This document shows positions 1 through 64,000 of a stretch of DNA of 64,000 nucleotides, in pieces; within the stretch, counting starts at the first letter, position 1; each line of letters starts with the position of its first letter. The notes under the pieces were generated by a model, which saw only the letters and a list, made by a program, of their open reading frames with translations, was not told where the DNA came from and did no database searches. Where the stretch lies: the NCBI GenBank assembly GCA_022953095.1, contig JALJCR010000001.1, positions 434,001 through 498,000 on the forward strand, in the 5' to 3' direction. Made by a program: the position numbers and the translations under genes. This DNA is from Qipengyuania sp. ABI-127-1. Lineage in GTDB: Bacteria > Pseudomonadota > Alphaproteobacteria > Sphingomonadales > Sphingomonadaceae.

Positions 1-1274
1 ACTGCATGCGCGCCCCATAGCAGGCCAAGGCGGCGCGCGGTCTTCATGCTGGGAGTGAGGACCAGCATCGGCACGCTGGGCCGCTCGCGCGCGACGCGCC
101 GGGCGGTCGAACCCGATCCCGTAAAGACGGTAATCGCGCTCACGGGAACCGTGTCGGCCACGGTCATGCAGGCATGGGCCAGCGCATCCGCCGTGGTCGA
201 ATCGGGCGGGGTATCGAGCAGACGGACGCGTTCGAGATAGGCTTCGTCGCGTTCCACCTGATGCGCGATGCGATGCATGATCGTGACCGCTTCCTCGGGC
301 CAGTCGCCGGCAGCGGTTTCGGCCGACAACATGACGCAATCGGCCCCGTCATATACCGCATTGGCAACGTCGGAGACTTCGGCTCGTGTCGGGGCGGGGC
401 TCTCGATCATGCTTTCGAGCATCTGCGTCGCCACGATCACCGGCTTGCCCTTGAGGCGGGTCTTGTTGACGATTTTCTTCTGTAGCGGCGGGACCTCCTG
501 CGGCTCGAGCTCGACGCCGAGATCGCCGCGTGCGACCATGATCCCGTCGGACGCATCGATGATCTCGTCAAGGCGGCGCACCGCCATCGGCTTTTCGATT
601 TTGGCGCATAGCGCGCCATAGCCGCCCATCAGCTTGCGCGCTTCGGCAAGGTCTTCCGGGCGTTGAACGAAGGACAGGCCGATCCAGTCGACGCCCTGCG
701 CAATGGCAAAGGCGAGATCCTTGCGGTCCTTGTCGGTCAGCGCGGGGATCGGCACTTCGGCGTCGGGCACGTTCACGCCCTTGCGATCCGAAATAACCCC
801 GCCGACTTCCGCCGAGCAGTGAATCTTCTCCTCGTCGGCGCTGATCACTTTGAGGCGGATCTTGCCGTCGTTGATCAGCAGACGCTGGCCCTTTGTCAGC
901 AGCCCGAACAATTCGGGGTGCGGCAGCTCTACGCGGGTACCGTCGCCGGGTTCGGGATTGCGGTCGAGCGTGAAGTGCCCCGAATGGCGGATCACGGCCT
1001 GGCCATCCTTGAACTTGCCGACGCGCAGCTTGGGGCCTTGGAGGTCCGCCAGGATTGCGATCGGGCGCATGAACTGTTTTTCCATCGCCCGGATTCCAGC
1101 GATGGTCTTGCCGTGATCGGCATGTTCGCCGTGGCTCATATTCACGCGAAACGCATCGACCCCGGCCTTGAACAAACGAGCGAGCATCTCGGGGGAGCGG
1201 CTGGCGGGGCCGACGGTGGCGAGGATCTTGACCTTGCGGCCGCGCGGGTCGAGCTTTGGAGCGGTATTGGCCAT
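1..1274 (-). CDS. pyk: Pyruvate kinase, C-terminus cut by window edge
   Basis: Catalyses phosphoenolpyruvate + ADP to pyruvate + ATP, the last step of glycolysis, in the cytoplasm. The reverse strand reads from an ATG at 1274 without a stop to base 1, about 424 codons. Visible family landmarks are the N-terminal KILATVGPASRSPEMLARLF, the nucleotide/substrate segment FRVNMSHG, the metal-binding stretch CAKIEKP, and the active-site signature GIMVARGDLGVELE followed by TQMLESMI and SDVANAVYDG. The usual length is 470-490 aa, so only the end of the C-terminal domain is missing. It is divergent from the DUF1244 gene with 49 bp between start codons, so both promoters must lie in or overlap that gap. 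Identification is firm. Confidence 0.96.
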   Translation of the reverse strand, partial: MANTAPKLDPRGRKVKILATVGPASRSPEMLARLFKAGVDAFRVNMSHGEHADHGKTIAGIRAMEKQFMRPIAILADLQGPKLRVGKFKDGQAVIRHSGHFTLDRNPEPGDGTRVELPHPELFGLLTKGQRLLINDGKIRLKVISADEEKIHCSAEVGGVISDRKGVNVPDAEVPIPALTDKDRKDLAFAIAQGVDWIGLSFVQRPEDLAEARKLMGGYGALCAKIEKPMAVRRLDEIIDASDGIMVARGDLGVELEPQEVPPLQKKIVNKTRLKGKPVIVATQMLESMIESPAPTRAEVSDVANAVYDGADCVMLSAETAAGDWPEEAVTIMHRIAHQVERDEAYLERVRLLDTPPDSTTADALAHACMTVADTVPVSAITVFTGSGSTARRVARERPSVPMLVLTPSMKTARRLGLLWGAHA

Positions 1275-1323
1275 GGAAATCGGCTATGGCACCGGTGTAC
1301 GACAAAGCAAGGACGATACAACA

Positions 1324-1644
1324 ATGATTACGAATGTGGACGACCCGCTCGACGAACTCGACGATGCCGTGGCGGCGGCAGCGTTTCGGCGCCTGGTGCG
1401 CCATCTGCGCCACCGCCACGATGCGCAGAATATCGATCTGATGGGGCTGGCGGGCTTCTGCCGTAACTGCCTCGCCGACTGGATCCGCGAGGCAGGTTAC
1501 GCGGGCGACAAAGATGCGGCGCGCGAACTCATCCACGGAATGCCGATGGATGAATGGAAGGCTACGCGCGAGAGCCCAGCGACCGAAGAGCAGATCGCGG
1601 CCATGGAAGCCAGCCTCACGCGCAACAAGGCGGACCTGCGCTAG
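1324..1644 (+). CDS. DUF1244 family protein
   Basis: A 106-aa protein of the DUF1244 family, common in alphaproteobacteria and of unknown function. The family core NIDLMGLAGFCRNCLADW, with its CxxC pair, is present at about residues 38-55, and the conserved YGMPMDEWK-type motif appears as HGMPMDEWK. An upstream in-frame extension is possible, but the ATG at 1324 gives the family's usual length and excludes the overlap with pyk. It is divergent from pyk and precedes gapR by 100 bp on the same strand. The CxxC pair hints at metal binding or redox chemistry; that is only inference. Confidence 0.88.
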   Translation: MITNVDDPLDELDDAVAAAAFRRLVRHLRHRHDAQNIDLMGLAGFCRNCLADWIREAGYAGDKDAARELIHGMPMDEWKATRESPATEEQIAAMEASLTRNKADLR

Positions 1645-1744
1645 ACGATTTTTCGACAAGGGCGGTTTCGTCTGCAAGCGGGCGGCGCTATCGCCCTAGC
1701 CTCTCGCCTGCGGGCGATTCTCACATCACCGGAGTTTGCATTTC

Positions 1745-1981
1745 ATGGCCGAAGCCACCGACGACCGCCTGCGCCTGCTGATCGAGCGCATCGAACGCCT
1801 CGAGGAAGAGAAGAAGGGCATCGCCGACGACATCCGCGACGTCTACGCCGAAGCCAAGGCGGTCGGATACGACACCAAGATCATGCGCCAGATCATCAAG
1901 CTGCGGAAGATGAAGCCCGACGAGCGTAGCGAGCAGGAAACCATCCTCGACACCTACAAGGCCGCGCTGGGCATGGGCTGA
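1745..1981 (+). CDS. gapR: GapR-like nucleoid protein (DUF2312)
   Basis: A 78-aa protein matching the DUF2312/GapR family throughout: [19 protein letters not shown], then [20 protein letters not shown] and a terminal DTYKAALGM. In Caulobacter GapR is an essential nucleoid-associated protein. It forms tetramers around overtwisted AT-rich DNA ahead of forks and RNA polymerase and stimulates gyrase/topo IV. The N-terminal half is a predicted coiled coil (heptads of Leu/Ile between residues 8 and 35), as the family requires for tetramerization. The ATG at 1745 gives the standard length; an ATG three codons upstream is also in frame. It appears monocistronic. Confidence 0.93.
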
Positions 1982-2070
1982 GCCCGGCCGGTGTTTTCGC
2001 CTGCGGGGTTGATTCCGGCTGGGTGTGATCTATCTGTATAACACACTTGGCAGTGAGGAGAATAGAGAGC

Positions 2071-2418
2071 ATGCCCAGCCCCTGGAAAGACGCCCGCGGG
2101 ATCATTGTGACGACCACGCCGACCATTGAGGGGCGGCCGATTCAGGACTATCTCGGCATCGTCACCGGCGAGGTGATCGTTGGGGCGAACCTGTTCCGTG
2201 ATCTCTTTGCCAATATCCGCGACATCGTCGGCGGACGTTCGGGCAGCTATGAACGTATTCTCGCCGATGCGCGCGAACAGGCGATCCAGGAATTGCAGGC
2301 CGAATGCGGTGCGCGCGGCGGGAATGCGGTGGTCGGTATCGACCTCGATTACGAAGTGATCGGCGACACCGGCTCGATGCTGATGGTTTCGGCCAGCGGG
2401 ACGGCGGTCAAGATCTGA
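2071..2418 (+). CDS. YbjQ/UPF0145 family protein
   Basis: A 115-aa protein of the YbjQ (UPF0145, heavy-metal-binding-domain) family, whose members form pentameric rings and whose function is not established. Family landmarks are [20 protein letters not shown] near the N-terminus, [15 protein letters not shown], then [20 protein letters not shown] and [14 protein letters not shown]. The ATG at 2071 is preceded by a good ribosome site (aggagaataga), which favours it over an in-frame TTG at 2047. It ends one base before the convergent CPBP gene stop, so the two genes abut tail to tail with no room for a terminator. Confidence 0.9.
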
Positions 2419-2419
2419 T

Positions 2420-3202
2420 CTAGGCTCCGCTGCTCGCGAGCAAGACCAGCGAGATGAAAGCGCCATTGTGGAGGGCATGCAGCAGAATGCTTGCCCACAA
2501 GCCATAATGCACGCGCAGATAGCCGAGCATGGTGCCGGTTACGAGCTGCGGCAGTACGAGCGGCAGTGCCATGGCCATCTGGTCGGCTGGAAAGTTGAAC
2601 AGATGGACAAGCGAGAAGGCCAGCGTGCTGACCCAAAAAAACAGTTGAAAACACCGCTGAAACCATCCGACGGCGCCGTGCCTTCGCAGCAGATAAAGCG
2701 CCGCCAGTGCCAGCACGACCCCAACCAGTGCACCCAGCGCCATGGCGGCGAGCCCGGTTTGCAGCGCATCGGCGCCGTAGGAGAAACCCGCCGCGCTCAG
2801 CAGTAGCGTGGCGGATACGCCGCCGCCCACGAGCGCGACCAAGGTGAGCAGATGCCCCGGTCGCCCAGATAACCAGCCGCGAAATGCGATTTCTTCTGCC
2901 AGGGGCGCCACAACCACCACGGCGAAAACGATGCCTGGTCCGATGTCCATTCCGGCCAGCGCCGTTTCGGGCATGTCGACACCCGTCGCGATGACGATCC
3001 CGGCGATTGCCAGCAATCCGCTCATCACGAGGAGGTCGAGAGCGAACAGGCGCAGCACCGCGATCAGGCCTGCCACCTGTGGCAGCGGTGCGCGTGCCGG
3101 CAGGACCGGACGCCGGAGGAAGCCGAGGAACCGGCTCCATTCGCCCCGCATGGTCATGGCGGGCGTCACCGCGCTCTCGCCACTTGTCGTGATTGCATCC
3201 AT
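2420..3202 (-). CDS. CPBP-family intramembrane metalloprotease
   Basis: A 260-aa multi-pass inner-membrane protein of the CPBP (CAAX protease/bacteriocin-processing, Abi) family. The three diagnostic motifs are in order: the glutamate pair and arginine in APLAEEIAFRGWL (about residue 100), the histidine in FSLVHLFNF (about 200) and the histidine in LLHALHNG (about 245). These form the zinc-site glutamate/histidine set of the Rce1-type glutamyl protease fold. About seven hydrophobic segments are seen. The substrate is unknown; relatives act on prenylated or anti-sigma-like proteins or give self-immunity. It is divergent from yebC with a 71-bp gap holding both promoters. Confidence 0.87.
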   Translation of the reverse strand: MDAITTSGESAVTPAMTMRGEWSRFLGFLRRPVLPARAPLPQVAGLIAVLRLFALDLLVMSGLLAIAGIVIATGVDMPETALAGMDIGPGIVFAVVVVAPLAEEIAFRGWLSGRPGHLLTLVALVGGGVSATLLLSAAGFSYGADALQTGLAAMALGALVGVVLALAALYLLRRHGAVGWFQRCFQLFFWVSTLAFSLVHLFNFPADQMAMALPLVLPQLVTGTMLGYLRVHYGLWASILLHALHNGAFISLVLLASSGA

Positions 3203-3273
3203 GCGGCTAAGGCGACCCCCAAGATTCTCTCACGAGAATACGTCCAACCATCTCAGCTACGCAAAGCGAAACC

Positions 3274-4017
3274 ATGGCCGGCCATTCCAAGTTCAAGAAC
3301 ATCATGCATCGCAAGGGCGCGCAGGACAAGAAGCGCTCGAACCTGTTTTCCAAGCTCAGCCGCGAAATCACCGTGGCCGCGAAGATGGGCATGCCCGACC
3401 CGGATATGAACCCGCGCCTGCGCCTGGCCGTCAACAACGCCAAGGCGCAGTCGATGCCGAAGGACAACATCCAGCGCGCGATCGACAAGGCGACCAGCGG
3501 CGATGACGAGAATTACGAAGAGGTTCGTTACGAAGGCTACGGCCCGGGCGGCAGCGCCATCATCGTCGAGGCGCTGACCGACAACCGCAACCGCACCGCC
3601 ACCGCCGTACGCACTGCCTTTTCGAAGAACGGCGGCAATCTCGGCACCGAAGGTTCGGTTGCCCATGGGTTCGAGCGCCTCGGCTTCATTTTCTACCCGG
3701 CCGATGCGGGCGACGAGGAGAAGGTCCTCGAAGCCGCGATGGAAGCGGGCGCGGACGATATCTCGTCGTCGGAAGACGGCCATGAGATCTGGACTGCGGC
3801 GGAAGACCTGCACCAGGTCGCGGGCGATCTTGAAAAGACGCTTGGCGAAGCCGAGACGGTCAAGCTCGCATGGAAGCCCAACCTTACCGTCGAAATGGAC
3901 GAGAAAGGCGCCGGAACCCTGCTCAAGCTGATCGACGCGCTCGAAGATGACGACGATGTTCAGACCGTGTGGGGCAATTACGACATCTCCGACGAGGTGA
4001 TGGACAAGGTCGGCTAG
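3274..4017 (+). CDS. yebC: YebC/PmpR family translation/transcription regulator
   Basis: A 247-aa full-length YebC family protein. It opens with the invariant [20 protein letters not shown] and carries [31 protein letters not shown] and the [14 protein letters not shown] core. These proteins were first described as DNA-binding regulators; recent work on YebC-family members assigns them to relief of ribosome stalling at proline stretches. It sits immediately upstream of ruvC, the arrangement usual in many bacteria (yebC-ruvC), and is probably co-transcribed with it across a 91-bp gap. Confidence 0.96.
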
Positions 4018-4108
4018 TGAGTATTTGTCGCGTGCGGGTCGGACCTCGGTCTGCCTCTTGCGGCGGGTACAGCAAGGGAAGCGCGAATGCGCTTCACGCT
4101 CGCGTCAA

Positions 4109-4585
4109 ATGACGATCATCCTCGGCCTCGATCCCTCCCTCAGTTGCACCGGTTGGGGCGTGATCCGGGCCGAGGGCTCGCGCATCGCGCATGTCGCCAA
4201 CGGGCAGGTTCCGACCGATCCGAAGGCGCCGATGGCCGAACGGCTTGCCATGCTGCATGCGGCCTTGACGGAGCTTATCGCCACGCACCGGCCCGATCGA
4301 GCGGCTGCCGAAGAGATCTTCGTCAACAAGAATCCGCAATCGACGCTCAAGCTTGCGCAGGCGCGGGGCGCCGTGCTGGCGGCTTGTGGAGGAGCAGGAC
4401 TGGTGGTGAATGAACACGCCGCGCGGCTGGTCAAGAAATCGGTGGTCGGCACCGGCGGGGCGGACAAAATGCAGGTCCAGGCCATGCTCAAGATTTTGCT
4501 GTCCGGCGCAATGATTTCCGGGGCCGATGCGGCAGACGCGCTGGCGGTGGCGATTGCCGATGCGCATCTGGCGCCGAAGCGCTAG
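4109..4585 (+). CDS. ruvC: Crossover junction endodeoxyribonuclease RuvC
   Basis: A 158-aa RuvC, the resolvase that cleaves Holliday junctions symmetrically with RuvAB. The four acidic catalytic residues can be placed: Asp in ILGLDPSLSCTGWGV (about residue 7), the Glu pair in RAAAEEIFVNKNPQS (about 68), and two Asp in the terminal SGADAADALAVAIADAH (about 138-141). The ATG at 4109 is chosen because MTIILGLDPS is the canonical N-terminus; longer in-frame openings are probably not used. ruvA and ruvB are not in the window downstream; the next genes are on the opposite strand. Confidence 0.96.
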   Translation: MTIILGLDPSLSCTGWGVIRAEGSRIAHVANGQVPTDPKAPMAERLAMLHAALTELIATHRPDRAAAEEIFVNKNPQSTLKLAQARGAVLAACGGAGLVVNEHAARLVKKSVVGTGGADKMQVQAMLKILLSGAMISGADAADALAVAIADAHLAPKR

Positions 4586-4642
4586 CGCAAAACGCAGGGC
4601 GCGAGCGGTTAAGCCATGTCCGCGCGCCGCTTCTGGCCTCGA

Positions 4643-4753
4643 TCAGGCAAAAGCGGCCGGGCTCGCCGGGATGATCGCCGTCGCGAACAGCGCGGTGGAG
4701 ATCGCGATCGAGAAGGCTGCGGCGTGAAAGCTGCGATTGGCGAAGATGAACAT
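4643..4753 (-). CDS. 36-aa hydrophobic peptide, downstream paralogue
   Basis: A 36-residue protein starting MFIFANRSFHAAAFSIAI and ending ATAIIPASPAAFA. It is preceded by a good ribosome site (aaaggac, 8 bases before the ATG at 4753). It is a clear paralogue of the next peptide (4813-4923): both have exactly 36 codons, the same MF..N...HAAAF/LFAAAF opening, a central hydrophobic segment containing LFATAI and the PASPA.FA end. The conservation of length and sequence between neighbouring copies shows that it is a real gene. A single transmembrane or signal-like segment of about 20 residues is expected. The function is unknown; similar peptides occur in other sphingomonads. It is probably co-transcribed with the upstream copy. 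Confidence 0.72.
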   Translation of the reverse strand: MFIFANRSFHAAAFSIAISTALFATAIIPASPAAFA

Positions 4754-4812
4754 GGCTGAGGTCCTTTGGGGCCGGGAGATGCCGAGCGGGGTTCCGGCCA
4801 TTTGTGATCGAA

Positions 4813-4923
4813 TTAAGCGAAGACTGCCGGGCTGGCGGGAACGATGGCGGTGGCGAACAGCACTGCCGAAACCGTGATGGCGAAAGCGGCGGCGAAGAGG
4901 TTCTGGTTGGTCGAGGCGAACAT
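4813..4923 (-). CDS. 36-aa hydrophobic peptide, promoter-proximal paralogue
   Basis: A 36-residue protein beginning MFASTNQNLFAAAFAIT and ending TAIVPASPAVFA, with a strong ribosome site (ggaaggaaatg) before the ATG at 4923. It is followed 59 bp later by its paralogue. It lies about 50 bp downstream of the transcription start expected from a sigma-54-type promoter (4983-4998), which in turn has two inverted repeats 65-115 bp upstream. It is a hydrophobic, single-segment peptide, possibly membrane-inserted or secreted and trimmed after PASPA. The role is unknown. Sigma-54 control would fit an inducible membrane-stress or nutrient response. Confidence 0.74.
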   Translation of the reverse strand: MFASTNQNLFAAAFAITVSAVLFATAIVPASPAVFA

Positions 4924-4982
4924 GGTGCATTTCCTTCCGTTTTATGTGTCGGCGAGATTGTCTTGCCGGATGCCAGAAGGGT

Positions 4983-4998
4983 TGCAGGAGCTGTGCCA
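4983..4998 (-). promoter_or_regulatory. Predicted sigma-54 (-24/-12) promoter
   Basis: Reading the reverse strand from 4998, TGGCACAGCTCCTGCA matches the sigma-54 consensus TGGCAC-N5-TTGCA at every conserved base except one (C for the first T of the -12 box), with the required spacing between GG and GC. It lies 60 bp upstream of the first 36-aa peptide gene, with the correct orientation and a plausible leader. Confidence 0.65.
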
Positions 4999-5065
4999 AA
5001 TCCGGGAAGCCGCAGAAAACGGGGAATTCCTTGCCAATGAGGCCACTTGTCTAAGAGGTGAAATC

Positions 5066-5099
5066 CCCAAGGTTGGGAGAAAATCCCAACTGGTGGGAT
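5066..5099. promoter_or_regulatory. Two inverted repeats, possible activator-binding sites
   Basis: CCCAA-GG-TTGGG (5066-5077) and ATCCCA-ACTGG-TGGGAT (5083-5099) lie side by side about 70-115 bp upstream of the sigma-54 promoter. That is the position where an enhancer-binding activator of the PspF/NtrC class would bind. No such activator gene is in the window. The functional assignment is inference; the repeats are direct observation. Confidence 0.5.
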
Positions 5100-5297
5100 C
5101 GATATTTGCCGGGGCGTCATTTGCCTCGTCCCGTTTCGTGTCATTCCGCCCTGTCCCGCCGCGATCCAACAGGTTAGTGACATGCGCATGCGGCGGCGAT
5201 TCCTTTCTCCAGAGCCTGGGACATGCGGCCCCTTCGACCCCGGCGCTTTTTCAACCCGGGCCGCCTGCCCCGTGGTTCAACCTTCAGGACAAGCCAC

Positions 5298-5645
5298 TTG
5301 ACCATCCATATCTACGGCATCCCCAATTGCGACACCGTCAAGAAGGCGCGCAAATGGCTCGACGCGCGCGAGCTCGACTACACCTTTCACGACTACAAGA
5401 AGGAAGGTGCCGATCCCGCGAGGCTCGCCGACTGGATCGAGGTCAAGGGTGTCGATACCGTGCTCAACCGCCGCGGCACAACCTGGCGCAGGCTGCCGGA
5501 GGAGGAGAAGGCCGATGTCGATGCGGCCAAGGCCGTCAAATTGTTGCAAGATAACCCTTCCATGATCAAACGACCCGTCGTCGAACATGACGGCACCCTG
5601 CTGGTCGGTTTCAAGGAAGACGAATGGTCCGCGCACTTCTCCTGA
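5298..5645 (+). CDS. ArsC/Spx-like (YffB-type) reductase family protein
   Basis: A 115-aa thioredoxin-fold protein of the ArsC/Spx/YffB group. It opens with the redox motif GIPNCDTVKKARKWLD, in which a single cysteine (CDTVKKA) stands at the active-site position, and has the family RRGTTWRRLPEEEK and the cis-Pro segment MIKRPVVE. YffB-type members have not been shown to reduce arsenate, and no ars genes are nearby, so a specific arsenate role is not supported. The start is taken as TTG at 5298, giving the family N-terminus; longer in-frame reading lacks homology. Its end overlaps the next gene by 22 bp, suggesting translational coupling. Confidence 0.85.
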   Translation: MTIHIYGIPNCDTVKKARKWLDARELDYTFHDYKKEGADPARLADWIEVKGVDTVLNRRGTTWRRLPEEEKADVDAAKAVKLLQDNPSMIKRPVVEHDGTLLVGFKEDEWSAHFS

Positions 5646-6658
5646 TCCTTGCGGCGCTGGCCGTCCCATTGGCGGCAGCGGCGACGGCGCAGGACTTCAT
5701 AGTGATCGCGCATCGCGGGGCCAGCGGCGAACGGCCCGAGCATACGCTGGCAGCCTATGAGCGCGCGATCGATCAGGGGGCGGATTACATCGAGCCCGAT
5801 CTGGTGGCCACGAAGGACATGCAGCTCGTCGCCCGGCACGAAACGGAGATTGGCGAAACGAGCGACGTGGCGAGCCGCGAGGAGTTTGCCGATCGCAAGC
5901 GCTCGAAAACGATAGAAGGGCGGCTGGTCACTGGATGGTTCGCCGAGGACTTCACACTCGCCGAATTGCGCAGCCTGCGCGTGCGCGAGCGGCTGCCGGA
6001 CCTTCGCCCCGGCAATGCGCGTTTCGACGGCCTCTATCAGATCCCCACATTCGAAGAAATCGTGACGCTGGTGCGCGCGAAGCAGACGGAAACCGGGCGA
6101 CCGATCGGCATTTATCCGGAATTGAAGCACCCCACCTGGCTGTTGCAAGAGGCGGGAATCGATACGGTCGATCTGCTCGCCACCGCCCTGCGCAAAGCCG
6201 CTCTCGACGATGCGGACGATCTGGTTTTCGTGCAAGCCTTCGAGGTCGGGCCGCTCAAGCGGTTGAATGCGCTGGTTGAAACCCCCCTTGTGCTGCTGAT
6301 TTCATCCCAAGGCGGCCCCTATGACGAACCCGCGATGAGCTGGGCTGATATACTGACCCCTCGGGGCCTTGCCGAAGTGGCGGCCTATGCCGATGGAATT
6401 GGTCCGCATCTCGGCCATGTCCTGTCAGCCGATGGCACTCCGACTGGCCTTGTCGGTGACGCGCATGCGGCGGGCCTAAAGGTCCATCCCTGGACGCTGC
6501 GCAAGGAGAACGCCTTCCTGCCGCCCGCGCTGCGCCGTGGGGATGGGCAGGGCGCGGCGGGCGATCTGGGCGCGCTTGCGCGCATGGTGCGCGCCGCGGG
6601 CGCAGATGGCGTATTTACCGACGATCCGGCGCTGGTGCTCAGCGCGCTCGGGCGGTGA
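5624..6658 (+). CDS. Periplasmic glycerophosphodiester phosphodiesterase
   Basis: A 344-aa GlpQ-type enzyme that hydrolyses glycerophosphodiesters (deacylated phospholipid head groups) to glycerol-3-phosphate and an alcohol. It has a signal peptide (ALLLILAALAVPLAAAATAQ) and the GDPD catalytic signature IAHRGASGERPEHTLAAY, with His and Arg. It also has YIEPDLVATKDMQLVARHE for metal ligands, YPELKHP, and the C-terminal VHPWTLRKEN and GVFTDDPAL. The length matches periplasmic GlpQ rather than the shorter cytosolic UgpQ. It overlaps the ArsC-like gene and runs 20 bp past the stop of the convergent ubiG gene. Confidence 0.93.
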   Translation: MVRALLLILAALAVPLAAAATAQDFIVIAHRGASGERPEHTLAAYERAIDQGADYIEPDLVATKDMQLVARHETEIGETSDVASREEFADRKRSKTIEGRLVTGWFAEDFTLAELRSLRVRERLPDLRPGNARFDGLYQIPTFEEIVTLVRAKQTETGRPIGIYPELKHPTWLLQEAGIDTVDLLATALRKAALDDADDLVFVQAFEVGPLKRLNALVETPLVLLISSQGGPYDEPAMSWADILTPRGLAEVAAYADGIGPHLGHVLSADGTPTGLVGDAHAAGLKVHPWTLRKENAFLPPALRRGDGQGAAGDLGALARMVRAAGADGVFTDDPALVLSALGR

Positions 6659-7409
6659 CGATATAGTTGAGCGCGAGGTCGCCGGACAGGTGCAGGCCCT
6701 TGGTGGGCGAAAAGCCTATGCCTTTCGGATCGTCCATTTCGAGCCCGGCTTCGCCGAGCAGTTCGCCCAGTTCTTCGGGCGTGATGAAATCGTCCCAGTG
6801 ATGCGTGCCCTTGGGAATCAGCCCGATGCCTTCCGCAGCGCCGATCATCAGCAGACGCGACTGCGGCGTGCGGTTGGGAGTGGAAAGAACCATGAGCCCG
6901 CCCGGCGCAAGCCTGGCGGCGAGCGCTGCGACGAAGGCACGCTTGTCGGCGACATGCTCGATCACTTCCATCGCGGTGACGAGATCGAAGGTGCCGATGT
7001 CGAGGCCGCCGATCTCGCCCGCGATATAACGGATATCGAGCCCTGCACCTTCCGCATGAAGCGCGGCGGCCGCGACATTCTCCGGTGCTGCATCGACCCC
7101 TGTCATCTCAGCGCCCAGCCGCGTGAGCGGTTCGCATAGCAGGCCCGCACCGCAGCCGACATCGAGCGCGCTCTTTCCGGCAAGCGGGCGGCGCGCTTCG
7201 ATATCGCCCGCCCAATGCAGGTCGATCGCTTCGCGCAGGAACTTGAGACGCACCGGGTTGAGCCGGTGGAGCATGGCGGATGAGCCCTTCGGGTCCCACC
7301 AGTCCTTGGCCAGCCTGCCGAAATGCGCGGCCTCGTCGGGCCGGATCGTTGGGCCGGAATTTGTGCTTGCCGAAGTATTGCTACTCGGCTGCGTGGTTGC
7401 ATCGCTCAT
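6639..7409 (-). CDS. ubiG: Ubiquinone O-methyltransferase UbiG
   Basis: A 256-aa class I SAM-dependent methyltransferase carrying out both O-methylations of ubiquinone biosynthesis. Visible are the family-specific segment HFGRLAKDWWDPKGSSAMLHRLNP (split over residues 28-50), SAM motif I ALDVGCGAGLLCEPL (about 85), the post-I region MTGVDAAPENV, and FDLVTAMEVIEHV. The C-terminal GTHHWDDFITPEEL and GLHLSGDLALNYI are typical of UbiG. The extra N-terminal serine/threonine-rich 20 residues look like padding. It is divergent from lysC, with about 54 bp between starts. Confidence 0.95.
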   Translation of the reverse strand: MSDATTQPSSNTSASTNSGPTIRPDEAAHFGRLAKDWWDPKGSSAMLHRLNPVRLKFLREAIDLHWAGDIEARRPLAGKSALDVGCGAGLLCEPLTRLGAEMTGVDAAPENVAAAALHAEGAGLDIRYIAGEIGGLDIGTFDLVTAMEVIEHVADKRAFVAALAARLAPGGLMVLSTPNRTPQSRLLMIGAAEGIGLIPKGTHHWDDFITPEELGELLGEAGLEMDDPKGIGFSPTKGLHLSGDLALNYIVTARAR

Positions 7410-7462
7410 GCGCTCTGGCTAGCAGCCGTATCCCGGTAATTCCAGCACGGAGACCCCAGCGC

Positions 7463-8743
7463 TTGGCCCGTATCGTGATGAAATTCGGCGGCACCTCCAT
7501 GGCGGGGACCGAGCGTATTAGGCGTGTTGCGAATATCGTGCGCAAACAGGCGGCGCGCGGGCACGAGGTCGCGGTGGTGGTTTCCGCAATGGCAGGCGAA
7601 ACTGATCGGCTGGTCAATTTCTGCCGCGAGGCCAATGCGCTCTACGACCCGGCGGAATACGACGTGGTCGTCGCCAGCGGCGAGCAGGTGACCAGCGGTC
7701 TGCTGGCGCTCACACTGCAATCGCTGGGCTGCAAGGCGCGCAGTTGGCTCGGCTGGCAACTGCCCGTGCGCACAGTCGAAAGCCATTCCAAAGCGCGTGT
7801 CGAGACGATCGATTCCGCGGCACTGATCGAAGCGCTTGAAGCAGGCGAGATCGCCGTCATTCCCGGGTTCCAGGGCGTTTCCGAAATGAACCGCATTACC
7901 ACCATGGGGCGTGGTGGGTCGGACACATCGGCGGTGGCCGTTGCGGCGGCGATCAAGGCCGATCGCTGCGACATCTATACAGATGTCGATGGCGTCTACA
8001 CCACCGACCCGCGCATCGTCGCCAAGGCGAAGAAGCAGAAGGCGGTGACCTATGAGGAAATGCTCGAGCTCGCGAGCGTGGGGGCCAAAGTGCTCCAGAC
8101 GCGCTCGGTCGGGCTCGCGATGAAAGAGGGCGTGCGTGTGCAGGTTCTCTCAAGCTTTGTCGGCGAGGATGCCATCCCTGCCGATGAACACCCCGGCACG
8201 ATGATCGTGTCGGAGGAAGAAATGAACGAACTGGTGGAGAAAGGCGATATGGAACGCCAGCACGTGACCGGCATCGCGCACGACAAGAACGAGGCCAAGG
8301 TGATCCTCACCCGTGTGCCCGACAAGCCCGGCGCGGTCGCCCACATCTTCGAACCCCTGGCCGCGGCCAGCATCAATGTCGATATGATCATCCAGAACGT
8401 CGGCCGCGACAAGGGTGAGACCGACGTGACCTTTACCGTTCCGCAGGCCGACCTCGCGCGTGCGCAGGCGCTGCTCGAGGACAAGCGGGAGGATATCGGC
8501 TTCAATCGCCTCATCACCGACAGCAAGATCGCCAAGATCAGCGTCGTTGGCGTCGGCATGAAAAGCCATGCGGGCGTCGCCAGCACGATGTTCTCCGCCC
8601 TGGCCGATCGCGGAATCAACATTCAGGCGATCACCACCAGCGAGATCAAGGTCAGCGTGCTGATCGACGAGGACGAAACCGAATTGGCGGTTCGCGTGCT
8701 GCACACGGCGTATGGCTTGGATGCCGCGGACGAGGCGGCGTGA
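7463..8743 (+). CDS. lysC: Aspartate kinase
   Basis: A 426-aa aspartokinase, the first committed step from aspartate to lysine, threonine, methionine and diaminopimelate. Reading from TTG at 7463 gives the standard N-terminus MARIVMKFGGTSMAG; an ATG at 7478 would cut into the conserved KFGGTS motif context. Also present are the GFQGVSEMNRITTMGRGGSD substrate loop, CDIYTDVDGVYTTDPR and two C-terminal ACT domains (from about residue 265; ITTSEIKVSVLIDEDE at the end). The two ACT domains suggest feedback control by lysine and/or threonine. The last codons overlap purT by 4 bp (GTGA). Confidence 0.95.
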   Translation: MARIVMKFGGTSMAGTERIRRVANIVRKQAARGHEVAVVVSAMAGETDRLVNFCREANALYDPAEYDVVVASGEQVTSGLLALTLQSLGCKARSWLGWQLPVRTVESHSKARVETIDSAALIEALEAGEIAVIPGFQGVSEMNRITTMGRGGSDTSAVAVAAAIKADRCDIYTDVDGVYTTDPRIVAKAKKQKAVTYEEMLELASVGAKVLQTRSVGLAMKEGVRVQVLSSFVGEDAIPADEHPGTMIVSEEEMNELVEKGDMERQHVTGIAHDKNEAKVILTRVPDKPGAVAHIFEPLAAASINVDMIIQNVGRDKGETDVTFTVPQADLARAQALLEDKREDIGFNRLITDSKIAKISVVGVGMKSHAGVASTMFSALADRGINIQAITTSEIKVSVLIDEDETELAVRVLHTAYGLDAADEAA

Positions 8744-9912
8744 GCCACACTGCGAGAATCCTTCTGCTCGGCTCGGGCGAGCTGGGGCGCGAATTCGTGA
8801 TCTCGGCCAAGCGGCTCGGGGCCTATGTGATCGCCTGCGATGCCTATGACGACGCGCCCGCGATGCAGCTGGCCGATGCGCGCGAAGTGTTCTCCATGCT
8901 CGATGGCGAGAAGCTGCGCGAGGCGGCGGAGAAGCACCGGCCCGACTTTATCGTCCCCGAGATCGAGGCGATCCGGACCTCGGTTCTCGCCGAGTTGGAG
9001 GAGGAAGGCTTTACCGTCGTCCCCTCGGCGCGTGCCGCGCAGTTGACGATGAATCGCGATGCGATCCGCGACCTCGCGGCGAACGAGCTGGGCCTCGTCA
9101 CCTCGAAATACCGCTATGCCAAGAACCTCGAAGAGGTGATCGCGGCAGCACAGCACACCGGCCTTCCCTGCGTGATCAAGCCGGTCATGTCCTCCTCCGG
9201 CAAGGGCCAGTCGACCGTGCGCCGCGAAGAGGATCTGGAGGCGGCCTGGGACTATGCCCACGCCAATATGCGCGGCGACCGGCAGCGCGTGATCGTCGAG
9301 CAGTTCGTCGATTTCGATTACGAGATCACTCTGTTGACCGTGCGGCACAAGACCAAAGACGGGGGTTGCGTCACTTTCTGCCCGCCCATCGGCCACCGGC
9401 AGGAGCGCGGCGACTATCAGGAAAGCTGGCAACCGACGCCGATGTCCGATGCTGCCATCGACAAGGCACAGGTCATGGCGAAAACGGTGGTCGACGATCT
9501 GGGCGGCTATGGCCTGTTCGGTGTCGAGTTCTTCGTGAAGGGCGAGGAAGTGATCTTCTCCGAGCTTTCGCCGCGTCCGCACGATACCGGCATGGTCACG
9601 CTGGTCAGCCAGAATCTGACCGAATTCGATCTCCACGCCCGCGCGGTGATGGGCCTGCCGATCCCTGCCGAGTTGCGCGCGCGCCCGGCTGCCAGCGCCG
9701 TCATCCTTGCCGAGCGCGACAGCGCCAAGCTGTCCTACGAAGGCCTCGCCGAAGCCATGGCCGAAGGCGCGGACCTGCGTATCTTCGCCAAGCCCACCAG
9801 TCGTCCTTATCGCCGGATGGGTGTGGCGCTGGCGACGGCGGGCGACACCGATGCCGCCCGCCGCGCCGCGCGCGATGCCGCGCACAGGGTGCGGATCGTT
9901 TACGGCGATTGA
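8740..9912 (+). CDS. purT: Formate-dependent GAR transformylase PurT
   Basis: A 390-aa ATP-grasp enzyme that makes formyl-GAR from GAR, formate and ATP in purine synthesis, bypassing the 10-formyl-THF route of PurN. Landmarks are the dinucleotide-like start LLLGSGELGREFVISAKRLG, FIVPEIEAIRT, the ATP-grasp loop KPVMSSSGKGQS, the metal/ATP residues in GVEFFVKGEEVIFSELSPRPHDTG, and the PurT-specific terminal VALA.GDT. It starts with GTG, overlapping the lysC stop, so it is translationally coupled to an unrelated pathway gene. A formate-producing PurU is encoded 1.2 kb downstream. Confidence 0.95.
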   Translation: MSHTARILLLGSGELGREFVISAKRLGAYVIACDAYDDAPAMQLADAREVFSMLDGEKLREAAEKHRPDFIVPEIEAIRTSVLAELEEEGFTVVPSARAAQLTMNRDAIRDLAANELGLVTSKYRYAKNLEEVIAAAQHTGLPCVIKPVMSSSGKGQSTVRREEDLEAAWDYAHANMRGDRQRVIVEQFVDFDYEITLLTVRHKTKDGGCVTFCPPIGHRQERGDYQESWQPTPMSDAAIDKAQVMAKTVVDDLGGYGLFGVEFFVKGEEVIFSELSPRPHDTGMVTLVSQNLTEFDLHARAVMGLPIPAELRARPAASAVILAERDSAKLSYEGLAEAMAEGADLRIFAKPTSRPYRRMGVALATAGDTDAARRAARDAAHRVRIVYGD

Positions 9913-9917
9913 TGCAT

Positions 9918-9944
9918 CCCGGCTTGCCGTAGCGGCGAGCCGGG
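9918..9944 (+). terminator. GC-rich hairpin after purT
   Basis: A 12-bp near-perfect stem (CCCGGCTTGCCG / CGGCGAGCCGGG, one mismatch) with a three-base loop lies six bases after the purT stop and before the next gene. It lacks a U-tract, so it may act as a weak terminator, an RNA-stability element or a transcription pause rather than a classic intrinsic terminator. Confidence 0.5.
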
Positions 9945-9960
9945 CTTAAGCGCGCCTGCC

Positions 9961-10977
9961 ATGAGCGACTATCCCAAGACCGCCCGCCTGATGCAGCGCG
10001 GTGCAGACTTCCTCGGAAGCGAAACAGCGATCCTGTGCGGCGCGATGAGCTGGGTTTCCGAACGCAATCTCGTCTCGGCCATTTCCAATGCGGGCGGCTT
10101 CGGCGTGATTGCCTGCGGGGCGATGACGCCCGAGCTGCTCGACACCGAAATCGCCGAAACGAAGAAGCTCACGAGCAAGCCCTTCGGCGTCAACCTCATC
10201 ACCATGCACCCGCAGCTCTTCGAGCTGATCGAAGTGTGCAAGAAGCATGGCGTGGGCCATGTCGTGCTGGCGGGCGGCATCCCGCCCAAGGGCAGCGTCG
10301 AGGCGATCAAGGGCGGCGCCAATCCCGCCAAGGTGATCTGCTTCGCCCCCACGCTGGCGCTGGCCAAGAAGCTGCTGCGTTCAGGCGCCGATGCGCTGGT
10401 GATCGAGGGCATGGAAGCGGGCGGCCACATCGGCCCCGTCTCAACCAGCGTGCTGGCGCAGGAAATGCTGCCCGAACTGGCTGAGGACCACCTGATCTTC
10501 GTGGCCGGTGGGATCGGGCGCGGTCAGGCGATCGCGGGCTATCTCGAAATGGGTGCGGCTGGCGTCCAGCTCGGCACGCGCTTCGCCTGTGCGACCGAGA
10601 GCATTGCCCATCCGGACTTCAAGAAAGCCTTCTTCCGCGCCAATGCCCGCGATGCGATTGCCAGCGTGCAGGTCGATCCGCGCCTGCCTGTGATCCCCGT
10701 TCGCGCGCTGAAGAACAAGGGCACCGAGGAGTTCACGAAGAAACAGATCGAGGTCGCCGGTGTTCTGGACCGCGAGGAAATCGCGATGAACGAGGCCCAA
10801 TTGCAGATCGAGCATTACTGGGCCGGGGCGCTGCGCCGCGCGGTGATCGACGGCGATGTCGAGAACGGCAGCCTGATGGCGGGCCAGTCGGTCGGCATGC
10901 TCAAGGAAGAGGAGCCGGTCGCGGCCATCATCGGGAAGCTGATGGCGCAAAGCGAGGAAGCGCTTACCCGGCGCTGA
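9961..10977 (+). CDS. NAD(P)H-dependent flavin oxidoreductase, nitronate monooxygenase family
   Basis: A 338-aa FMN-binding TIM-barrel protein of the nitronate monooxygenase/2-nitropropane dioxygenase superfamily. It shows the GAMSWVSERNLVSAISNAGG start, GFGVIACGAMTPE, KPFGVNLITMHP, the FMN phosphate segment EGMEAGGHIGP with its catalytic-type histidine, and VAGGIGRGQAIAGYLEMGAAGVQLGTRF. Family members include nitronate monooxygenases, FabK-like enoyl reductases and NADH:quinone reductases. The sequence does not decide which substrate is used. It follows purT at 48 bp, past a hairpin, and precedes purU. Confidence 0.88.
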   Translation: MSDYPKTARLMQRGADFLGSETAILCGAMSWVSERNLVSAISNAGGFGVIACGAMTPELLDTEIAETKKLTSKPFGVNLITMHPQLFELIEVCKKHGVGHVVLAGGIPPKGSVEAIKGGANPAKVICFAPTLALAKKLLRSGADALVIEGMEAGGHIGPVSTSVLAQEMLPELAEDHLIFVAGGIGRGQAIAGYLEMGAAGVQLGTRFACATESIAHPDFKKAFFRANARDAIASVQVDPRLPVIPVRALKNKGTEEFTKKQIEVAGVLDREEIAMNEAQLQIEHYWAGALRRAVIDGDVENGSLMAGQSVGMLKEEEPVAAIIGKLMAQSEEALTRR

Positions 10978-11080
10978 GGCGTTGCTCGGCGGTCCGGGAT
11001 AGCCGTCCAAGCCTCCATTGCTCCGGGGCAAGCCGGATTGCGCTTGCCTTGGCAGGGGCCATGGAGCGAGGAGGGGCGCC

Positions 11081-11935
11081 ATGACACAGCCACTGGTCTT
11101 GACCCTATCCTGCACCGACCGCCCGGGTATCACCGCGCGCGTAACCACTTTCCTGTTCGAACGCGGCGGCAATATCCTCGAAGCGCAGCAATTCAACGAC
11201 CGCGCCAGCGACGCCTTCTTCATGCGCGTCGAGTTCGATCCCGGCGCCACGCCGCGAGAATCGATCCGGAACGACTTCGCGGCGCTCGCGCAAGAGTTCG
11301 GGATGGAGTGGAAGCTCGCCCTGCGCGACCGGCCGCGCCGCGTGCTGATCATGGTCAGCAAGTTCGACCATTGTCTCGCCGATTTGCTCTATCGCTGGCG
11401 CATCGGCGAACTTTCGATGGAGCCGGTCGCCATCGTGTCCAACCACCCGCGCGAGGCGATCGAGCACACCCATCTGGGCGACATCCCTTTCCACCACCTG
11501 CCGATCACCCGCGACACCAAGGCGCAGCAGGAGGAGCAGGTGAGGGTTATCGTTCGAGAGACCGGGGCCGAGCTGGTCGTGCTGGCCCGATATATGCAGA
11601 TTCTATCGGACGATCAGGCCGCCTATTTTGCCGGGCGGTGCATCAACATCCACCACAGCTTCCTGCCCGGGTTCAAGGGCGCCAAGCCCTATCACCAGGC
11701 CTATGAGCGCGGGGTGAAGATGATCGGCGCCAGCGCACACTATGTCACCGCCGATCTCGACGAGGGGCCGATCATCCACCAGGACGCGGAAAGCATCAGC
11801 CACGCCGATACGCCCGACGAGCTGGTCCGAAAGGGCCGCGACATCGAAAGCCGCGTGCTGGCCGAGGCTGTACGGCTTCACCTGGAAGAACGCGTGCTCC
11901 TCAACGGCCAGCGGACAGTCGTCTTCCGCGGTTAG
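11081..11935 (+). CDS. purU: Formyltetrahydrofolate deformylase
   Basis: A 284-aa PurU, hydrolysing 10-formyl-THF to THF and formate. An N-terminal ACT domain ([20 protein letters not shown], residues 6-80) precedes a formyl-transferase domain with [51 protein letters not shown] (catalytic Asn/His region) and [17 protein letters not shown] (catalytic Asp). The ATG at 11081 has a ribosome site (gcgaggagggg) and gives the family length; an upstream in-frame ATG is not needed. ACT domains in PurU sense methionine/glycine. The formate produced is the substrate of PurT encoded just upstream. Confidence 0.95.
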
Positions 11936-11947
11936 CGTGCCGCAAGC

Positions 11948-12745
11948 TTAGCCAGCGAGCCAGCCAGCTTCGCGCAGCGATGCCACTTTATTCCGGCTCA
12001 CCGGAACCGCGATCCCGCTTGCGAGCGACAGTTTCACATCGCGCCCCTCGCGCCGGTGTCCACGAACGGCCGATTTCGCCACCCACCAGCCGCGATGCAC
12101 CCGCATGCCTTTGTCCGAAGGCATCAGCGCGGTTGCCTCGGCAAGAGTGATCAAAACCAGCTCGCTGCGCTGTTCGGCATGGGCGCGCACGTAGTGGTCC
12201 TCCACCGACAAGGCGATGAGCGGCGGAAACCCGGCGGGCAGGCGTTCGTGCAGGCGGGTCCCGGCGACCCCGGCAGGGTCGGATTCTGAAGCGTTTTCAA
12301 GAGCACCCCCCTCTATTGATACGGGCACGGGTACGACGCCTTCGGTTCCAGGAGCCCTTGCGTAGATTACATAGAAGAGTGCGAAAAAGCCCATCCCGAC
12401 CAGGATTGTCGAAGGCCATGTCCGGGAGAAATTCTCCCCGAATGCCAAAGCGCTGCCACCCTGCCACCACAACAGCGCCCACGCGATCATTGCTGCGCCG
12501 AAAGGGATCGCGAATGCGTATCCCCAAAGCCTTGCAAGGCCAAAAAGCTTGGCCGAAGCGGCGCCGACCTGTGCGAGCACTTGCATAAGCACCCACGCGG
12601 CAAGGAATCCGCCGATCCAGTAAGCGAGCCGCGCCCCTAGCGCCATCTCGCCAGGGCCGAAGGGATTGAGGATTGCAACCAGGGCGCCGATTGCTGAAAT
12701 CACGCCAGCCTCGCCCTTGATCCGTTCGGCAGCCGAAAGTCGCAA
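11948..12745 (-). CDS. Membrane-anchored LytTR-family transcription regulator
   Basis: A 265-aa protein with about four N-terminal transmembrane helices (residues 15-130) and a C-terminal LytTR DNA-binding domain (about 170-260). The latter is recognised by LIALSVEDHYVRAHAEQ, ELVLITLAEATAL, GMRVHRGWWVAKSAV and AVPVSRNKVASLREAGW. Membrane LytTR regulators without a receiver domain are common in sphingomonads and are often encoded next to a small membrane protein that controls them. The divergent DUF2306 membrane protein fits that pattern. The start is the TTG at 12745; no ATG, GTG or TTG is seen in frame just upstream, so the true N-terminus is uncertain. Confidence 0.85.
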   Translation of the reverse strand: MRLSAAERIKGEAGVISAIGALVAILNPFGPGEMALGARLAYWIGGFLAAWVLMQVLAQVGAASAKLFGLARLWGYAFAIPFGAAMIAWALLWWQGGSALAFGENFSRTWPSTILVGMGFFALFYVIYARAPGTEGVVPVPVSIEGGALENASESDPAGVAGTRLHERLPAGFPPLIALSVEDHYVRAHAEQRSELVLITLAEATALMPSDKGMRVHRGWWVAKSAVRGHRREGRDVKLSLASGIAVPVSRNKVASLREAGWLAG

Positions 12746-12910
12746 GTCGATCAGCTCCCCGAGCGGTCCGCCGCAGGACCATCCGCGCAGAGGAGGGACG
12801 GCCCGCGTATCGCACGGACAATGCGCGCAGATACGCTTGGCACAGGGGCGACGGTGGCGAAACTGGGCGCGATTTCAAGCATCTCCCCTAATCTAGCGCG
12901 AGCCAACACC

Positions 12911-13438
12911 ATGAAACAAGACACCATCCTCACCCGGAAGAACGCTATGAGCGTCGCGGGAATGGCGCTCATCACCGCGCTCATCACCCTCGTCCTGATG
13001 GCGCTAAGTGGCCTCACTGGGGGCTATTCCACTCAAGGGGCAATGGAGCGTTCAGGAGCGATCACGCTGCCAATCATCGTCCATCTGTCTACGGTAATCC
13101 CAGCGGTGCTGCTTGGGCCGGTCGTCTTGCTGCGCAAGAAAGGTGACGCATCGCATCGACTGCTCGGGCGGACATGGTCCGTGCTGATGCTCGTGACAGC
13201 AATTGCTTCGGCCTTCATCCACGCACCGGGCGGGGGTATTCTTGGAACGGGCTATAGCCCGATCCACTTCTTCACTCTCTGGACGCTCATCTGCATCCCC
13301 CTTGCTGTCTGGCTGGCGCGCAAGGGTCACATCGACGAGCACCGCCGCATGATGGGCGGGCTCTACGTCGGACTGCTGGTCGCAGGCGCCTTCAGCTTCA
13401 TTCCCGGGCGCTTTATGGGGAACTTGGTATTCGGCTGA
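12911..13438 (+). CDS. DUF2306-like membrane protein
   Basis: A 175-aa protein with four hydrophobic segments and the DUF2306-type features SHRLLGRTWSVLML and HIDEHRRMMGGLYVG. The His and Arg residues at helix ends resemble the haem- or quinone-associated family pattern. The function is unknown. It is divergent from the LytTR gene, and its partners elsewhere often sit with LytTR regulators, suggesting a sensor-regulator pair. The ATG at 12911 is chosen; 12821 and 12947 are other in-frame starts. Its stop directly abuts the convergent stop of the PQQ dehydrogenase gene. Confidence 0.72.
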   Translation: MKQDTILTRKNAMSVAGMALITALITLVLMALSGLTGGYSTQGAMERSGAITLPIIVHLSTVIPAVLLGPVVLLRKKGDASHRLLGRTWSVLMLVTAIASAFIHAPGGGILGTGYSPIHFFTLWTLICIPLAVWLARKGHIDEHRRMMGGLYVGLLVAGAFSFIPGRFMGNLVFG

Positions 13439-15613
13439 TCAGCGCTGCGCGACCCGGTTGGCCGCGCGGGCGTTTTCCATTTCCTTGTCCTCGTTGGCGC
13501 GCTGGATGACATAGGCGCGGATGGCCTCGATCTCCGCAGGCGTCAGCGAACCCTTGAAGCTGGCCATGCCATTATCCTGCAGCGCGCCCTCATGGACGAT
13601 CTGCTGCCAGGCCTGCCGGTTGTCGAGCGCACCCGATCGGCGCAGGTCGGGTAGCACGGTCGATCCGACAGCGCCGGGAGCGTGGCAGACCGCGCAATAG
13701 CGGGCGTATTTGGTGCGGCCGAGCGCAATGGTCTTGGTGCTTGCGCGGCTGGGCGGCGGATCGAGCGGCGCGGCGGCAAGTTCGGGTGCGGGCGGCAGCT
13801 CCGCCTCACCGCCCAGCTTGAAGACCAGCAGGCGGCTGATGTTGCGTACCGGGTGCATCTGGTCGATCAGCGTCCCGTCGGCGGTGATCGCGAAGGCGCC
13901 TCCCCATCCGGCCAGCACGGCGACATATTGCTCGCCGTTCACGGTGTAGGTGATTGGCGGGGCGACCACGCCGGTCTGCGCCGCAAAGCTCCACAGCTTG
14001 TTGCCGGTCGAGCTGTCATAGGCGGAAAACTCGCTGCCCGAGTTGCCCTGGAACACCAGGCCGCCGCCGGTCGCCAGCACGCCGCCGTTCCATGGACCGG
14101 GATGCTCGACGGTCCATTTGGCTTCCTGATTGACCGGGTCCCACGCGATCAGCCTGCCCTTGATCGTGCCCTGAACCTCGCGGCGAAAACCCATGTCGGG
14201 CGGCAGGTCGCCCGCGCCGATATCGAAACCGATGTTGAAGCCACGCTTGCGATCGGGCTTCCAGCCGGCTTCCGGCGCATAGAGCATCGCCGCCTCGAAG
14301 GCGGGGATGTAAACGAGATTTTCGCCCGGGTGATAGGCCATCGGATGCCAGTTGTGGCCCCCCAGTGGCCCCGGCATGACGAGAGCGGGCTGGCCGGTCA
14401 CATCGACGCGTGTTTGCGGATTTTCGATCGGGCGACCGTTCTCGTCCATACCCGTTGCCCAGTTGAGCGGGATATAGGGCTCGGCGCTGATGAATTCGCC
14501 GGTCGCGCGGTCGAGCACGTAGAAGAACCCGTTCTTGGGCGCCTGCATCAGCACCTGCCGTGCCCGCCCGTCTATCTCCATGTCGGCGAGCACGATGTGC
14601 TGCGTGGCGGTGTAATCCCAGGTCTCGCCCGGCGTGGTCTGGTAATGCCAGACATATTCGCCGGTATCGGGCCGGATCGCGACGATGCTGGAAAGGTAGA
14701 GATTGTCGCCTTCGCCCGTGCCGTCCGCGCCTGGGCTGCGATAGGCCCGGTTCCACGGGGACCCGTTGCCGACCCCGAAATAGAGCAGGTCGAGTTCGGG
14801 ATCGTAGGCCATCGAATCCCACACCGTCCCGCCGCCGCCGATGCCGCTGTCACCGGTCAGCACATCGCCGCTCCAGGTCTCGGCTGCGGTCTTGAGGTAA
14901 TCGGGCGCGTCCCTGCCCTCGTCACCGGGCACGGTGTAGAAGCGCCACAGCTCGTCGCCATCCTTGGCGTCATACGCGGCGATATAACCGCGCACGCCGA
15001 ATTCGGCGCCGCCATTGCCGATCAGCACCTTGCCGTCGATCACGCGGGGCGCGCCGGTGATCGAATAGCTTTGCGATTGGTCGACGGTGACCTTCTCCCA
15101 GAGCATTTCGCCGGTATCGCGATTAAGCGCCACGAGTCTTCCGTCGAGCGTGCCGAGGAACAGCTGGTTGCCCCAGGCGGCAAGGCCCCGGTTCACGACG
15201 TCGCAGCAGACCTTGACACCGGTTTCGCCGGGCACTTGCGGATCGTAGCTCCACAGCGGTTCGCCCGTGGCAGCATCGAAGGCGAAGACCTTGCTCCACG
15301 CGCTGGTGACATAGAGCTTGCCGTCCATCACCAGCGGCGTCGCTTCCTGCCCGCGCGCGGTATCCATATCGGCGAACCAGGCGAGCCCCAATTCGCCGAC
15401 AGTCTCGCGGTTGATCTGGTCGAGTGGGGAATAGCGCTGTTCGGAATAGGTCTTGCCGTGCGTGATCCAGTTGGCTGGATCGTCGCCTGCATTGACCAGA
15501 CGGACATTATCGATCCCGCCTTCGGTATTTTCGCTCGTCGCCATGTTGCATCCGGCCAGCGCCCCGGAAAACCCAAGCGCGGCCAACGCCGCCCAACCGA
15601 TCCCTCGCATCAT
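13439..15613 (-). CDS. PQQ-dependent quinohaemoprotein alcohol dehydrogenase (lipoprotein)
   Basis: A 724-aa periplasmic dehydrogenase. A lipoprotein-type signal (AALGFSGALAGC) is followed by an eight-bladed PQQ propeller with tryptophan-docking repeats, such as GEPLWSYDPQVPGE and GDELWRFYTVPGD. The adjacent cysteine pair in GVKVCCDVVNRG is the vicinal disulfide above PQQ in alcohol dehydrogenases. From about residue 625 there is a cytochrome c domain (ARYCAVCHAPGA, CxxCH, and a distal Met in NGMASFKG). This is the type II/III quinohaemoprotein layout: oxidation of alcohols or aldehydes with electrons passed through the haem. The substrate is not predictable. No PQQ biosynthesis genes are in view. 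Confidence 0.92.
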   Translation of the reverse strand: MMRGIGWAALAALGFSGALAGCNMATSENTEGGIDNVRLVNAGDDPANWITHGKTYSEQRYSPLDQINRETVGELGLAWFADMDTARGQEATPLVMDGKLYVTSAWSKVFAFDAATGEPLWSYDPQVPGETGVKVCCDVVNRGLAAWGNQLFLGTLDGRLVALNRDTGEMLWEKVTVDQSQSYSITGAPRVIDGKVLIGNGGAEFGVRGYIAAYDAKDGDELWRFYTVPGDEGRDAPDYLKTAAETWSGDVLTGDSGIGGGGTVWDSMAYDPELDLLYFGVGNGSPWNRAYRSPGADGTGEGDNLYLSSIVAIRPDTGEYVWHYQTTPGETWDYTATQHIVLADMEIDGRARQVLMQAPKNGFFYVLDRATGEFISAEPYIPLNWATGMDENGRPIENPQTRVDVTGQPALVMPGPLGGHNWHPMAYHPGENLVYIPAFEAAMLYAPEAGWKPDRKRGFNIGFDIGAGDLPPDMGFRREVQGTIKGRLIAWDPVNQEAKWTVEHPGPWNGGVLATGGGLVFQGNSGSEFSAYDSSTGNKLWSFAAQTGVVAPPITYTVNGEQYVAVLAGWGGAFAITADGTLIDQMHPVRNISRLLVFKLGGEAELPPAPELAAAPLDPPPSRASTKTIALGRTKYARYCAVCHAPGAVGSTVLPDLRRSGALDNRQAWQQIVHEGALQDNGMASFKGSLTPAEIEAIRAYVIQRANEDKEMENARAANRVAQR

Positions 15614-15774
15614 CCTCTCCCCGGCGACATTTGCGTCGCTCTTCGCAACCTATCCTGACGCGCCCGCGCGGGCTTGTCCATATGGCGGCAACTTGAGGCG
15701 AAGTGCCTTGATCCGCTTTCGCTTGCCGTCAGCCCTGTGCGCGCTACCATGCACGAGATCATAGGAGGGTCGAG

Positions 15775-16782
15775 ATGCTGGGTGGTTCGCTAGTTCTGAT
15801 ATTGCTGGTGCTGCTGGTCGTGCTGTTCCTGATAATGGGCGTGCGCGTGGTGAAGCAGGGTTTCGTCTATACCATCGAACGGCTGGGCAAGTTCACCATG
15901 GCGGCCGAACCGGGGCTGCACCTGATCATCCCCTTCATCGATCGCGTCGGGCACAAGATCAACATGATGGAGCAGGTGCTCGACATCCCGGGACAGGAGA
16001 TCATCACCGCCGACAACGCCATGGTCGGGGTCGACGCGGTGGTGTTCTTCCAGGTGCTCGATGCGGGCAAGGCGGCCTATGAGGTGTCGAACCTCTACCA
16101 GGCGATCATGGCGCTCACGACCACGAATCTTCGCACCGTCATGGGCTCGATGGACCTCGACGAGACGCTGTCCAAGCGCGACGAGATCAATGCGCGGCTG
16201 CTCTCGGTGGTCGATCACGCCACCTCGCCTTGGGGGGTCAAGATCACCCGCGTCGAGATCAAGGATATCCGTCCGCCGGTCGACATCTCCGAAGCCATGG
16301 CTCGCCAGATGAAGGCCGAGCGTCTGAAGCGCGCCGAGATCCTTGAGGCGGAGGGCGACAAGACCAGCTCGATCCTGCGCGCCGAAGGACGCAAGCAGTC
16401 CGCCATTCTCGAGGCCGAAGGCAAGCGCGAGGCCCAGTTCCGCGATGCCGAGGCGCGTGAGCGTGCCGCAGAGGCAGAGGCGAAAGCGACCGAGATGGTT
16501 TCCAATGCCATCGCCTCGTCGGGCAATCAGGCGATCAATTATTTCGTCGCGCAGGAATACACCAAGGCGGTAGGGAAATTCGCGGACAGTCCCAATGCCA
16601 AGACCATTCTGTTTCCGGTCGAAGCCACACAACTGATCGGTTCGCTCGGCGGGATCGGCGAGCTGATCAAGGGTACGTTCGACAATGTCGAAGGCACGGT
16701 CGATACCGGCAGCCCGATCCCTCCGAGCCGCGATCCGGCGCCCGTGCGGCGGCCCAGCGTGCCGCGCTCGCGCGATAGCTAG
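15775..16782 (+). CDS. SPFH/band-7 membrane scaffold protein (QmcA-like)
   Basis: A 335-aa protein with one N-terminal transmembrane segment ([20 protein letters not shown]) and an SPFH domain ([18 protein letters not shown]-type strand [34 protein letters not shown]). This is followed by an alanine/glutamate-rich coiled coil (residues 180-250). It belongs to the QmcA/stomatin-like group that forms membrane cages with proteases or lipid microdomains. The next gene encodes its usual partner, an NfeD protein, 11 bp downstream, so the two form an operon. Confidence 0.93.
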
Positions 16783-16793
16783 GCGTTCGGGCG

Positions 16794-17261
16794 ATGGATG
16801 GCGTCGAAACCTATTGGATCTGGCTGATCGTCGGCCTGACGCTGGCCATGCTGGAAATGGTGGTGCCCGGGGTTTACCTCATCTGGCTGGCAATGGCAGC
16901 GCTGGGGATCGCGGCGCTGGTCTTCGTCTCCGCGCCGCCGCTGGCCTTGCAGATCGTTGCCTGGGTCTCGCTGTCGCTGATCTTTGCTTTTTCGGCCAAG
17001 CGCTGGCTGCGTGATCGCCCGATTGTCTCCTCCGATCCGCTGCTCAACAACCGCGCCGGGCGGCTGGTGGGCGAGACCGCGCTGGTGACGCAGGCGATCG
17101 CCGATGGGGAAGGGCGAGTGAAGGTGGGTGACAGCGAATGGATCGCGCGCGGCACGGATGCCGAGGCGGGCACGCGAGTCCGCATTACCGGCAGCAGGGG
17201 CGCGGAACTGCTGGTCGAGCCCGTGGCGCTGCTCGGGGACGACAGCGCCGCCGAGGACTAG
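16794..17261 (+). CDS. NfeD family protein
   Basis: A 155-aa short NfeD (NfeD1b-type). There are three to four hydrophobic segments (residues 8-75) and then a soluble OB-fold domain (from about 85; NNRAGRLVGETALVTQAI, GRVKVGDSEWIARGTDA). Short NfeD proteins partner SPFH proteins and stabilise them in the membrane. The close spacing after the SPFH gene supports that role here. It ends one base before the convergent NDUFA9-like gene. Confidence 0.9.
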   Translation: MDGVETYWIWLIVGLTLAMLEMVVPGVYLIWLAMAALGIAALVFVSAPPLALQIVAWVSLSLIFAFSAKRWLRDRPIVSSDPLLNNRAGRLVGETALVTQAIADGEGRVKVGDSEWIARGTDAEAGTRVRITGSRGAELLVEPVALLGDDSAAED

Positions 17262-17262
17262 C

Positions 17263-18213
17263 TCAGGCGCGCAGCCGCTCGTTGAAGCGGCCATGCTTGC
17301 GATAGCGGACCATCCACCTGTCGAGGAACAGGCCGAGCGGCTTGGGCTCGATCCCGAACTTGGCAAAGCCCGGGCAGTCGCCCGAAGCCACATTGCCCTG
17401 CTTGAGCAGTCTCCACTGGTCGCTGCCCATCGGCGTGCCAGGCAGCGCCGCGAACACTGCGGAAAGTCCGTCGGGCATCGGCAGGAAGCTGCGCTTGCGG
17501 TTTTGCGCTGCCGCAATCGCCTCGTTGATTTCCATCATCGAAAGCTGCTCGGGTCCGCCCAGCTCGTAGGTCTTCCCGCCATGCGTGCCCGGATCTTCGA
17601 GCGCGCGCACCGCCGCTTCGGCGACGTCATCGACATAGACCAGCTGCAGCTTCGAGTCGGGGGCGAAGACCGGCAGCACGGGCAGCGTCGAAATCAGCCC
17701 GGCGAACATGTTGATGAAGTTGTCGTCCTTGCCGAACAATATGCTCGGGCGCAGGATCGTGGCTGTGGGGAAGGCGGCCAGGACCCGCTCTTCACCGAGC
17801 TTCTTGGCCCCGGCATAGGCGATTTCGGTATCCTCGTCGGGCTCTGCGGCGATCGCGCTGACATGCACGAAGGCGCGGGCACCCTCCTGTGCGGCGGCCT
17901 CGGCCATCCAGCCCGGCGCCTCGCCCATCAGGCGGTAAAGATCGCCATCGAACGCACCGACCAAGTTCACGACGGCATCGGCGCCGGCCATGCAGCGTGC
18001 GACCGACTGGCGATCGCTCGCATCGCAGCGCGCGAACTGCATCTGGCCAAGATTGGCGAGTGGCTTCAATTTGAATGCTTTTTCGGGGTTGCGGCTGGCG
18101 ATGCGTACCCGCGCGCCGCGCGTCAGCAGCGCCTGCGCCACGTAATTGCCGATGAAGCCGCTGCCACCCATCAGCACCACCAGCTTGCCGTCCAAAGCGC
18201 CGCTCTTAGCCAT
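17263..18213 (-). CDS. NDUFA9-like NAD(P)-binding protein (atypical SDR)
   Basis: A 316-aa Rossmann-fold protein. It has the nucleotide loop VLMGGSGFIGNYVAQALLTRG, RDASDRQS-type CDASDRQSVARCMAGADAVVNLVG, VHVSAIAA, and RPSILFGKDDNFINMFA. It is of the complex I NDUFA9/39-kDa subunit family, found beside respiratory complex I or as free quinone-associated accessory proteins in alphaproteobacteria. No nuo genes are in the window. A family member acts as an assembly factor or structural subunit with bound NADPH rather than as an enzyme; this copy is not more precisely assignable. The start codon is ATG at 18213. Confidence 0.87.
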   Translation of the reverse strand: MAKSGALDGKLVVLMGGSGFIGNYVAQALLTRGARVRIASRNPEKAFKLKPLANLGQMQFARCDASDRQSVARCMAGADAVVNLVGAFDGDLYRLMGEAPGWMAEAAAQEGARAFVHVSAIAAEPDEDTEIAYAGAKKLGEERVLAAFPTATILRPSILFGKDDNFINMFAGLISTLPVLPVFAPDSKLQLVYVDDVAEAAVRALEDPGTHGGKTYELGGPEQLSMMEINEAIAAAQNRKRSFLPMPDGLSAVFAALPGTPMGSDQWRLLKQGNVASGDCPGFAKFGIEPKPLGLFLDRWMVRYRKHGRFNERLRA

Positions 18214-18307
18214 CGTAATCGCCTGTATCCTAGTCGCTGAATGTGTCGCTGCGCCCCTTGCCTCAACCCTTGGCCGCCCGCAAGCGTTCCGGCGGTCGCG
18301 AAAGACG

Positions 18308-18336
18308 TTGACAGGACTCGCCCCCCTTCGCTAGTG
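18308..18336 (+). promoter_or_regulatory. Possible promoter of tRNA-Leu
   Basis: A perfect -35 hexamer TTGACA (18308-18313) is followed after 17 bp by CTAGTG, a weak -10 hexamer, about 50 bp before the tRNA. The -35 box is convincing; the -10 assignment is tentative. Confidence 0.5.
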
Positions 18337-18386
18337 GCGCGCCCCTACCCGCAGCCGTGCTTCGATGACCGGCCAGCGACAAGTGT

Positions 18387-18473
18387 GCCCAGATGGCGGA
18401 ATTGGTAGACGCACCGTCTTCAGGTGGCGGCGCTCGCAAGGGCGTGGAGGTTCGAGTCCTCTTCTGGGCACCA
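18387..18473 (+). tRNA. tRNA-Leu (anticodon CAG)
   Basis: An 87-base leucine tRNA including an encoded CCA. The acceptor stem is GCCCAGA/TCTGGGC, the D arm is GCGGAATTGGTAGACGC, and the anticodon stem-loop CCGTC-TTCAGGT-GGCGG gives anticodon CAG. It has a long variable arm and TTCGAGT in the T loop. Its 3' end (18449-18473) is the attachment site of a genomic island: the following integrase, the duplicated 3' end at 51335 and an inverted copy at 25355 all point to repeated integration here. Confidence 0.97.
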
Positions 18474-18481
18474 TTTGTTCT
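18449..18481 (+). repeat. Island attachment repeat (left, in tRNA-Leu)
   Basis: The last 25 bases of tRNA-Leu plus eight further bases (to atttgttct) recur identically at 51335-51367. Such direct repeats of a tRNA 3' end bound integrated islands. This is the copy that keeps the tRNA intact. Confidence 0.9.
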
Positions 18482-18650
18482 CATCAGAACGTTCCAAAAC
18501 ATTGCAGAAATGGCGGAATTCTGCCATTCTTGACCTCTAGCGCAGAAAGCGAGGTCTTGTTTTGTTCCGCTTTGTTCCAACGTCTGTGGGGGCCTCGGCT
18601 GGGGGCTCCAGCTCAAAAGCCCCCAAATCGCACGAAAGTGAGGCCCCCAA

Positions 18651-19853
18651 ATGAGCCTCAATGTGCAGGAAATCAAAGGCTTCCGGGCTGCCGACAAGTC
18701 ATACAAGAAATACGACTCGCGGGGGCTGCTGCTTTTCGTGAAGCCGAACGGCTCCAAGCTCTGGTATTTCAAGTACCGCTTTGGCGGTAAGGAGAAGAAG
18801 CTGCCCATCGGCGCGTTCCCTGAGATCAGCTTGTCGCAAGCGCGCCAGCTTCGCGACCGAGCACGGCTCAAGGTTTCCGATGGCATCGATCCAATGCTGG
18901 AGCGTAAGCGCAAGAAGGCCAGGATCAAGCTAGGTGCGGAGAACACCTTCGAGGTCATCGCCAATAAGTACATCGACGAGAAGATGGTGCCCGAAGGCAG
19001 GGCAGAGGCCACGCTGCGCAAGGCGCGCTGGTTCCTCGAACTGCTCAAGCCAGCGATCGGCAATATGCCAATCAACGATGTCGATCCGCAGTTGATGCTG
19101 GCGGCGCTCAAGAAACTCGAAGCCAAAGGTAATCTCGAGACAGCGAAGAAGTGCCGCTCCTTCGCAAGCCGGGTGTTCCGGCATGGAGCTGCGCTTGGCC
19201 AGTGCCAAACCGATCCGACTTCGATCCTGCAGGGTGCACTGGTCACGCCCAAAGCACGGCACTACGCGGCGATCCTCGAACCAGAGAAGTTGGGCGGGCT
19301 GCTCCGTGCTATCGATGATTTCGAATGTTACCCGGCGACGAAGTTCGCGCTGAAGATCGCACCCCATGTCTTTGTGCGACCCGGTGAGCTTCGCCACGGC
19401 GAGTGGAACGAGATCGATTGGGACAAGGCCACCTGGACAATACCGGAAGGCAAGATGAAGGCGCGGCGGGCCCATGTGGTGCCGCTATCACGCCAAGTGT
19501 TGGACCTGTTGCGAGAGCTCAAACCAATTACCGGCAGCAAGGGCTACATCTTCCCGGCGTTCCATACGAACCAGCGCCCGATGAGCGAGAATACGATCAA
19601 CGCGGCATTTCGGCGTATGGGGTTCACTAAAGAAGAAGTGACGGCACACGGACTGCGCTCGACTGCTTCAACGATGTTAAATGAAAGCGGCCTCTGGCAT
19701 CCTGACGCCATCGAGCGGGCACTCGCTCATGGTGACAGCAACGCTATTCGTGGCGTCTACAATCGCGGGAACTACTGGGATGAACGCGTAAAGATGGCGC
19801 AATGGTGGAGCGACTATCTTGATGAGCTTCGACAACGCGGAGCGAGTCGCTGA
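18651..19853 (+). CDS. P4-type tyrosine integrase, island 1
   Basis: A 400-aa site-specific recombinase with the N-terminal arm-binding DUF4102 domain (YDSRGLLLFVKPNGSKLWYF, residues 20-100), a core-binding domain and a C-terminal catalytic domain. The catalytic residues are Arg in RPGELRHGEWNEID (about 245), His and Arg in TAHGLRSTASTML (about 330), and the nucleophile Tyr in RGVYNRGNYWDER (about 370). It lies 178 bp downstream of tRNA-Leu, in the position expected for an integrase that targets that tRNA. It is intact and diverged from the two other integrases in the window, which resemble each other more. Confidence 0.94.
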   Translation: MSLNVQEIKGFRAADKSYKKYDSRGLLLFVKPNGSKLWYFKYRFGGKEKKLPIGAFPEISLSQARQLRDRARLKVSDGIDPMLERKRKKARIKLGAENTFEVIANKYIDEKMVPEGRAEATLRKARWFLELLKPAIGNMPINDVDPQLMLAALKKLEAKGNLETAKKCRSFASRVFRHGAALGQCQTDPTSILQGALVTPKARHYAAILEPEKLGGLLRAIDDFECYPATKFALKIAPHVFVRPGELRHGEWNEIDWDKATWTIPEGKMKARRAHVVPLSRQVLDLLRELKPITGSKGYIFPAFHTNQRPMSENTINAAFRRMGFTKEEVTAHGLRSTASTMLNESGLWHPDAIERALAHGDSNAIRGVYNRGNYWDERVKMAQWWSDYLDELRQRGASR

Positions 19854-20115
19854 CTGCAATTTGAGATGGTGGCGGCTTTGCGCCCTATTCCAATCGTTCG
19901 ACCGTAGATCGATAAAATCCAATTATGGCCGTTCAGTTGGGCGCCGTCCGCATGCTTCCTGATGTTGCGTGAGCAAAATAGCGGACAAGCGTCTGTTGAT
20001 TCAGAAATCGCGCACCGGCTACTTAGAGGACGGGAAATTAGGGTAGCCGACATGGTGAAAAATTCTCATTCGCAGCATATCGTCACGCACTGTCGGTCAT
20101 AATAAAGAGAATGAA

Positions 20116-22290
20116 TTGTCCCAGTTCCAGCCAGTATCAGATCTTGCGGCCCGGCTAATTGCCGCCAAAAGCCAGCGGGCGATGGTCGCGCTGCTTCGGA
20201 ACCAAGTCCGCCAACCCACGTCGAAGTCACTCGCCTCGGATGTCAAGGCTCATGTCCAATTGCTGGCAAAGTATCTAAACGATAACCGCGCGGGCGAAGC
20301 AATCGCGACGGCACTCGCCATGATGTTTCTCGACGCGGATCATGCCATCGCCTGCATGCGGCGCGAGGGTGTTTTGCGAGCATCGCGGTATGAATTCCGG
20401 GGATCTCTGATCGGCAGGGTTGCCAAGGCCGCGCTCAGCGTGCGCGAGCTGCTGACGGCGTCCCCTGACCGAATCGTGTATCTCGAATCGGTCGTGGCGC
20501 TTTCGCGCCTCGCCGGCAACGCCCGGGCACTACAGAAAGAGATAGAGACGACGATCCGGTCGCGCCATGCCGTGGTACTGAAGACCGTATTCGTGATGGT
20601 TAACACCTTGTTCTACCACGGCTGGTTGAACGACCATGAGGCAAGCTCCCTGAGCGGCCATCGCTACTCCTCGGAAGAGTATGCTGAAGCGGCCTCGCTC
20701 GTGTTGCGCACCTACGCTTCTATGTTTCCGGTCGATGGCGTCAGCTTCACACATGTGGACACGGACGCTTTCACGAAGAACGCGCTCGTCTACGAGCGGT
20801 TGCTTGTTGCCGCTATCCGCCTTACGAAGTTCAGGGAAGCCGAGTTCTTCATCGACGGCCTTCCGTACCGCGCCGACAGTGCGGGTGAGACCGTCACCAT
20901 CTCCTCCATCGATCCCGACCTCGAGCGCTCCGTCCGACTTGGCTACATCCAGTCACAGAACCAGGGAATGATCCGCTACACGCACCTGCAGCAGACAAAG
21001 CCTGCGATCTCCATGCGCTCTGTTATCGACCGCGGCTTCGAGCGGGGCAGCTTCGGGGAGATGCTTGAGCTGGTTGAACAACCGATACGTAGATTGGTTT
21101 TGCGCCTGCCGGCCGTGCCTGAAATTTTCGAAGAGTTCTTCGCGCGCGACGATCTGTTTCTCGACGAACTCCAAATGCTCCTCGCGCTCGACGTCGACAA
21201 CTTCGGCACGTTCGAGGAATTGATCTTTTCGATCACCGACCACGTCACCTCGATGGACGTCTTTAAGGTGCAGCGCTACTTCAACTTTCTCAGTTGCGCC
21301 TATCAGCGACGTCTTTCGGACCTGAAGGACGAGTCCGAGCGCGGGGAGTTGACCCTGACCTCGACTTTGCTCGTCATCCGTCACGACGACCTTATAAAGC
21401 AGATGGAGCTGATTTTCGGCGATGTGGACAAAGCCGTTGAGATCGTCTCCCTCCTGACGATGGAGCCGGGCGAGCCGCACCTCGACCTACAGTATCGCCC
21501 TTTCTTGGATACCGGGGGCTACTACGTCATAGCGCCGCACGTTGTCGCGGCTTCAAACCTCGTGCGTAACACGATCGTCGCCAACCGTCTCCGGTCTGCC
21601 GCCATTGGCCCCAAGGACCGCGTGGTCCAAGCTGTAACGGAGGCGCTGGGTTGCGCAGGCTTCCTCGTCCATAGCGACTTTGAGGTGAAGGTTGCTGGCC
21701 AAGAGTTGGAACTGGACGTTGTCGCCTGGCGCGATCGGTCGCTCTTCCTGTTCGAGTGCAAAAACGCTTACCATCCGGTGTCCGTCCACGAGATGCGCAA
21801 CAGCTGGGATCATATTCGCAGCGCCAGGAAGCAGCTCGACAAGCGGCACAAGATCCTAGCGAACACCAATAATCGGGAGGTCCTCTTTCAGAAGCTCGGG
21901 TGGGATGTCGACGCGTCCTGCGAAGTCCACACCGGTATTGTCATCGGTAACCGGGTCTTCCACGGAGCAAACTTAAACGGACACCCAATCCGGCAGGCCC
22001 ACGAACTGATCAACGTCCTAACGAGCGGACGCATCGTCGCGGATGAGGACAGCCTATCATTTTGGCGAGGTCCTGACTTCCAAACCGCAGATTTAATTGC
22101 CTATCTTGGTCCCGCGTCGATTGCTACGGATCAGCTGGCGGCGCTGGATCCTCGCGAATGGCGCTATTCGATGGGATACCGAGACCTCGCGTTCTCATCG
22201 TACGTACTCGACATGATTAAGTGGGACCGTGAACTGCGTGCGAGGCATGGACCGCCCGTGATTGGTGGGAGGCGGCAGGGTTTGAGCTGA
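20116..22290 (+). CDS. 724-aa protein with C-terminal nuclease-like domain
   Basis: The family is not recognised by name. Residues 1-500 look mostly alpha-helical without a visible catalytic motif. Residues about 510-580 carry a restriction-endonuclease-like pattern: GFLVHSDFEVKVAGQELELD, with the acid in ELELDVVAW, followed nine residues later by FLFECKNAY (E-x-K). This is the PD-(D/E)XK/NERD-like arrangement D...ExK. The start is a TTG at 20116 (the nearby ATG at 20111 is out of frame). It sits directly behind the island integrase, the usual place for defence cargo, and 99 bp ahead of a second nuclease-like gene on the same strand. A defence role is inference. Confidence 0.6.
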   Translation: MSQFQPVSDLAARLIAAKSQRAMVALLRNQVRQPTSKSLASDVKAHVQLLAKYLNDNRAGEAIATALAMMFLDADHAIACMRREGVLRASRYEFRGSLIGRVAKAALSVRELLTASPDRIVYLESVVALSRLAGNARALQKEIETTIRSRHAVVLKTVFVMVNTLFYHGWLNDHEASSLSGHRYSSEEYAEAASLVLRTYASMFPVDGVSFTHVDTDAFTKNALVYERLLVAAIRLTKFREAEFFIDGLPYRADSAGETVTISSIDPDLERSVRLGYIQSQNQGMIRYTHLQQTKPAISMRSVIDRGFERGSFGEMLELVEQPIRRLVLRLPAVPEIFEEFFARDDLFLDELQMLLALDVDNFGTFEELIFSITDHVTSMDVFKVQRYFNFLSCAYQRRLSDLKDESERGELTLTSTLLVIRHDDLIKQMELIFGDVDKAVEIVSLLTMEPGEPHLDLQYRPFLDTGGYYVIAPHVVAASNLVRNTIVANRLRSAAIGPKDRVVQAVTEALGCAGFLVHSDFEVKVAGQELELDVVAWRDRSLFLFECKNAYHPVSVHEMRNSWDHIRSARKQLDKRHKILANTNNREVLFQKLGWDVDASCEVHTGIVIGNRVFHGANLNGHPIRQAHELINVLTSGRIVADEDSLSFWRGPDFQTADLIAYLGPASIATDQLAALDPREWRYSMGYRDLAFSSYVLDMIKWDRELRARHGPPVIGGRRQGLS

Positions 22291-22389
22291 TCTCGGGAAA
22301 TTGCTTTCGGTTAGATGCCACCGCATCGCTTGTAACTGTCGCCGACCAGTCATTGCTGCTGTGGATCGGTTTGAAGGATTGGGGGATAG

Positions 22390-23961
22390 ATGAGTGGAAG
22401 CCAAGGCAGACAGCCTTCCGATCAACAAAACGAGGGCGATAGCATCGACCTCTTTATATCGCGAGAAGAGTTGATCGCTCGCTTGGCTGACGACGTCCGG
22501 CTTTACGATCCTGATCGCCAGAGCGGCTTCGAGCGGATGTCACGAGAGCGCTTCGAGGCGCTTGCACTCTGGGGCCTGCCGCAGGACTTTAGGGACGAGT
22601 GCTCGCCCACATCCTTCTGGTCAGCCGACCGGGAGCGGCTCCTCGCCGTGGTCTATCTTAAGGGTGGTCCCGGCAAAGTGGGCCTCGCGGTGATCGCTCG
22701 CGATGGCGAGGGACGCTACCGCCCGGTTGGACATCAGCGAGGCCTTCCGACGGTCCGGGCCGCCGAAGACATGCTGCGCGGCAACATGGGGCTATCGGCC
22801 CTCGAACTCAAACCAACCCTAAAGCCATTGCCCGACCAGCCCAAAGGGACCGACCTATTCTCGCCGATCGCCGAAGTAGATGAAACGGCCCTGCATCCCG
22901 GCTTCAGAATCCTTCGAGACGGCGTAGCGCAGCGCGGGGCGAAAGCGCTAATGGCCGAGCTTTCGCGCTGGGTGCCCGACTTGGACGGCAACCTCGCCCG
23001 AGACTTCCAAACGACAGGTTACAGCGCCCGCGTCTGGGAGATTTACCTGTCATTCGCGTTCCGCGAAATGGGCTTCCGGTTACGTCACGATCATCAGTCA
23101 CCCGACTACCACTTGGAGCGAAACGGGATCGAGCTTTTCGTCGAGGCGACTACCGCTAACGCACCCGACACCCGCGCTGTGGCGACAACGGGCGGAGAAC
23201 CGCCTCCCGTTCCTGATGATCGATGGTCATTCCTTGAAAAGGAAATGACACTGAAGTTCGGGTCGCCCCTACATACCAAAGTCGGCAAGCGCTACTGGGA
23301 GCTTGATCACGTCAAGGGAAAGCCATTCGTACTGGCGATCGCCGACTTCCACGCGCAAGCCTCGATGACTTGGTCGCATACAGCGCTGCCTATCTATTTA
23401 TATGGTCGTTCCGCCGCCGTCAGCACCGGACCTGATGGCCGCGAATATGGCGAGGAAAAGCGTATTGACGCCTTCGAGAAGGGCTCGAACCAGATACTTC
23501 CGTTTTTCGAGCAGGATGGGACGGAGAACGTGTCGGCCGTGCTGTTTAGCAACGCGGGTACGATCGCTAAGTTCAACCGCATGGCGGTGCGTGCTGGCTT
23601 TGGTGATCGGTTCGTTACCCTCCGGCGGTCTGGTGGCTGGAACGACCCACGCCCAGACGCCTACGAGGCCATCCCTTTCGATTTTGACGTGGAGGATCCC
23701 GCTTACTGGGAAGGTTGGGCCGACGAACTCGAGCTACACCACAATCCGCGAGCGCTCTACCCCATTGACGACGCGCTGTTTCCTAACATTGCAAACTTCC
23801 GGATCGAGGATGGCGAGGGGGTTTGGAGAGGCCCATCGCCACGTGTCCTATTCTCTCGCACCGTGACGCTCGATCTTCTTGGCCGCGAAATCAACGACGA
23901 TCATCAGCCTGCCGCCGGTGCAGAGGATGCCGCGGGAAAGGCCTCCCGCCGCTCTCCCTAG
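22390..23961 (+). CDS. 523-aa protein with degenerate PD-(D/E)XK-like core
   Basis: The central region (residues about 175-260) has FQTTGYSARVWEIYLSFAF, then SPDYHLERNGIELFVEATT. The spaced E, PD and E-x-T resemble a restriction-endonuclease core whose final lysine is replaced by threonine. The same ARxxExYL ... PDF/Y ... VEATT signature occurs in a family of uncharacterised island proteins of about 500 aa. The N-terminus (1-50) is polar and charged. It follows the 724-aa gene by 99 bp on the same strand, so the two probably form an operon. Loss of the lysine leaves catalytic activity open. The function is unknown; defence is inferred from context. Confidence 0.55.
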   Translation: MSGSQGRQPSDQQNEGDSIDLFISREELIARLADDVRLYDPDRQSGFERMSRERFEALALWGLPQDFRDECSPTSFWSADRERLLAVVYLKGGPGKVGLAVIARDGEGRYRPVGHQRGLPTVRAAEDMLRGNMGLSALELKPTLKPLPDQPKGTDLFSPIAEVDETALHPGFRILRDGVAQRGAKALMAELSRWVPDLDGNLARDFQTTGYSARVWEIYLSFAFREMGFRLRHDHQSPDYHLERNGIELFVEATTANAPDTRAVATTGGEPPPVPDDRWSFLEKEMTLKFGSPLHTKVGKRYWELDHVKGKPFVLAIADFHAQASMTWSHTALPIYLYGRSAAVSTGPDGREYGEEKRIDAFEKGSNQILPFFEQDGTENVSAVLFSNAGTIAKFNRMAVRAGFGDRFVTLRRSGGWNDPRPDAYEAIPFDFDVEDPAYWEGWADELELHHNPRALYPIDDALFPNIANFRIEDGEGVWRGPSPRVLFSRTVTLDLLGREINDDHQPAAGAEDAAGKASRRSP

Positions 23962-24149
23962 TGTTCAGACCGCGCTTTGACCTAAGGACGGTGATACGGC
24001 GCCCCTGACACTTGCCGACACGGAGTTGCATTGCCGATGCGTAATGCAAAGCTGTAAAAACAAAGGCAACTATCGATGAAAGTTCGCTTCTAACGTCTCG
24101 TCGGCTGAAAGCTGTCGATCCGCCAATGGTTCAATTCCAGTCCACCCAC

Positions 24150-24619
24150 TCGAAGGCCGGGCACTAAGCGCCCGGTTCCTTCTTCTCGTCGTCCAACGGC
24201 GTGCGCAGGACGATCCGGCCATTGATAGGCACCACTTCCAATTGAAGCGAAAGCCCTTTGCGGTCGCGGTGGAACCACGCGGCTCCGATGCGGGTCCAGA
24301 AACCCTTGTCGCCCTTGTTGGCGACATGCCAGGCAAGGAATTCCGGCGGGTTAGTCTCCTGCGCGGGTGCGGTATTGCTGCGTGCCATGATGATTTCCTT
24401 TCGTGTCTGGTGGCTCGTTGCACCAACGGAAGGGCCGCACGGCCAAGGGCAGAATTCGTGTTCAACACGGGTGCGGAGCGAACTGGCGCGGGCCGGGCAT
24501 TGAAGGCTGACCGCGTGCGGCCAGTTGGGTGCTTGAGAACGAAGCCGCCCGATCGAAGGGAATTCAAACACATGCCAAACCGTCACACTTGCGCCCTCGA
24601 TCGCTCTCGCCCAAACGTT
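24150..24619 (-). repeat. Repeat unit, copy 1 (74-aa gene plus leader)
   Basis: About 470 bp closely match 39434-39917 in the same orientation. The match covers a 74-aa gene and about 230 bp upstream of it. At 24619/24620 the similarity stops exactly where the truncated integrase begins, so this copy joined the integrase by recombination. Confidence 0.8.
24164..24388 (-). CDS. 74-aa conserved island protein, copy 1
   Basis: A small soluble protein beginning MARSNTAPAQETNPPEF, with a central AWHVANKGDKGFWTRIGAAW and LQLEVVPINGRIVLRTP, ending in an acidic/basic tail. A strong ribosome site (aaaggaaatcatc) precedes the ATG at 24388. A second copy at 39448-39672 differs at only a few residues (PAQ/PSQ, PEFL/PDFL), mainly conservative, so the protein is under selection. 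Such proteins recur with conjugative genes of sphingomonads; the role is unknown. The 230-bp leader upstream is conserved too. Confidence 0.78.
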   Translation of the reverse strand: MARSNTAPAQETNPPEFLAWHVANKGDKGFWTRIGAAWFHRDRKGLSLQLEVVPINGRIVLRTPLDDEKKEPGA

Positions 24620-25198
24620 CAGCATACTGGTCGGATCGGATTTGCAGCGGGTAGTAGCGACACCGTAGCGAAACACGCGGCCTGCGAACGAGCGGCATTT
24701 CTTCGCAGTCTCGTGCTTACCAGTGGCTTCCAGACGTTTGAGAGGAGCCAGGACTTCGAATGGCTCGATCTCGTTGATGGGTCGGTTCCCGATGGCAGGT
24801 GCAAGCTTGTCGAGGAAATAGTTGGCCTTGACGATCGTGCCATCGGCGCGGCCATTCTGGACCATCATCTGTTCAATATACTCACGTGCGACTGCTTCGA
24901 ACGTCTGTGCAGAAAGGAACTCCGCGCGGATTTTCCGCTTCCGCTTCTCAAAAGCCGGGTCGCCCCCTGAAGCAACAGCTCGTCGCGCCTCGTAGGCCGC
25001 GTCTCGCGCTTGCTTGAGGCTGATGTCGGGATAGCTGCCGATGCAGAGCTTCTTTTGCGCGCCGCCGATCCGGTATCGGAAACGCCAAAGTTTACCGCCG
25101 GTCGGCGTGACCTCAACATACAGGCCACGCTCATCGGTTACCTTGTACGGCTTATCCTTGGGCTTGAGTGCGCGGAGGCGAGTATCTGTCAGAGGCAT
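24620..25198 (-). pseudogene. Truncated P4-type integrase
   Basis: This reads MPLTDTRLRALKPKDKPYKV and continues as a close relative of the integrase at 51526 (DUF4102 arm domain, core-binding domain) up to CKSDPTSML, about residue 193. It then runs abruptly into unrelated DNA of the repeat unit. The whole catalytic domain (Arg, His-x-x-Arg, Tyr) is missing, so it cannot recombine DNA. Its 150-bp leader and an att copy remain, on the same reverse strand, at 25199-25400. Confidence 0.9.
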
Positions 25199-25354
25199 GT
25201 GGGGGCCTTTTCATCTGGGCCTTTGCGAAATGGCCTCAAAAGGCCCACAAAAGTGTCTGGAACCCCCGAGAACAGGCGGGACGATCCGGAACGATCCAAG
25301 GGCCAAATCCCTAGGATTTCTGCGGGTTTTATAGATTATTTGGGAGAACGTGAG

Positions 25355-25384
25355 AAGAACAAATGGTGCCAGAAGAGGACTCGA
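25355..25384 (-). repeat. Inverted att-site remnant
   Basis: On the reverse strand this reads the tRNA-Leu 3' end and following bases (cgagtcctcttctg-gcaccatttgttct) with one base deleted. It is followed by about 150 bp nearly identical to the leader of the 51526 integrase. It is the attachment site of the truncated integrase, now inverted relative to the two others. Confidence 0.85.
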
Positions 25385-25422
25385 TCGGGCCGCCTAACAC
25401 GTTGATTTCTGGAGTTCTTCAT

Positions 25423-25650
25423 TCAGCCTCTCAGGCTTAGAACCATCACACTTACCATCAGCCAAGTACGCTGTAGCGGTTCGACGTCAAAACCAGGCAA
25501 CCTCGCGAGATATCGGCTGACTTCTTCGACAGAGTTGCGATCCGGTCTGCGCGGGTTGAGACCCAGACCGCTGTCTGTCAGAACCCAACCGCAACTGGTA
25601 ACGCCTTCAAGCGGAGTTGCGATGATGTCCGGTTTAGCTAGATGCTTCAT
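25423..25650 (-). CDS. Small hypothetical protein coupled to membrane protein
   Basis: A 75-codon frame starting MKHLAKPDIIATPLEGVTSC and ending in a hydrophobic WLMVSVMVLSLRG. Its ATG overlaps the stop of the preceding 80-aa gene by four bases (ATGA), the usual sign of translational coupling. A longer open frame upstream exists but runs antisense-like through the neighbours and is not used here. No family is recognised. It may be a remnant of a longer gene. Confidence 0.4.
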   Translation of the reverse strand: MKHLAKPDIIATPLEGVTSCGWVLTDSGLGLNPRRPDRNSVEEVSRYLARLPGFDVEPLQRTWLMVSVMVLSLRG

Positions 25651-25889
25651 GGGTGCGTCGGCCCTACTTCTCCAGACTGACGTGACGCCCAAAGGCAGAC
25701 TGAGCAAACCAACCCAAGCATCAGCCAGAATGCAGTTAGAACGACCGCGACCATGAATTGGAGCGTTGTCGGTTTGACGCGATCCGCGACCAACCGGTTG
25801 AGCAAAGCGATAGCCGCGCCCATGAAGGTGACCTGTTTCGCGCAGTTCAATGCAACTACCAGCAGGCCCGAGAGAACAAAAATTAGCAT
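25647..25889 (-). CDS. Small two-helix membrane protein
   Basis: An 80-aa protein with two long hydrophobic segments (MLIFVLSGLLVVALNC and FMVAVVLTAFWLMLGLVC) joined by a polar linker (NRLVADRVKP). It lies 95 bp downstream of the patatin-like gene on the same strand and probably belongs to the same transcript. It resembles the first membrane segments of small ion-channel proteins, but no pore sequence (TxGYG-like) follows, so a truncated channel or an independent small membrane protein are both possible. Confidence 0.45.
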   Translation of the reverse strand: MLIFVLSGLLVVALNCAKQVTFMGAAIALLNRLVADRVKPTTLQFMVAVVLTAFWLMLGLVCSVCLWASRQSGEVGPTHP

Positions 25890-25984
25890 TCAGATGCAGC
25901 GTCCGCTGGCATTGAGAGATGCTTTTTGCTGGCCTTCGCAACCCGACGGCCAACGCCGTAGGAGGCCGGCAGGCCCCTACATCA

Positions 25985-27178
25985 TCACTGACGTCCCTGC
26001 TCTTCGCCATGGGCGAACAGGGCCTGCATGAATGCGGAATCGAACTGCTCGTCTGGGAAGGCGTCATCATCGAAATCGTCACCGATCTGGTAGACCGCAA
26101 GCGTTACGCCATGATGGACGGCGAATTCGCGATAGGACCGTAGGATGTTCCTATCGGCATGGGCGATCATGGTTTCGATCGAGCGGCGCAGGATCGAAAA
26201 AGCCGTTGGCTCGACGCCTTCGACCTGCGGCGCAAGGCGGCCATTATACAGAATGGTGAAGGAGCCGTTAGTCACATCCGCTCGCTCACGGAGCTCGGCC
26301 TGTCCCCACAGGATGCTGGGCGGTATCGCGAGGAAGCTTCCTGCGGTGTCGCCGTCAACATGCATTTCGCGGAAGGGCTGCCCGTCCGCCTCGACATCGA
26401 TCATTACGGGCGGCATCAGCGCAGGGACGCTCGAGGAGGCTAGAAGGAGACTCTCGATAAGATGCTCGCGGTTGGGCATCGGCGAGACGGCGATAGAACC
26501 CAGATCCCAGATCGTGCCGCGCTGCGTGTCAAGATTGGTCGTAGTTACCAGAAGGCGGCGACCCTTCCGGTGTTCCTCTACGATCCGCTCGACAAGTTCG
26601 GGCGAAACCTCGCGCTCGATCATTTCGAGCAAGGGACGGCTGGTTGCAAAAGCTGGTCCACCGAGCAGCCCGGAGATCGCACGCTGACGGTAGATGTCGT
26701 CCGCGTCGATTGTCGTGTAGAGGCGGCGCAAAGCGTCGTCCTCGCTTGGACCTAGAAAAGCAAAAGGCGCGATAAGCGCGCCGGTGCTGACCCCGATGAC
26801 GAGATCGAAGTCGGGCCGGTCGCCGCGTTTGCTCCAGCCCGTAAGGAAGCCTGCCGAGAAGGCTCCTTTGTCCGACCCGCTGGAGATGGCCAGCAGGTCG
26901 ATCGGTTCGTCGTCACCCGAGGCTCGCCTCTCCGCCATCCAGCGATCATGCCATGGCCGGATAATCTCGATTGATGCCTCTGTATCGAACCGCGTGCCGG
27001 TGAAATCAACGAGTTGTCCACCCATCCGCGCCGCCGAGGAAACGTCTTCGCGCTCGGGCAGAGTTGCGCAGGCACCGAGCGCGGCAGAAAGGACGATCAA
27101 AAGCATCGCTCTCGGCGATGTCCGTCTTGGTATCCGCGAGGCGATACCAGGCCTGCGTCGCATGCTCCTATTTGCCAT
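25985..27178 (-). CDS. Patatin-like phospholipase lipoprotein
   Basis: A 397-aa protein with an arginine-rich start and a lipoprotein signal (LLIVLSAALGACATLP). The patatin catalytic set is complete: the oxyanion loop ISSGSDKGAFSAGFL, the nucleophile serine in IGVSTGALIAP (GxSxG) and the dyad aspartate in MHVDGDTAG (DG motif). It should be a membrane-anchored serine lipase or acyl hydrolase. The start ATG at 27178 overlaps the last codons of the TetR gene, so the two are coupled. It is divergent from the RND efflux operon. Its association with efflux is unusual and may reflect envelope lipid remodelling. Confidence 0.88.
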   Translation of the reverse strand: MANRSMRRRPGIASRIPRRTSPRAMLLIVLSAALGACATLPEREDVSSAARMGGQLVDFTGTRFDTEASIEIIRPWHDRWMAERRASGDDEPIDLLAISSGSDKGAFSAGFLTGWSKRGDRPDFDLVIGVSTGALIAPFAFLGPSEDDALRRLYTTIDADDIYRQRAISGLLGGPAFATSRPLLEMIEREVSPELVERIVEEHRKGRRLLVTTTNLDTQRGTIWDLGSIAVSPMPNREHLIESLLLASSSVPALMPPVMIDVEADGQPFREMHVDGDTAGSFLAIPPSILWGQAELRERADVTNGSFTILYNGRLAPQVEGVEPTAFSILRRSIETMIAHADRNILRSYREFAVHHGVTLAVYQIGDDFDDDAFPDEQFDSAFMQALFAHGEEQGRQ

Positions 27179-27776
27179 ATCGCGCCATGAAGGTCTGATA
27201 CGCGGCCGCAGCAATCCGGTGACATTCGTCGATCGACGCCTTCTCGCGCGAGCCGTACAAGCGCGGATCGAAAATCCCGACCTTGCAAAGTTCACCCAAT
27301 TGCTGGGCGGCAAGTTCATGATCGTCGCACGCTAGCTCGCCCCGCCCGGCCCATAGCGCGATCATGCTCGCTACTTCGCGGTTGCCGCGTTGGGGGCCGT
27401 TATACATGAAGGTCGAAGTAGCGAGCGGAAAGCGGTCGAAGCCGCCGATGCAGATGCGGCACAGACGCAGCACGTCGTCGTCACGCCCGAACATGCGTGC
27501 GAGGCGCGTGGTGATGACCTTGAGACCTTCGGTCGCGGTCATGTCACGCAATTCCGGTGGTACGATCTCGGTGCGCACCCGGGTCAAGGAATGCTCGACC
27601 ACCGCAACGTAAAGTGCGTTCTTGTCGCGAAAGTGATTGTAGAGCGTCGGCTTGGCGACTTTCGCCTCGCGCGCCACTGCATCCATGCTGGTACCCTCGA
27701 ACCCCTCGCGTACGAACACGCGCTGAGCCCCGGCGAGAATAGCCGCCCGCTTCTTCGTCTGCGTGATCTTGTTCAT
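27168..27776 (-). CDS. TetR-family repressor, likely of the RND operon
   Basis: A 202-aa regulator with an N-terminal TetR helix-turn-helix (ILAGAQRVFVREGFEGTSMD, then VAKPTLYNHFRDKNALY, residues 13-60) and a C-terminal ligand domain. The second part resembles the AcrR C-terminal domain usual for efflux repressors. The start MNKITQTKKR at 27776 fits the family better than the longer reading from 27848. It is divergent from the outer-membrane factor gene with 294 bp between; a palindrome at 28019-28034 is a candidate operator. The patatin gene overlaps its end by 11 bp. Confidence 0.9.
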   Translation of the reverse strand: MNKITQTKKRAAILAGAQRVFVREGFEGTSMDAVAREAKVAKPTLYNHFRDKNALYVAVVEHSLTRVRTEIVPPELRDMTATEGLKVITTRLARMFGRDDDVLRLCRICIGGFDRFPLATSTFMYNGPQRGNREVASMIALWAGRGELACDDHELAAQQLGELCKVGIFDPRLYGSREKASIDECHRIAAAAYQTFMARYGK

Positions 27777-28018
27777 CTGCTCCACTTCGTTCCGATCTGA
27801 AAGTGGCCATAGGCGATTCGGTTTCAGAAAGCCAACCCGAAGGTTCATGATGAACTTTTGGGTAGCTTTTCTGCTTGGCGTTCGGAATCGATATACCTAT
27901 TGATCTCTCGCTAAGTTATTCGACATATTTCGTATCTTCTCAGCGCCTTAACGCGACTTTCGCGCAGGAGCGGCTGCTGAAATCCTTCAGGAACAAGCGA
28001 CTGACTTAGCAAATTCGT

Positions 28019-28034
28019 TCTAGATTGTACTAGA
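28019..28034. promoter_or_regulatory. Candidate TetR operator
   Basis: The inverted repeat TCTAG-ATTGTA-CTAGA lies 37 bp upstream of the outer-membrane factor start and within the divergent TetR/RND promoter region. The position suits a repressor site; binding is not demonstrated. Confidence 0.45.
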
Positions 28035-28070
28035 CGGTTCAGAGCGAATCGCCTAGCAGGCCAGCCCATT

Positions 28071-29528
28071 ATGATCAGACTCACAATGCGACCAGGCCAC
28101 CATCGCCGATGGATAGCCGCCGTTTTTTCGGCGGGTCTGGCAGGCTGCGCCACGGTCGGTCCTGATTACGAGCGGCCTCCTATCGAGGCGACAGCGACCG
28201 ACTGGATCGATCGGGAAAGCGTACCGGTCGCCGAAGCGGAATTCATCGCCTGGTGGCGCAATCTGGGCGATCCGGTGCTCACTCGGCTGGTCGAAGCTTC
28301 GCTGCAGGACAATCTGACGATCCGACAGGCACTCCTTCGGGTCGAGGAAGCGCGGGCGCGACGCGCGCAAATCAGGGCTTCCGCGCTTCCATCGGTCGGA
28401 GCCGATGCCTCCGTCACCGCGCTGCAGCAAAGCCTCAACGCCAATCCGGGTTTTGCACAGATCCCCGGCTTTCAGCGAGAACTTGAAATCTACGATGTCG
28501 GGGGGTCGCTCGCCTGGCAGATCGACCTATGGGGCCAAACGCGCCGCGCTCTGGAAGCGGGCGATGCGCGCATCGAAGGCGCGATTGCAGCCGCCAACGG
28601 TGCACGGCTCGCCGTGGCCATCGAGACGGCTTCGACCTATCTTGCCCTGATCGGATACCAATCCGAGCGCGGCGCGCTTCTCGCCAGCATCGCGGCGCAG
28701 CGCGAACTGCTGGCGCTCTCGAATATTCAGCTTCGCGAGGGCGAAATATCGCGTGCCGACCTGCTGCTCGTTGAAAGCGAGCTCGCCCGCATCGAAGCCG
28801 AGCTTCCGCGCCTCGATGTCGAGATAAGGGCTGCTGCCCTGGCTCTCGGGCCGCTGATCGGCGGGTTGCCGGAACGAGAGATCGCGCTCGCGACCGAGGA
28901 TCGGAACGAGGTCGCGCTGCTCGACGTGCCTGTCGGCCTGCGCGCCGATCTGCTCCGAAGGCGCCCCGATATCGCGCGCGCTGAACGCGAACTGGCGGCC
29001 GAGACCGCCGAGATTGGCGTCGCGAGGGCCGAGCTTTTCCCGCAGCTGCGCCTCAACGCGGCAGGGGGCTTCTCATCGATCGCGCTAGATACGCTCTTCG
29101 ATGGCGACAGCACCAGCTATTCCATCGTGCCGTTTTTGTCGTGGCGCGTCTTCGAAGGCGGTCGAATCCGCGCGGAAATCGATCTCGCTCAGTTGGAAGC
29201 GCGCCGGGCTGCGCTTGCTTACGAGCAAAGCATTCTAACCGCGCTCGAGGAAACCGAGACGGCCATCGCCCGCTACGACCTGGGACGTGAGGCACTTGCA
29301 CTGAGCGAGCGCGCCGCGACCCTTTCGGCAGAAAATTACCGCCTCGCCCGCATCCAGTTCCAGTACGGCGCGATCGACCAGCTTCGCTTGCAAGAGGCTG
29401 AGCGGGGTCTGCGGAATGCGGAACGCGGCCGAGCGATTGCCTATCGCCAGGCGAGTCTTGCCATGGCGGGGCTGTACGCCGCACTCGGCGGCGGCTGGCA
29501 GGCCGCACCATCGGGAGACCCATCGTGA
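28071..29528 (+). CDS. RND efflux outer-membrane lipoprotein (NodT/OprM family)
   Basis: A 485-aa TolC-like outer-membrane factor with a lipoprotein signal (FSAGLAGCATVGPDYERP, Cys at about 25). It has the duplicated OEP helical repeats, with WWRNLGDPVLTRLVEASLQDNL and SLAWQIDLWGQTRRALEAG in the first half and GLRADLLRRRPDIARAEREL in the second. It forms the exit duct of a tripartite pump. It is first in an operon; its stop overlaps the GTG of the adaptor gene by four bases. Confidence 0.94.
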   Translation: MIRLTMRPGHHRRWIAAVFSAGLAGCATVGPDYERPPIEATATDWIDRESVPVAEAEFIAWWRNLGDPVLTRLVEASLQDNLTIRQALLRVEEARARRAQIRASALPSVGADASVTALQQSLNANPGFAQIPGFQRELEIYDVGGSLAWQIDLWGQTRRALEAGDARIEGAIAAANGARLAVAIETASTYLALIGYQSERGALLASIAAQRELLALSNIQLREGEISRADLLLVESELARIEAELPRLDVEIRAAALALGPLIGGLPEREIALATEDRNEVALLDVPVGLRADLLRRRPDIARAERELAAETAEIGVARAELFPQLRLNAAGGFSSIALDTLFDGDSTSYSIVPFLSWRVFEGGRIRAEIDLAQLEARRAALAYEQSILTALEETETAIARYDLGREALALSERAATLSAENYRLARIQFQYGAIDQLRLQEAERGLRNAERGRAIAYRQASLAMAGLYAALGGGWQAAPSGDPS

Positions 29529-30631
29529 AACATACCCTCGCCCTTTTTGGGTCAGCCTTCTTGCTGGCTGGCTGTTCCGAAACGGAAAAACCGCCCGAGC
29601 CCAGACCTGTCGCCTGGGTCGAAGTCGGCGCTTCGGAAACCACATCCGACGATCAAGTGACCTTCCCGGCGCGCGTACGCGCCGAACAGCGCGCGTCACT
29701 CAGCTTCGAAGTCGGTGGGACCCTCACCTCCGTACGCGCCGAGATCGGCGATCGGGTCGGACGCGGCGCGGTGGTCGCGACACTCGATTCCGCGACCTAT
29801 CGCTTCAATGCCGCGTCTGCCGACGCGCAGGTCGTCGAAACCCGCGCGCGGCTTGCGCGCGCCCGACAGGAAGCGGAGCGACAGCGCGCGCTCTTTGCCG
29901 AGGGTGCAACCTCCGAGACGCGGCTGGAGACCGCCGATGCCGAGGTAAACAGTCTCGAGGCCCTTCTAGATGCCGGGCAGGCGCAGGCTGGCTCGGCGCG
30001 CGAGACGCTTTCCGATACCCGATTGCGCGCCCCCTTTTCGGGTCGTGTGGCGCGCAGGATCGTCGAGCCGGGCACCCAGGTCTCCCCCGGCCAGCCGGTG
30101 CTCGAGCTCGACGGTTTCGGAACCGAAGTGGTCTTCAGCGTCCCCGGAACGCTGCGCGATCGGCTTGCCACCGGTCAATCGGTCGAGGTGCTCCGACCGG
30201 GACGCGACGTGCCAGCTCTTGCGGCGACCATCACCGAGATTTCCAGCCGCGGCAGCGGGCCGGGCGCCTTCGAAATCGTCGCACGGGTGATGGCCGGTGA
30301 AGGGACGATCGAGCCCGGCGAGGTGGCCGAGGTTCGCCTGTCTCGCGACGCCGGTAACGAAGAACCGCGGCCACAGTCCGCCACTTACGCGATACCGCTG
30401 ACCGCCATCATGCCCACCGGTCCCGATCGCGGAGAGGTATGGGTCGTCGACACGCAAACCGATAAAGTTTCCGCGCGCACCATCCGGTTCGAAGCGGCGA
30501 GCGAGAACCGCGTTACGGTAACGAGCGGGCTGAAGAGCGGCGACGTCGTCGTCAGCAAGGGAGCAGCCTTTCTGCAAACCGGTGAGCGCGTCAGTCTGAT
30601 CGGCGCCGGCGCGCGGCGGTTCGCATCGTGA
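29525..30631 (+). CDS. RND efflux periplasmic adaptor (lipoprotein)
   Basis: A 368-aa membrane-fusion protein. It has a lipoprotein signal (LFGSAFLLAGC), a barrel-sandwich domain (RASLSFEVGGTLTSVRAEIG), a helical hairpin (residues 85-145, RLARARQEAERQRALFAEGA) and the second lipoyl half DTRLRAPFSGRVARRIVEPG. A beta-barrel and a membrane-proximal domain with PTGPDRGEVWVVD follow. It joins the inner pump to the outer-membrane duct. The start is GTG at 29525 and the end overlaps the pump gene (GTGA), so the three genes are translationally coupled. Confidence 0.94.
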   Translation: MKHTLALFGSAFLLAGCSETEKPPEPRPVAWVEVGASETTSDDQVTFPARVRAEQRASLSFEVGGTLTSVRAEIGDRVGRGAVVATLDSATYRFNAASADAQVVETRARLARARQEAERQRALFAEGATSETRLETADAEVNSLEALLDAGQAQAGSARETLSDTRLRAPFSGRVARRIVEPGTQVSPGQPVLELDGFGTEVVFSVPGTLRDRLATGQSVEVLRPGRDVPALAATITEISSRGSGPGAFEIVARVMAGEGTIEPGEVAEVRLSRDAGNEEPRPQSATYAIPLTAIMPTGPDRGEVWVVDTQTDKVSARTIRFEAASENRVTVTSGLKSGDVVVSKGAAFLQTGERVSLIGAGARRFAS

Positions 30632-33600
30632 GCAATCTTTCGGAACTCGGCTTCCGCTACCGCGCGGCGGTTTTACTCATCGTTGTGCTCGCGATGATCT
30701 ACGGCGTCGCGAGCTATTTCACGCTTCCCGCGCGCGAGGACCCCACGATCACTATCCGCGAAGCCGTGGTCGTTACCGCGCATCCGGGGATGGACGCGAC
30801 ACGGGTCGAGACCCTCATCACCACCCCGCTCGCCGAAGCTATCAAGACGATGCCCGAGGTCGACGAAGTGCGTGCCACTTCAATGGAGGGACAATCGATT
30901 ATCCATGCCGAAGTCGCCTTCGCCACCGACGATCTTGATCAGGTGTGGGACGAACTGGACGAAAAGGTCGAGGAGACTGTGGGCCAGTTCCCTGAAGGTA
31001 CGATGGCGCCAATCATCAACGACGAGTTCGGCGATGTCGCGGTCATTACGCTGGCGTTGCAATCTGCCGATTTCCCGATGGACGAGCTGGGCGATCTTGC
31101 GGAGCATGTGCGCGACCAGCTCTACACCATTCCCGGCACCAAGCGCGTCGACATCCTGGGTCGACCGCAGGAGCGGGTCTATATCGAGATGAGCAATGCG
31201 GTGCTCGCCCAACTCGGCGTTCCGCTCGATGCGGTCGCTGCGGCGCTCGCACAGCAGAACGTCGTGGCGCCCGGTGGCGCAATCGAGACCGAAAGCCGCC
31301 GATTGTCGATCGAACCGTCGGGCGCCTTCGAAACACTTGAAGACGTCAGAAACCTTTATCTCGACCTCGGCCCGGCAGGGACCATCCGGCTCGGCGATTA
31401 CGCGCAGGTCAGCAAACGATCTATCGATCCTCCGTTGCAGCGCGCCTATTTCAACGGTGATCCTGCCATCGTCTTCGCCATCTCGATGGACGAGGCGCAA
31501 AGCGTGATCAACTACGCCGATCGCGCGCAGGAAACGATCGACGACGTGCGCCAGTCGCTGCCCGCGGGCATAACGCTTGAAACCATGACCTGGCAGGCCG
31601 AGCAGGTGAAGAACGCTGTCTACGGCGTTAGCTTCAACGTCCTCCAGACGTTCGCCATCGTGCTTGCGACCATGATCCTCTTCCTTGGCCTTCGCACGGG
31701 GCTCGTAATCGGCGCAGTGGTTCCTGCGGTCGTGCTGATCACACTCGCAATCATGGGCATGTACGGCATCAAGCTAGAGCGTATGAGCCTTGCAACCATC
31801 GTTATCGCGCTCGGCCTGCTGGTCGATAACGGCATTGTGATCGCGGAGGATTTCGAACAGCGCCTCGCCGAAGGCATCGACCGGCGCAAGGCTATCGGTC
31901 AGACGGGCGGAGAACTCGCCGGGCCGCTCCTCGCGTCGACACTCACCATTATCCTTGTGTTCCTGCCGCTCATGCTCGCGCAGCAGGAATCGGGTGAATA
32001 CACGCGCAACATTTCGCTCGTCATCCTGATCGCTCTGTCGAGCTCTTGGCTGATCGCGGTCACGGTGATCCCCACCCTGTGCTATTGGTTCGCCAGGCCA
32101 CCCGAGGAGCAACAGAAGGGCAAGATCAGGGCCAAGGTTGACGAAACGTTCGACTGGGGATCGGCGCGCTACGAGAAGCTTCTTCGCTGGGCGCTCGCGC
32201 ATCGCAAGCTCTATCTTGGCGGCATGGCCGCGCTGTTTGCTATCGCAGCGGCATCGCTGCAGCTGGTTCCGCAACAATTCTTCCCCTCGTCCGACCGTGC
32301 GCAGATACTCGTCTATGCCGACATGCCCGTAGGAACCTCGAGCGTTGCGATGGACGAAAAGGTTCAGGCGATCTCCGAGTTCATTGACGATGACGAGCGC
32401 TATCCAGACTTCGACAGCGTGGCTTCCTATTCAGGGTTTGGGGGACCGCGCTTCGTGCTGTCGCTCGCACCATCGGACCCAGCCCCCAATAGGGGTTTCC
32501 TCGTCATCAACGCGAAGGACGCGGAGGTGCGCGATGCCGGTGTCGAGCAATTGCGGCAGGACATGGCCGTGGCCTTTCCCGACACTCGGATGCGGATCGC
32601 GGGGATGTTCCTCGGGCCGAGCGATCCCAACGTGATCCAGGTGCAGGTTCGCGGCCCGGACCCCGATGTCCTGCTTGAAACGGGCGACAAGCTCGCGGGC
32701 ATCCTGCGCGAGGTCGAAGGGACGATCGACATCTTCTCCGATTGGGAAGAACCGTCCATGCAATACAGGGTCGAGGTCGACCAAGCGGCCGCGCGTGCGG
32801 CGGGCGTGACCTCGGCCGACGTCTCGCGTGCGCTCACGACCTATTTCTCGGGGCAATCCGTAGGCGTCTATCGCGACGGCGATGATCTCGCGCCGATCGT
32901 CATTCGTGCTCCCGAAATCGAGCGCACCGATCCGGCCCGACTGGAAGCGGTGACGCTTGTCGGGGCGGAAGGAGCGGTCGTACAGTTGGGTGAAGTAGCG
33001 ATGGCTTCGCTTGTCCCGCAACGGGGACGCATCCAGAGCGAGAACCTGATCAAGACGCTCACGGTCGAAGCGCGTCCTACCTCGGTCACCCCGCAGGACA
33101 TGGTTCCGATGGTGCAGGACAAGCTCGACGAGCTCGAGGCGATGCTGCCGCCGGGTCATCATATAGAATGGGACGGCATTATCGCCGAGAGCTCGGAAGG
33201 CACCAGCGCGCTGCTCGCCAATCTGCCCCTGATGATGGGGCTGATCGTCATCATGCTGGTGATCCAGTTCGGTGCGTTCCGACAGGCCGGTGTCGTTCTC
33301 CTAGTCGTTCCTCTGGGCGTGATCGGTGCGGCAGCCGGGCTTCATATCATGCAGGCCGATTTCGGCTTCATGGTGATCCTCGGCCTGTTCGCTCTGTTTG
33401 GCATTATCATCAACAATGCCATCGTTCTCGTCGACCGCTGCGAGATCGAGCGCAGTGAAGCGGAGAAACGTGCACACGATGAAGGCAAAACGCGCGACGA
33501 TGCTGACGTTGAGCAAGTAGCCGAAGCGGTGGTCCAGGCCGGCATGCGCCGGTTCCGACCAATCCTGATGACGACGATCACCACGATCCTCGGACTCCTA

Positions 33601-33756
33601 CCGCTCATCATCGGACAGGACGTGCTTTTCTACGGCTTGGCCAGCGCTATCGCGTTTGGTTTGGTGTTTGCTCTGGCAATCACATTGGGCGCGGTGCCCG
33701 TTCTGTACGCGTGGTTCTTTGGCGCACAGTCCGCCAGCTCGAAATCAGGAAAGTGA
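30628..33756 (+). CDS. RND efflux pump permease (AcrB/MexB superfamily)
   Basis: A 1042-aa proton-driven inner-membrane transporter with the 12-helix RND fold and two large periplasmic loops. It opens with NLSELGFRYRAAVLLIVVLA and ARED(P)TI-type LPAREDPTITIREAVV. TM4 contains IALGLLVDNGIVIAEDFEQR, where the usual Asp pair is DN, so only one of the two proton-relay acids is present at that point. C-terminal FGIIINNAIVLVDRCE likewise resembles the hydrophobic/amphiphilic (HAE) branch with changes. The substrate is not predictable. The divergent TetR gene and a downstream, broken LysR gene flank it. Confidence 0.94.
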   Translation: MSNLSELGFRYRAAVLLIVVLAMIYGVASYFTLPAREDPTITIREAVVVTAHPGMDATRVETLITTPLAEAIKTMPEVDEVRATSMEGQSIIHAEVAFATDDLDQVWDELDEKVEETVGQFPEGTMAPIINDEFGDVAVITLALQSADFPMDELGDLAEHVRDQLYTIPGTKRVDILGRPQERVYIEMSNAVLAQLGVPLDAVAAALAQQNVVAPGGAIETESRRLSIEPSGAFETLEDVRNLYLDLGPAGTIRLGDYAQVSKRSIDPPLQRAYFNGDPAIVFAISMDEAQSVINYADRAQETIDDVRQSLPAGITLETMTWQAEQVKNAVYGVSFNVLQTFAIVLATMILFLGLRTGLVIGAVVPAVVLITLAIMGMYGIKLERMSLATIVIALGLLVDNGIVIAEDFEQRLAEGIDRRKAIGQTGGELAGPLLASTLTIILVFLPLMLAQQESGEYTRNISLVILIALSSSWLIAVTVIPTLCYWFARPPEEQQKGKIRAKVDETFDWGSARYEKLLRWALAHRKLYLGGMAALFAIAAASLQLVPQQFFPSSDRAQILVYADMPVGTSSVAMDEKVQAISEFIDDDERYPDFDSVASYSGFGGPRFVLSLAPSDPAPNRGFLVINAKDAEVRDAGVEQLRQDMAVAFPDTRMRIAGMFLGPSDPNVIQVQVRGPDPDVLLETGDKLAGILREVEGTIDIFSDWEEPSMQYRVEVDQAAARAAGVTSADVSRALTTYFSGQSVGVYRDGDDLAPIVIRAPEIERTDPARLEAVTLVGAEGAVVQLGEVAMASLVPQRGRIQSENLIKTLTVEARPTSVTPQDMVPMVQDKLDELEAMLPPGHHIEWDGIIAESSEGTSALLANLPLMMGLIVIMLVIQFGAFRQAGVVLLVVPLGVIGAAAGLHIMQADFGFMVILGLFALFGIIINNAIVLVDRCEIERSEAEKRAHDEGKTRDDADVEQVAEAVVQAGMRRFRPILMTTITTILGLLPLIIGQDVLFYGLASAIAFGLVFALAITLGAVPVLYAWFFGAQSASSKSGK

Positions 33757-33787
33757 TGATTGTACCGTCAACATCCGGGGCTCGTAA

Positions 33788-34459
33788 TTGGCATTCGACA
33801 TTCGTCAACTAAGATATGCAATCGCTGCAGCGGATCACGGCAGCTTTTATCGCGCCGCCCGCGCCCTTGATGTTGAACAATCAACGCTCAGTCGCTCAGT
33901 TATGAAGCTCGAACGATCGGTCGGCGCTCAGCTATTCTTGAGGTCACACTCGGGTGTAGCTCCAACGACCGCCGGGTTGCGATTTCTGCGCAGCGCCCGA
34001 CCTATGGTCGCCAATGCGGACCGGATGATCGCCAACACGCGCGCGGCGGGCAGTGGCCGTGCAGGAGGTTTCGTTGTCGGGTTCAACAACTCCGTCTCTG
34101 CTGGAAACCTTCGTGCTACGCTGGTCGCCGCGCAACGCGAGAACCCTGACCTTAAAATCAACGGCGTCGAATCGGACCGCAGTGCACTTTTCGCGGGTCT
34201 CGACAGCGGCGAGATCGATATAGCCATCTTGATGGGCGAGATCGCCCGCGATGATTGTCGGCACGCCTCGTTCTGGAGCGAGCACGTCGTCGCTGCGATG
34301 TCGAAGGGTCACGCACTCTATGAGCGTGACACTGTCAACTGGACTGATCTGCGTGGGCAGCGCTTTATGCTGCCGACCGCCGATCCCGGCCCGGACATCC
34401 GCGACATGCTGATCGGTATGTCCCCCGTCAGCACCTATGGCACAGATTTGAGGTTGTGA
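33788..34459 (+). pseudogene. LysR-family regulator, truncated by IS
   Basis: The first 217 or so residues of a LysR regulator are present: the helix-turn-helix LRYAIAAADHGSFYRAARAL and QSTLSRSVMKLERSVGAQLF, then half of the effector domain. About 80-90 C-terminal residues of a normal 300-aa LysR are missing. The frame runs into the IS3-type element at about 34438 and stops at 34459. The start is a TTG at 33788. The missing part is not found beyond the IS. Confidence 0.85.
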
Positions 34460-34503
34460 TTCAAGGAGGATTTGGGCTTCGTCGTAGTGACGAAGGAACG
34501 AAG

Positions 34504-34878
34504 ATGAAGCCCAAATCCTCAAGGTCCAAATTGCCTGCCGAGCAGGTGGTCAAGGACATCCGCCGCAAGACCCGTCGGCATTTTTCATCGGAAGACAAGA
34601 TCAGGATCGTGCTGGAAGGCCTGCGCGGCGATGACTCGATAGCTGAGTTGTGCCGCAAGGAAGGCATTGCCCAGAGCCTGTACTACACCTGGTCCAAGGA
34701 GTTCATGGAGGCCGGCAAACGCCGCCTGGCTGGCGACACCGCCCGTGCAGCGACTACGGACGAAGTCAGGGATCTGCGCCGTGAGGCCCGCGATCTGAAG
34801 GAATGCGTGGCCGACCTCATCCTGGAGAACCGCTTGCTCAAAAAAAGCATGATCGCGGATGGGGGAGACGACGCATGA
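34504..34878 (+). CDS. IS3-type transposase OrfA
   Basis: A 124-aa HTH protein starting MKPKSSRSKLPAEQVVKDIR, with a transposase_8-type helix-turn-helix (HFSSEDKIRIVLEGLRGDDS, ELCRKEGIAQSLYYTWSKEF) and a C-terminal leucine-zipper-like segment (DLRREARDLKECVADLILEN). It supplies DNA-end recognition for OrfB. Its stop overlaps the OrfB start by four bases (ATGA), so coupling rather than an obvious slippery frameshift joins the two. Confidence 0.88.
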   Translation: MKPKSSRSKLPAEQVVKDIRRKTRRHFSSEDKIRIVLEGLRGDDSIAELCRKEGIAQSLYYTWSKEFMEAGKRRLAGDTARAATTDEVRDLRREARDLKECVADLILENRLLKKSMIADGGDDA

Positions 34879-35855
34879 GATACCCCGCATCCGAGAAGCT
34901 GGAGATCATCAGGATCGTTGAGCAATCGCATCTCCCGGCCAAGCGCACGTTGGACCAGCTCGGCGTCGCACGGCGCACCTTCTACCGCTGGTATGACCGT
35001 TACCTTGAAGGCGGGCCGGAGGCGCTGGCAGACAGGTCATCGACGCCGATCCGCGTGTGGAACAGGATCGCACCCGAGGTTCAGGATCAGATCGTCGAGA
35101 TGGCGCTGGAGCAGACTGACCTCAGCCCAAGGGAACTGGCGGTGCCCTTCACTGACGAGAAGCGCTACTTCGTGTCGGAAGCCACCGTCTACCGGCTGCT
35201 CAAGGCCCACGATCTGATCACCAGTCCGGCCTATACTGTGATCAAGGCGGCAGAGGCGTTCCACACCCAGACCACGCGCCCCAACGAGATGTGGCAGACC
35301 GACTTTACCTACTTCAAGATCATCGGGTGGGGCTGGGTCTACCTCTCGACCGTGCTCGACGATTACTCGCGCTACATCATCGCCTGGAAGCTCTGCACCA
35401 CCATGCGAGCCGAGGACGTCACCGACACGCTCGACATGGCTCTGGCAGCCTCAGGCTGCGACCATGCCAATGTGCTGCACAGACCACGTCTGCTGAGCGA
35501 CAACGGTCCCAGCTACATCGCCGGGGAACTGGCCGAATACATCGAAGCGAACCGGATGAGCCATGTGCGCGGTGCACCCTTCCATCCGCAGACCCAGGGC
35601 AAGATCGAGAGATGGCATCAAACGCTAAAGAACCGCGTGCTGCTCGAAAACTACTTCCTGCCTGGCGACCTCGAACAGCAGATCGAGGCGTTCGTCGAGC
35701 ATTACAACCACCAGCGCTATCACGAAAGCCTCGACAACGTGACGCCTGCCGATGCCTACTTCGGCAGGGCTGCCGCCATCATCAAACGACGAGAAAGGAT
35801 CAAGCGAAAGACACTCGAACATCGGAGCTTGCAACACCGCAAGCTCGCCGCCTAA
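34875..35855 (+). CDS. IS3-type transposase OrfB (DDE integrase domain)
   Basis: A 326-aa transposase with an N-terminal HTH (KRTLDQLGVARRTFYRWYDR) and an rve integrase core. The catalytic acids are visible: Asp in EMWQTDFTYFKI, Asp in RLLSDNGPSYIAG and Glu in QGKIERWHQTLKN. All domains are complete, so the enzyme is probably active. Confidence 0.92.
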   Translation: MRYPASEKLEIIRIVEQSHLPAKRTLDQLGVARRTFYRWYDRYLEGGPEALADRSSTPIRVWNRIAPEVQDQIVEMALEQTDLSPRELAVPFTDEKRYFVSEATVYRLLKAHDLITSPAYTVIKAAEAFHTQTTRPNEMWQTDFTYFKIIGWGWVYLSTVLDDYSRYIIAWKLCTTMRAEDVTDTLDMALAASGCDHANVLHRPRLLSDNGPSYIAGELAEYIEANRMSHVRGAPFHPQTQGKIERWHQTLKNRVLLENYFLPGDLEQQIEAFVEHYNHQRYHESLDNVTPADAYFGRAAAIIKRRERIKRKTLEHRSLQHRKLAA

Positions 35856-35920
35856 ACATCAAACCCAGACGAGGCCCGCACTCCGCAATCCTACGCCGCG
35901 AGTTGTGCCAAATGTTTTGA

Positions 35921-36046
35921 CGACGGACAGTCGAGCATCTGCAGCGGCTTGGCGTTCCGGACATCGTGATGGGTGAGCGAGAAATAGCAGCGCGCATGCT
36001 TTCGTTCACCGCGCGCCAACTCCAGTCGTCGCCAGGGAAAGGATGA
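35921..36046 (+). pseudogene. C-terminal remnant of Kef-type cation:proton antiporter
   Basis: Forty-one codons read RRTVEHLQRLGVPDIVMGER and EIAARMLSFTARQL before a stop. This matches the usual end of monovalent cation:proton antiporter-2 (KefB/YbaL-like) proteins (HLxxLGaD.VvmGEREIA..M). A stop lies directly before it at the edge of IS element A, so everything upstream is lost. It is a dead fragment. Confidence 0.6.
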
Positions 36047-36263
36047 ATCGCCTATAATGCAACATTACGTCGTTCATGAGTCCTGGAATTACGATGCCCT
36101 AAAGGGCAATCGAAAGTCTTGGGTTAGGCAAGGATGCGAAGTCCATCGCCGAAAACTCTATCCAGAAATGGACCAATTTTCAGGTAGCAGAGCAGATTGA
36201 CGTGACCCCCTGATTTTCCTCCAAGTTGGATTAGAGTCCGGCCCTGACAGAAGGACGGACGAG

Positions 36264-36530
36264 ATGAAGAGAACGAGGTTTTCAGAAGAGCAGATCATCG
36301 GCGTGCTCAAGGAGGCGGAGGCGGGAGCGAAGACCGCCGACCTGGCCCGGCGACACGGGGTTTCGGAAGCGACGATCTACAACTGGAAGTCGAAGTATGG
36401 TGGGCTGGAGGTGTCTGATGCCCGGCGGCTCAAGGAGCTCGAGAGCGAGAACGCCAAGCTCAAGCGCCTGCTGGCCGACACGATGCTGGACAAAGCGGCG
36501 TTGAAGGATCTTCTGGCAAAAAAGTTCTGA
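36264..36530 (+). CDS. IS3 element B transposase OrfA
   Basis: An 88-aa HTH protein (MKRTRFSEEQIIGVLKEAEA, KTADLARRHGVSEATIYNWK) with a leucine-zipper C-terminus (RRLKELESENAKLKRLLADT). It ends KDLLAKKF. The run of six A plus G at 36517-36523 is a classic slippery site for a -1 shift into OrfB, whose frame is open across the OrfA stop (LTPAAQREAVAHLQ...). Confidence 0.92.
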   Translation: MKRTRFSEEQIIGVLKEAEAGAKTADLARRHGVSEATIYNWKSKYGGLEVSDARRLKELESENAKLKRLLADTMLDKAALKDLLAKKF

Positions 36531-37132
36531 CGCCCGCCGCGCAGCGGGAAGCTGTCGCTCATCTTCAGGCATGCCACGGGATGAGCGAGCGGCGGGCGTG
36601 CCGTGTCATCGATGCCGGTCGCAAGAGCGTGCGTTACCGTTCCACCCGGGGCGATGACGCCGATCTGCGTGAGAAGCTGCGCGAGCTGGCCAACCAGCGA
36701 CGGCGGTTCGGCTATCGCCGTCTGCACATCCTGCTGCGCCGGGAGGGGATCATGATCAACCGGAAGAAGACCCAGAGGCTCTACAAGGAGGAAGGCTTGG
36801 CGGTGAGGCGTCGACGCAGTCGCAGGCGCGCAGTCGGCACGAGGGCACCTGCTCCGGTGCTCGCCTTACCGAACCAGCGCTGGAGCCTGGACTTCGTGCA
36901 CGACCAGATGGCGTCGGGCAGGAGGTTCCGGGTGCTCAACGTGGTCGATGACGTGACAAGGGAGTGTCTGGCAGCGGTGCCGGACACGTCGATCTCTGGT
37001 CGCCGTGTCGTTCGAGAGCTGACCGAGCTGATCGCCCAGCGTGGCAAGCCCGGCATGATCGTCAGCGACAACGTCCTAGGTCGGGAAGCAGCTGTGGGAA
37101 AAGGCCAGCAGGTCTCGTTGCGCCGATCATGA
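36527..37132 (+). pseudogene. IS3 element B OrfB, 5' part (interrupted)
   Basis: The -1 frame from the slippery site reads LTPAAQREAVAHLQACHG, then MSERRACRVIDAGRKSVRYR, the HTH_21 segment RRFGYRRLHILLRREG and the integrase core. The first catalytic Asp (RWSLDFVHDQM) and second (MIVSDN) are present. At 37073 the IS110 element interrupts codon GGA; the frame then reads 20 residues of IS110 DNA to a stop. The remainder lies at 38732-39094. Confidence 0.9.
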
Positions 37133-37139
37133 TCGGCGC
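37120..37139 (+). terminator. 20-bp palindrome with T-rich tail
   Basis: GCGCCGATCATGATCGGCGC is a perfect 20-bp palindrome followed by taatttcttttt. It has the form of an intrinsic terminator reading rightward, in the distal noncoding end of the IS110 element. It may stop IS3 transcripts or belong to the element's structured RNA. Confidence 0.5.
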
Positions 37140-37285
37140 TAATTTCTTTTTGATCCAGATGGCTTCCATCGTCAAGGAATGCGCTCTCGGCCATAGCAAA
37201 CACAGGATCCAGCGGCCGCATCGGTCGTGGTCCTAACCGTCCTTAAAATGAGATGCGGATGCCAGATGGAAGGCCCGAACATTAT

Positions 37286-38578
37286 CTACAGGGTCGCAGT
37301 TGCGCCCTCACGGCACAGCAGAGAGGGGTCCTTCCATCTGGTGTCCGCCCGTTCAAGGAACGGGCGGTACTCGGTTCCCGTCTTGATGACGGCGTGCGCG
37401 ACGCGCGCCATCTTGGCGGTGAGTGCAGTCATTGCCTTGCGGCGGCGATCAGGGTCGCTGGCGTGTCCTTCCATGTATCGACCCAGCTTATCGCGAAAGC
37501 TGTTGTCGCGTTGGCGAGCGGCAACTTGTGCGGCCATCCAGAAAGTGCGGCGCAACCGAGCATTGCCATACTTGGAAAGCTTGGTCCGACCGCGGAATGT
37601 GCCGGACTGGCAGGTGGCCAGATCGAGCCCGCAGAACTTGAGGAACTGGCGATGGTGGGCAAACCGTCGAAGGTCCCCGGCCTCGGCGAGGATGGTCAGC
37701 GCGTTGATGGGACCGATGCCAGGGATCATACGAAGCAGCTGGTAGTCACGGTTCTCGCTGAGCATGGCATGGGCGGTTCGCTCGATCTCGTCGCGTTGGC
37801 GGATCAGACTGCGCGCTTGCGCGATGACCATGCGAAACATGACAATCGCCACGGAATCCTCGTCGACCGGCAGTGCGACCGATGCGCAGGCGGTCTCGTA
37901 AATATCGTTGATTAATCGAGCCTTGGAGACCTTGCGGCCGACCAGTGACCACGCCTCGCTCGTGAATGCTTCCTGGCCAAGCGCTGTCATGCTCGCGGGC
38001 GTCGGAAACCGCTCGAGCAAGGCAAGAAACCAATCAGACCTGCTGTTGCCGGCGAAGCGCTCGATCTCTGGGAAGTAGAGCGGCAGGTAATGGGTCAGGA
38101 TCCGGTGCCAGGTCTGGGTCTTGGCCTTGGAGATGGCCTCGTGTGTCTTCGACATCTCCTGCAGATCGTTAATCCCGGCGGCAAGCGGATCGACGTACCG
38201 CTGGGTGGCGCCAATCCGCAGCATATGCAGGATCACCTGCGCGTCCTTGGAGTCGTTCTTGTCCCAGCCATTATGTAGAGCCTCTCGGGTCCGGGCCAGG
38301 GCCACGGAGGAGATCAGGCGCAGCTCGAATCCTGCTGTGAGCAAGCGGTGCGCCAAGGTGCGGTGATAGTTACCGGTCGCCTCGAAGCCGACGACAATCG
38401 GTCTGCCAATATCAGCCAGATCGGACGCAAGGCGGTCGTAATCGGTCTTCGTCGCCATCACTGTCATACGCCGTCGCCGCCCGCCCTCCGGGCGTTCGAT
38501 GAGTACCTCCTGGCGGTGCTTGGACATATCGATGGCTACCAGCACGGCATCGGCGGGTGTAGAACTGAGCTTGGTCAT
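37286..38578 (-). CDS. IS110-family DEDD transposase/recombinase
   Basis: A 430-aa transposase. The RuvC-like domain shows Asp in [14 protein letters not shown], Glu in [14 protein letters not shown], and Asp pair in [15 protein letters not shown] coiled coil and the C-terminal Tnp_20 domain ([20 protein letters not shown]) follow, with the conserved serine region [20 protein letters not shown]. The start is ATG at 38578 (MTKLSS). Family members insert with a guide (bridge) RNA from the element's noncoding end. The reading frame is intact. Confidence 0.94.
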
Positions 38579-38729
38579 GGTCGGTCTGTCTCCAAAGTGT
38601 TGAGTCGACAACTTCACTTTAGAGACCTGATGACCGGTCATGACCGCCTTGATGAAGCCTGCGGGCGCTACGCGCCCTTGTCTCCATCAAGGCGAGCACT
38701 GCCTTCGATAGGCAGCTTTCCAATGTGCT
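38579..38729 (-). ncRNA. Possible bridge-RNA region of IS110 element
   Basis: The noncoding left end next to the transposase start is rich in structure: a 10-bp perfect stem (38645-38654 with 38685-38694) enclosing an inner GGGCG/CGCCC hairpin (38663-38667 with 38673-38677), and a 12-bp palindrome ATGACCGGTCAT just before it. In IS110-group elements this end encodes the bridge RNA with two internal loops that pair with target and donor. The assignment is by position and structure only. Confidence 0.4.
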
Positions 38730-38731
38730 AC

Positions 38732-39094
38732 GGAACCGAGCTCACCAGCAACGCCGTGCTGGCATGGTGCGGCGAGATCGGCGTCGAGTGGCATTATATC
38801 GCGCCCGGAAGGCCGATGCAGAATGGCTATGTCGAGAGCTTCAACGGTCGCATGCGGGACGAACTGCTCAACGAGACGCTGTTCATGAGCATGGCCCATG
38901 CCCGTGTCGAGATCGCCGCCTGGGTGGATGATTACAACCGGGAGCGACCGCACTCATCGCTTGGCTACGCAACACCGGCGGCGTTCGCCGCCGAACTGGA
39001 TAAGCAATGGCCTGCTTCGCTACGCCCTACGGGCTCCACTACGCAGCCCATTGCTTCAATCGCGCTTATGCGCAAAACAACCGCCCGGCTCTAA
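38732..39094 (+). pseudogene. IS3 element B OrfB, 3' part
   Basis: This continues the interrupted transposase exactly at the split codon: [20 protein letters not shown], then the catalytic Glu in [16 protein letters not shown] and the rve C-terminus [20 protein letters not shown]. Joining 37073 to 38733 restores an intact OrfB, which proves the nested insertion. Confidence 0.9.
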
Positions 39095-39123
39095 TCCCAG
39101 CTGGGGGAAAGCTGGGGGTCACG

Positions 39124-39288
39124 TCACTGGATGTAAAGTTCCGTCTTCTGATTCTGAGCGATCCTTGTTGCAGCCTTGATCGCCTCGGCTTGGGTGTCGT
39201 GCACGCTGCTCGCTCTGGATGAGCCAGCCTTCTTCACCGCCCAACCACCAGTTGAACTTCGAACTACGTGCTGACCTTGCTTCGCCAT
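39124..39288 (-). pseudogene. DUF2188 family protein, C-terminus cut by IS3
   Basis: The reverse strand from ATG 39288 (ribosome site ggaggt) reads MAKQGQHVVRSSTGGWAVKK and SVHDTQAEAIKAATRIAQNQ, then KTELYIQ and stop. This is the DUF2188 start (small proteins of about 70-80 aa that read ...ELYIHGRDGRI...). The normal tail is missing: the last residue and the stop codon come from the terminal TGA of the IS3 element. Only about 15 residues are lost, so some function might remain. Confidence 0.8.
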
Positions 39289-39433
39289 CGCCATTACCTC
39301 CACGACGAATATAACAATCCTGCAAACTTGGCGCTAGGTGCTCGAAGCGATCTTTATGGCGACGATGTCCGCAACATCGCCAGAAAACTACGACAATCGA
39401 CGGTCTTCTATCTGTCCGTCCTAGTCGATCCGC

Positions 39434-39917
39434 CCGAAGGCCGGGCGCTAAGCGCCCGGTTCCTTCTTCTCGTCGTCCAGCGGCGTGCGCAGGACGATCC
39501 GGCCATTGATCGGCACCACTTCAAGCTGCAGCGAAAGCCCTTTACGGTCGCGGTGAAACCACGCGGCTCCGATGCGGGTCCAAAAGCCCTTGTCGCCCTT
39601 GTTGGCGACATGCCAGGCTAGGAAGTCCGGCGGATTGGTCTCCTGCGAGGGTGCGGTATTGCTGCGTGCCATGATGATTTCCTTTCGTGTCTGGTGGCTC
39701 GTTGCACCAAACAGGAAGGCCGCACGGCCAAGGGCAGGATTCATGTCCAACACGGGTGACCCCAGCGAAGGCCGGGGAAACCGGCGCGGGCCGGGCATTG
39801 AAGGCTGACCGCGTGCGGCCAATTGGGTGCTTAAGAACGAGCCCGCCTGATCGAAAGGCATGCAAACACATGGCAAACCGCCACACTTGCGCCTGCGATC
39901 ACTCTCGCCCAAACCTT
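39434..39917 (-). repeat. Repeat unit, copy 2 (74-aa gene plus leader)
   Basis: This is the second copy of the 24150-24619 segment, with small insertions in the leader. The shared noncoding leader of about 240 bp upstream of the 74-aa gene is conserved almost as well as the coding part, suggesting regulatory or RNA function there, or recent duplication. Confidence 0.8.
39448..39672 (-). CDS. 74-aa conserved island protein, copy 2
   Basis: Near-identical to the protein at 24164-24388 (MARSNTAPSQETNPPDF, FWTRIGAAWFHRDRKGLSLQ, GRIVLRTPLDDEKKE). The same ribosome site (aaaggaaatcatc) precedes ATG 39672. It is divergent from the HNH nuclease gene with 249 bp between. The function is unknown; its repeated presence in one island suggests it came with different ancestral modules. 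Confidence 0.78.
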   Translation of the reverse strand: MARSNTAPSQETNPPDFLAWHVANKGDKGFWTRIGAAWFHRDRKGLSLQLEVVPINGRIVLRTPLDDEKKEPGA

Positions 39918-39921
39918 CGCA

Positions 39922-40737
39922 ATGGCAATCGAGGGCAGTTCCCGGAAACGCTGGAGCGAAGAGGAGACGGTGCTTGCGCTGTATCTCTACTTCCAGCTGC
40001 CGTTCGGAAAGCTGCACTCGGGCAATCCGGAAATCCAGGAGCTTGCCGCAGCGCTCGGGCGCACGAATAGCTCGGTCGCGATGAAGCTGTGCAACTTCGC
40101 CAGCCTTGATCCAAAGATCACCGACAGCGGACGCAAGGGCCTGGACGGCGCATCCAAGCTGGATCGCGCGGCCTATGCGGAGTTCGGCCAAGATTGGACA
40201 GGTCTCGTCTCGCGGGCCGAAGACCTATGGGCTGCACAGATCGGGCAATTCGACCCATCGCCCGCACCATCGCGCCTCAATGAGAAGCGCAGTGAATTCC
40301 GGTTCGAGACCTATCAAGGCGAGTCCACCACACAGGCGCTTGTGAACCAGCGTGTCGGCCAAGACTTCTTCCGCCGCGCGGTGCTCGCCAATTACGAAGA
40401 GACCTGCTGCATCACCGGCATCGCCGATCCCCGCCTTCTGACCGCAAGCCACATCAAGCCATGGGGCAAGGACAGCGACAACCGGCACAACCCCGCCAAT
40501 GGCTTGCTGCTTTCAGCGACACTCGACCGCGCCTTTGATCGGGGGCTGATCACGGTCGATCGCCAACGGCGCATTCGCGTCTCGCGGCAATTGCGCGAAA
40601 GCCAGAGCCGCGAGACGCGCGACTTTTTCCAGCAATTCGAGGACGCGACTCTGCGCTCAGCAATCCGGTTCGATCCCGAGCCAGCCTTTCTCGATTGGCA
40701 CAACGAACATTGCTTCGTCGATCAACGCGCCGCCTGA
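39922..40737 (+). CDS. HNH endonuclease
   Basis: A 271-aa protein. The N-terminal third resembles a DNA-binding HTH-like module (RWSEEETVLALYLYFQLPFG, LGRTNSSVAMKLCNFASLDP). The C-terminal HNH_2 nuclease (residues 150-220) has CCITGIADPRLLTASHIKPW, then NRHNPANGLLLSATLDRAFD. The histidine of SHIKPW and the asparagine/histidine of NRHNPANG form the ββα-metal site. Proteins of this layout are annotated as HNH (McrA/restriction-like) endonucleases and are common on islands. No methyltransferase partner is beside it, so it may act on modified or foreign DNA. Confidence 0.9.
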   Translation: MAIEGSSRKRWSEEETVLALYLYFQLPFGKLHSGNPEIQELAAALGRTNSSVAMKLCNFASLDPKITDSGRKGLDGASKLDRAAYAEFGQDWTGLVSRAEDLWAAQIGQFDPSPAPSRLNEKRSEFRFETYQGESTTQALVNQRVGQDFFRRAVLANYEETCCITGIADPRLLTASHIKPWGKDSDNRHNPANGLLLSATLDRAFDRGLITVDRQRRIRVSRQLRESQSRETRDFFQQFEDATLRSAIRFDPEPAFLDWHNEHCFVDQRAA

Positions 40738-40767
40738 CCTGTCAGGCGGCGCGCGGACTGCCGCCCC

Positions 40768-41151
40768 TCAATATTCACTGGCGAGCATGATGGTGAGCAC
40801 CCGCCGGGTCACCGCAGGATTGGCCGGGTCATCGCTGCCAAAATGCAAATCGCGGTCGTAGGCATCGATCTTCCAGAACACGGTTTCGGCAGGCCGCGCA
40901 GGTCGCGTGGTCGTCCAGCGATCTTCGCCATCCTGATAGATCGCTCCGAAATCGCGCTCACCGTAAGGATCGTTGTCCGGCGTGAAGGCGTCGAAGGTTT
41001 CGATCAGCTCGCGCACCCGCGACTGATCTGCCTCTGACAAGGCTCGAAAGCCTTCGGTTGCCACAGCAACGCATGCAACGCCCATCGCCTGCCGCGCCCG
41101 GTCATTAAGCCGCGCAATGCGCTCGCTGCGGGAAAGGGCGCCAGTACTCAT
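40768..41151 (-). CDS. DUF3768 family protein
   Basis: A 127-aa protein of DUF3768 (RIARLNDRARQAMG, then LIETFDAFTPDNDPYGERDF and the terminal RVLTIMLASEY). It is a small acidic protein found on alphaproteobacterial plasmids and islands; the function is unknown. Its ATG overlaps the stop of the preceding 62-aa gene by four bases, so the two are translated together. Confidence 0.85.
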   Translation of the reverse strand: MSTGALSRSERIARLNDRARQAMGVACVAVATEGFRALSEADQSRVRELIETFDAFTPDNDPYGERDFGAIYQDGEDRWTTTRPARPAETVFWKIDAYDRDLHFGSDDPANPAVTRRVLTIMLASEY

Positions 41152-41336
41152 TGCACCGCCCTCCCGCCAAGTTCGCAGAGTTCGACCAGCTCGCCAAAAT
41201 CCTCACGCTCGCCCAGTTCCTCGGCCAAGCGCTGCACGGTTCCGAACGGCAGACCGTTCTCATTGGCCAGCATTCGCAACCAGTCCTCGCGGCACTCGGC
41301 TCCGCATGCGCGGTAGTTCAAGATCAGGTCACCCAT
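41148..41336 (-). CDS. 62-aa hypothetical protein coupled to DUF3768
   Basis: A 62-codon protein MGDLILNYRACGAECREDWL...GTVQRLAEELGEREDFGELV. The Cys-rich start (CGAEC) and the acidic helical end give no family I can name. The ATG at 41336 and the ATGA overlap with DUF3768 support reality; a longer open frame upstream is GC-driven. Its role in the island is unknown. Confidence 0.6.
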   Translation of the reverse strand: MGDLILNYRACGAECREDWLRMLANENGLPFGTVQRLAEELGEREDFGELVELCELGGRAVQ

Positions 41337-41875
41337 TTTCTGCCCTCCTTCGGCTGAAAGCCGCATCCGACACGCGGCATGCGGCCTGCCTTCCGGCGAG
41401 GATGGGAGGGGGAGGGAAAACCGGAATCGATGCCCTGGCGCGGGCCAGCGGGCACAGCCCGCCACACGGGGGCGTCTATTTCCGGTTTCGGGAACGAGAG
41501 GGCAAAGCCTTTGGTGTTCCCGCCAGGGATCGCCCGGCGATCCAGAGAACATCGGCACCCTTGCAACGGCGCGAAGCCGACGGAGGTCCTGCGCACGCGA
41601 TCAGTGCGCCAGCGGGCCTCCGGCAATGAAAGAGGCAAGAGTGCCTGCGGGTTAGCTCAGGAATGCCGCGCCCTCAGGAGCGCAGAATGCGTGGGACAGA
41701 GCGCGTCCACCAGGAATTCCCGCTCTGCTTCGAACTGCTCCTGATCGTCACCCGGGTGGGATGAAACCGCAAAGCGGGTTCAGTCGAGCTTTGCGAGATA
41801 GAGCAGGTTGCCCGGAAGGGTAGCTTTCCATTTGTTGGATAAGATTAAACGAGGGGTTCGCTCATGTCGGTCACT
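41337..41875. other. 539-bp noncoding stretch
   Basis: No convincing gene on either strand; open frames here are short and compositional. It is bounded by the 5' end of the DUF3768 operon and the 3' end of the ATPase remnant, so it should contain the operon's promoter. I see no RNA gene, long repeat or clear hairpin-plus-T terminator. Confidence 0.6.
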
Positions 41876-42244
41876 TTACGGCAATCGAGCCGCGTTTTGA
41901 CGTTGACGCAAATCATCGGTCCATCTGGCGAGAGTGTTTATTTCACTGTCAAGGGCATCTGGGTTTGGAAGCGGGCGATTCAACGCAGGTGCGGTGCTAT
42001 GCAGCAACTCAGAACACCGCTGAAAACCATCGCGCATGGTCTCACAGTCAGCGATCGTGATCGCAGTCAGCTTGACGAGGCCGGGCGTTTTTACCTCGTT
42101 GGACAGACGGCGAAGAACGTGACTTACCGCTTCCTCAACCGCGATTTCCCACGTGTCTCGCAGCGATCCGGCGATAGATTTTACCGTTTCACGCCATTTG
42201 TCCTGATCGCCCTGATCGGGCAGGCTGTTGATCCCGCCCGGCAC
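41876..42244 (-). pseudogene. C-terminal remnant of a large AAA/RloC-like ATPase
   Basis: The reverse strand reads DKWRETVKSIAGSLRDTWEI, AVEEAVSHVLRRLSNEVKTP and GFQRCSELLHSTAPALNRPL. This resembles the very end of AAA-family ATPases of the PrrC/RloC type, where an HSxP-like motif and charged helix close the protein. No Walker motifs are upstream; the relaxase gene end follows within about 80 bp. It is read as a fragment left by deletion. A short independent gene starting at 42244 (MPGGINSLPDQ) is possible but less likely. Confidence 0.5.
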
Positions 42245-42320
42245 GGCCTGTAGAAGAAGAGCAGTTCATTCCAACGGCAGGACGAAGGATGCTATGGCCT
42301 GCCGTCGCCGGTGCTTTCGA

Positions 42321-45068
42321 TCAGCCCAACCCAGCACCCATTGCCTGTGACTTTCCGGCTTCCGGAGTGCTCGCGGCCAGGGCAATCTGCTTTTCGCCCG
42401 CACGCTCATAGATCGCGCGAACGAGCCGGTCCTTATCGTCTGTGACAACCACCGCCTCGGCTTTGGCACGCGAAAGCGCGACATAGAGCATCTTCTGGTC
42501 GACCAGATTGGTGGAGCGGCTGTCGGCGTGGATCAGGACACGCTCGGCGGTCTGACCCTGTGCGGCGTGCGCTGTCTGGACATAGGCGTGACGCAGATGG
42601 GCGTCGCGAGGATCGGAGAGATCGAGATTCTGCTCACGTCCTTTGGCGAGCTTCACGGTTGCCCGGCCACGGTCAGTATCGATGCTGGTGACGGACCCGC
42701 CAAGGCCATTGATCCTTCCCGCTTCGCGGTCGTTGCGGGTGAACTGCAAGCGGTCGCCGGTCCGCAGCTCCATCGGCTTCGGCTCGAACACTTCGGCTTT
42801 GCCTGCACCCCATTGCCGCGGATGCCAGTCCAGCGACCGTCCATCGCGACCTTCGAGGGCAATGCGCCCGCGCTCGGGATCGACAGCTGCAATTGCGAAG
42901 CTTTCGCCCCGGCGCACGCCCTTGGCGGCATAGTCACGACTAAAGCGGACCACATCGCCGATGGCATAGCATGCTGCCTCGCGCGCTTCGGCACGGGTCA
43001 GGCCCTTCGCCACAAGCGCATCGAACCGCACGGCCTCCTGCGAAAGCTCGCCGCGCTCGGCCAGCTTTGTGCGGATCATACTGGTGAGCCTGTCGCGACC
43101 TTCACGCGATGGCTCGATGACCAGCGTTCGCGAGCGCTCTGCTGGCGAAAGGGCCAGATAGCGCCGGGCCATCGCCCCAAGGCGCGCCTCCGGCGTTGCA
43201 CCTTCGATCACCTTGCCGCCGCCCCGTTCCAGCGCGGCCAGCGCCTTGCCCGCATGGCCATCGATTGAGGCCATGACGGCTTCACGGGTCCCGGCATTGG
43301 TCTGCCGGACCACTTCGGCCAGCTTCGCGGTCGCCATCCCCGCTTGCTGCAACTGGGCAAATGCAGCCCCCGCACCTACCGATCCAAGCTGTTTCACGTC
43401 GCCAACCAGCACGAGCCGGGCTCCGACCTTCTCAGCACGTGTCATGAGTTTCGCCATGTCGTGGGCCGCGAGCATCGAGGCTTCATCGACAATCCAGACG
43501 GCATCTTTGCCCGCTGTTTTTGCCTCGGGCGCAAGCAAATGCCGAGCCACGGTATCGCCACGCAGGCCGAGCGCCTCGCCCAGCACAGTTGCTGCCGATG
43601 CGGTTGGCGCAAGCGCGGTAACCGCAAGTCCGTGACGCCGTGCTTCGCGGGCATAGGTTGCAAGCACGGTGGTGGTCTTGGCCGTACCGGCATAGCCCTG
43701 GACGGCAGCGATGCGGTCGCGCGAAGTGAGCAGGTCTGCGGTCGCGCGTTTCTGGTCTTCGGTCCAGACGTAGCCATAGCGCACCGATTGGCGCGCCGCG
43801 CGCTCGATCGTTCGTGCTGCTGCCACCTGACTTGCAAGCGATTGCGCCATGCCGCGCCCGGCTTCCTCCAGGCGCAGCATGGTTCGCTCGGTCTTGATGG
43901 CCTGCGGCGTCGTGAACCCCGCAAACTCCGCCCCGCGCTGGTCAAGGACGGTGCGTGGGACAAGCTCGCCGCGCTCTCCGGCCTCGGCGATCGCTGCGCT
44001 GACTGCACCGTGCCCGGCTTTGCCGAAGGCGAAGTCTCCTGCCTCGCGCGTCAGCGTGCTGGCCGAAAACACTGCCTGCCGCTCAGACAATTTGGCAGCG
44101 GCCCATGCCACAGCCTGCCGCGCCAGTAAGTCGGGACTAATGGTTGCTTCGCTGCTTTTGACCCGCTCCCTCGCCTCGGCAATCAGCTTGTCTCGCGCCG
44201 CCTTGTCGAACCCGCTGTCATTGGCAGTCGCCCGCCAGTCGGCGCGCAAGGTGCGATGATCCGCATTGGTCTTGACCTCGCGCGTATCGAGCGCGGCGAT
44301 CTGCTTTTCGGCGGCGCTCGCTTGCTCGCGGTTCGTGCCCCGCTCGGCGAGCCGGGCATCGATTGCTGCGGTGCGCTGGCTCAGTGCATCAATGGCCTTC
44401 TCTGGCACACCTGCGATCTCGAACAGCGAGTCTTTGCCCTTCTCTATCCGGTAACCCAGTGCGGCAACGCCGTGCGCCAACTCCTGCCGGTAGATCGCGC
44501 CGATCTCCTTTTGCAGCTGATAGAAGGCGCGCGGCTCAAGGCTGCGCCAGTTGCCATCCTTGTCCTGGGTTCCGTTAATGATCACGCCGTGGGTGTGCAG
44601 CTGCGGGTCCTGCGCCCGGCTCGTGGCATGGCGGAAGGTGGCGATGGCGAGGTTGCCGGTCGTCTCGCGCCGGACCTCGCCGTCCTGCCTGATCCGGGTT
44701 GCCGCCATGTGCTTCTCGACATGGGCGAGCGCCAGTTTCACCGCTGCGCCATGGGCCTTGATCAGCCGCTTGTCTCCGGCAACCTCGGCCATGATCGAGA
44801 CCGACTTGGGCGCGGACAGTGTGATGTCCCAGCCTGGCCGGTGTTCGACCTTGCCATCACGGGTGGTGCCAAGCTGCTGCCCAGCAATACGGCCTTCGAG
44901 CAATTCTGCGAACTTCTCGCGGTCGACCTCGCCTGACAGGCCCAGCTTCTCCGCTGCCTCACCAAACCATTCGGATGGTGCCATGCCGCCTTCGGCATAG
45001 TAGTCGTCGGCCTCGTAGTAGCTCGCGGCTTGACCGGCACTCGACAGCGCCGAGACCGATGCGACCAT
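42321..45068 (-). CDS. MobF-family relaxase/helicase (TrwC/TraA-like)
   Basis: A 915-aa conjugative relaxase that nicks the transfer origin and unwinds DNA. The N-terminal TrwC domain has tyrosines at SYYEADDYYAEGG (about 15-27), PGWDITLSAPKSVSIMAEVA, and the histidine triad in DPQLHTHGVIING (about 160). The helicase half has Walker A in VQGYAGTAKTTTV (about 455), Walker B IVDEASML, and QxR-type VYTAHAAQGQT-like YVQTAHAAQGQTAERV near the C-terminus. The start ATG at 45068 overlaps the coupling-protein stop. No oriT is identified. Confidence 0.93.
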   Translation of the reverse strand: MVASVSALSSAGQAASYYEADDYYAEGGMAPSEWFGEAAEKLGLSGEVDREKFAELLEGRIAGQQLGTTRDGKVEHRPGWDITLSAPKSVSIMAEVAGDKRLIKAHGAAVKLALAHVEKHMAATRIRQDGEVRRETTGNLAIATFRHATSRAQDPQLHTHGVIINGTQDKDGNWRSLEPRAFYQLQKEIGAIYRQELAHGVAALGYRIEKGKDSLFEIAGVPEKAIDALSQRTAAIDARLAERGTNREQASAAEKQIAALDTREVKTNADHRTLRADWRATANDSGFDKAARDKLIAEARERVKSSEATISPDLLARQAVAWAAAKLSERQAVFSASTLTREAGDFAFGKAGHGAVSAAIAEAGERGELVPRTVLDQRGAEFAGFTTPQAIKTERTMLRLEEAGRGMAQSLASQVAAARTIERAARQSVRYGYVWTEDQKRATADLLTSRDRIAAVQGYAGTAKTTTVLATYAREARRHGLAVTALAPTASAATVLGEALGLRGDTVARHLLAPEAKTAGKDAVWIVDEASMLAAHDMAKLMTRAEKVGARLVLVGDVKQLGSVGAGAAFAQLQQAGMATAKLAEVVRQTNAGTREAVMASIDGHAGKALAALERGGGKVIEGATPEARLGAMARRYLALSPAERSRTLVIEPSREGRDRLTSMIRTKLAERGELSQEAVRFDALVAKGLTRAEAREAACYAIGDVVRFSRDYAAKGVRRGESFAIAAVDPERGRIALEGRDGRSLDWHPRQWGAGKAEVFEPKPMELRTGDRLQFTRNDREAGRINGLGGSVTSIDTDRGRATVKLAKGREQNLDLSDPRDAHLRHAYVQTAHAAQGQTAERVLIHADSRSTNLVDQKMLYVALSRAKAEAVVVTDDKDRLVRAIYERAGEKQIALAASTPEAGKSQAMGAGLG

Positions 45069-46888
45069 CAGACGGGTCCTGGCTTCGCGTCGGGCTCGGC
45101 ACCTTTGACGATCTCGCTGACCCGGCTCCATAGCGTGCCCGCCGGATCGCCTGGCACGTAGGCAGGCTGACGAGGGTCGCCACGCCGGGTGATGTGATCG
45201 GCGGTGAGGCCGATGCGCGCGACCGGCAGGCCATCGGGGAGCAACAGATAGCCCTGATGCGGAGAGAGCCGCAATTCGCTTTCAAGTACGGCGGGACGGA
45301 ATTGTCGCTGGGTAGCGATGGTCGTGCGCGGCACTTCGCTGCCAATCGACAGCGTGTCGGTGGCAACGCGCAATTCTACCTCGCACTGGCCGATTGTCTC
45401 GCTCGCCCATTTGCGGGTTTCCTGATCGACGGTTTGCAGGAACAGCTTGGTATTACAGCAGGCGAGCATGGCCTCGGCGATGTTTGCACCGTAGCGATTG
45501 CGCATCTGCCCGAGCGCTTGAAAGGTGAGCACGATGGCCGCGCCGAACTTGCGTCCCTCTGGCAGCAGTCGGGCAAGGTTCTCGACGCGGGGAAGGTCGG
45601 CAAGCTCGTCGAGCACGAACCAGATGCGGCGGTCTGGCGACGGCGACAGACCCAGCACCGCACTCGCTGCGCATTCGAGCCAGCATGCCATGAGGGGCTT
45701 CGATGCTTCGAAGTAGTCTTCCTTGCGGGGCACGAAGATCCACGGCTTTGCACCCTCGCACTTGTCCAGCTTTGCGATGAAGTCTCGGAAGGCAAAGCGT
45801 TCTTCCCCTTCATCTTCGACCTTCAGGAACTGGATCAGGTTCGCCGCCTTGGCGAGCATGAAGAGCACGCTGCCAGTGGCGCGGTCGGCGTCGTTGGCAA
45901 AAGTGCGGGCGGACGACGTGTGCCCCAGCCACTCCTTCAACTGCTCCTTGTCCTTGACCTGCAAGGCTTCGAGCAGGGCTTCGAGGCTACAGTTCTTTTC
46001 CGCCCAGAGCGAGCGGATCATGTTGGCGACAAGAATGCGGCTGGTTTCCAACCAGACATCGTCATCCTGACTGCTTGTTTCGGAGACAAGCTGGCGCGCT
46101 ATTCGGTCTGCATCGGCGGGGTGCGATATCTCGTCGAAGGGCGTCCAGAAAGCACAGCGCGCATCGAAGGGATTAAGGATAATGTCGCCGCGCGCGGGGT
46201 TGTAATAGTGCGCGATGAACTCTCCGCTAGTGTCATAGACCAGCGCTGCTTCGCCGCGCCTCTCAATACCGTCGAGCATCTGGCGAAGTGCAGTGGTCTT
46301 GCCGCTACCGGTAGTGCCGAGAAAGGCAAAGTGGCGGGTCTCGATCCGGCGCGGAACGGGGACCGGACCGATGCGCAATGTATCCCTGCCACAGAGCAAA
46401 GTGGTTTGTGCGGCGACGTCCTCTTCATCCACCACACGGGTTCCACCAATGACCCGGTCGGCGAGCGTATCTTTGCCCTGAGCCGACATGGTGCGCTGGA
46501 GCACCCAGACCGTGAACAGGCCTATGGCAAAGCCGGTGGTTGCACCGCCAGCGATCACTTTGACGACCTGCCAGAAGGTATCGGTGAAGAGCGGCTCAGA
46601 GGCAAACCAAGCGGCGGAAACGGTCCAGCGTTGGCCTTCCATCGCAATGTTTATCTTTATGTCGCTGCCCCCTAAGGAACCGAGCAGGGTCAGCACGTTG
46701 GCCCACGCATACTGCACTGCTGTCGTTATCGCGGGGCCATGCAGTAAGAACTGTGGGGCGATGATCGCTCCGGTCGCTGCTGCACCAAGAGTGATCGTGG
46801 AAAAGAAGCGAAAACGCTGCTGCCAGTGCGCCATGCGCACCCGCCACAAGGCGTGCGCGCGGGTGACAAAATCGATGTTGGAATTCAT
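45068..46888 (-). CDS. traD: TraD-type conjugative coupling protein
   Basis: A 606-aa hexameric ATPase that links the relaxosome to a type IV secretion channel. Two N-terminal membrane segments (ITLGAAATGAIIAPQFLL, VIAGGATTGFAIGLFTVWVL) precede the TrwB/TraD ATPase: Walker A FLGTTGSGKTTALRQ (about 190), Walker B RIWFVLDELADLPR (about 420) and RxGAN-type arginine region. It belongs to an operon in the order RHH protein, traD, relaxase. No other tra/trb genes are in the window, so transfer would need a helper channel. Confidence 0.93.
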   Translation of the reverse strand: MNSNIDFVTRAHALWRVRMAHWQQRFRFFSTITLGAAATGAIIAPQFLLHGPAITTAVQYAWANVLTLLGSLGGSDIKINIAMEGQRWTVSAAWFASEPLFTDTFWQVVKVIAGGATTGFAIGLFTVWVLQRTMSAQGKDTLADRVIGGTRVVDEEDVAAQTTLLCGRDTLRIGPVPVPRRIETRHFAFLGTTGSGKTTALRQMLDGIERRGEAALVYDTSGEFIAHYYNPARGDIILNPFDARCAFWTPFDEISHPADADRIARQLVSETSSQDDDVWLETSRILVANMIRSLWAEKNCSLEALLEALQVKDKEQLKEWLGHTSSARTFANDADRATGSVLFMLAKAANLIQFLKVEDEGEERFAFRDFIAKLDKCEGAKPWIFVPRKEDYFEASKPLMACWLECAASAVLGLSPSPDRRIWFVLDELADLPRVENLARLLPEGRKFGAAIVLTFQALGQMRNRYGANIAEAMLACCNTKLFLQTVDQETRKWASETIGQCEVELRVATDTLSIGSEVPRTTIATQRQFRPAVLESELRLSPHQGYLLLPDGLPVARIGLTADHITRRGDPRQPAYVPGDPAGTLWSRVSEIVKGAEPDAKPGPV

Positions 46889-47259
46889 GGCTCAATCTCC
46901 AAGGCGAGCGAGCGCTGGCGCTCGAATGCGGCGCGCGCTTCGGCTGCTATTGTCTCGTCGGATTTCTTCGTTCCCAGCGCCGCATGGCGCGCGTAAGCGT
47001 AGGCCGCACATGCAGTAAACAGGGCCCGGTCGAGCACCCTTTCGACCTCGGCGAGGCGCTCCGAGATCGATCCGATCTCGCTCGCCAGTTCGGCTAGATC
47101 GGTCTCCTTGTCGGTGCCGTGAAGGACCGAAAGGAAGCCCGCGTCGATCACCTTCAGGAGCATCGCATACTCCGACAATCCACGCCGGTCGGCGATGCCG
47201 GACAGCGACCGTGCCTGCGAAGGATTGAGGCGGATGGTGCGCTTTATGTGGCTCGCCAT
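46885..47259 (-). CDS. Small mobilization protein (RHH-like)
   Basis: A 124-aa protein starting MASHIKRTIRLNPSQARSLS, a ribbon-helix-helix-like DNA-binding start, followed by helical charged segments (ASEIGSISERLAEVERVLDR). The strong ribosome site gggaggtgg precedes ATG 47259. Its stop overlaps the traD start by four bases. By position it should be the relaxosome accessory protein that binds the transfer origin. The family is not certain. Confidence 0.72.
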   Translation of the reverse strand: MASHIKRTIRLNPSQARSLSGIADRRGLSEYAMLLKVIDAGFLSVLHGTDKETDLAELASEIGSISERLAEVERVLDRALFTACAAYAYARHAALGTKKSDETIAAEARAAFERQRSLALEIEP

Positions 47260-47460
47260 CACCACCTCCCGCGCGCGCTCGAAGCGCGCTCCAGAAATGG
47301 CAGAATTGCGAGGGTCTGAACGCTTCGTTTCAGGGAGCGCGCTATCCGCGCGCTCCAGAAACCGCAGAAATCCTTGATGCACACGTGCGTGGGGTGTGTA
47401 TGAAAATTACGGGTCCGATACGCAGTATCGTGGCCCCTTCCATCTCCAGCTTTTCTCCGG

Positions 47461-47976
47461 TCAACTGGCATGGGCGTCTTGCTCCATGCTTGCCGTTGGA
47501 GGCGTCGCAGACAGGATCAGATTGCGGGCGATATCGTCGTCGAAATACCGTTCGCGGGACTGGCGGGAAGGCAACTGGCGCTCCGCCATATCAGGGCGTG
47601 TGAACCAGCGAAGCAGTGCGAGGTCGATCGCTGATCGAACGTCATCTGCGAGCAGGTTGGTCTCTTCTGGCGTGAGGTCAAGCCACCCGAATTCGGTGCG
47701 AAGCTGGCTGCCAAGCGGATACCCGGTCCCGTCTCGGCTCCTGTAAATCGGGCCCTCGACAGTGAGGCAACAGTCTTGCCCCTCAAACCGCTCGCGGACC
47801 GGGCGTTCGTACCAGAGCCAGGGATGCAATGTGTGGCGACGGGCGCGCCCATCGGCGTTGTCTTCAACGAGCAATTCGACGAGCTGGGCCGCGCGCTCTA
47901 CGTCATCGCTCGGAAGGCGACCGATCAGCCAGCCATGCTTCTGCAGGGCCGCGTTGATAAGGGAAAGGATGGACAT
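47461..47976 (-). CDS. Conserved hypothetical protein, 171 aa
   Basis: A soluble protein MSILSLINAALQKHGWLIGR...HPWLWYERPVRERFEGQDCC...EFGWLDLTPEETNLLADDVR. No family is recognised. The codon use matches neighbours, and it sits between AlpA (42 bp upstream) and the mobilization operon, so it probably shares a transcript with AlpA. A regulatory or entry-exclusion-type role is possible; nothing decides it. Confidence 0.65.
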   Translation of the reverse strand: MSILSLINAALQKHGWLIGRLPSDDVERAAQLVELLVEDNADGRARRHTLHPWLWYERPVRERFEGQDCCLTVEGPIYRSRDGTGYPLGSQLRTEFGWLDLTPEETNLLADDVRSAIDLALLRWFTRPDMAERQLPSRQSRERYFDDDIARNLILSATPPTASMEQDAHAS

Positions 47977-48018
47977 GGGGGAGATGCTTTCTGCGGGCCA
48001 TTGCCCGCCCAGGAGGGG

Positions 48019-48210
48019 TCAATAGCTGCGCAGGGGGAGGGCCTCGATCCACTCCTCGATGTCGGTGGAACGCCAGCGGATACGCCCGCCGCCAATGTCG
48101 ATGGGATGAGGAAAGGCACCTCGGCGGATGCGTCGCCAGATTGTTGTCCGGCTGCGAATGCCCGTGAGGCGCATGACCTCATGGCAGGTGAGTAATTCAG
48201 TATTCGGCAC
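48019..48210 (-). CDS. AlpA-family regulator/excisionase
   Basis: A 63-aa winged HTH of the AlpA/MerR-like type: LLTCHEVMRLTGIRSRTTIW, then RRIRRGAFPHPIDIGGGRIR and a DIEEWI end. AlpA proteins activate P4-type integrases or act as excisionases (recombination directionality factors). That fits the island, which carries P4-type integrases. A LexA-like box lies 167 bp upstream. Confidence 0.88.
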   Translation of the reverse strand: MPNTELLTCHEVMRLTGIRSRTTIWRRIRRGAFPHPIDIGGGRIRWRSTDIEEWIEALPLRSY

Positions 48211-48376
48211 GACAGACTCCTTTGCTTCAAGGTTCTGTCACCGAAGCCGTGTTCCCCCACGACGATGGGTTGTCCTTCAAATTGCCGTTGCGGACCGTGC
48301 GATCAGATGTTCAACTCAGCGCCACCAAGCTTCGGTGACGCGACAAACGCTATGCGAATCGCAATGATGTAGGAAA

Positions 48377-48391
48377 GAACAAAAATAGAAC
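48377..48391. promoter_or_regulatory. LexA-like SOS box 1
   Basis: GAAC-AAAAATA-GAAC (reverse strand GTTC-N7-GTTC) is the exact alphaproteobacterial LexA box, AT-rich in the middle as expected. It sits in the 347-bp gap between divergent alpA (48210) and the 48558 gene, equally far from both. Apart from this site nothing else is seen in the gap. Confidence 0.6.
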
Positions 48392-48557
48392 AAATGCCGT
48401 TCCGCATTGGCGGGTGGACGATGTTGGATCGCTATGGACAATCCGGGACTGAAAGAATTTTTGCCGCTGGTGTCCGCTTTCGGCCAATGCAGGTCCGAAT
48501 CGACGGTTCTGGTGCAACGGGAGACCGGTTTTCGCGCGAATCGCAGCTTGAGCCGAT

Positions 48558-49151
48558 ATGACAAGCAAACGCGCTTTCGCTTTGCACGTTGATGCGGACA
48601 TGCAAAGAAGGCGCGAAAATCTTTACACGTTAGCGGATTTGCGGATGCAGCAACTTCGGTCGGATAATGCCATCTGGGATGATGGCGAATGGATCAGCTG
48701 GGACGAAATCAACGAGCAAATCCAGTACAAGGAATGGCGGGCAAAATATCCCAATGCCGATCTGTCGCTGGTCTCGATATTCGAGAACCTGATCGGCACG
48801 GCTGAAGATTATCACCTTCACACAGGCAAGCACCTTCAGGTGTATGGCGATATCGGAGAGCTCTACGGGGCGATCACGCACGGCATAAAGCTGCACCGCA
48901 ACTACGCTCAAGGATCGGACGGACGGCTCGGCAATGACCTGGTCGAGGTCAAGACAATCACACCATTCAAGAGCAATGACCGGGTCACGCTGAACCTCAG
49001 ACGGAACTTCAGCATGGTCTTTCTGGTCAAGATCACCTCTGACTTCGAGGTTCGCGGGAAGCTCATTCCACGCAAGGCCTTGCCCCGTGTCAAGGGTGAC
49101 AAGCTGGTTCTTGAGTGGGCGGATATTGGGGCTGAGCGAGGGGAGCCCTAG
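48558..49151 (+). CDS. Nuclease-like protein, 197 aa
   Basis: No named family. The C-terminal part shows a restriction-like core: GDIGELYGAITHGIKLHRNY (helix with Glu), then GRLGNDLVEVKTITPFKSND, the D...E-x-K pattern, followed by basic residues. Similar cores occur in DUF6998-type and other PD-(D/E)XK proteins. The start at 48558 is assumed; MQRRREN at residue 15 is an alternative. It converges with the toxin gene (four-base overlap of stops). A defence or DNA-repair role is inferred from its site beside a toxin-antitoxin pair. Confidence 0.58.
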   Translation: MTSKRAFALHVDADMQRRRENLYTLADLRMQQLRSDNAIWDDGEWISWDEINEQIQYKEWRAKYPNADLSLVSIFENLIGTAEDYHLHTGKHLQVYGDIGELYGAITHGIKLHRNYAQGSDGRLGNDLVEVKTITPFKSNDRVTLNLRRNFSMVFLVKITSDFEVRGKLIPRKALPRVKGDKLVLEWADIGAERGEP

Positions 49152-49828
49152 GCGCCTAGCGTTGCACGCAACAGCTGCACTGTAATCGCCTGCGCTTCGT
49201 CAACCAAGTGACCGTTATGATCGCGGTACATGAGTTGCTTGATGATTGAGCTAGCGAACTCAGGCTTCATATTTTCCGCAGCTCGAAGGGCATTCGTACA
49301 TCGATCAACTCCACATTCCCGGAGGGCATTGATCACGTAGTCTTTGCCCAGCTTTTCGTTGGTAGCCGCGATATCGAACATATCGCGTGGCTGCATCGAT
49401 GCACCGCGATAGTAGACCTTCTTAGCAACTATCTCTGCCGCAGTTTCCTGCCGGATTGTTCGCCCCCGTAGCTCACTGACCTGTGATGGCTCTGGCGTAA
49501 TGTCGGCACAGCAAATGAAGTCGATTTCACCAATGTCCTCGAAGATCAGTTTGAGGGAACCTGCGCCGTCTGTTTTGTAGGTGTCTGGCATTCGATCGAG
49601 CTCAAACCCCTGCGTCTCGGGATTGAGGTAAGGGAGGAATTGGGGATCGGAAAGGAAGAGGTCGATGTCATGGCTCTCGCGATGATCGATCTGGAGCATC
49701 AATGCAGTCCCACCTCCGAACGACCAATCTGGCTCGCGGCCAACGGCTTCGGTGGTTCGCGCGATGATGTCGGATGCCAAATCAAATAGAAGCGGCCATT
49801 GGCTCGGCTGCTGTCGAGGCGAGATCAC
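49148..49828 (-). CDS. AbiEii/MenT-like nucleotidyltransferase toxin
   Basis: A 226-aa protein with the DNA polymerase-beta-type nucleotidyltransferase signature WSFGGGTALMLQIDHRESHD, followed by DLFLSD (GG(T/S)-x9-16-DxDL/D). This is the AbiEii/AbiGii toxin fold; relatives (MenT) transfer nucleotides to tRNA and stop translation. The start is set at GTG 49828, directly after the antitoxin stop, because the 49906 start would overlap it. The later acid in INFICC-like IDFICCADI is the third catalytic position. The partner is not the usual AbiEi winged-helix antitoxin but a small 87-aa protein. Confidence 0.82.
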   Translation of the reverse strand: MISPRQQPSQWPLLFDLASDIIARTTEAVGREPDWSFGGGTALMLQIDHRESHDIDLFLSDPQFLPYLNPETQGFELDRMPDTYKTDGAGSLKLIFEDIGEIDFICCADITPEPSQVSELRGRTIRQETAAEIVAKKVYYRGASMQPRDMFDIAATNEKLGKDYVINALRECGVDRCTNALRAAENMKPEFASSIIKQLMYRDHNGHLVDEAQAITVQLLRATLGA

Positions 49829-49832
49829 TTTC

Positions 49833-50096
49833 TCAGGCTGCCAGAGGCAGCGAGTACCCAGCCATCTTGGAAAACTGGCCAGCGACAGCTTTCGCCATAT
49901 CCTCATTGACCTTCATTTCAGCCATGAAGGCTTTCTGGATCGCTGGTGCCACTTCCGAGAAGAAAGCGAAGACGCTGGCGTCACACGTTTCCACACTCGA
50001 TGGGTCAGCGATGAGCGCAGCGAGTTGATGAGCGGAATGGTTCGCCCCATAGGGGGCGTTCACCGTTGCCAGAACCTGTGCAGTTAGGTTGCTCAT
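49833..50096 (-). CDS. Small protein, probable antitoxin of the AbiEii-like toxin
   Basis: An 87-aa protein (MSNLTAQVLATVNAPYGAN... ending AVAGQFSKMAGYSLPLAA), mostly helical, with no visible HTH or AbiEi domain. It stands first in a two-gene operon, four bases before the toxin start, which is the standard place for an antitoxin. It has a strong promoter (50128-50156) with palindromes beyond. The lack of an obvious DNA-binding motif leaves open who regulates the operators. Confidence 0.62.
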   Translation of the reverse strand: MSNLTAQVLATVNAPYGANHSAHQLAALIADPSSVETCDASVFAFFSEVAPAIQKAFMAEMKVNEDMAKAVAGQFSKMAGYSLPLAA

Positions 50097-50127
50097 CTTA
50101 AACCTGCGGAATCGATCTCAGGGTGAG

Positions 50128-50156
50128 AATATACGCTTCATGCGTTAGCAAAACAA
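50128..50156 (-). promoter_or_regulatory. Sigma-70-type promoter of the toxin-antitoxin operon
   Basis: Reverse strand -35 TTGTTT (50156-50151), spacer 17 bp, -10 TATATT (50133-50128), about 25-30 bp before the antitoxin ATG. Both hexamers are close to consensus, and the surrounding AT-rich DNA stands out from the GC-rich neighbours. Confidence 0.65.
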
Positions 50157-50158
50157 GA

Positions 50159-50179
50159 ATGTTCGAACATAGGAAGAAC
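50159..50179. promoter_or_regulatory. Palindrome overlapping LexA-like SOS box 2
   Basis: ATGTTCGAACAT (50159-50170) is a perfect 12-bp palindrome immediately upstream of the -35 box. Overlapping it, GAAC-ATAGGAA-GAAC (50165-50179) matches the LexA box GTTC-N7-GTTC on the reverse strand. Either could control the operon. Confidence 0.55.
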
Positions 50180-50198
50180 GCAGAGGGCCAATCCGCGA

Positions 50199-50239
50199 TT
50201 TATCCCGCATTTTTCAAAAATCGCGTTTTGCGGGATAAA
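50199..50239. promoter_or_regulatory. 11-bp inverted repeat near toxin-antitoxin promoter
   Basis: TTTATCCCGCA (50199-50209) and its exact inverse TGCGGGATAAA (50229-50239) flank a 19-base AT-rich loop. It is about 45-85 bp upstream of the promoter and 60 bp beyond the end of the SNase gene. It may be an operator, or a bidirectional terminator; the two T/A-rich flanks fit the latter too. Confidence 0.5.
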
Positions 50240-50297
50240 AGCCCCTCGATTGCAGACGCGCTCGGACATCGCTGCGATCCCTTAGAGCTCACTCCAG

Positions 50298-51032
50298 TCA
50301 TCCATTCAAATTGCGTGAGTGACGGCACCTCGGAAAATTCGAGCATCCAAGGAAAGTCCCGAAACGTCCGCTCTTCTCAACCAACTGACCATCGCAGCCT
50401 TCCATCGGACACGAGATTGCTGCCTCAGGGGCGTCGAAGAGAGGCGTTTGGGGAGCAGGCTTCGGTTTCGCCCGACGAGTCCGGTAGCGCTGCTTTTTGA
50501 ATTCCCACGGATGAACGTTGTCGTCATTTGCCCAGATGCCGCGTCGATTTCGCTGAGCATCGTCAAGCGCCTCGAAGTAGCTTTCATCGGGTCCATAGCG
50601 ATCGAGTACCCATGCCCATCCATTGAGGATCATTTCCAATTCGATGTTGCGGTGAGATGGTGCAGTCAGTCCACGAATGAACTGTCCGAGCTGGGAAGCC
50701 GCACTGCTGGCACCATTGCTCTGATCCATCTGCAAGTAAGGCACGGCTACGATCCGCTTGTGGCGATCGACAATGCCGCCAGTGTCCATCTTTATCAGAA
50801 TGGCCAGATCGACATGCCTTCCGCCAATGAGCGATTGAAGGAAATCACGCGCTTCGATGCCGCCAGGCTGCTCCATCTCCGGCGCGTCGATGAACCCCAG
50901 CCTGATGGTCACTTCAAGGCTTGCTCCCCGTCGTGGGTTGTCGATACGGGTCAGGAAGCCATCGCCGTCAAAGACCTTTAGGACAGGCACCCGAATGGTT
51001 TCGGAACCGGGATCTTCGGGTGCGATAAGCAA
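50298..51032 (-). CDS. SNase-like nuclease with C-terminal topoisomerase zinc ribbon
   Basis: A 244-aa protein. Residues 10-160 are a staphylococcal-nuclease OB fold (VLKVFDGDGFLTRI, RLGFIDAPEMEQPGGIEARD with a catalytic Glu/Arg region, and a late RRGIWANDD). Residues 205-244 form a topoisomerase-type zinc ribbon (CPMEGCDGQLVEKSGRFGTF, LGCSNFPRCRHS; four cysteines). The fusion suggests recognition of single-stranded or nicked DNA. The start is TTG at 51032, preceded by gaggagg. No signal peptide is seen, so it acts in the cytoplasm. Confidence 0.86.
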   Translation of the reverse strand: MLIAPEDPGSETIRVPVLKVFDGDGFLTRIDNPRRGASLEVTIRLGFIDAPEMEQPGGIEARDFLQSLIGGRHVDLAILIKMDTGGIVDRHKRIVAVPYLQMDQSNGASSAASQLGQFIRGLTAPSHRNIELEMILNGWAWVLDRYGPDESYFEALDDAQRNRRGIWANDDNVHPWEFKKQRYRTRRAKPKPAPQTPLFDAPEAAISCPMEGCDGQLVEKSGRFGTFLGCSNFPRCRHSRNLNG

Positions 51033-51334
51033 ATGCCAATCCTCCTCAACGTCGCGAACAGCATTGTAGCGAAAATGTATATCGTTTCACTTAGCATCCG
51101 ATTTTCGGAGCTGGTCGCCACCGCGTCAAATGCATCGCATTGGAGCTGGTCGGCCATGCAAATTTGCTGGAAATCAGACGCGTTTTGCGTTAATAGGCGC
51201 CTATTGAAATCATTGAGTTTTTCCGAGGGTGGGACCCAAATCCTCTGGTAAAAATACATTCTGGGGGCACCAACGGGGGCCTCACTTAAGTAACCAAGGT
51301 CAAGATTCTCGCAGTTTTGCGACATTCTGAGAGC

Positions 51335-51367
51335 GGTTCGAGTCCTCTTCTGGGCACCATTTGTTCT
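51335..51367 (+). repeat. Island attachment repeat (right end of island 1)
   Basis: An identical 33-bp copy of the tRNA-Leu 3' end and following bases at 18449-18481. Only the 3' end of a tRNA is present here. It marks the junction between island 1 and a second integrase module that starts 159 bp later. Confidence 0.92.
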
Positions 51368-51525
51368 TCTCATGTTCTCCCAAATAATCTATAAAACCCG
51401 CAGAAATCCTAGGGATTTGGCCCTTGGATCGTTCCGGATCGTCCCGCCTGTTCTCGGGGGTTCCAGACATTTTTGCGGGCCTTTTGCGGGCCTTTGCGAA
51501 AACCACATTGGGAAAAGGCCCGCAC

Positions 51526-52749
51526 ATGCCTCTGACCGAGACTCGGCTTCGCGCCCTCAAGACCAAAGACAAGCCTTACAAGGTCGCTGACCAGCGCGGC
51601 CTCTATATCGAGATCACGCCTGCTGGAGGCAAGCTCTGGCGCTTCCGGTACCGGATCGGCAAGATCGAGAAGAAGCTTGCAATCGGAAGCTATCCCGAGG
51701 TCAGTCTCAAGCAAGCGCGAGACGCTACCTACGAGGCGCGTCAGGCTGTTGCCTCTGGGAGCGACCCGGCCTTTGAGAAGCGGAAGCGGAAGATCCGCGA
51801 GGAGTTTCTGTCTGCCCAGACGTTCGAGGCAGTCGCACGTGAGTACATTGAACAGATTATGGTTCAGAATGGCCGCGCCCAAGGCACGATCGTCAAGGCC
51901 AACTATTTTCTCGACCAGCTTGCACCTGCCATCGGGAACCGACCGATCAACGAGATCGAGCCATTCGAAGTCCTGGCTCCGCTCAAACGGCTGGAAGCCA
52001 CTGGCAAGCACGAGACTGCGAAGAAATGCCGCTCGTTCGCAGGCCGCGTGTTTCGCTACGGTGTCGCAACGACCCGTTGCAAATCCGATCCGACCAGCAT
52101 GCTGAAGGGCGCTCTCGTAACGCCGAGAGCCACGCATTATGCAGCAATCCTCGAGCCCACCGAGCTAGGCGGGCTGCTGCGCGCAATCGACGACTACACC
52201 GGATACATGGTCACGAAGTTCGCTTTGCAAATCGCGCCGCATGTGTTCGTGCGCCCCGGTGAACTCCGGCACGCCGAATGGCACGAGATCGACCTTGTCG
52301 ATGGGGTCTGGAAGATCCCTGCCGGTAAAATGAAAGCGCGCCGAGCGCATGCCGTCCCGCTTTCCAAGCAGGTTGTAGGCTACCTCACAGACTTGGCCGA
52401 GATGCTCGGCCACGATGGATACGTGTTCCCGTCTGCGCGCAGCTCCAAGCGTCCTATGAGTGAAAACACGCTCAATGCCGCATTCCGTCGGATGGGATAC
52501 TCGAAGGAAGAAGTCACCGCGCACGGTCTCCGAGCGACAGCATCGACATTCCTGAACGAGTCGGGACTCTGGAATCCGGATGCAATCGAGCGTGCCCTGG
52601 CACATGGCGACAGCAATGTTGTGCGTGGTATCTACCATCGCGGCAAACATTGGGACGAGCGCGTGCGAATGGCTCAATGGTGGAGCGACTACCTCGATGA
52701 GCTGCGGACAGGAGGAAAAGTCATCATGGGAAAGTTTGCCAAGGGTTGA
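51526..52749 (+). CDS. P4-type tyrosine integrase, island 2
   Basis: A 407-aa recombinase, complete: DUF4102 arm domain (MPLTETRLRALKTKDKPYKV, KLWRFRYRIGKIEKKL), core-binding domain, catalytic Arg in RPGELRHAEWHEID, His-x-x-Arg in TAHGLRATASTFL and nucleophile Tyr in RGIYHRGKHWDER. It is nearly identical to the truncated integrase at 24620 over its first 190 residues and more distant from the 18651 integrase. Its att site lies just upstream (51335). It starts a second island whose right end is outside the window. Confidence 0.94.
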   Translation: MPLTETRLRALKTKDKPYKVADQRGLYIEITPAGGKLWRFRYRIGKIEKKLAIGSYPEVSLKQARDATYEARQAVASGSDPAFEKRKRKIREEFLSAQTFEAVAREYIEQIMVQNGRAQGTIVKANYFLDQLAPAIGNRPINEIEPFEVLAPLKRLEATGKHETAKKCRSFAGRVFRYGVATTRCKSDPTSMLKGALVTPRATHYAAILEPTELGGLLRAIDDYTGYMVTKFALQIAPHVFVRPGELRHAEWHEIDLVDGVWKIPAGKMKARRAHAVPLSKQVVGYLTDLAEMLGHDGYVFPSARSSKRPMSENTLNAAFRRMGYSKEEVTAHGLRATASTFLNESGLWNPDAIERALAHGDSNVVRGIYHRGKHWDERVRMAQWWSDYLDELRTGGKVIMGKFAKG

Positions 52750-52885
52750 TCGGAAGGACGAATTTCTTCTCAGCCAGTGCAGGACTGAAGGCTCAGGACC
52801 AGCCCTATCAGGGACACTGACGCGAGCAAGGCGAACTCAATTCTGATGCCCCAGACTTTAAGCCAATTCCGCATCGAGCCGAGCC

Positions 52886-53080
52886 TCAGTTCGTAGAGCT
52901 TTGGCAGCTAAGCTGACCGAAGCGCTCAGCAACAGTCTTCCAAGTTGCTATGCCTGCCTCATCCCCTTCGTTGGATAGCCGCTGGATTTGCCGCGCGAAA
53001 TACGCGGTTCCCTCTTCGCCATGGTTCTTTTCGACCCAGAGCGCGACGGCCCACAATTCCTGATCGCGGTTCAGCACCAT
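52886..53080 (-). CDS. DUF6961-like small protein
   Basis: A 64-aa protein MVLNRDQELWAVALWVEKNH followed by AYFARQIQRLSNEGDEAGIA and TWKTVAERFGQL. This matches the small sphingomonad family DUF6961 (DQELWA..L...HG......I..L...GD..G...W..ia.R). The function is unknown. Its start overlaps the SNase gene end by 10 bp, so the two are co-transcribed. Confidence 0.75.
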   Translation of the reverse strand: MVLNRDQELWAVALWVEKNHGEEGTAYFARQIQRLSNEGDEAGIATWKTVAERFGQLSCQSSTN

Positions 53081-53622
53081 GGTTCACGTCTCCCGGTCCA
53101 GGTTCGCGCCAGGCCTTCGCTGACCAGTTGATCGCCAAGCGAGCGGCCACCGCGCGTAACAACCCGCAATTTGCGCCCGTACTGATCCTCATCTCTGCTC
53201 CCGATGGCCCTCAGTTCAAAGGGCCCGCCATTCAGCAATTCGACAAGGCGATGCGTCGCGCGCATGCCGAGTTCGTATTCATAATCGCAACGAGGCTCGC
53301 TGATCTCGGGAGTGTCGATGTCGGCAATGCGGATCTTCACGCCATCAAGCCAGAAAGTATCTCCATCCACGACGCATGTGCGCCGGATCGATCCGCAGAG
53401 GTCGAATTCTGGGGAGCTCGCTTGCTGGAATAAAGCCTGAGGCTGCTGATCGTCGTTAGCAAGGCTGGCATCATGGACTGGCCAGTTGAGTGCCAGCATC
53501 CCTCCAGCAAATACGATCGCGAATGCTCCCAAACCCAACGCGATCTCCTTTTTCAGCTTCCGGCGCTTCTGTGCCTTCAACGCCTTGCGAAAGTCGAACG
53601 GCTCACCGGGGGTCTCATTCAC
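53071..53622 (-). CDS. Membrane-anchored or exported thermonuclease-family protein
   Basis: A 183-aa protein with a basic cytoplasmic start (KALKAQKRRKLKKE), one transmembrane segment (LGAFAIVFAGGMLALNW) and an outward SNase domain (CVVDGDTFWLDGVKIRIADI, DTPEI, EYELGMRATHRLVELLNGG, DQYGRKLRVV). The catalytic Asp, Arg and Glu set of thermonucleases can be placed. An envelope-side nuclease next to a lytic transglycosylase recalls DNA-uptake or conjugation modules. It is the second SNase of the two islands and is unrelated in layout to the first. Confidence 0.87.
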   Translation of the reverse strand: MNETPGEPFDFRKALKAQKRRKLKKEIALGLGAFAIVFAGGMLALNWPVHDASLANDDQQPQALFQQASSPEFDLCGSIRRTCVVDGDTFWLDGVKIRIADIDTPEISEPRCDYEYELGMRATHRLVELLNGGPFELRAIGSRDEDQYGRKLRVVTRGGRSLGDQLVSEGLARTWTGRREPWC

Positions 53623-53686
53623 TAGCGTTGTCCGTCTTCGTTCCGGCGCATGATTTCAGACAATAGCCGGAAATCAGGCAGTTTCG

Positions 53687-54271
53687 TCAATTGTATGTAC
53701 CAATTGCTTGCCAACGTCCCAACACAGACCGGACATATTGCGGCGTTTCACCATTTTTCGGAATGCCGCGTGATCGGGAGACGGCACCTGGGCCCGCATT
53801 GTAAGCAGCCAAGGCTAGGTGGACCGCGTCGAACCGGTCCAACATATCGCGAAGATACCGGGCGCCACCGTCGATCGATGCAAGAGGATCATGACGGTTC
53901 CGGACGCCCAGTTCTCGCGCCGTGGCAGGCATAAGCTGAGCGAGCCCGGCAGCACCGGCTGGACTCACAGCCATCGGATTGAAGCGGGACTCAGCCCAGA
54001 TGACAGCGCGAAGCAGGTTTGTCGGGAGCCCGTACCGGCGCTCAGCCTCGGCTATTGCTGCCATATACAGGCCCTCCCGGTAGGACACGTCCGCTGGCCC
54101 GGCCTGGTAGATTGCAGGAAGATATTGCCTTGCCGGCTGCTGGTCCGTCTTCGGTGGAACGATCGCGTGCTCGAACAAGGTGAAATCCTGGGCGCGGACT
54201 TGCTGAGAGGAGGTCGCGATCATCCCCAGGCAGGCGACGGATATCGCGGTCAGGCGTTTGAGGCAGGTCAT
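53687..54271 (-). CDS. Lytic transglycosylase (SLT family)
   Basis: A 194-aa exported murein hydrolase. It has a signal peptide (ISVACLGMIATSSQQVRAQ), then the SLT goose-lysozyme-like domain: catalytic Glu in LRAVIWAESRFNPMAVSPAG, AAGLAQLMPATARELGV, ASIDGGARYLRDMLDRF and LALAAYNAGPGAV. This is the VirB1/P19-type enzyme that opens peptidoglycan for secretion channels. It suggests that island 2 carries or carried conjugation genes. The start ATG 54271 gives the signal peptide; longer frames do not. Confidence 0.9.
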   Translation of the reverse strand: MTCLKRLTAISVACLGMIATSSQQVRAQDFTLFEHAIVPPKTDQQPARQYLPAIYQAGPADVSYREGLYMAAIAEAERRYGLPTNLLRAVIWAESRFNPMAVSPAGAAGLAQLMPATARELGVRNRHDPLASIDGGARYLRDMLDRFDAVHLALAAYNAGPGAVSRSRGIPKNGETPQYVRSVLGRWQAIGTYN

Positions 54272-54305
54272 CTCGATTGGTGCTCCATTGATCCGAATCG
54301 CAATG

Positions 54306-54320
54306 GAACATAAATAGAAC
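54306..54320. promoter_or_regulatory. LexA-like SOS box 3
   Basis: GAAC-ATAAATA-GAAC (GTTC-N7-GTTC on the reverse strand) lies in the divergent gap between the transglycosylase (54271) and the toprim gene (54410), 35 bp from the former's start. The flank resembles that of box 1 (gaatcgcaatg nearby). Confidence 0.6.
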
Positions 54321-54409
54321 ATAAGCCTGTAGGAAAGCTGCGAATGCCTGCCTTCGGGAGAGGAGAGAAACGCTGACGAGGGGGCCACTTTGAATGCTGA
54401 GGAGCTCGC

Positions 54410-55318
54410 ATGTCCCTGTCTGTCCAAACTCATCCCAACCGGTCGCTTGTCGAGACTGCCCGTCGCATTTGCGAATCGCGAGGGGGCAAATGGTCCGGCA
54501 CAAAGGGCATGGCCTGCTGCCCTGCGCATGATGACCGCACGCCGTCACTCGGTGTGTCGCTCGGCCGACAGGCCATCCTCTTCCACTGTTTCGCGGGATG
54601 TGATCAGCAGAGCGTGCTGACTGCTTTGGCGAGTGAAGGTGTCGATGCAGCCTCGCTCTTTTCAGGTTCTGCGACTACCGAAGGTCCCGAGCCGACCAGA
54701 ACGCGCAAACCCTCGGTGGCAGCGCTGAGGATCTGGCGCGATGCGCAGCCACTGCGTGGCAGCCCGGCAAAGGAATATCTTGAAAGCCGTGGCATCCTCG
54801 CCGCATCGTCGGCGCTGCGCTTCCATCCACGAACGCCGCTTGGTCCGAAGGGACGCACCCGCTTTTTGCCAGCCATGATCGCGGCAGTCAGCCTCGACGG
54901 GGGGCCGATTGCCATCCATCGCACTTTCCTCTCGGCCAATGCCAAGGCTGGCTTCGACAAGCCGAAGCGCGCGCTCGGCGCGCTCGGTGAAGCTGCTGTC
55001 CGTCTCTTCGCTCCGGTTTCCGGCAAGCTCGGCCTCGCCGAGGGTATCGAGAGCGCGATGTCGGCCTACGCTCTTACCGGTATTCCCGCCTGGGCGACCT
55101 TGGGCAATGAGCGCTTCGGCCTCGTCAGCGTGCCCGAGAGCGTAACCGAGCTTCACCTCTTCGTCGATCATGATGCGGGCGGCGAGCTGGCTGCGTCGCG
55201 TGGCCTGACCGCTTATGCCCGCGATGGGCGGACGATCCACGTTCGCAAACCATCCTCACGCGACACCGACTGGAACGATGAACTTACAGCATGGCTGCGC
55301 CGCAAGGCGGCGCCGTAG
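54410..55318 (+). CDS. Toprim-domain (DUF7146) primase-like protein
   Basis: A 302-aa protein. An N-terminal zinc-finger-like segment (GKWSGTKGMACCPAHDDRTP, and later FHCFAGCDQQSVLTAL, CHC2-type cysteines and histidines) is like DnaG/phage primases. It is followed by a DUF7146 linker and a C-terminal toprim domain (LGLAEGIESAMSAYAL with Glu, LFVDHDAGGELAA with DxD). It is probably a primase for plasmid or island replication or transfer. It precedes the large helicase gene by 75 bp on the same strand, forming the start of an operon. Confidence 0.88.
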   Translation: MSLSVQTHPNRSLVETARRICESRGGKWSGTKGMACCPAHDDRTPSLGVSLGRQAILFHCFAGCDQQSVLTALASEGVDAASLFSGSATTEGPEPTRTRKPSVAALRIWRDAQPLRGSPAKEYLESRGILAASSALRFHPRTPLGPKGRTRFLPAMIAAVSLDGGPIAIHRTFLSANAKAGFDKPKRALGALGEAAVRLFAPVSGKLGLAEGIESAMSAYALTGIPAWATLGNERFGLVSVPESVTELHLFVDHDAGGELAASRGLTAYARDGRTIHVRKPSSRDTDWNDELTAWLRRKAAP

Positions 55319-55393
55319 AGGAGAGAGGGCTTCTCGAATTCCTGATCCGGCAGACGGCGTGTCCCGATGCCCTCATCAGGAGGACGAATTGCC

Positions 55394-58300
55394 ATGTTTC
55401 AATCAGACCTGTTTCCCGCCGGCGAACAGCTTCCGTCAGCGCCCCTGGCCTACGCCATTGGGACCAGGATTGCCGGACTTCTTGCTTCGGGACGTCATCT
55501 TACCCGCGCCGACATTTCCGGGCTGTTCGCCGACGAAACCGGCGTCCTGGACTGGGGAAGCGCCTGGACCATCGATGATTACAACAATGCGGTCGAGATC
55601 GGCGCGCTGCTCTGGCTTCGCGAGTCTTCGCGCATAGATCTGGCGACAAGCGTGCACGAAGCCGAAGCGCGGTTCGACTGGCTCGAAGCAGCCTTGCCGA
55701 CGCGGCACGTTCGCAGCGAAGCACAGGTCGAGCTTCAGCAGTTCTCGACCCCGCCGATGCTGGCTTGGCTGATGGCGAAGGCCACAGCTGTCTCTGCGCA
55801 AGACACGCTCCTCGAACCGTCCGCAGGCAATGGCGCCCTTGCCCTCTGGGGCAGCGTGCAGAACGCTTCATTGATCCTCAACGAGATCGATCCGGCAAGA
55901 CGAGACAGCCTGGGCCACATCTTGTCTGCGGCCACGATCACCGCGCACGACGGGGAACTGATCGCCGACCTGCTTCGCGGTCCTGTTCCGTCGGCCGTGC
56001 TGATGAACCCGCCATTCGCCCGCAGCCAGGAGCGCGGCAAGGACGGTGAGACGGCGCAACGCCACCTGCGCAGCGCGATCCGGGCCGCTGCCCGTGGCGC
56101 GAGGATTGTCGCCATCATGCCCGAAGGTTTCGATGCTTCCAGCTTCGTCGAGGCGCAGGACGAAGCGTCGCTGCTCCTTGATGCCCGGCTTCATCAGATG
56201 TTTCGCCGGACAGGGACGGGGATCGCCGTTCGCCTGGTCGTGTTCGACAAGACTCCGGCCGCGTCCTCGTCCGCGATCACCGGAGATACTGCCGACCTCA
56301 TCTCGCTCCACGAGTTTATCACTGCGCTTCCGCCCCGTGCGCAGACATCCGCCAGGATCCATCACCTGCCTATCGGCAGGGCAGTGCGCCTTGTGGGCAA
56401 GAATTCAACTGATCGCGCGCCAGTCCGGCCGGTGGCGCCGTTCGCTGCGACACCAGCAGCCACAGCGAATGCGATCAATCTTGCCTATTCGGTCCTGGCA
56501 GCACCCGCGCCGGTGCCTGAACAGACCGGCATCTACCTGCCTTACCGGCCCAGCCGCATCGCGTTCGAAGATGCGCCGGTCCATCCCACCCCGCTCGTGG
56601 AATCGGTCGCCATGGGGTCGGTAGCGGCGCCCCAGCCGGACATTTGCCCGCGCCTCCCCGCTAACTGGCAGGCCGATGGCCTCTTGTCCGAAGCGCAATG
56701 CGAGACACTGGTCTACGCTGCACAGGCATTCGCGCGCGATCTCCCAGGTCAGTTCAAGGTCAGCCAGGAAGGAACCTCGCTCGAATTGTCCGAAGATGGG
56801 CACTCCTACCGACAGGGCTTCTTCCTCGGCGACGGGACCGGAGCGGGCAAGGGACGGCAAATCGCAGCAGTCATCATGGACCGCTGGCTGGGAGGCGAGC
56901 GTCGTCACGTGTGGATCACCAAGAACGAGACGCTGCTCGAAGATGCACGCCGCGACTGGGAAGCGCTAGGCGGGCTACCGCTCGACCTCCAGCCGCTCTC
57001 GCGCTGGAAACTCGGCCACCCCGTACCCATGTCCGAAGGCATTCTCTTCGTCACATATCCGACACTGCGCTCGGGCCGAGCCGAGGATACGCGGCTTGAC
57101 CAGATCCTTGCCTGGGCTGGTGAGGACTACGACGGCGTCATCGCCTTCGACGAAGCCCACGCTATGGTCAATGCGCTCGGGGGCTCTTCAACCCGCGGAA
57201 GGGTCAGGGGCTCCGAGCAGGGCATGGCGGGCCTCAGGCTGCAGAACCATCTTCCGCGGGCCCGGGTGCTCTATGCATCTGCTACAGGCGCCTCGGATAT
57301 TGCCAACCTTGGCTACACTTCCCGGCTTGGCCTCTGGGGACCCGAGACCGCCTTTCCGACCCACGAGGCGTTCATGACCGAAATCCGCGCTGGCGGCGTT
57401 GCGGCGATGGAGCTCGTCGCCCGTGACCTAAAGGCTCAGGGGCTCTACCTTGCCCGTGCGCTGTCCTTCGCCGGGGTTGAGTACGAGATCCTCGAGCACA
57501 AGCTGACCGAAGCTCAGGTGAGAATTTATGACGCCTATGCCGAGGCCTGGGCAATCATTCACCGCAACCTCGAAGCTGCGCTCGAAGCGACCCGCGTGGT
57601 CGACGAGGACAGCGGCGATACGCTCAACCGCAACGCCAAAGCGGCAGCGCTGTCGATTTTCGAAGGCACCAAGCAGCGCTTCTTTGCCCAGCTCCTGCTT
57701 TCGATGAAGCTGCCGAGCCTCATCCCCGCGATGGAAGCGGCGCTGGGCGACAACCATTCGGTTGTCGTGCAGCTGGTCTCGACCGCCGAGGCCATGCTCG
57801 ACCGGCGCCTCGCCGACCTTACCGTGGAAGAACGCGAAGCTCTCGATATCGATCTATCCCCGCGCGAATATGTCATCGACTATCTTTCCAAGAGCTTCCC
57901 GGTTCGCCTGATGCAGGTTTTTACCGACGACGACGGCAACCTTCGCTCCGAGGCGATGAGCGACGAGGAGGGTAATCCCGTATTCTGCCCGCGCGCCATT
58001 GCCGCGCGCGACGCGCTGATCGAGCAGCTCTGTGCACTGCCGCCGATCGCCACAGCACTCGATGCGCTCATCGAGCACTTCGGAACCGAGGCCGTAGCCG
58101 AGGTCACGGGCCGTACGCGCAGGCTTGTCCTGGGACGCGATGGGCAGCAGCGCCTCGAACGGCGAAGCCCGAGTGCCAATGTCGCCGAAGCGCAAAGCTT
58201 TATGGAAGGGACCAAGCGCATCCTGGTCTTCTCGGACGCGGGCGGCACGGGGCGATCCTATCATGCCGACCTGGGCTGCCGTAACCAGCAGCGCCGGGTT

Positions 58301-59641
58301 CATTTCCTGCTCGAGCCGGGCTGGCGCGCCGACAACGCGATCCAGGGTCTTGGACGTACCAACCGCACCAACCAAGCCTCGGCCCCGCTGTTCCGTCCCG
58401 TTACCACCGACGTGAAGGGCGAACGCCGGTTCATCTCGACCATTGCACGCAGGCTCGACGCATTGGGCGCGCTGACGCGCGGCCAGCGCCAGACGGGCGG
58501 TCAGAATCTGTTCGACCCGGCCGACAATCTCGAAAGCGACTACGCGCGCGACGCGCTCAGCCGCTGGTTCCAGATGCTCTATGACGGCAAGCTCGAGCCC
58601 ACGAGCTTTTGCAACTTCGTCGAGCGCACCGGCCTCCGGCTTGAAAGCCCCGATGGCGGATTGACCGACAATCTCCCTACCATCCAGCGCTGGCTGAACC
58701 GCATTCTCGCTCTGCCGATCGCGCTGCAGAACGCCATATTCGATGAATACCTCGGCCTCGTCGAGGCGCGGATCGAAGCCGCGCGCGAAGCCGGAACGCT
58801 TGATCAGGGTCTTGAGACCGTCAGGGTCGATCGTTTCACGGTACTCGCCGATGAACTCCTGCGCACCGACCCTGTCACCGGAGCAGAAACACGTCTCGTC
58901 TCGCTCGAAGTAACGAGGCACCTTCGGCCCCTACGATTGCAGCGCCTGGTGCGGATGCACGAGATCGGCAGCCCGCACGCGGTCCCGATGTGCAATGCGC
59001 GCTCGGGCAAGGTCGCATTGTCGGTTCCAGCCCGTCGCCTCATTGCCGACGACGGGGAAGTGATCGAACGTCGGCGCCTGCTGCGCCCGCTCAAGTCCGC
59101 GAACTGGACGCTTGACGCACTCGCTGAGAGCCACTGGGAAGAAATTGGCGTCACTGCGTTCACCAGCGCCTGGCGGGCCGAGGAAGAAGAGGCGGCCAAC
59201 TCACCGGTAACTGAGCGCGTCCATCTCGCCACCGGACTGCTGCTCCCGGTCTGGAAGCGACTGCCCGGCGATCATGTTCGCGTCACTCGGTTCGTTGCCG
59301 AGGACGGCCAGTCGATCATCGGGCGCGAAGTGCTCGATATCGATCTCGCTGCGATCGCCGAGACATTTGGTCTTTCCGGGATTGTTGGACCAGCGGCAGA
59401 GCAGATCGGCGACCTCGTGCTCGCCAGCGGCAAACCTCTGGGCCTCGCGAGCCATGATCCTCTCACCGTGAAGCGCTCGCTGGTCGGGGGCGAACAGCGC
59501 CTTGAACTGACCGGGTTCTCGCCTGACCGGCTCGACTGGTACAAGGGCAAAGGCTGTTTCACTGAGATCATCCGCTACCGCACGCGGCTGTTTGTCCCGG
59601 TGTCGAGAGCCTCGTCGGTCCTCCCCGCGCTTGCCGCCTGA
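55394..59641 (+). CDS. Strawberry-notch-like methyltransferase-helicase
   Basis: A 1415-aa fusion. Residues about 110-270 hold a class I DNA methyltransferase-like domain (TLLEPSAGNGALALWG, AVLMNPPFARSQERGKDGET with NPPF). From about 430 comes a superfamily-2 helicase of the strawberry-notch type: Walker A FLGDGTGAGKGRQIA (about 479), Walker B IAFDEAHAM (about 585), the SNO C-terminal signature SDAGGTGRSYHADLG and RNQQRRVHFLLEPGWRADNA, then GLGRTNRTNQ. These are hallmark proteins of large alphaproteobacterial plasmids and islands, thought to protect or modify incoming DNA. The start ATG 55394 has ribosome site aggagga. Confidence 0.93.
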   Translation: MFQSDLFPAGEQLPSAPLAYAIGTRIAGLLASGRHLTRADISGLFADETGVLDWGSAWTIDDYNNAVEIGALLWLRESSRIDLATSVHEAEARFDWLEAALPTRHVRSEAQVELQQFSTPPMLAWLMAKATAVSAQDTLLEPSAGNGALALWGSVQNASLILNEIDPARRDSLGHILSAATITAHDGELIADLLRGPVPSAVLMNPPFARSQERGKDGETAQRHLRSAIRAAARGARIVAIMPEGFDASSFVEAQDEASLLLDARLHQMFRRTGTGIAVRLVVFDKTPAASSSAITGDTADLISLHEFITALPPRAQTSARIHHLPIGRAVRLVGKNSTDRAPVRPVAPFAATPAATANAINLAYSVLAAPAPVPEQTGIYLPYRPSRIAFEDAPVHPTPLVESVAMGSVAAPQPDICPRLPANWQADGLLSEAQCETLVYAAQAFARDLPGQFKVSQEGTSLELSEDGHSYRQGFFLGDGTGAGKGRQIAAVIMDRWLGGERRHVWITKNETLLEDARRDWEALGGLPLDLQPLSRWKLGHPVPMSEGILFVTYPTLRSGRAEDTRLDQILAWAGEDYDGVIAFDEAHAMVNALGGSSTRGRVRGSEQGMAGLRLQNHLPRARVLYASATGASDIANLGYTSRLGLWGPETAFPTHEAFMTEIRAGGVAAMELVARDLKAQGLYLARALSFAGVEYEILEHKLTEAQVRIYDAYAEAWAIIHRNLEAALEATRVVDEDSGDTLNRNAKAAALSIFEGTKQRFFAQLLLSMKLPSLIPAMEAALGDNHSVVVQLVSTAEAMLDRRLADLTVEEREALDIDLSPREYVIDYLSKSFPVRLMQVFTDDDGNLRSEAMSDEEGNPVFCPRAIAARDALIEQLCALPPIATALDALIEHFGTEAVAEVTGRTRRLVLGRDGQQRLERRSPSANVAEAQSFMEGTKRILVFSDAGGTGRSYHADLGCRNQQRRVHFLLEPGWRADNAIQGLGRTNRTNQASAPLFRPVTTDVKGERRFISTIARRLDALGALTRGQRQTGGQNLFDPADNLESDYARDALSRWFQMLYDGKLEPTSFCNFVERTGLRLESPDGGLTDNLPTIQRWLNRILALPIALQNAIFDEYLGLVEARIEAAREAGTLDQGLETVRVDRFTVLADELLRTDPVTGAETRLVSLEVTRHLRPLRLQRLVRMHEIGSPHAVPMCNARSGKVALSVPARRLIADDGEVIERRRLLRPLKSANWTLDALAESHWEEIGVTAFTSAWRAEEEEAANSPVTERVHLATGLLLPVWKRLPGDHVRVTRFVAEDGQSIIGREVLDIDLAAIAETFGLSGIVGPAAEQIGDLVLASGKPLGLASHDPLTVKRSLVGGEQRLELTGFSPDRLDWYKGKGCFTEIIRYRTRLFVPVSRASSVLPALAA

Positions 59642-59745
59642 TCTCCCAGACTGACCCCAATCTCAGAATGAGAGTGGAGGGAGCCCTTTGGGCTTGTGGG
59701 CCTCGTGATCCTCACCTGCGCCTTCATTCCATCAGGAGAACACCC

Positions 59746-61719
59746 ATGATCCAGTCGATACCCTTGAAGAAGCTCGTCCCGAGCCCGCGCAACGTTCGCA
59801 AGTCGAGCGATGCCCTCGCCGACCTCCAGCTGCGGGCAGACATCGCCGCGCGCGGCCTGCTGCAGAACCTGGTCGTGCGCAAAGGGAAGCGCGGCAAGTT
59901 CGAGGTCGAGGCCGGCGGTCGCCGACTCGCCGCGCTGCAGGCGCTGACCGAAGAAGGCACCTTGCCCGAAAACCACGAAGTCACCTGCCTCGTCATCGAG
60001 GGCGAAGAAAGCGAAGTGCGCGAAGCCAGCCTTGCCGAAAACTTCCAGCGTCTCGCGATGAACCCGGCCGACGAGGCGCAGGCCTTCGCCTCCATCATCG
60101 AGGCAGGAGCTACCACCGAAGACGTGGCTCGCCGCTTCGGCCTCACTGTCCGGTTCGTCGAAGGGCGCCTGCGGCTCGCAGGTCTCGCCCCCTGCGTCTT
60201 CGAAGCGCTCGCCGAAGGCACAATCACGCTCGACATGGCCAAGGCCTATGGCGCGATTTCTGACATCGAGCGCCAGGCGCATGTTTATGCCGAGCTACAG
60301 GACGCCTGGTACCAGATCACGCCTGACACGATCCGCCGCATGGTGCTTGATGCCACGGTGCGCGGCTCCGATCCGCGCGCTGTTCTGGTCGGTCGCGATG
60401 CCTATCTCGCCGCAGGTGGCCGGATTGAGCGCGAACTGTTCGACGATGATGCCAGTGAAAGCTGGATCGATATCGCCCTGCTCGAAGACCTCGCGCACAA
60501 GGCCATGGAAGAAGCCGCAAAAAAGGCTGCGCTCGAATATGGCCTTGCCTGGGTGCGCCCGACGCTTGGCAACTACGTCAGCCATGATCTCGTCGAAGGA
60601 CTGGGCCGTCTGCCTTGCGAGCCTGCACCGATGACCGAACAGGAAGTGCAGGAACTCGGAGAGCTCGAGGCCGACTACGACCGCGTCGCCGCCGTGCTCG
60701 AAGACGAAGACAGCGACGAGGAGGAGGTCACCAAGGCCGAACAGGAACTCGTGGTGATCGACCGCGCCATGCGCGCGCTTAATGATCGGCCACCGGTGCT
60801 TGCCGACGAGCTGAAACCCGATGCCGGTGCCTTCCTCGTCCTCTCGCGCAATGGCGAGCCGACCTTGGTCCCGCAGTTCTACACCGAGACCGAAGTCATC
60901 GCTGACGAAGGCGCGGTCGAGGCCATAGAAGATAGCGAAGCGGCGAATGCCAAGGGGAGCTCGCTCTCCCAGCGCCTGCTCGACGAACTCGCGATGCAAC
61001 GCCGCGACATCCTTGCGATCCATCTCGCCAACGATCCGGCGCTCGCGCTCGACTTCATGGTCTTCACGCTCGCCGATGCCGATGGGCATGACTGGCGTGC
61101 CAGGAAAGCGTCGACGCTTGTCGGCTCTGTCGCTTCCGGCCCGGTTACCGGGTTCGAGGCCAAGGATGCACCGGCGAGCGCTGCCCTAGCCGAGTTCGCC
61201 GGGTCGCTCGATGAAAGCTGGCGCTCGGAAGAAAGCGATGTCGATCGGTTTGCGAGATTCCGGGCGTTGTCAGACGAGGCGCGCTCGGCCTGGCTTGGCC
61301 ATGTCGTCTCGCGCACGCTCGTCGCCAGCCTTGCCTGCGAAGGCGAGCGCTCGGTGCCGATGCACGAGGCGCTCGGCTCACTGCTCGACATTGAGACCGC
61401 GCATTGGTGGCGTCCCACGGCGGCGAATTACTTCGACCGGGTGGCCAAGGCCCGTACGCTCGAAGCACTCGATGCCGCCGGCGGTCCGGAACTGGTCAGT
61501 CGCTACGCTGCCTCCAAGAAGGCCGAACTGGCAAGCGCTGCCGAGCGCATCTTCTCCGGCAACTTCATCGGCGAGGCCGAGGTCAAGGAACGGGCGCAGG
61601 CTTGGGTTCCACGGATCATGCGTTTCGCCGGTTCCGAAGAAGTCGAATTGGCCGACCACGAAGGAGACGAGGCGGTCAACGCCGAAGAAACTGGCGAGAT
61701 TGCCGAGCAGGCTGCCTGA
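59746..61719 (+). CDS. ParB-family DNA-binding protein
   Basis: A 657-aa protein with an N-terminal ParB/sulfiredoxin domain (MIQSIPLKKLVPSPRNVRKS, GLLQNLVVRKGKRGKF, EAGGRRLAALQALTEEG, SLAENFQRLAMNPADEAQAF) and an HTH (TTEDVARRFGLTVRFVEGRL). A long C-terminal region follows with an acidic insert around residue 330 (EDEDSDEEEV). The size is about twice a partition ParB. Plasmid ParB-like proteins of this type accompany strawberry-notch helicases. No parA is in view, so partition is not implied. It ends ahead of a strong terminator. Confidence 0.9.
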   Translation: MIQSIPLKKLVPSPRNVRKSSDALADLQLRADIAARGLLQNLVVRKGKRGKFEVEAGGRRLAALQALTEEGTLPENHEVTCLVIEGEESEVREASLAENFQRLAMNPADEAQAFASIIEAGATTEDVARRFGLTVRFVEGRLRLAGLAPCVFEALAEGTITLDMAKAYGAISDIERQAHVYAELQDAWYQITPDTIRRMVLDATVRGSDPRAVLVGRDAYLAAGGRIERELFDDDASESWIDIALLEDLAHKAMEEAAKKAALEYGLAWVRPTLGNYVSHDLVEGLGRLPCEPAPMTEQEVQELGELEADYDRVAAVLEDEDSDEEEVTKAEQELVVIDRAMRALNDRPPVLADELKPDAGAFLVLSRNGEPTLVPQFYTETEVIADEGAVEAIEDSEAANAKGSSLSQRLLDELAMQRRDILAIHLANDPALALDFMVFTLADADGHDWRARKASTLVGSVASGPVTGFEAKDAPASAALAEFAGSLDESWRSEESDVDRFARFRALSDEARSAWLGHVVSRTLVASLACEGERSVPMHEALGSLLDIETAHWWRPTAANYFDRVAKARTLEALDAAGGPELVSRYAASKKAELASAAERIFSGNFIGEAEVKERAQAWVPRIMRFAGSEEVELADHEGDEAVNAEETGEIAEQAA

Positions 61720-61749
61720 CCCCTCCTGACAGGTCCAGGTCACTCGGCA

Positions 61750-61783
61750 GGCGGTCCGTCCCTCTCGGGACGGGCCGCCTTTT
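61750..61783 (+). terminator. Intrinsic terminator after parB-like gene
   Basis: A GC-rich stem GGCGGTCCGTCCC / GGGACGGGCCGCC (13 bp with one mismatch-wobble) with a TCTC loop is followed by TTTT. It separates the toprim-helicase-parB operon from the Mrr-TIR-APAZ gene, which therefore needs its own promoter in 61784-61870. Confidence 0.85.
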
Positions 61784-61870
61784 CCGTGTCAAATTTCGGG
61801 GCGGTTGCAGACCGTTGGGTTTTGGCGAACAGGCAGGCGAAAGCAGCCGTTTTTTGCAGGGGATCGGCGA

Positions 61871-63886
61871 ATGCCGATGTATCCCCACGAAAACCTTGGG
61901 CAACCTGCCCAATTACTTGACGCACGTCTCCCAGAAACGTCATCTAATTGGGTGGCCTATGATTTCGCTTCCTTGTCGCACATTGAGTTCGAAGAGCTGG
62001 CAAACGCGCTCATCGGGGCAGAGCTTGCGGTTCGGTTTGAACGGTTCGCAGAAGGACCGGATCAAGGAATCGATGGTCGATACGCCGAGAGCGACCGCAG
62101 CGTCATTCTGCAGGCAAAGCACTATCTACGCTCGGGCTTTTCCAAACTGAACTCGGCGATGGCGAGCGAGCGCGCCAAGATCGATCAGCTCGCGCCTAGC
62201 CGCTATCTTCTGGCAACATCATGTGATCTAACACCAACTCGCAAACAGACGCTCGCCGAGAAGATCGGACCCGCGCTCCAGTCTCCCGGTGATATTTTCG
62301 GTCCTGCGGATCTAAACGCCCTGCTGCGCAAATTTCCTGAGATCGAGAAGGCTCATCCGGCGCTGTGGCAGGGGTCGACCGCAGCCTTGCGGTCCATCGT
62401 CTCCGACGCAGTGGTCGAGGCGCTGGGTACCAAGCAGGATATCCCAGAAATCTTCTCAGACCTGCTTGGTCAATCAATTGCCGCGAAAGGCGAAGGAGAA
62501 AAGGCGTCGAATTTCGAACGCAGCGTGTTGTTTCTGATCAAGACCCATCCCGCCGACGACGAGTTCGCGCTCTGGCTCGCTCCCAAGCTCGAGGCGGAGG
62601 GATATACTGTCTTTGCTGATATCCTCTCACTTGAGCCTGGAGATAGATGGCGACGCGAGGAGGGCTTGGTCCTGCAACATCGTGCAGCCAAGGCCTTGCT
62701 CTGCGTCTCGGCGGCGGCAACCGCAGACACAAACGTTCAGGACAATATCGATCTCGCTCTGGAAGTGGCGCAAGCGATCGATGACAGTCGCTTCATCATA
62801 CCATTGAGACTTGAAGCGACCAATCGCATCAAGGGGATCGGGGATGCTCGGCCGGTCGACTTCGTGCGCGGATGGGGTGAAGGACTGCAGACCCTTCTGG
62901 AGACTTTGCGCAGGCAGAAGGTGCCTCGGCGTACCGAAGGTGTTGCGATCAACCTGAATTGGGAATTGTTTCGGCGGCGTCGCAGCATAGAATTGTCGAC
63001 CGATCCCGAGCCCTTAACCTCGAACTGGCTCAGGGTTCTCGAGGCTCCCGACACACTCCGCTTTTTTTCCGCAATGGGTGCTCAGGCCGAACAAACGAGT
63101 GCCATCGCCGCCAAAACCCTTTCTTACCCGGCAATTGCTCAACGCGGGGGGATCATCAGTATGGCGGACTTAGACGACATCGAGGCAGAGCTCGCCTCGA
63201 TCGGCCGTTTCGAGCTCACCGCTGAGTTGCCGATTGATGAATTTGCTGAGCATGGTTGGGCCGAACTCGCGATCGTGCGGCAGGTCGCGCAAAACATGCT
63301 GGTGCAAATGTTCGGCGAGGCTTGGATCAGCTACTGTAGTGAGCGAGGTCTGCTGCAATACAATTACTCCAGTTCAATCGGTTTCCATGCGTCGCCAGAA
63401 CTAGCGCCGATAGGAAAACTGATCCCTTGGGGTCGGCAAGGCGAGCGACGCGCTTCGATGCTCCGCAACATTGCCAAGGGCCATATCTGGCAGTTCGGCG
63501 TGACCGCCACGCCAGTCTTGTGGCCCTTCTGGCATCTAAGACTCAAATCCCGCGTTCTATTCGCGGAGGACAACGGCACCCCCGAAGGCTTGCAGATCGA
63601 CGATGCGAAGAAGATGCATCGATTGCGCAGATCAATCTGCAAGGGCTGGCGCAACAAGCAATGGCATGGCCGATTGCTCGCCTTCCTCGAACTGCTCTCG
63701 GGCGAGTCCGCCTATATCCGCCTCAAGCTTGGCGGTACGCGCTCGCTCATGCTCGATGCCTCTCCGATCCTGTTTACCTCGCCTGTCAGCACGGTCCTTC
63801 CAGACCTGCTGGACCCGGACGCTGAGGAAACTGACGCCAGTACGCTCGGGCGACCCGAGCTGTCGCTGGAAGAGGATTCGGCATGA
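61871..63886 (+). CDS. Mrr nuclease-TIR-APAZ protein of a short-Argonaute system
   Basis: A 671-aa three-domain protein. Residues 24-165 are an Mrr-type restriction endonuclease ([20 protein letters not shown]; catalytic [10 protein letters not shown] with D64/D68 and VILQAKHY with Q81-x-K83; DLNALL and HPALW end). Residues 217-350 are a TIR domain ([45 protein letters not shown]). Residues 355-671 match the APAZ domain of TIR-APAZ proteins ([48 protein letters not shown]). In the TIR domain N292 replaces the catalytic Glu. The start ATG 61871 follows aggggat. The stop overlaps the next ATG by four bases. Confidence 0.85.
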
Positions 63887-64000
63887 GGTTCCCGGAGACG
63901 CAACTCAAGGTTGAGCACCTCGCTGAACCGCAGCTTGAGTTCGCTTTCGGCCAGCATAGTCCGCATCCAAAGGACGGGCTGTTTCTCTACGGCCCGCTGG
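63883..64000 (+). CDS. Probable short prokaryotic Argonaute, 5' end only
   Basis: Only 39 codons are in the window: [20 protein letters not shown], then [19 protein letters not shown]. The EPxLxFxxGxxxxxxxxGLxxFGP-type pattern is the characteristic N-terminus of short prokaryotic Argonautes (MID-PIWI), and position right after an APAZ gene with ATGA overlap is the standard SPARTA-like operon. The PIWI part is beyond the edge, so catalytic status and full identity cannot be seen. Short Argonautes bind guide RNA and recognise complementary DNA; PIWI is usually inactive. Confidence 0.7.

Follow-up and report, generated by a model that had tools for sequence, protein, structure and literature searches.

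What two large adjacent proteins directly behind the integrase of a genomic island do, and whether they act together, is the question raised by a locus in a 64,000-nucleotide stretch of Qipengyuania sp. ABI-127-1 DNA (hereafter, the window). An earlier note, made from the sequence, had recognised both open reading frames, and the strand, lengths and 99-bp spacing that it gave were right, as were the motifs that it quoted (ELELDVVAW and LFECKNAY in the first protein; VWEIYL, SPDY and LFVEATT in the second). The first protein, P1 (20116..22290, + strand; 724 aa, TTG start), is predicted to consist of a helical region and a C-terminal PD-(D/E)XK (NERD-like) domain, and starts 262 bp after the end of the integrase ORF. 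The second, P2 (22390..23961; 523 aa, ATG start), follows on the same strand. Between 19800 and 24200, promoter-like (0) and terminator-like (6) patterns were not found above the counts in shuffled sequences.

A 32.9-kb insertion, which has tRNA-Leu(CAG) (18387..18473, + strand) as its target and is bounded by 33-bp direct repeats, carries both genes at the end next to the tRNA. The left attachment repeat (18449..18481, + strand) runs from the 3' end of the tRNA-Leu onward and corresponds to the flank overlap in island-free congeners, while the right attachment repeat (51335..51367, + strand) forms the far border. Downstream of the tRNA lies INT1 (18651..19853, + strand), the tyrosine integrase of the island, with arm-binding, central and catalytic domains (Pfam Arm-DNA-bind_3, Phage_int_M and Phage_integrase). 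Beyond P2, the island encodes a truncated integrase, INT2 (24164..25198, - strand), for which no Pfam catalytic-domain match was found, and the attachment sequence of the tRNA-Leu recurs in inverted orientation upstream of INT2 (25351..25384, - strand). The left and right flanks are contiguous in 8 of the 15 congeners examined. Furthermore, the part of the island seen in the genome of another genus is 99.7% identical; the host DNA next to it shows 65% identity. The 32.9-kb insertion is a recently transferred integrative island, and these features, together with the identity of P2, agree with the earlier view of a mobile island with defence cargo.

According to the earlier note, neither protein matches a named defence system. 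While this holds for P1, it is wrong for P2, since P2 matches the phage-tested PD-T7-1 family (PADLOC PDLC04073) with an E-value of 1.6e-117 over residues 49-494 (446 residues; model positions 3-447 of 452). Judged by this near full-length profile match, P2 is a full-length member of the family, with which it also shares the invariant E..PD..ExT..K core and the carriage on mobile elements and prophage-like regions; it differs in approximately 45 extra N-terminal and 25 extra C-terminal residues, most of which are of low confidence in the structural model. Moreover, P2 is 37% identical over 442 residues to an Escherichia coli protein that itself scores as PD-T7-1 (1.3e-196) and whose gene is surrounded by phage genes, with a replication endonuclease on one side and a portal gene on the other. 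PD-T7-5 (PADLOC PDLC04110) is matched by P2 as well (E 2.3e-43 over 155-491), but with a far poorer score than PD-T7-1, which also covers the N-terminal domain; as P2 and the E. coli protein match both, the two families look related. P2 further matches phrog_8571 in PHROGs, and no match was found in NCBIfam. The relatives compared, near-identical island copies apart, show 26-43% identity to P2. Relatives occur in 103 plasmid records, at 42 viral-contig loci (alignment-based search), in 13 phage records and in 18 of 396 genomes from the order, among them the window's own, with 4 of these 18 being short matches (E 5e-9 to 2e-7). The relevant passages of the literature report that PD-T7-1 protects E. 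coli against phages (Vassallo et al. 2022, PMC9519451), that its expression in K-12 protects against one Teseptimavirus (PMC12409345), and that it is classed under PD(D/E)XK (PMC10952713). With P2 in an already tested defence family, the real unknown at this locus is therefore P1 alone.

The restriction-endonuclease-like core predicted for P2 (residues 211-318; 23020..23343, + strand) contains E217, P238-D239, E252-x-T254, K289 and K297. Among 36 distinct P2-family sequences, E217, P238, D239, E252 and K297 are invariant, and the position of the usual ExK lysine is never occupied by lysine. From the 42 viral loci, 25 sequences remained after filtering (at least 420 aa, less than 90% alike), 23 of which were used, and 12 of the other fetched loci, those with the gene on the + strand, entered the alignment. 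Because ExT is fixed in 36 of 36 sequences, it characterises the family and is no sign of decay in the island copy. Thus, the proposal of one active and one degenerate nuclease has to be rejected, as the core of P2 is intact and family-wide, whereas the claim of nuclease-type cores in both proteins stands. The model of P2 shows a mixed alpha/beta domain at the N-terminus (approximately 45-140), and then a helix, strands, a helix and a strand in the order of restriction endonucleases. No good match for the P2 nuclease core was among the rows listed by VIA-align 2, and the one nuclease-type row noticed, XisH (2okf, Z 4.8), gives weak structural support by itself; the restriction-endonuclease fold that the earlier note expected in both proteins is predicted for P1 and was only weakly tested for P2. 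In the mechanism that we propose, the N-terminal domain of P2 would be joined to a core in which E217, D239 and E252 bind metal, with K297 (or K289) from the next helix possibly replacing the ExK lysine. The family-wide absence of this lysine makes K297 a concrete residue of interest in PD-T7-1.

For P1, the AF2 model (pLDDT 81.7) comprises a helical region of approximately 430 residues, followed by a PD-(D/E)XK core. The core (approximately residues 501-635; 21616..22020, + strand), delimited by model and alignment, is predicted to adopt a restriction-endonuclease-like fold (helix 502-513, strands 517-526, 529-539 and 542-549, helix 557-580, strand 603-610), and its residues D534, E547 and K549 are unchanged in every row of the P1 alignments, which have 10 and 12 rows. 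In VIA-align 2, residues 493-670 or so aligned to many PD-(D/E)XK nucleases (Z 5-8), including restriction enzymes, Can2, Card1, McrBC and SduA. With Foldseek, neither the P1 nor the P2 model matched a PDB entry at E 0.001, and P1 matched no viral model at this threshold. Among PDB sequences, the P1 profile matched AF1548 (1y88) alone, a NERD/Hjc-type PD-(D/E)XK protein (E 2.2e-4, profile positions 504-554); its chain has 199 residues, whereas P1 carries the 430-residue helical region ahead of the nuclease. Pfam NERD (PF08378) scored 18.8 bits with P1, below the gathering cut-off of 22.1, and matched 3 of 12 P1-family members at E 0.01 or better. At the same threshold, 10 of the 12 matched the PADLOC model for viperin-associated NERD (PDLC02906; best 5.3e-10). 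However, P1 440-586 corresponds to positions 365-483 of this 542-residue model, i.e., to the nuclease and the stretch leading into it and not to its full length, and viperin is absent from the gene annotations of six plasmid stretches that surround P1 relatives. As P1 has no match in NCBIfam or PHROGs either, its family is, by profile comparison, unnamed in PADLOC 2023, Pfam, NCBIfam and PHROGs, while it may bear another name in the literature, which was compared by word only.

P1 is a conserved gene. Its relatives are 28-80% identical over most of its length, dN/dS against three of them is 0.09-0.13, and the TTG start is retained in two 80%-identical relatives. These data, together with the spread of P2 relatives across plasmids, viral contigs and genomes, indicate that the motifs in both proteins are more than chance. 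P1 relatives were found in eight plasmid records, seven of which are typed as conjugative or mobilizable; two of the eight, which carry no annotation (H6 and H8), were left out of the context comparison. Counting the window's own genome each time, P1 occurs in 3 of 396 genomes of the order, in 3 of 398 of a phylum sample (one being a fragment with a stop and one a weak short match) and in 1 of 289 of a class sample. The alignment-based search of viral contigs yielded 1 P1 locus, single-sequence scans of viral contigs matched neither P1 nor P2, and phage records contained no P1 match.

The suggestion that P1 and P2 form a sensor-effector pair did not survive the survey of co-occurring homologues, which are nearly never found together. 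None of the 59 P2 loci examined has a P1 relative; these loci come from 9 of the 103 plasmid records, from every one of the 42 viral loci and from 8 of 16 island-free P2 genomes, and include near-duplicates and some short flanks. P2 is present at 2 of the 21 P1 loci, each of which is a near-identical copy of the window's island. At the genome level, P2 was found in 18, P1 in 3 and both in 2 of the 396 genomes, both of the latter representing this island. A fixed pair is therefore rejected at the level of loci as well as genomes. One could still imagine a mutually dependent sensor and effector newly assembled in this island lineage, in line with the shared strand, the 99-bp gap and the near-unchanged presence of both genes in three genomes (0 and 2 nucleotide differences from the window in P1, 1 and 1 in P2). 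However, this joint presence is explained by one recent spread of the island, the locus counts argue against a pair, the 80%-identical P1 relatives (L003 and L011) lack P2 within 6-7 kb, and PD-T7-1 is regarded as a one-gene system, which would act without a fixed partner gene. We consider such a two-gene system very unlikely.

The gene neighbourhoods of P1 relatives vary, and no fixed partner gene was noticed among them. Individual relatives are encoded near Septu PtuA-PtuB (L016), type IIG restriction-modification (L092), type I restriction-modification and a PD-T4-6-like kinase (L003), or AbiEii and HEPN/Toprim (L008). A caspase-domain gene was also seen among the defence genes near P1 relatives. 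Of 30 neighbouring proteins scanned, 5 matched PADLOC at 1e-20 or better, 10 of the 30 having been picked after seeing annotations or earlier matches; the remaining 20, taken from ORF lists mostly by length, gave 2 matches, one of which (L092) had been recognised by eye beforehand, and the control set of 42 chromosomal ORFs yielded no more than 2. No named system was found in 8 of 13 close-family contexts. As a sign of a defence role of P1, the neighbourhood is suggestive only. Instead of defence, P1 might be a nuclease with a role in the DNA processing or transfer of mobile elements, e.g., in plasmid competition, which would fit the conjugative or mobilizable nature of seven of its eight plasmid records and an error-prone polymerase cassette near P1 relatives in three annotated plasmids. 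Yet the sporadic occurrence of P1 in all three genome samples and its varied contexts speak against this role, as does the fusion of a regulatory region to a nuclease, which is a common defence layout, and we regard it as unlikely.

A further reading, which is compatible with defence and would give the P1 family a name, sees P1 as a shorter branch of Upx, a PD-(D/E)XK defence protein reportedly first described by Gao et al. in 2020, without the first approximately 770 residues. The top VIA-align 2 row of P1 is the cryo-EM structure of Upx (9wuf; Z 11.4, 356 residues; next row 7.7), with P1 131-635 aligned to Upx 768-1272, so that the match takes in the nuclease and a large part of the helical region. 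However, the alignment has an rmsd of 6.5 at 13% identity, and VIA-align 2 cautions that chance alone can give helical models a Z as high as 13. Furthermore, 9wuf is absent among the 50 Foldseek matches listed, no Upx chain turned up when PDB sequences were compared by sequence and by profile with E cut-offs of 5 or 10, and the target chain, to which no sequence match was found, has 1212 residues compared to the 724 of P1. Membership in Upx, which the passages concerned count as an anti-phage system (PMC10855318, PMC12629846), is less likely than not.

Taken together, P1 and P2 are probably two independent anti-phage proteins, one from a known and one from an unnamed family, that lie side by side on the island. 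More tentatively, and at somewhat less than even chances, P1 may be the founder of an unnamed, broadly dispersed family of defence nucleases, each a single protein, that moves as a unit between islands and plasmids, and that fuses a helical sensor region to a NERD-like PD-(D/E)XK domain as a compact relative of Upx and viperin-associated NERD, with Septu, type I and IIG restriction, AbiE, a caspase-domain gene and PD-T7-1 in its vicinity. In the main reading of two independent proteins, P1 would be the larger, a stand-alone nuclease whose conserved helical region (1-430) would recognise a sign of infection, phage DNA or a phage component, and would hold or release the C-terminal domain (D534, E547, K549), which once released may cut DNA. 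Gene identity, conservation, predicted fold, mobility and the absence of a fixed pairing rest on the data presented, whereas the defence role of P1, what it senses and cuts, the part played by K297 in P2 and the fate of infected cells are inferences. If P1 defends, a testable single-gene nuclease would be added to the list of defence systems. P1 may also connect Upx, for which a structure appeared in 2026, with smaller proteins unnamed in the four collections searched.

A SEC-C protein beside PD-T7-1 on a Xanthomonas plasmid (L023) was considered as a counterpart of P1 and rejected (hhalign probability 0.4%). The gene order at this locus, with an integrase, the SEC-C protein and PD-T7-1, is the same arrangement as INT1-P1-P2.

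Both reading frames were recovered as the earlier note had given them, P1 (724 aa, TTG start) at 20116-22290 and P2 (523 aa) at 22390-23961, both on the + strand with a spacing of 99 bp, and the motifs that had been quoted for each protein were found in the sequence. The two genes are preceded by the island integrase INT1 (18651-19853, +), a tyrosine integrase in which the three domains are all present, with tRNA-Leu(CAG) lying upstream of it. Relatives of P1 were identified at 28-80% identity, three of which gave dN/dS values of 0.12, 0.13, and 0.09 when compared with P1, and relatives of P2 were found in 103 plasmid records. Therefore, both are considered real genes.

P2 is a member of an already known family. 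The PADLOC profile PD-T7-1 matched its residues 49-494 (E 1.6e-117), as did, with lower significance, PD-T7-5 (E 2.3e-43), so that the earlier statement that neither protein matches a named defence system falls for P2. The family of P1 is unnamed. The PHROGs match of P2 was phrog_8571 (function unknown). Furthermore, an E. coli protein sharing 37% identity with P2 across 442 residues scores PD-T7-1 at 1.3e-196, and its gene lies amid phage genes, with a replication endonuclease on one side and a portal gene on the other. The anti-phage activity of PD-T7-1 has been validated in E. coli, where T-even phages were affected more strongly than T7 (Vassallo et al. 2022, PMC9519451), and its expression in K-12 is reported to have protected against one Teseptimavirus and to have resulted in smaller T7 plaques (PMC12409345). 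PD-T7-1 and PD-T7-5 have been classed as PD(D/E)XK (PMC10952713), and an RmuC-like prediction of low probability is mentioned in PMC10270631.

P2 was aligned in two sets, one of 13 sequences (the window copy with relatives from plasmids and genomes) and one of 24 (the window copy with viral-contig relatives), 36 distinct ones overall, in which E217, P238, D239, and E252 were invariant, and the position two residues after E252, the lysine slot of ExK, was T, V, or A but never K. K297 was invariant in the aligned sequences as well, while K289 was K or R with one exception (I). In the AlphaFold2 model of P2 (pLDDT 80.5), E217 is located within helix 211-226, D239 immediately ahead of strand 240-244, E252 within strand 247-255, and K297 within helix 278-299, with strand 313-318 next; this predicted order of elements is the usual one of a restriction-endonuclease-like core. 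Weak support for such a core came from the structural search (XisH 2okf, Z 4.8, 119 residues aligned), and a Foldseek search with the model gave no match at E 0.001. Since this core, which lacks the ExK lysine in all 36 distinct sequences, is fixed in a family whose phage activity is on record, it is not fair to call P2 a degenerate nuclease, as had been suggested. We infer that a lysine of the next helix may replace the ExK lysine.

For P1, NCBIfam and PHROGs searches revealed no match, and the Pfam NERD score (18.8 bits) was below the cut-off of 22.1; the PADLOC viperin-associated NERD profile matched residues 440-586 (E 7.5e-6) and 10 of 12 P1 family members. AF1548 was the sole PDB sequence match of the P1 profile (E 2.2e-4). 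The P1 model (pLDDT 81.7) is mainly helical up to approximately residue 430, with a C-terminal PD-(D/E)XK core, of which D534, E547, and K549 were invariant in 10/10 and 12/12 aligned sequences. The top VIA-align 2 match of this model was Upx (9wuf; Z 11.4, 356 residues aligned, rmsd 6.5), below which the restriction enzymes R.BspD6I2 (7.7) and FokI (7.5) and, lower among other rows, Cdn1, Can2, Card1, McrBC, and SduA (5.8-6.7) were found. As chance can give helical models such scores, and as the Foldseek search with the P1 model had no match at E 0.001, Upx is treated as a lead and not as a filing for P1. P1 represents an unnamed family of a known kind, and is the part worth testing. A 724-aa protein with a P1-like layout, 18% identical to P1, is encoded at a more distant locus (L094:229-2403), and relatives of this protein in turn occur on plasmids, some of them Gram-positive; P1 may thus represent a single branch of a wider family.

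Among the loci examined, the close P1 family was found in 13 contexts, with L004, L005, L006, L012, and L013 merged into one (three by annotation, two by gene order). A named defence system is located near P1 in 5 of the 13: PD-T7-1 in this island; type I restriction-modification together with a PD-T4-6-like kinase (L003); AbiE together with a HEPN/Toprim protein (L008); Septu PtuA-PtuB directly upstream (L016); and type IIG restriction-modification (L092). Moreover, an ATPase with an HSDR_N-like domain (L011) or a HATPase-domain gene (L007) is found upstream of P1 relatives, while L014, L017, L018, and L019 showed nothing strong among the part of their neighbours scanned. For the more distant loci L094 (2.5 kb only), L096, and L097, no named defence system is listed; L096 contains toxin-antitoxin genes. 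PADLOC E 1e-20 was reached by 5 of 30 scanned neighbours, 10 of which had been selected after annotations or earlier matches were seen; for the remaining 20, chosen mainly by length from ORF lists, it was reached by 2 (one of them, in L092, recognised by eye beforehand), compared to at most 2 of 42 control ORFs that were called mechanically in five segments of the own chromosome. The neighbourhoods suggest a defence role for P1 but show no enrichment over the control. At L016:2592-8199, the P1 relative comes directly after PtuA and PtuB on the same strand, no more than tens of bases away, possibly as a read-through unit, and at L015:4353-8160 a caspase-domain protein (Pfam Peptidase_C14, 4.7e-39) is encoded immediately ahead of the P1 relative.

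The earlier note had further proposed that P1 and P2 could form a sensor-effector pair. When P2 loci were searched for P1-family proteins, 0 of 59 matched (5.4-18 kb, mean 9.8 kb, near-duplicates included), and P2-family proteins matched only 2 of 21 P1 loci (L009 and L010), both copies of this same island, outside of which the surveyed homologues did not co-occur. Across 396 genomes of the order, P2 was found in 18 (4 by short weak matches), P1 in 3, and both in 2, namely the own genome and G423, a genome of another genus with the same island. A fixed P1-P2 pair is therefore not supported, and the best supported reading is that P1 and P2 are separate defence proteins carried by a single mobile island: P2 would work as PD-T7-1 does, by means of a metal-dependent core whose lysine has been relocated, and P1, judging by its layout, conserved site, and context, would act as a self-contained sensor-nuclease. 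The same layout as in the window (integrase, SEC-C protein, PD-T7-1) was observed on a Xanthomonas plasmid (L023:4218-8410); its SEC-C protein was rejected as a P1 counterpart, as it has no similarity to P1.

The island is bounded by a 33-bp repeat from the 3' end of tRNA-Leu (18449-18481 and 51335-51367). Of the 15 congeners that matched the left flank best, 8 have the sequence to the left of the first repeat joined directly to that on the right of the second, with an overlap of exactly these 33 bp (in one of the 8, the right flank is just 107 bp, at a contig end), which defines a 32.9-kb insertion at 18449-51335. In 2 congeners the flanks are approximately 24-26 kb apart, and in the other 5 the tRNA showed only a match of attachment-site length, accompanied in two cases by a nearby 66% match to the right flank. 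G423 is 99.7-100% identical to the window from 18377 to 34829 (its contig end), broken by approximately 1.3 kb of other DNA, whereas its adjoining host DNA (17274-18192) is 65% identical, so that the island has passed from one genus to another recently. P1, P2, and INT1 each differ by 0-2 nucleotides from the window in both other genomes (L009 and L010), and L010 coincides by its coordinates with the G423 locus.

Read by eye from translations, the island (18449-51367) encodes a MobF-like relaxase (42321-45131), a TraD-like ATPase (45068-46888), transposases, and an RND efflux operon (28071-33756); unlike the other island genes, the patatin (25985-27319), INT1, and the truncated integrase INT2 (24164-25198, -) were not named by eye. 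An ORF at the far end (49148-49906) has the look of an AbiEii-type nucleotidyltransferase and is possibly extra defence or toxin-antitoxin cargo. To the right of the island, a third integrase-like ORF (51424-52749) is 67.9% identical at the DNA level to 893 bp of the G423 copy of INT1, and since DNA of this side is found directly at the tRNA in 8 of the 15 congeners, the island is stacked ahead of an older insertion. The region 24164-25384, with its truncated and inverted integrase and an inverted attachment copy, is 88.8% identical to the third integrase region over 774 bp, and the left end of the older element has thus seemingly been inverted into the island.
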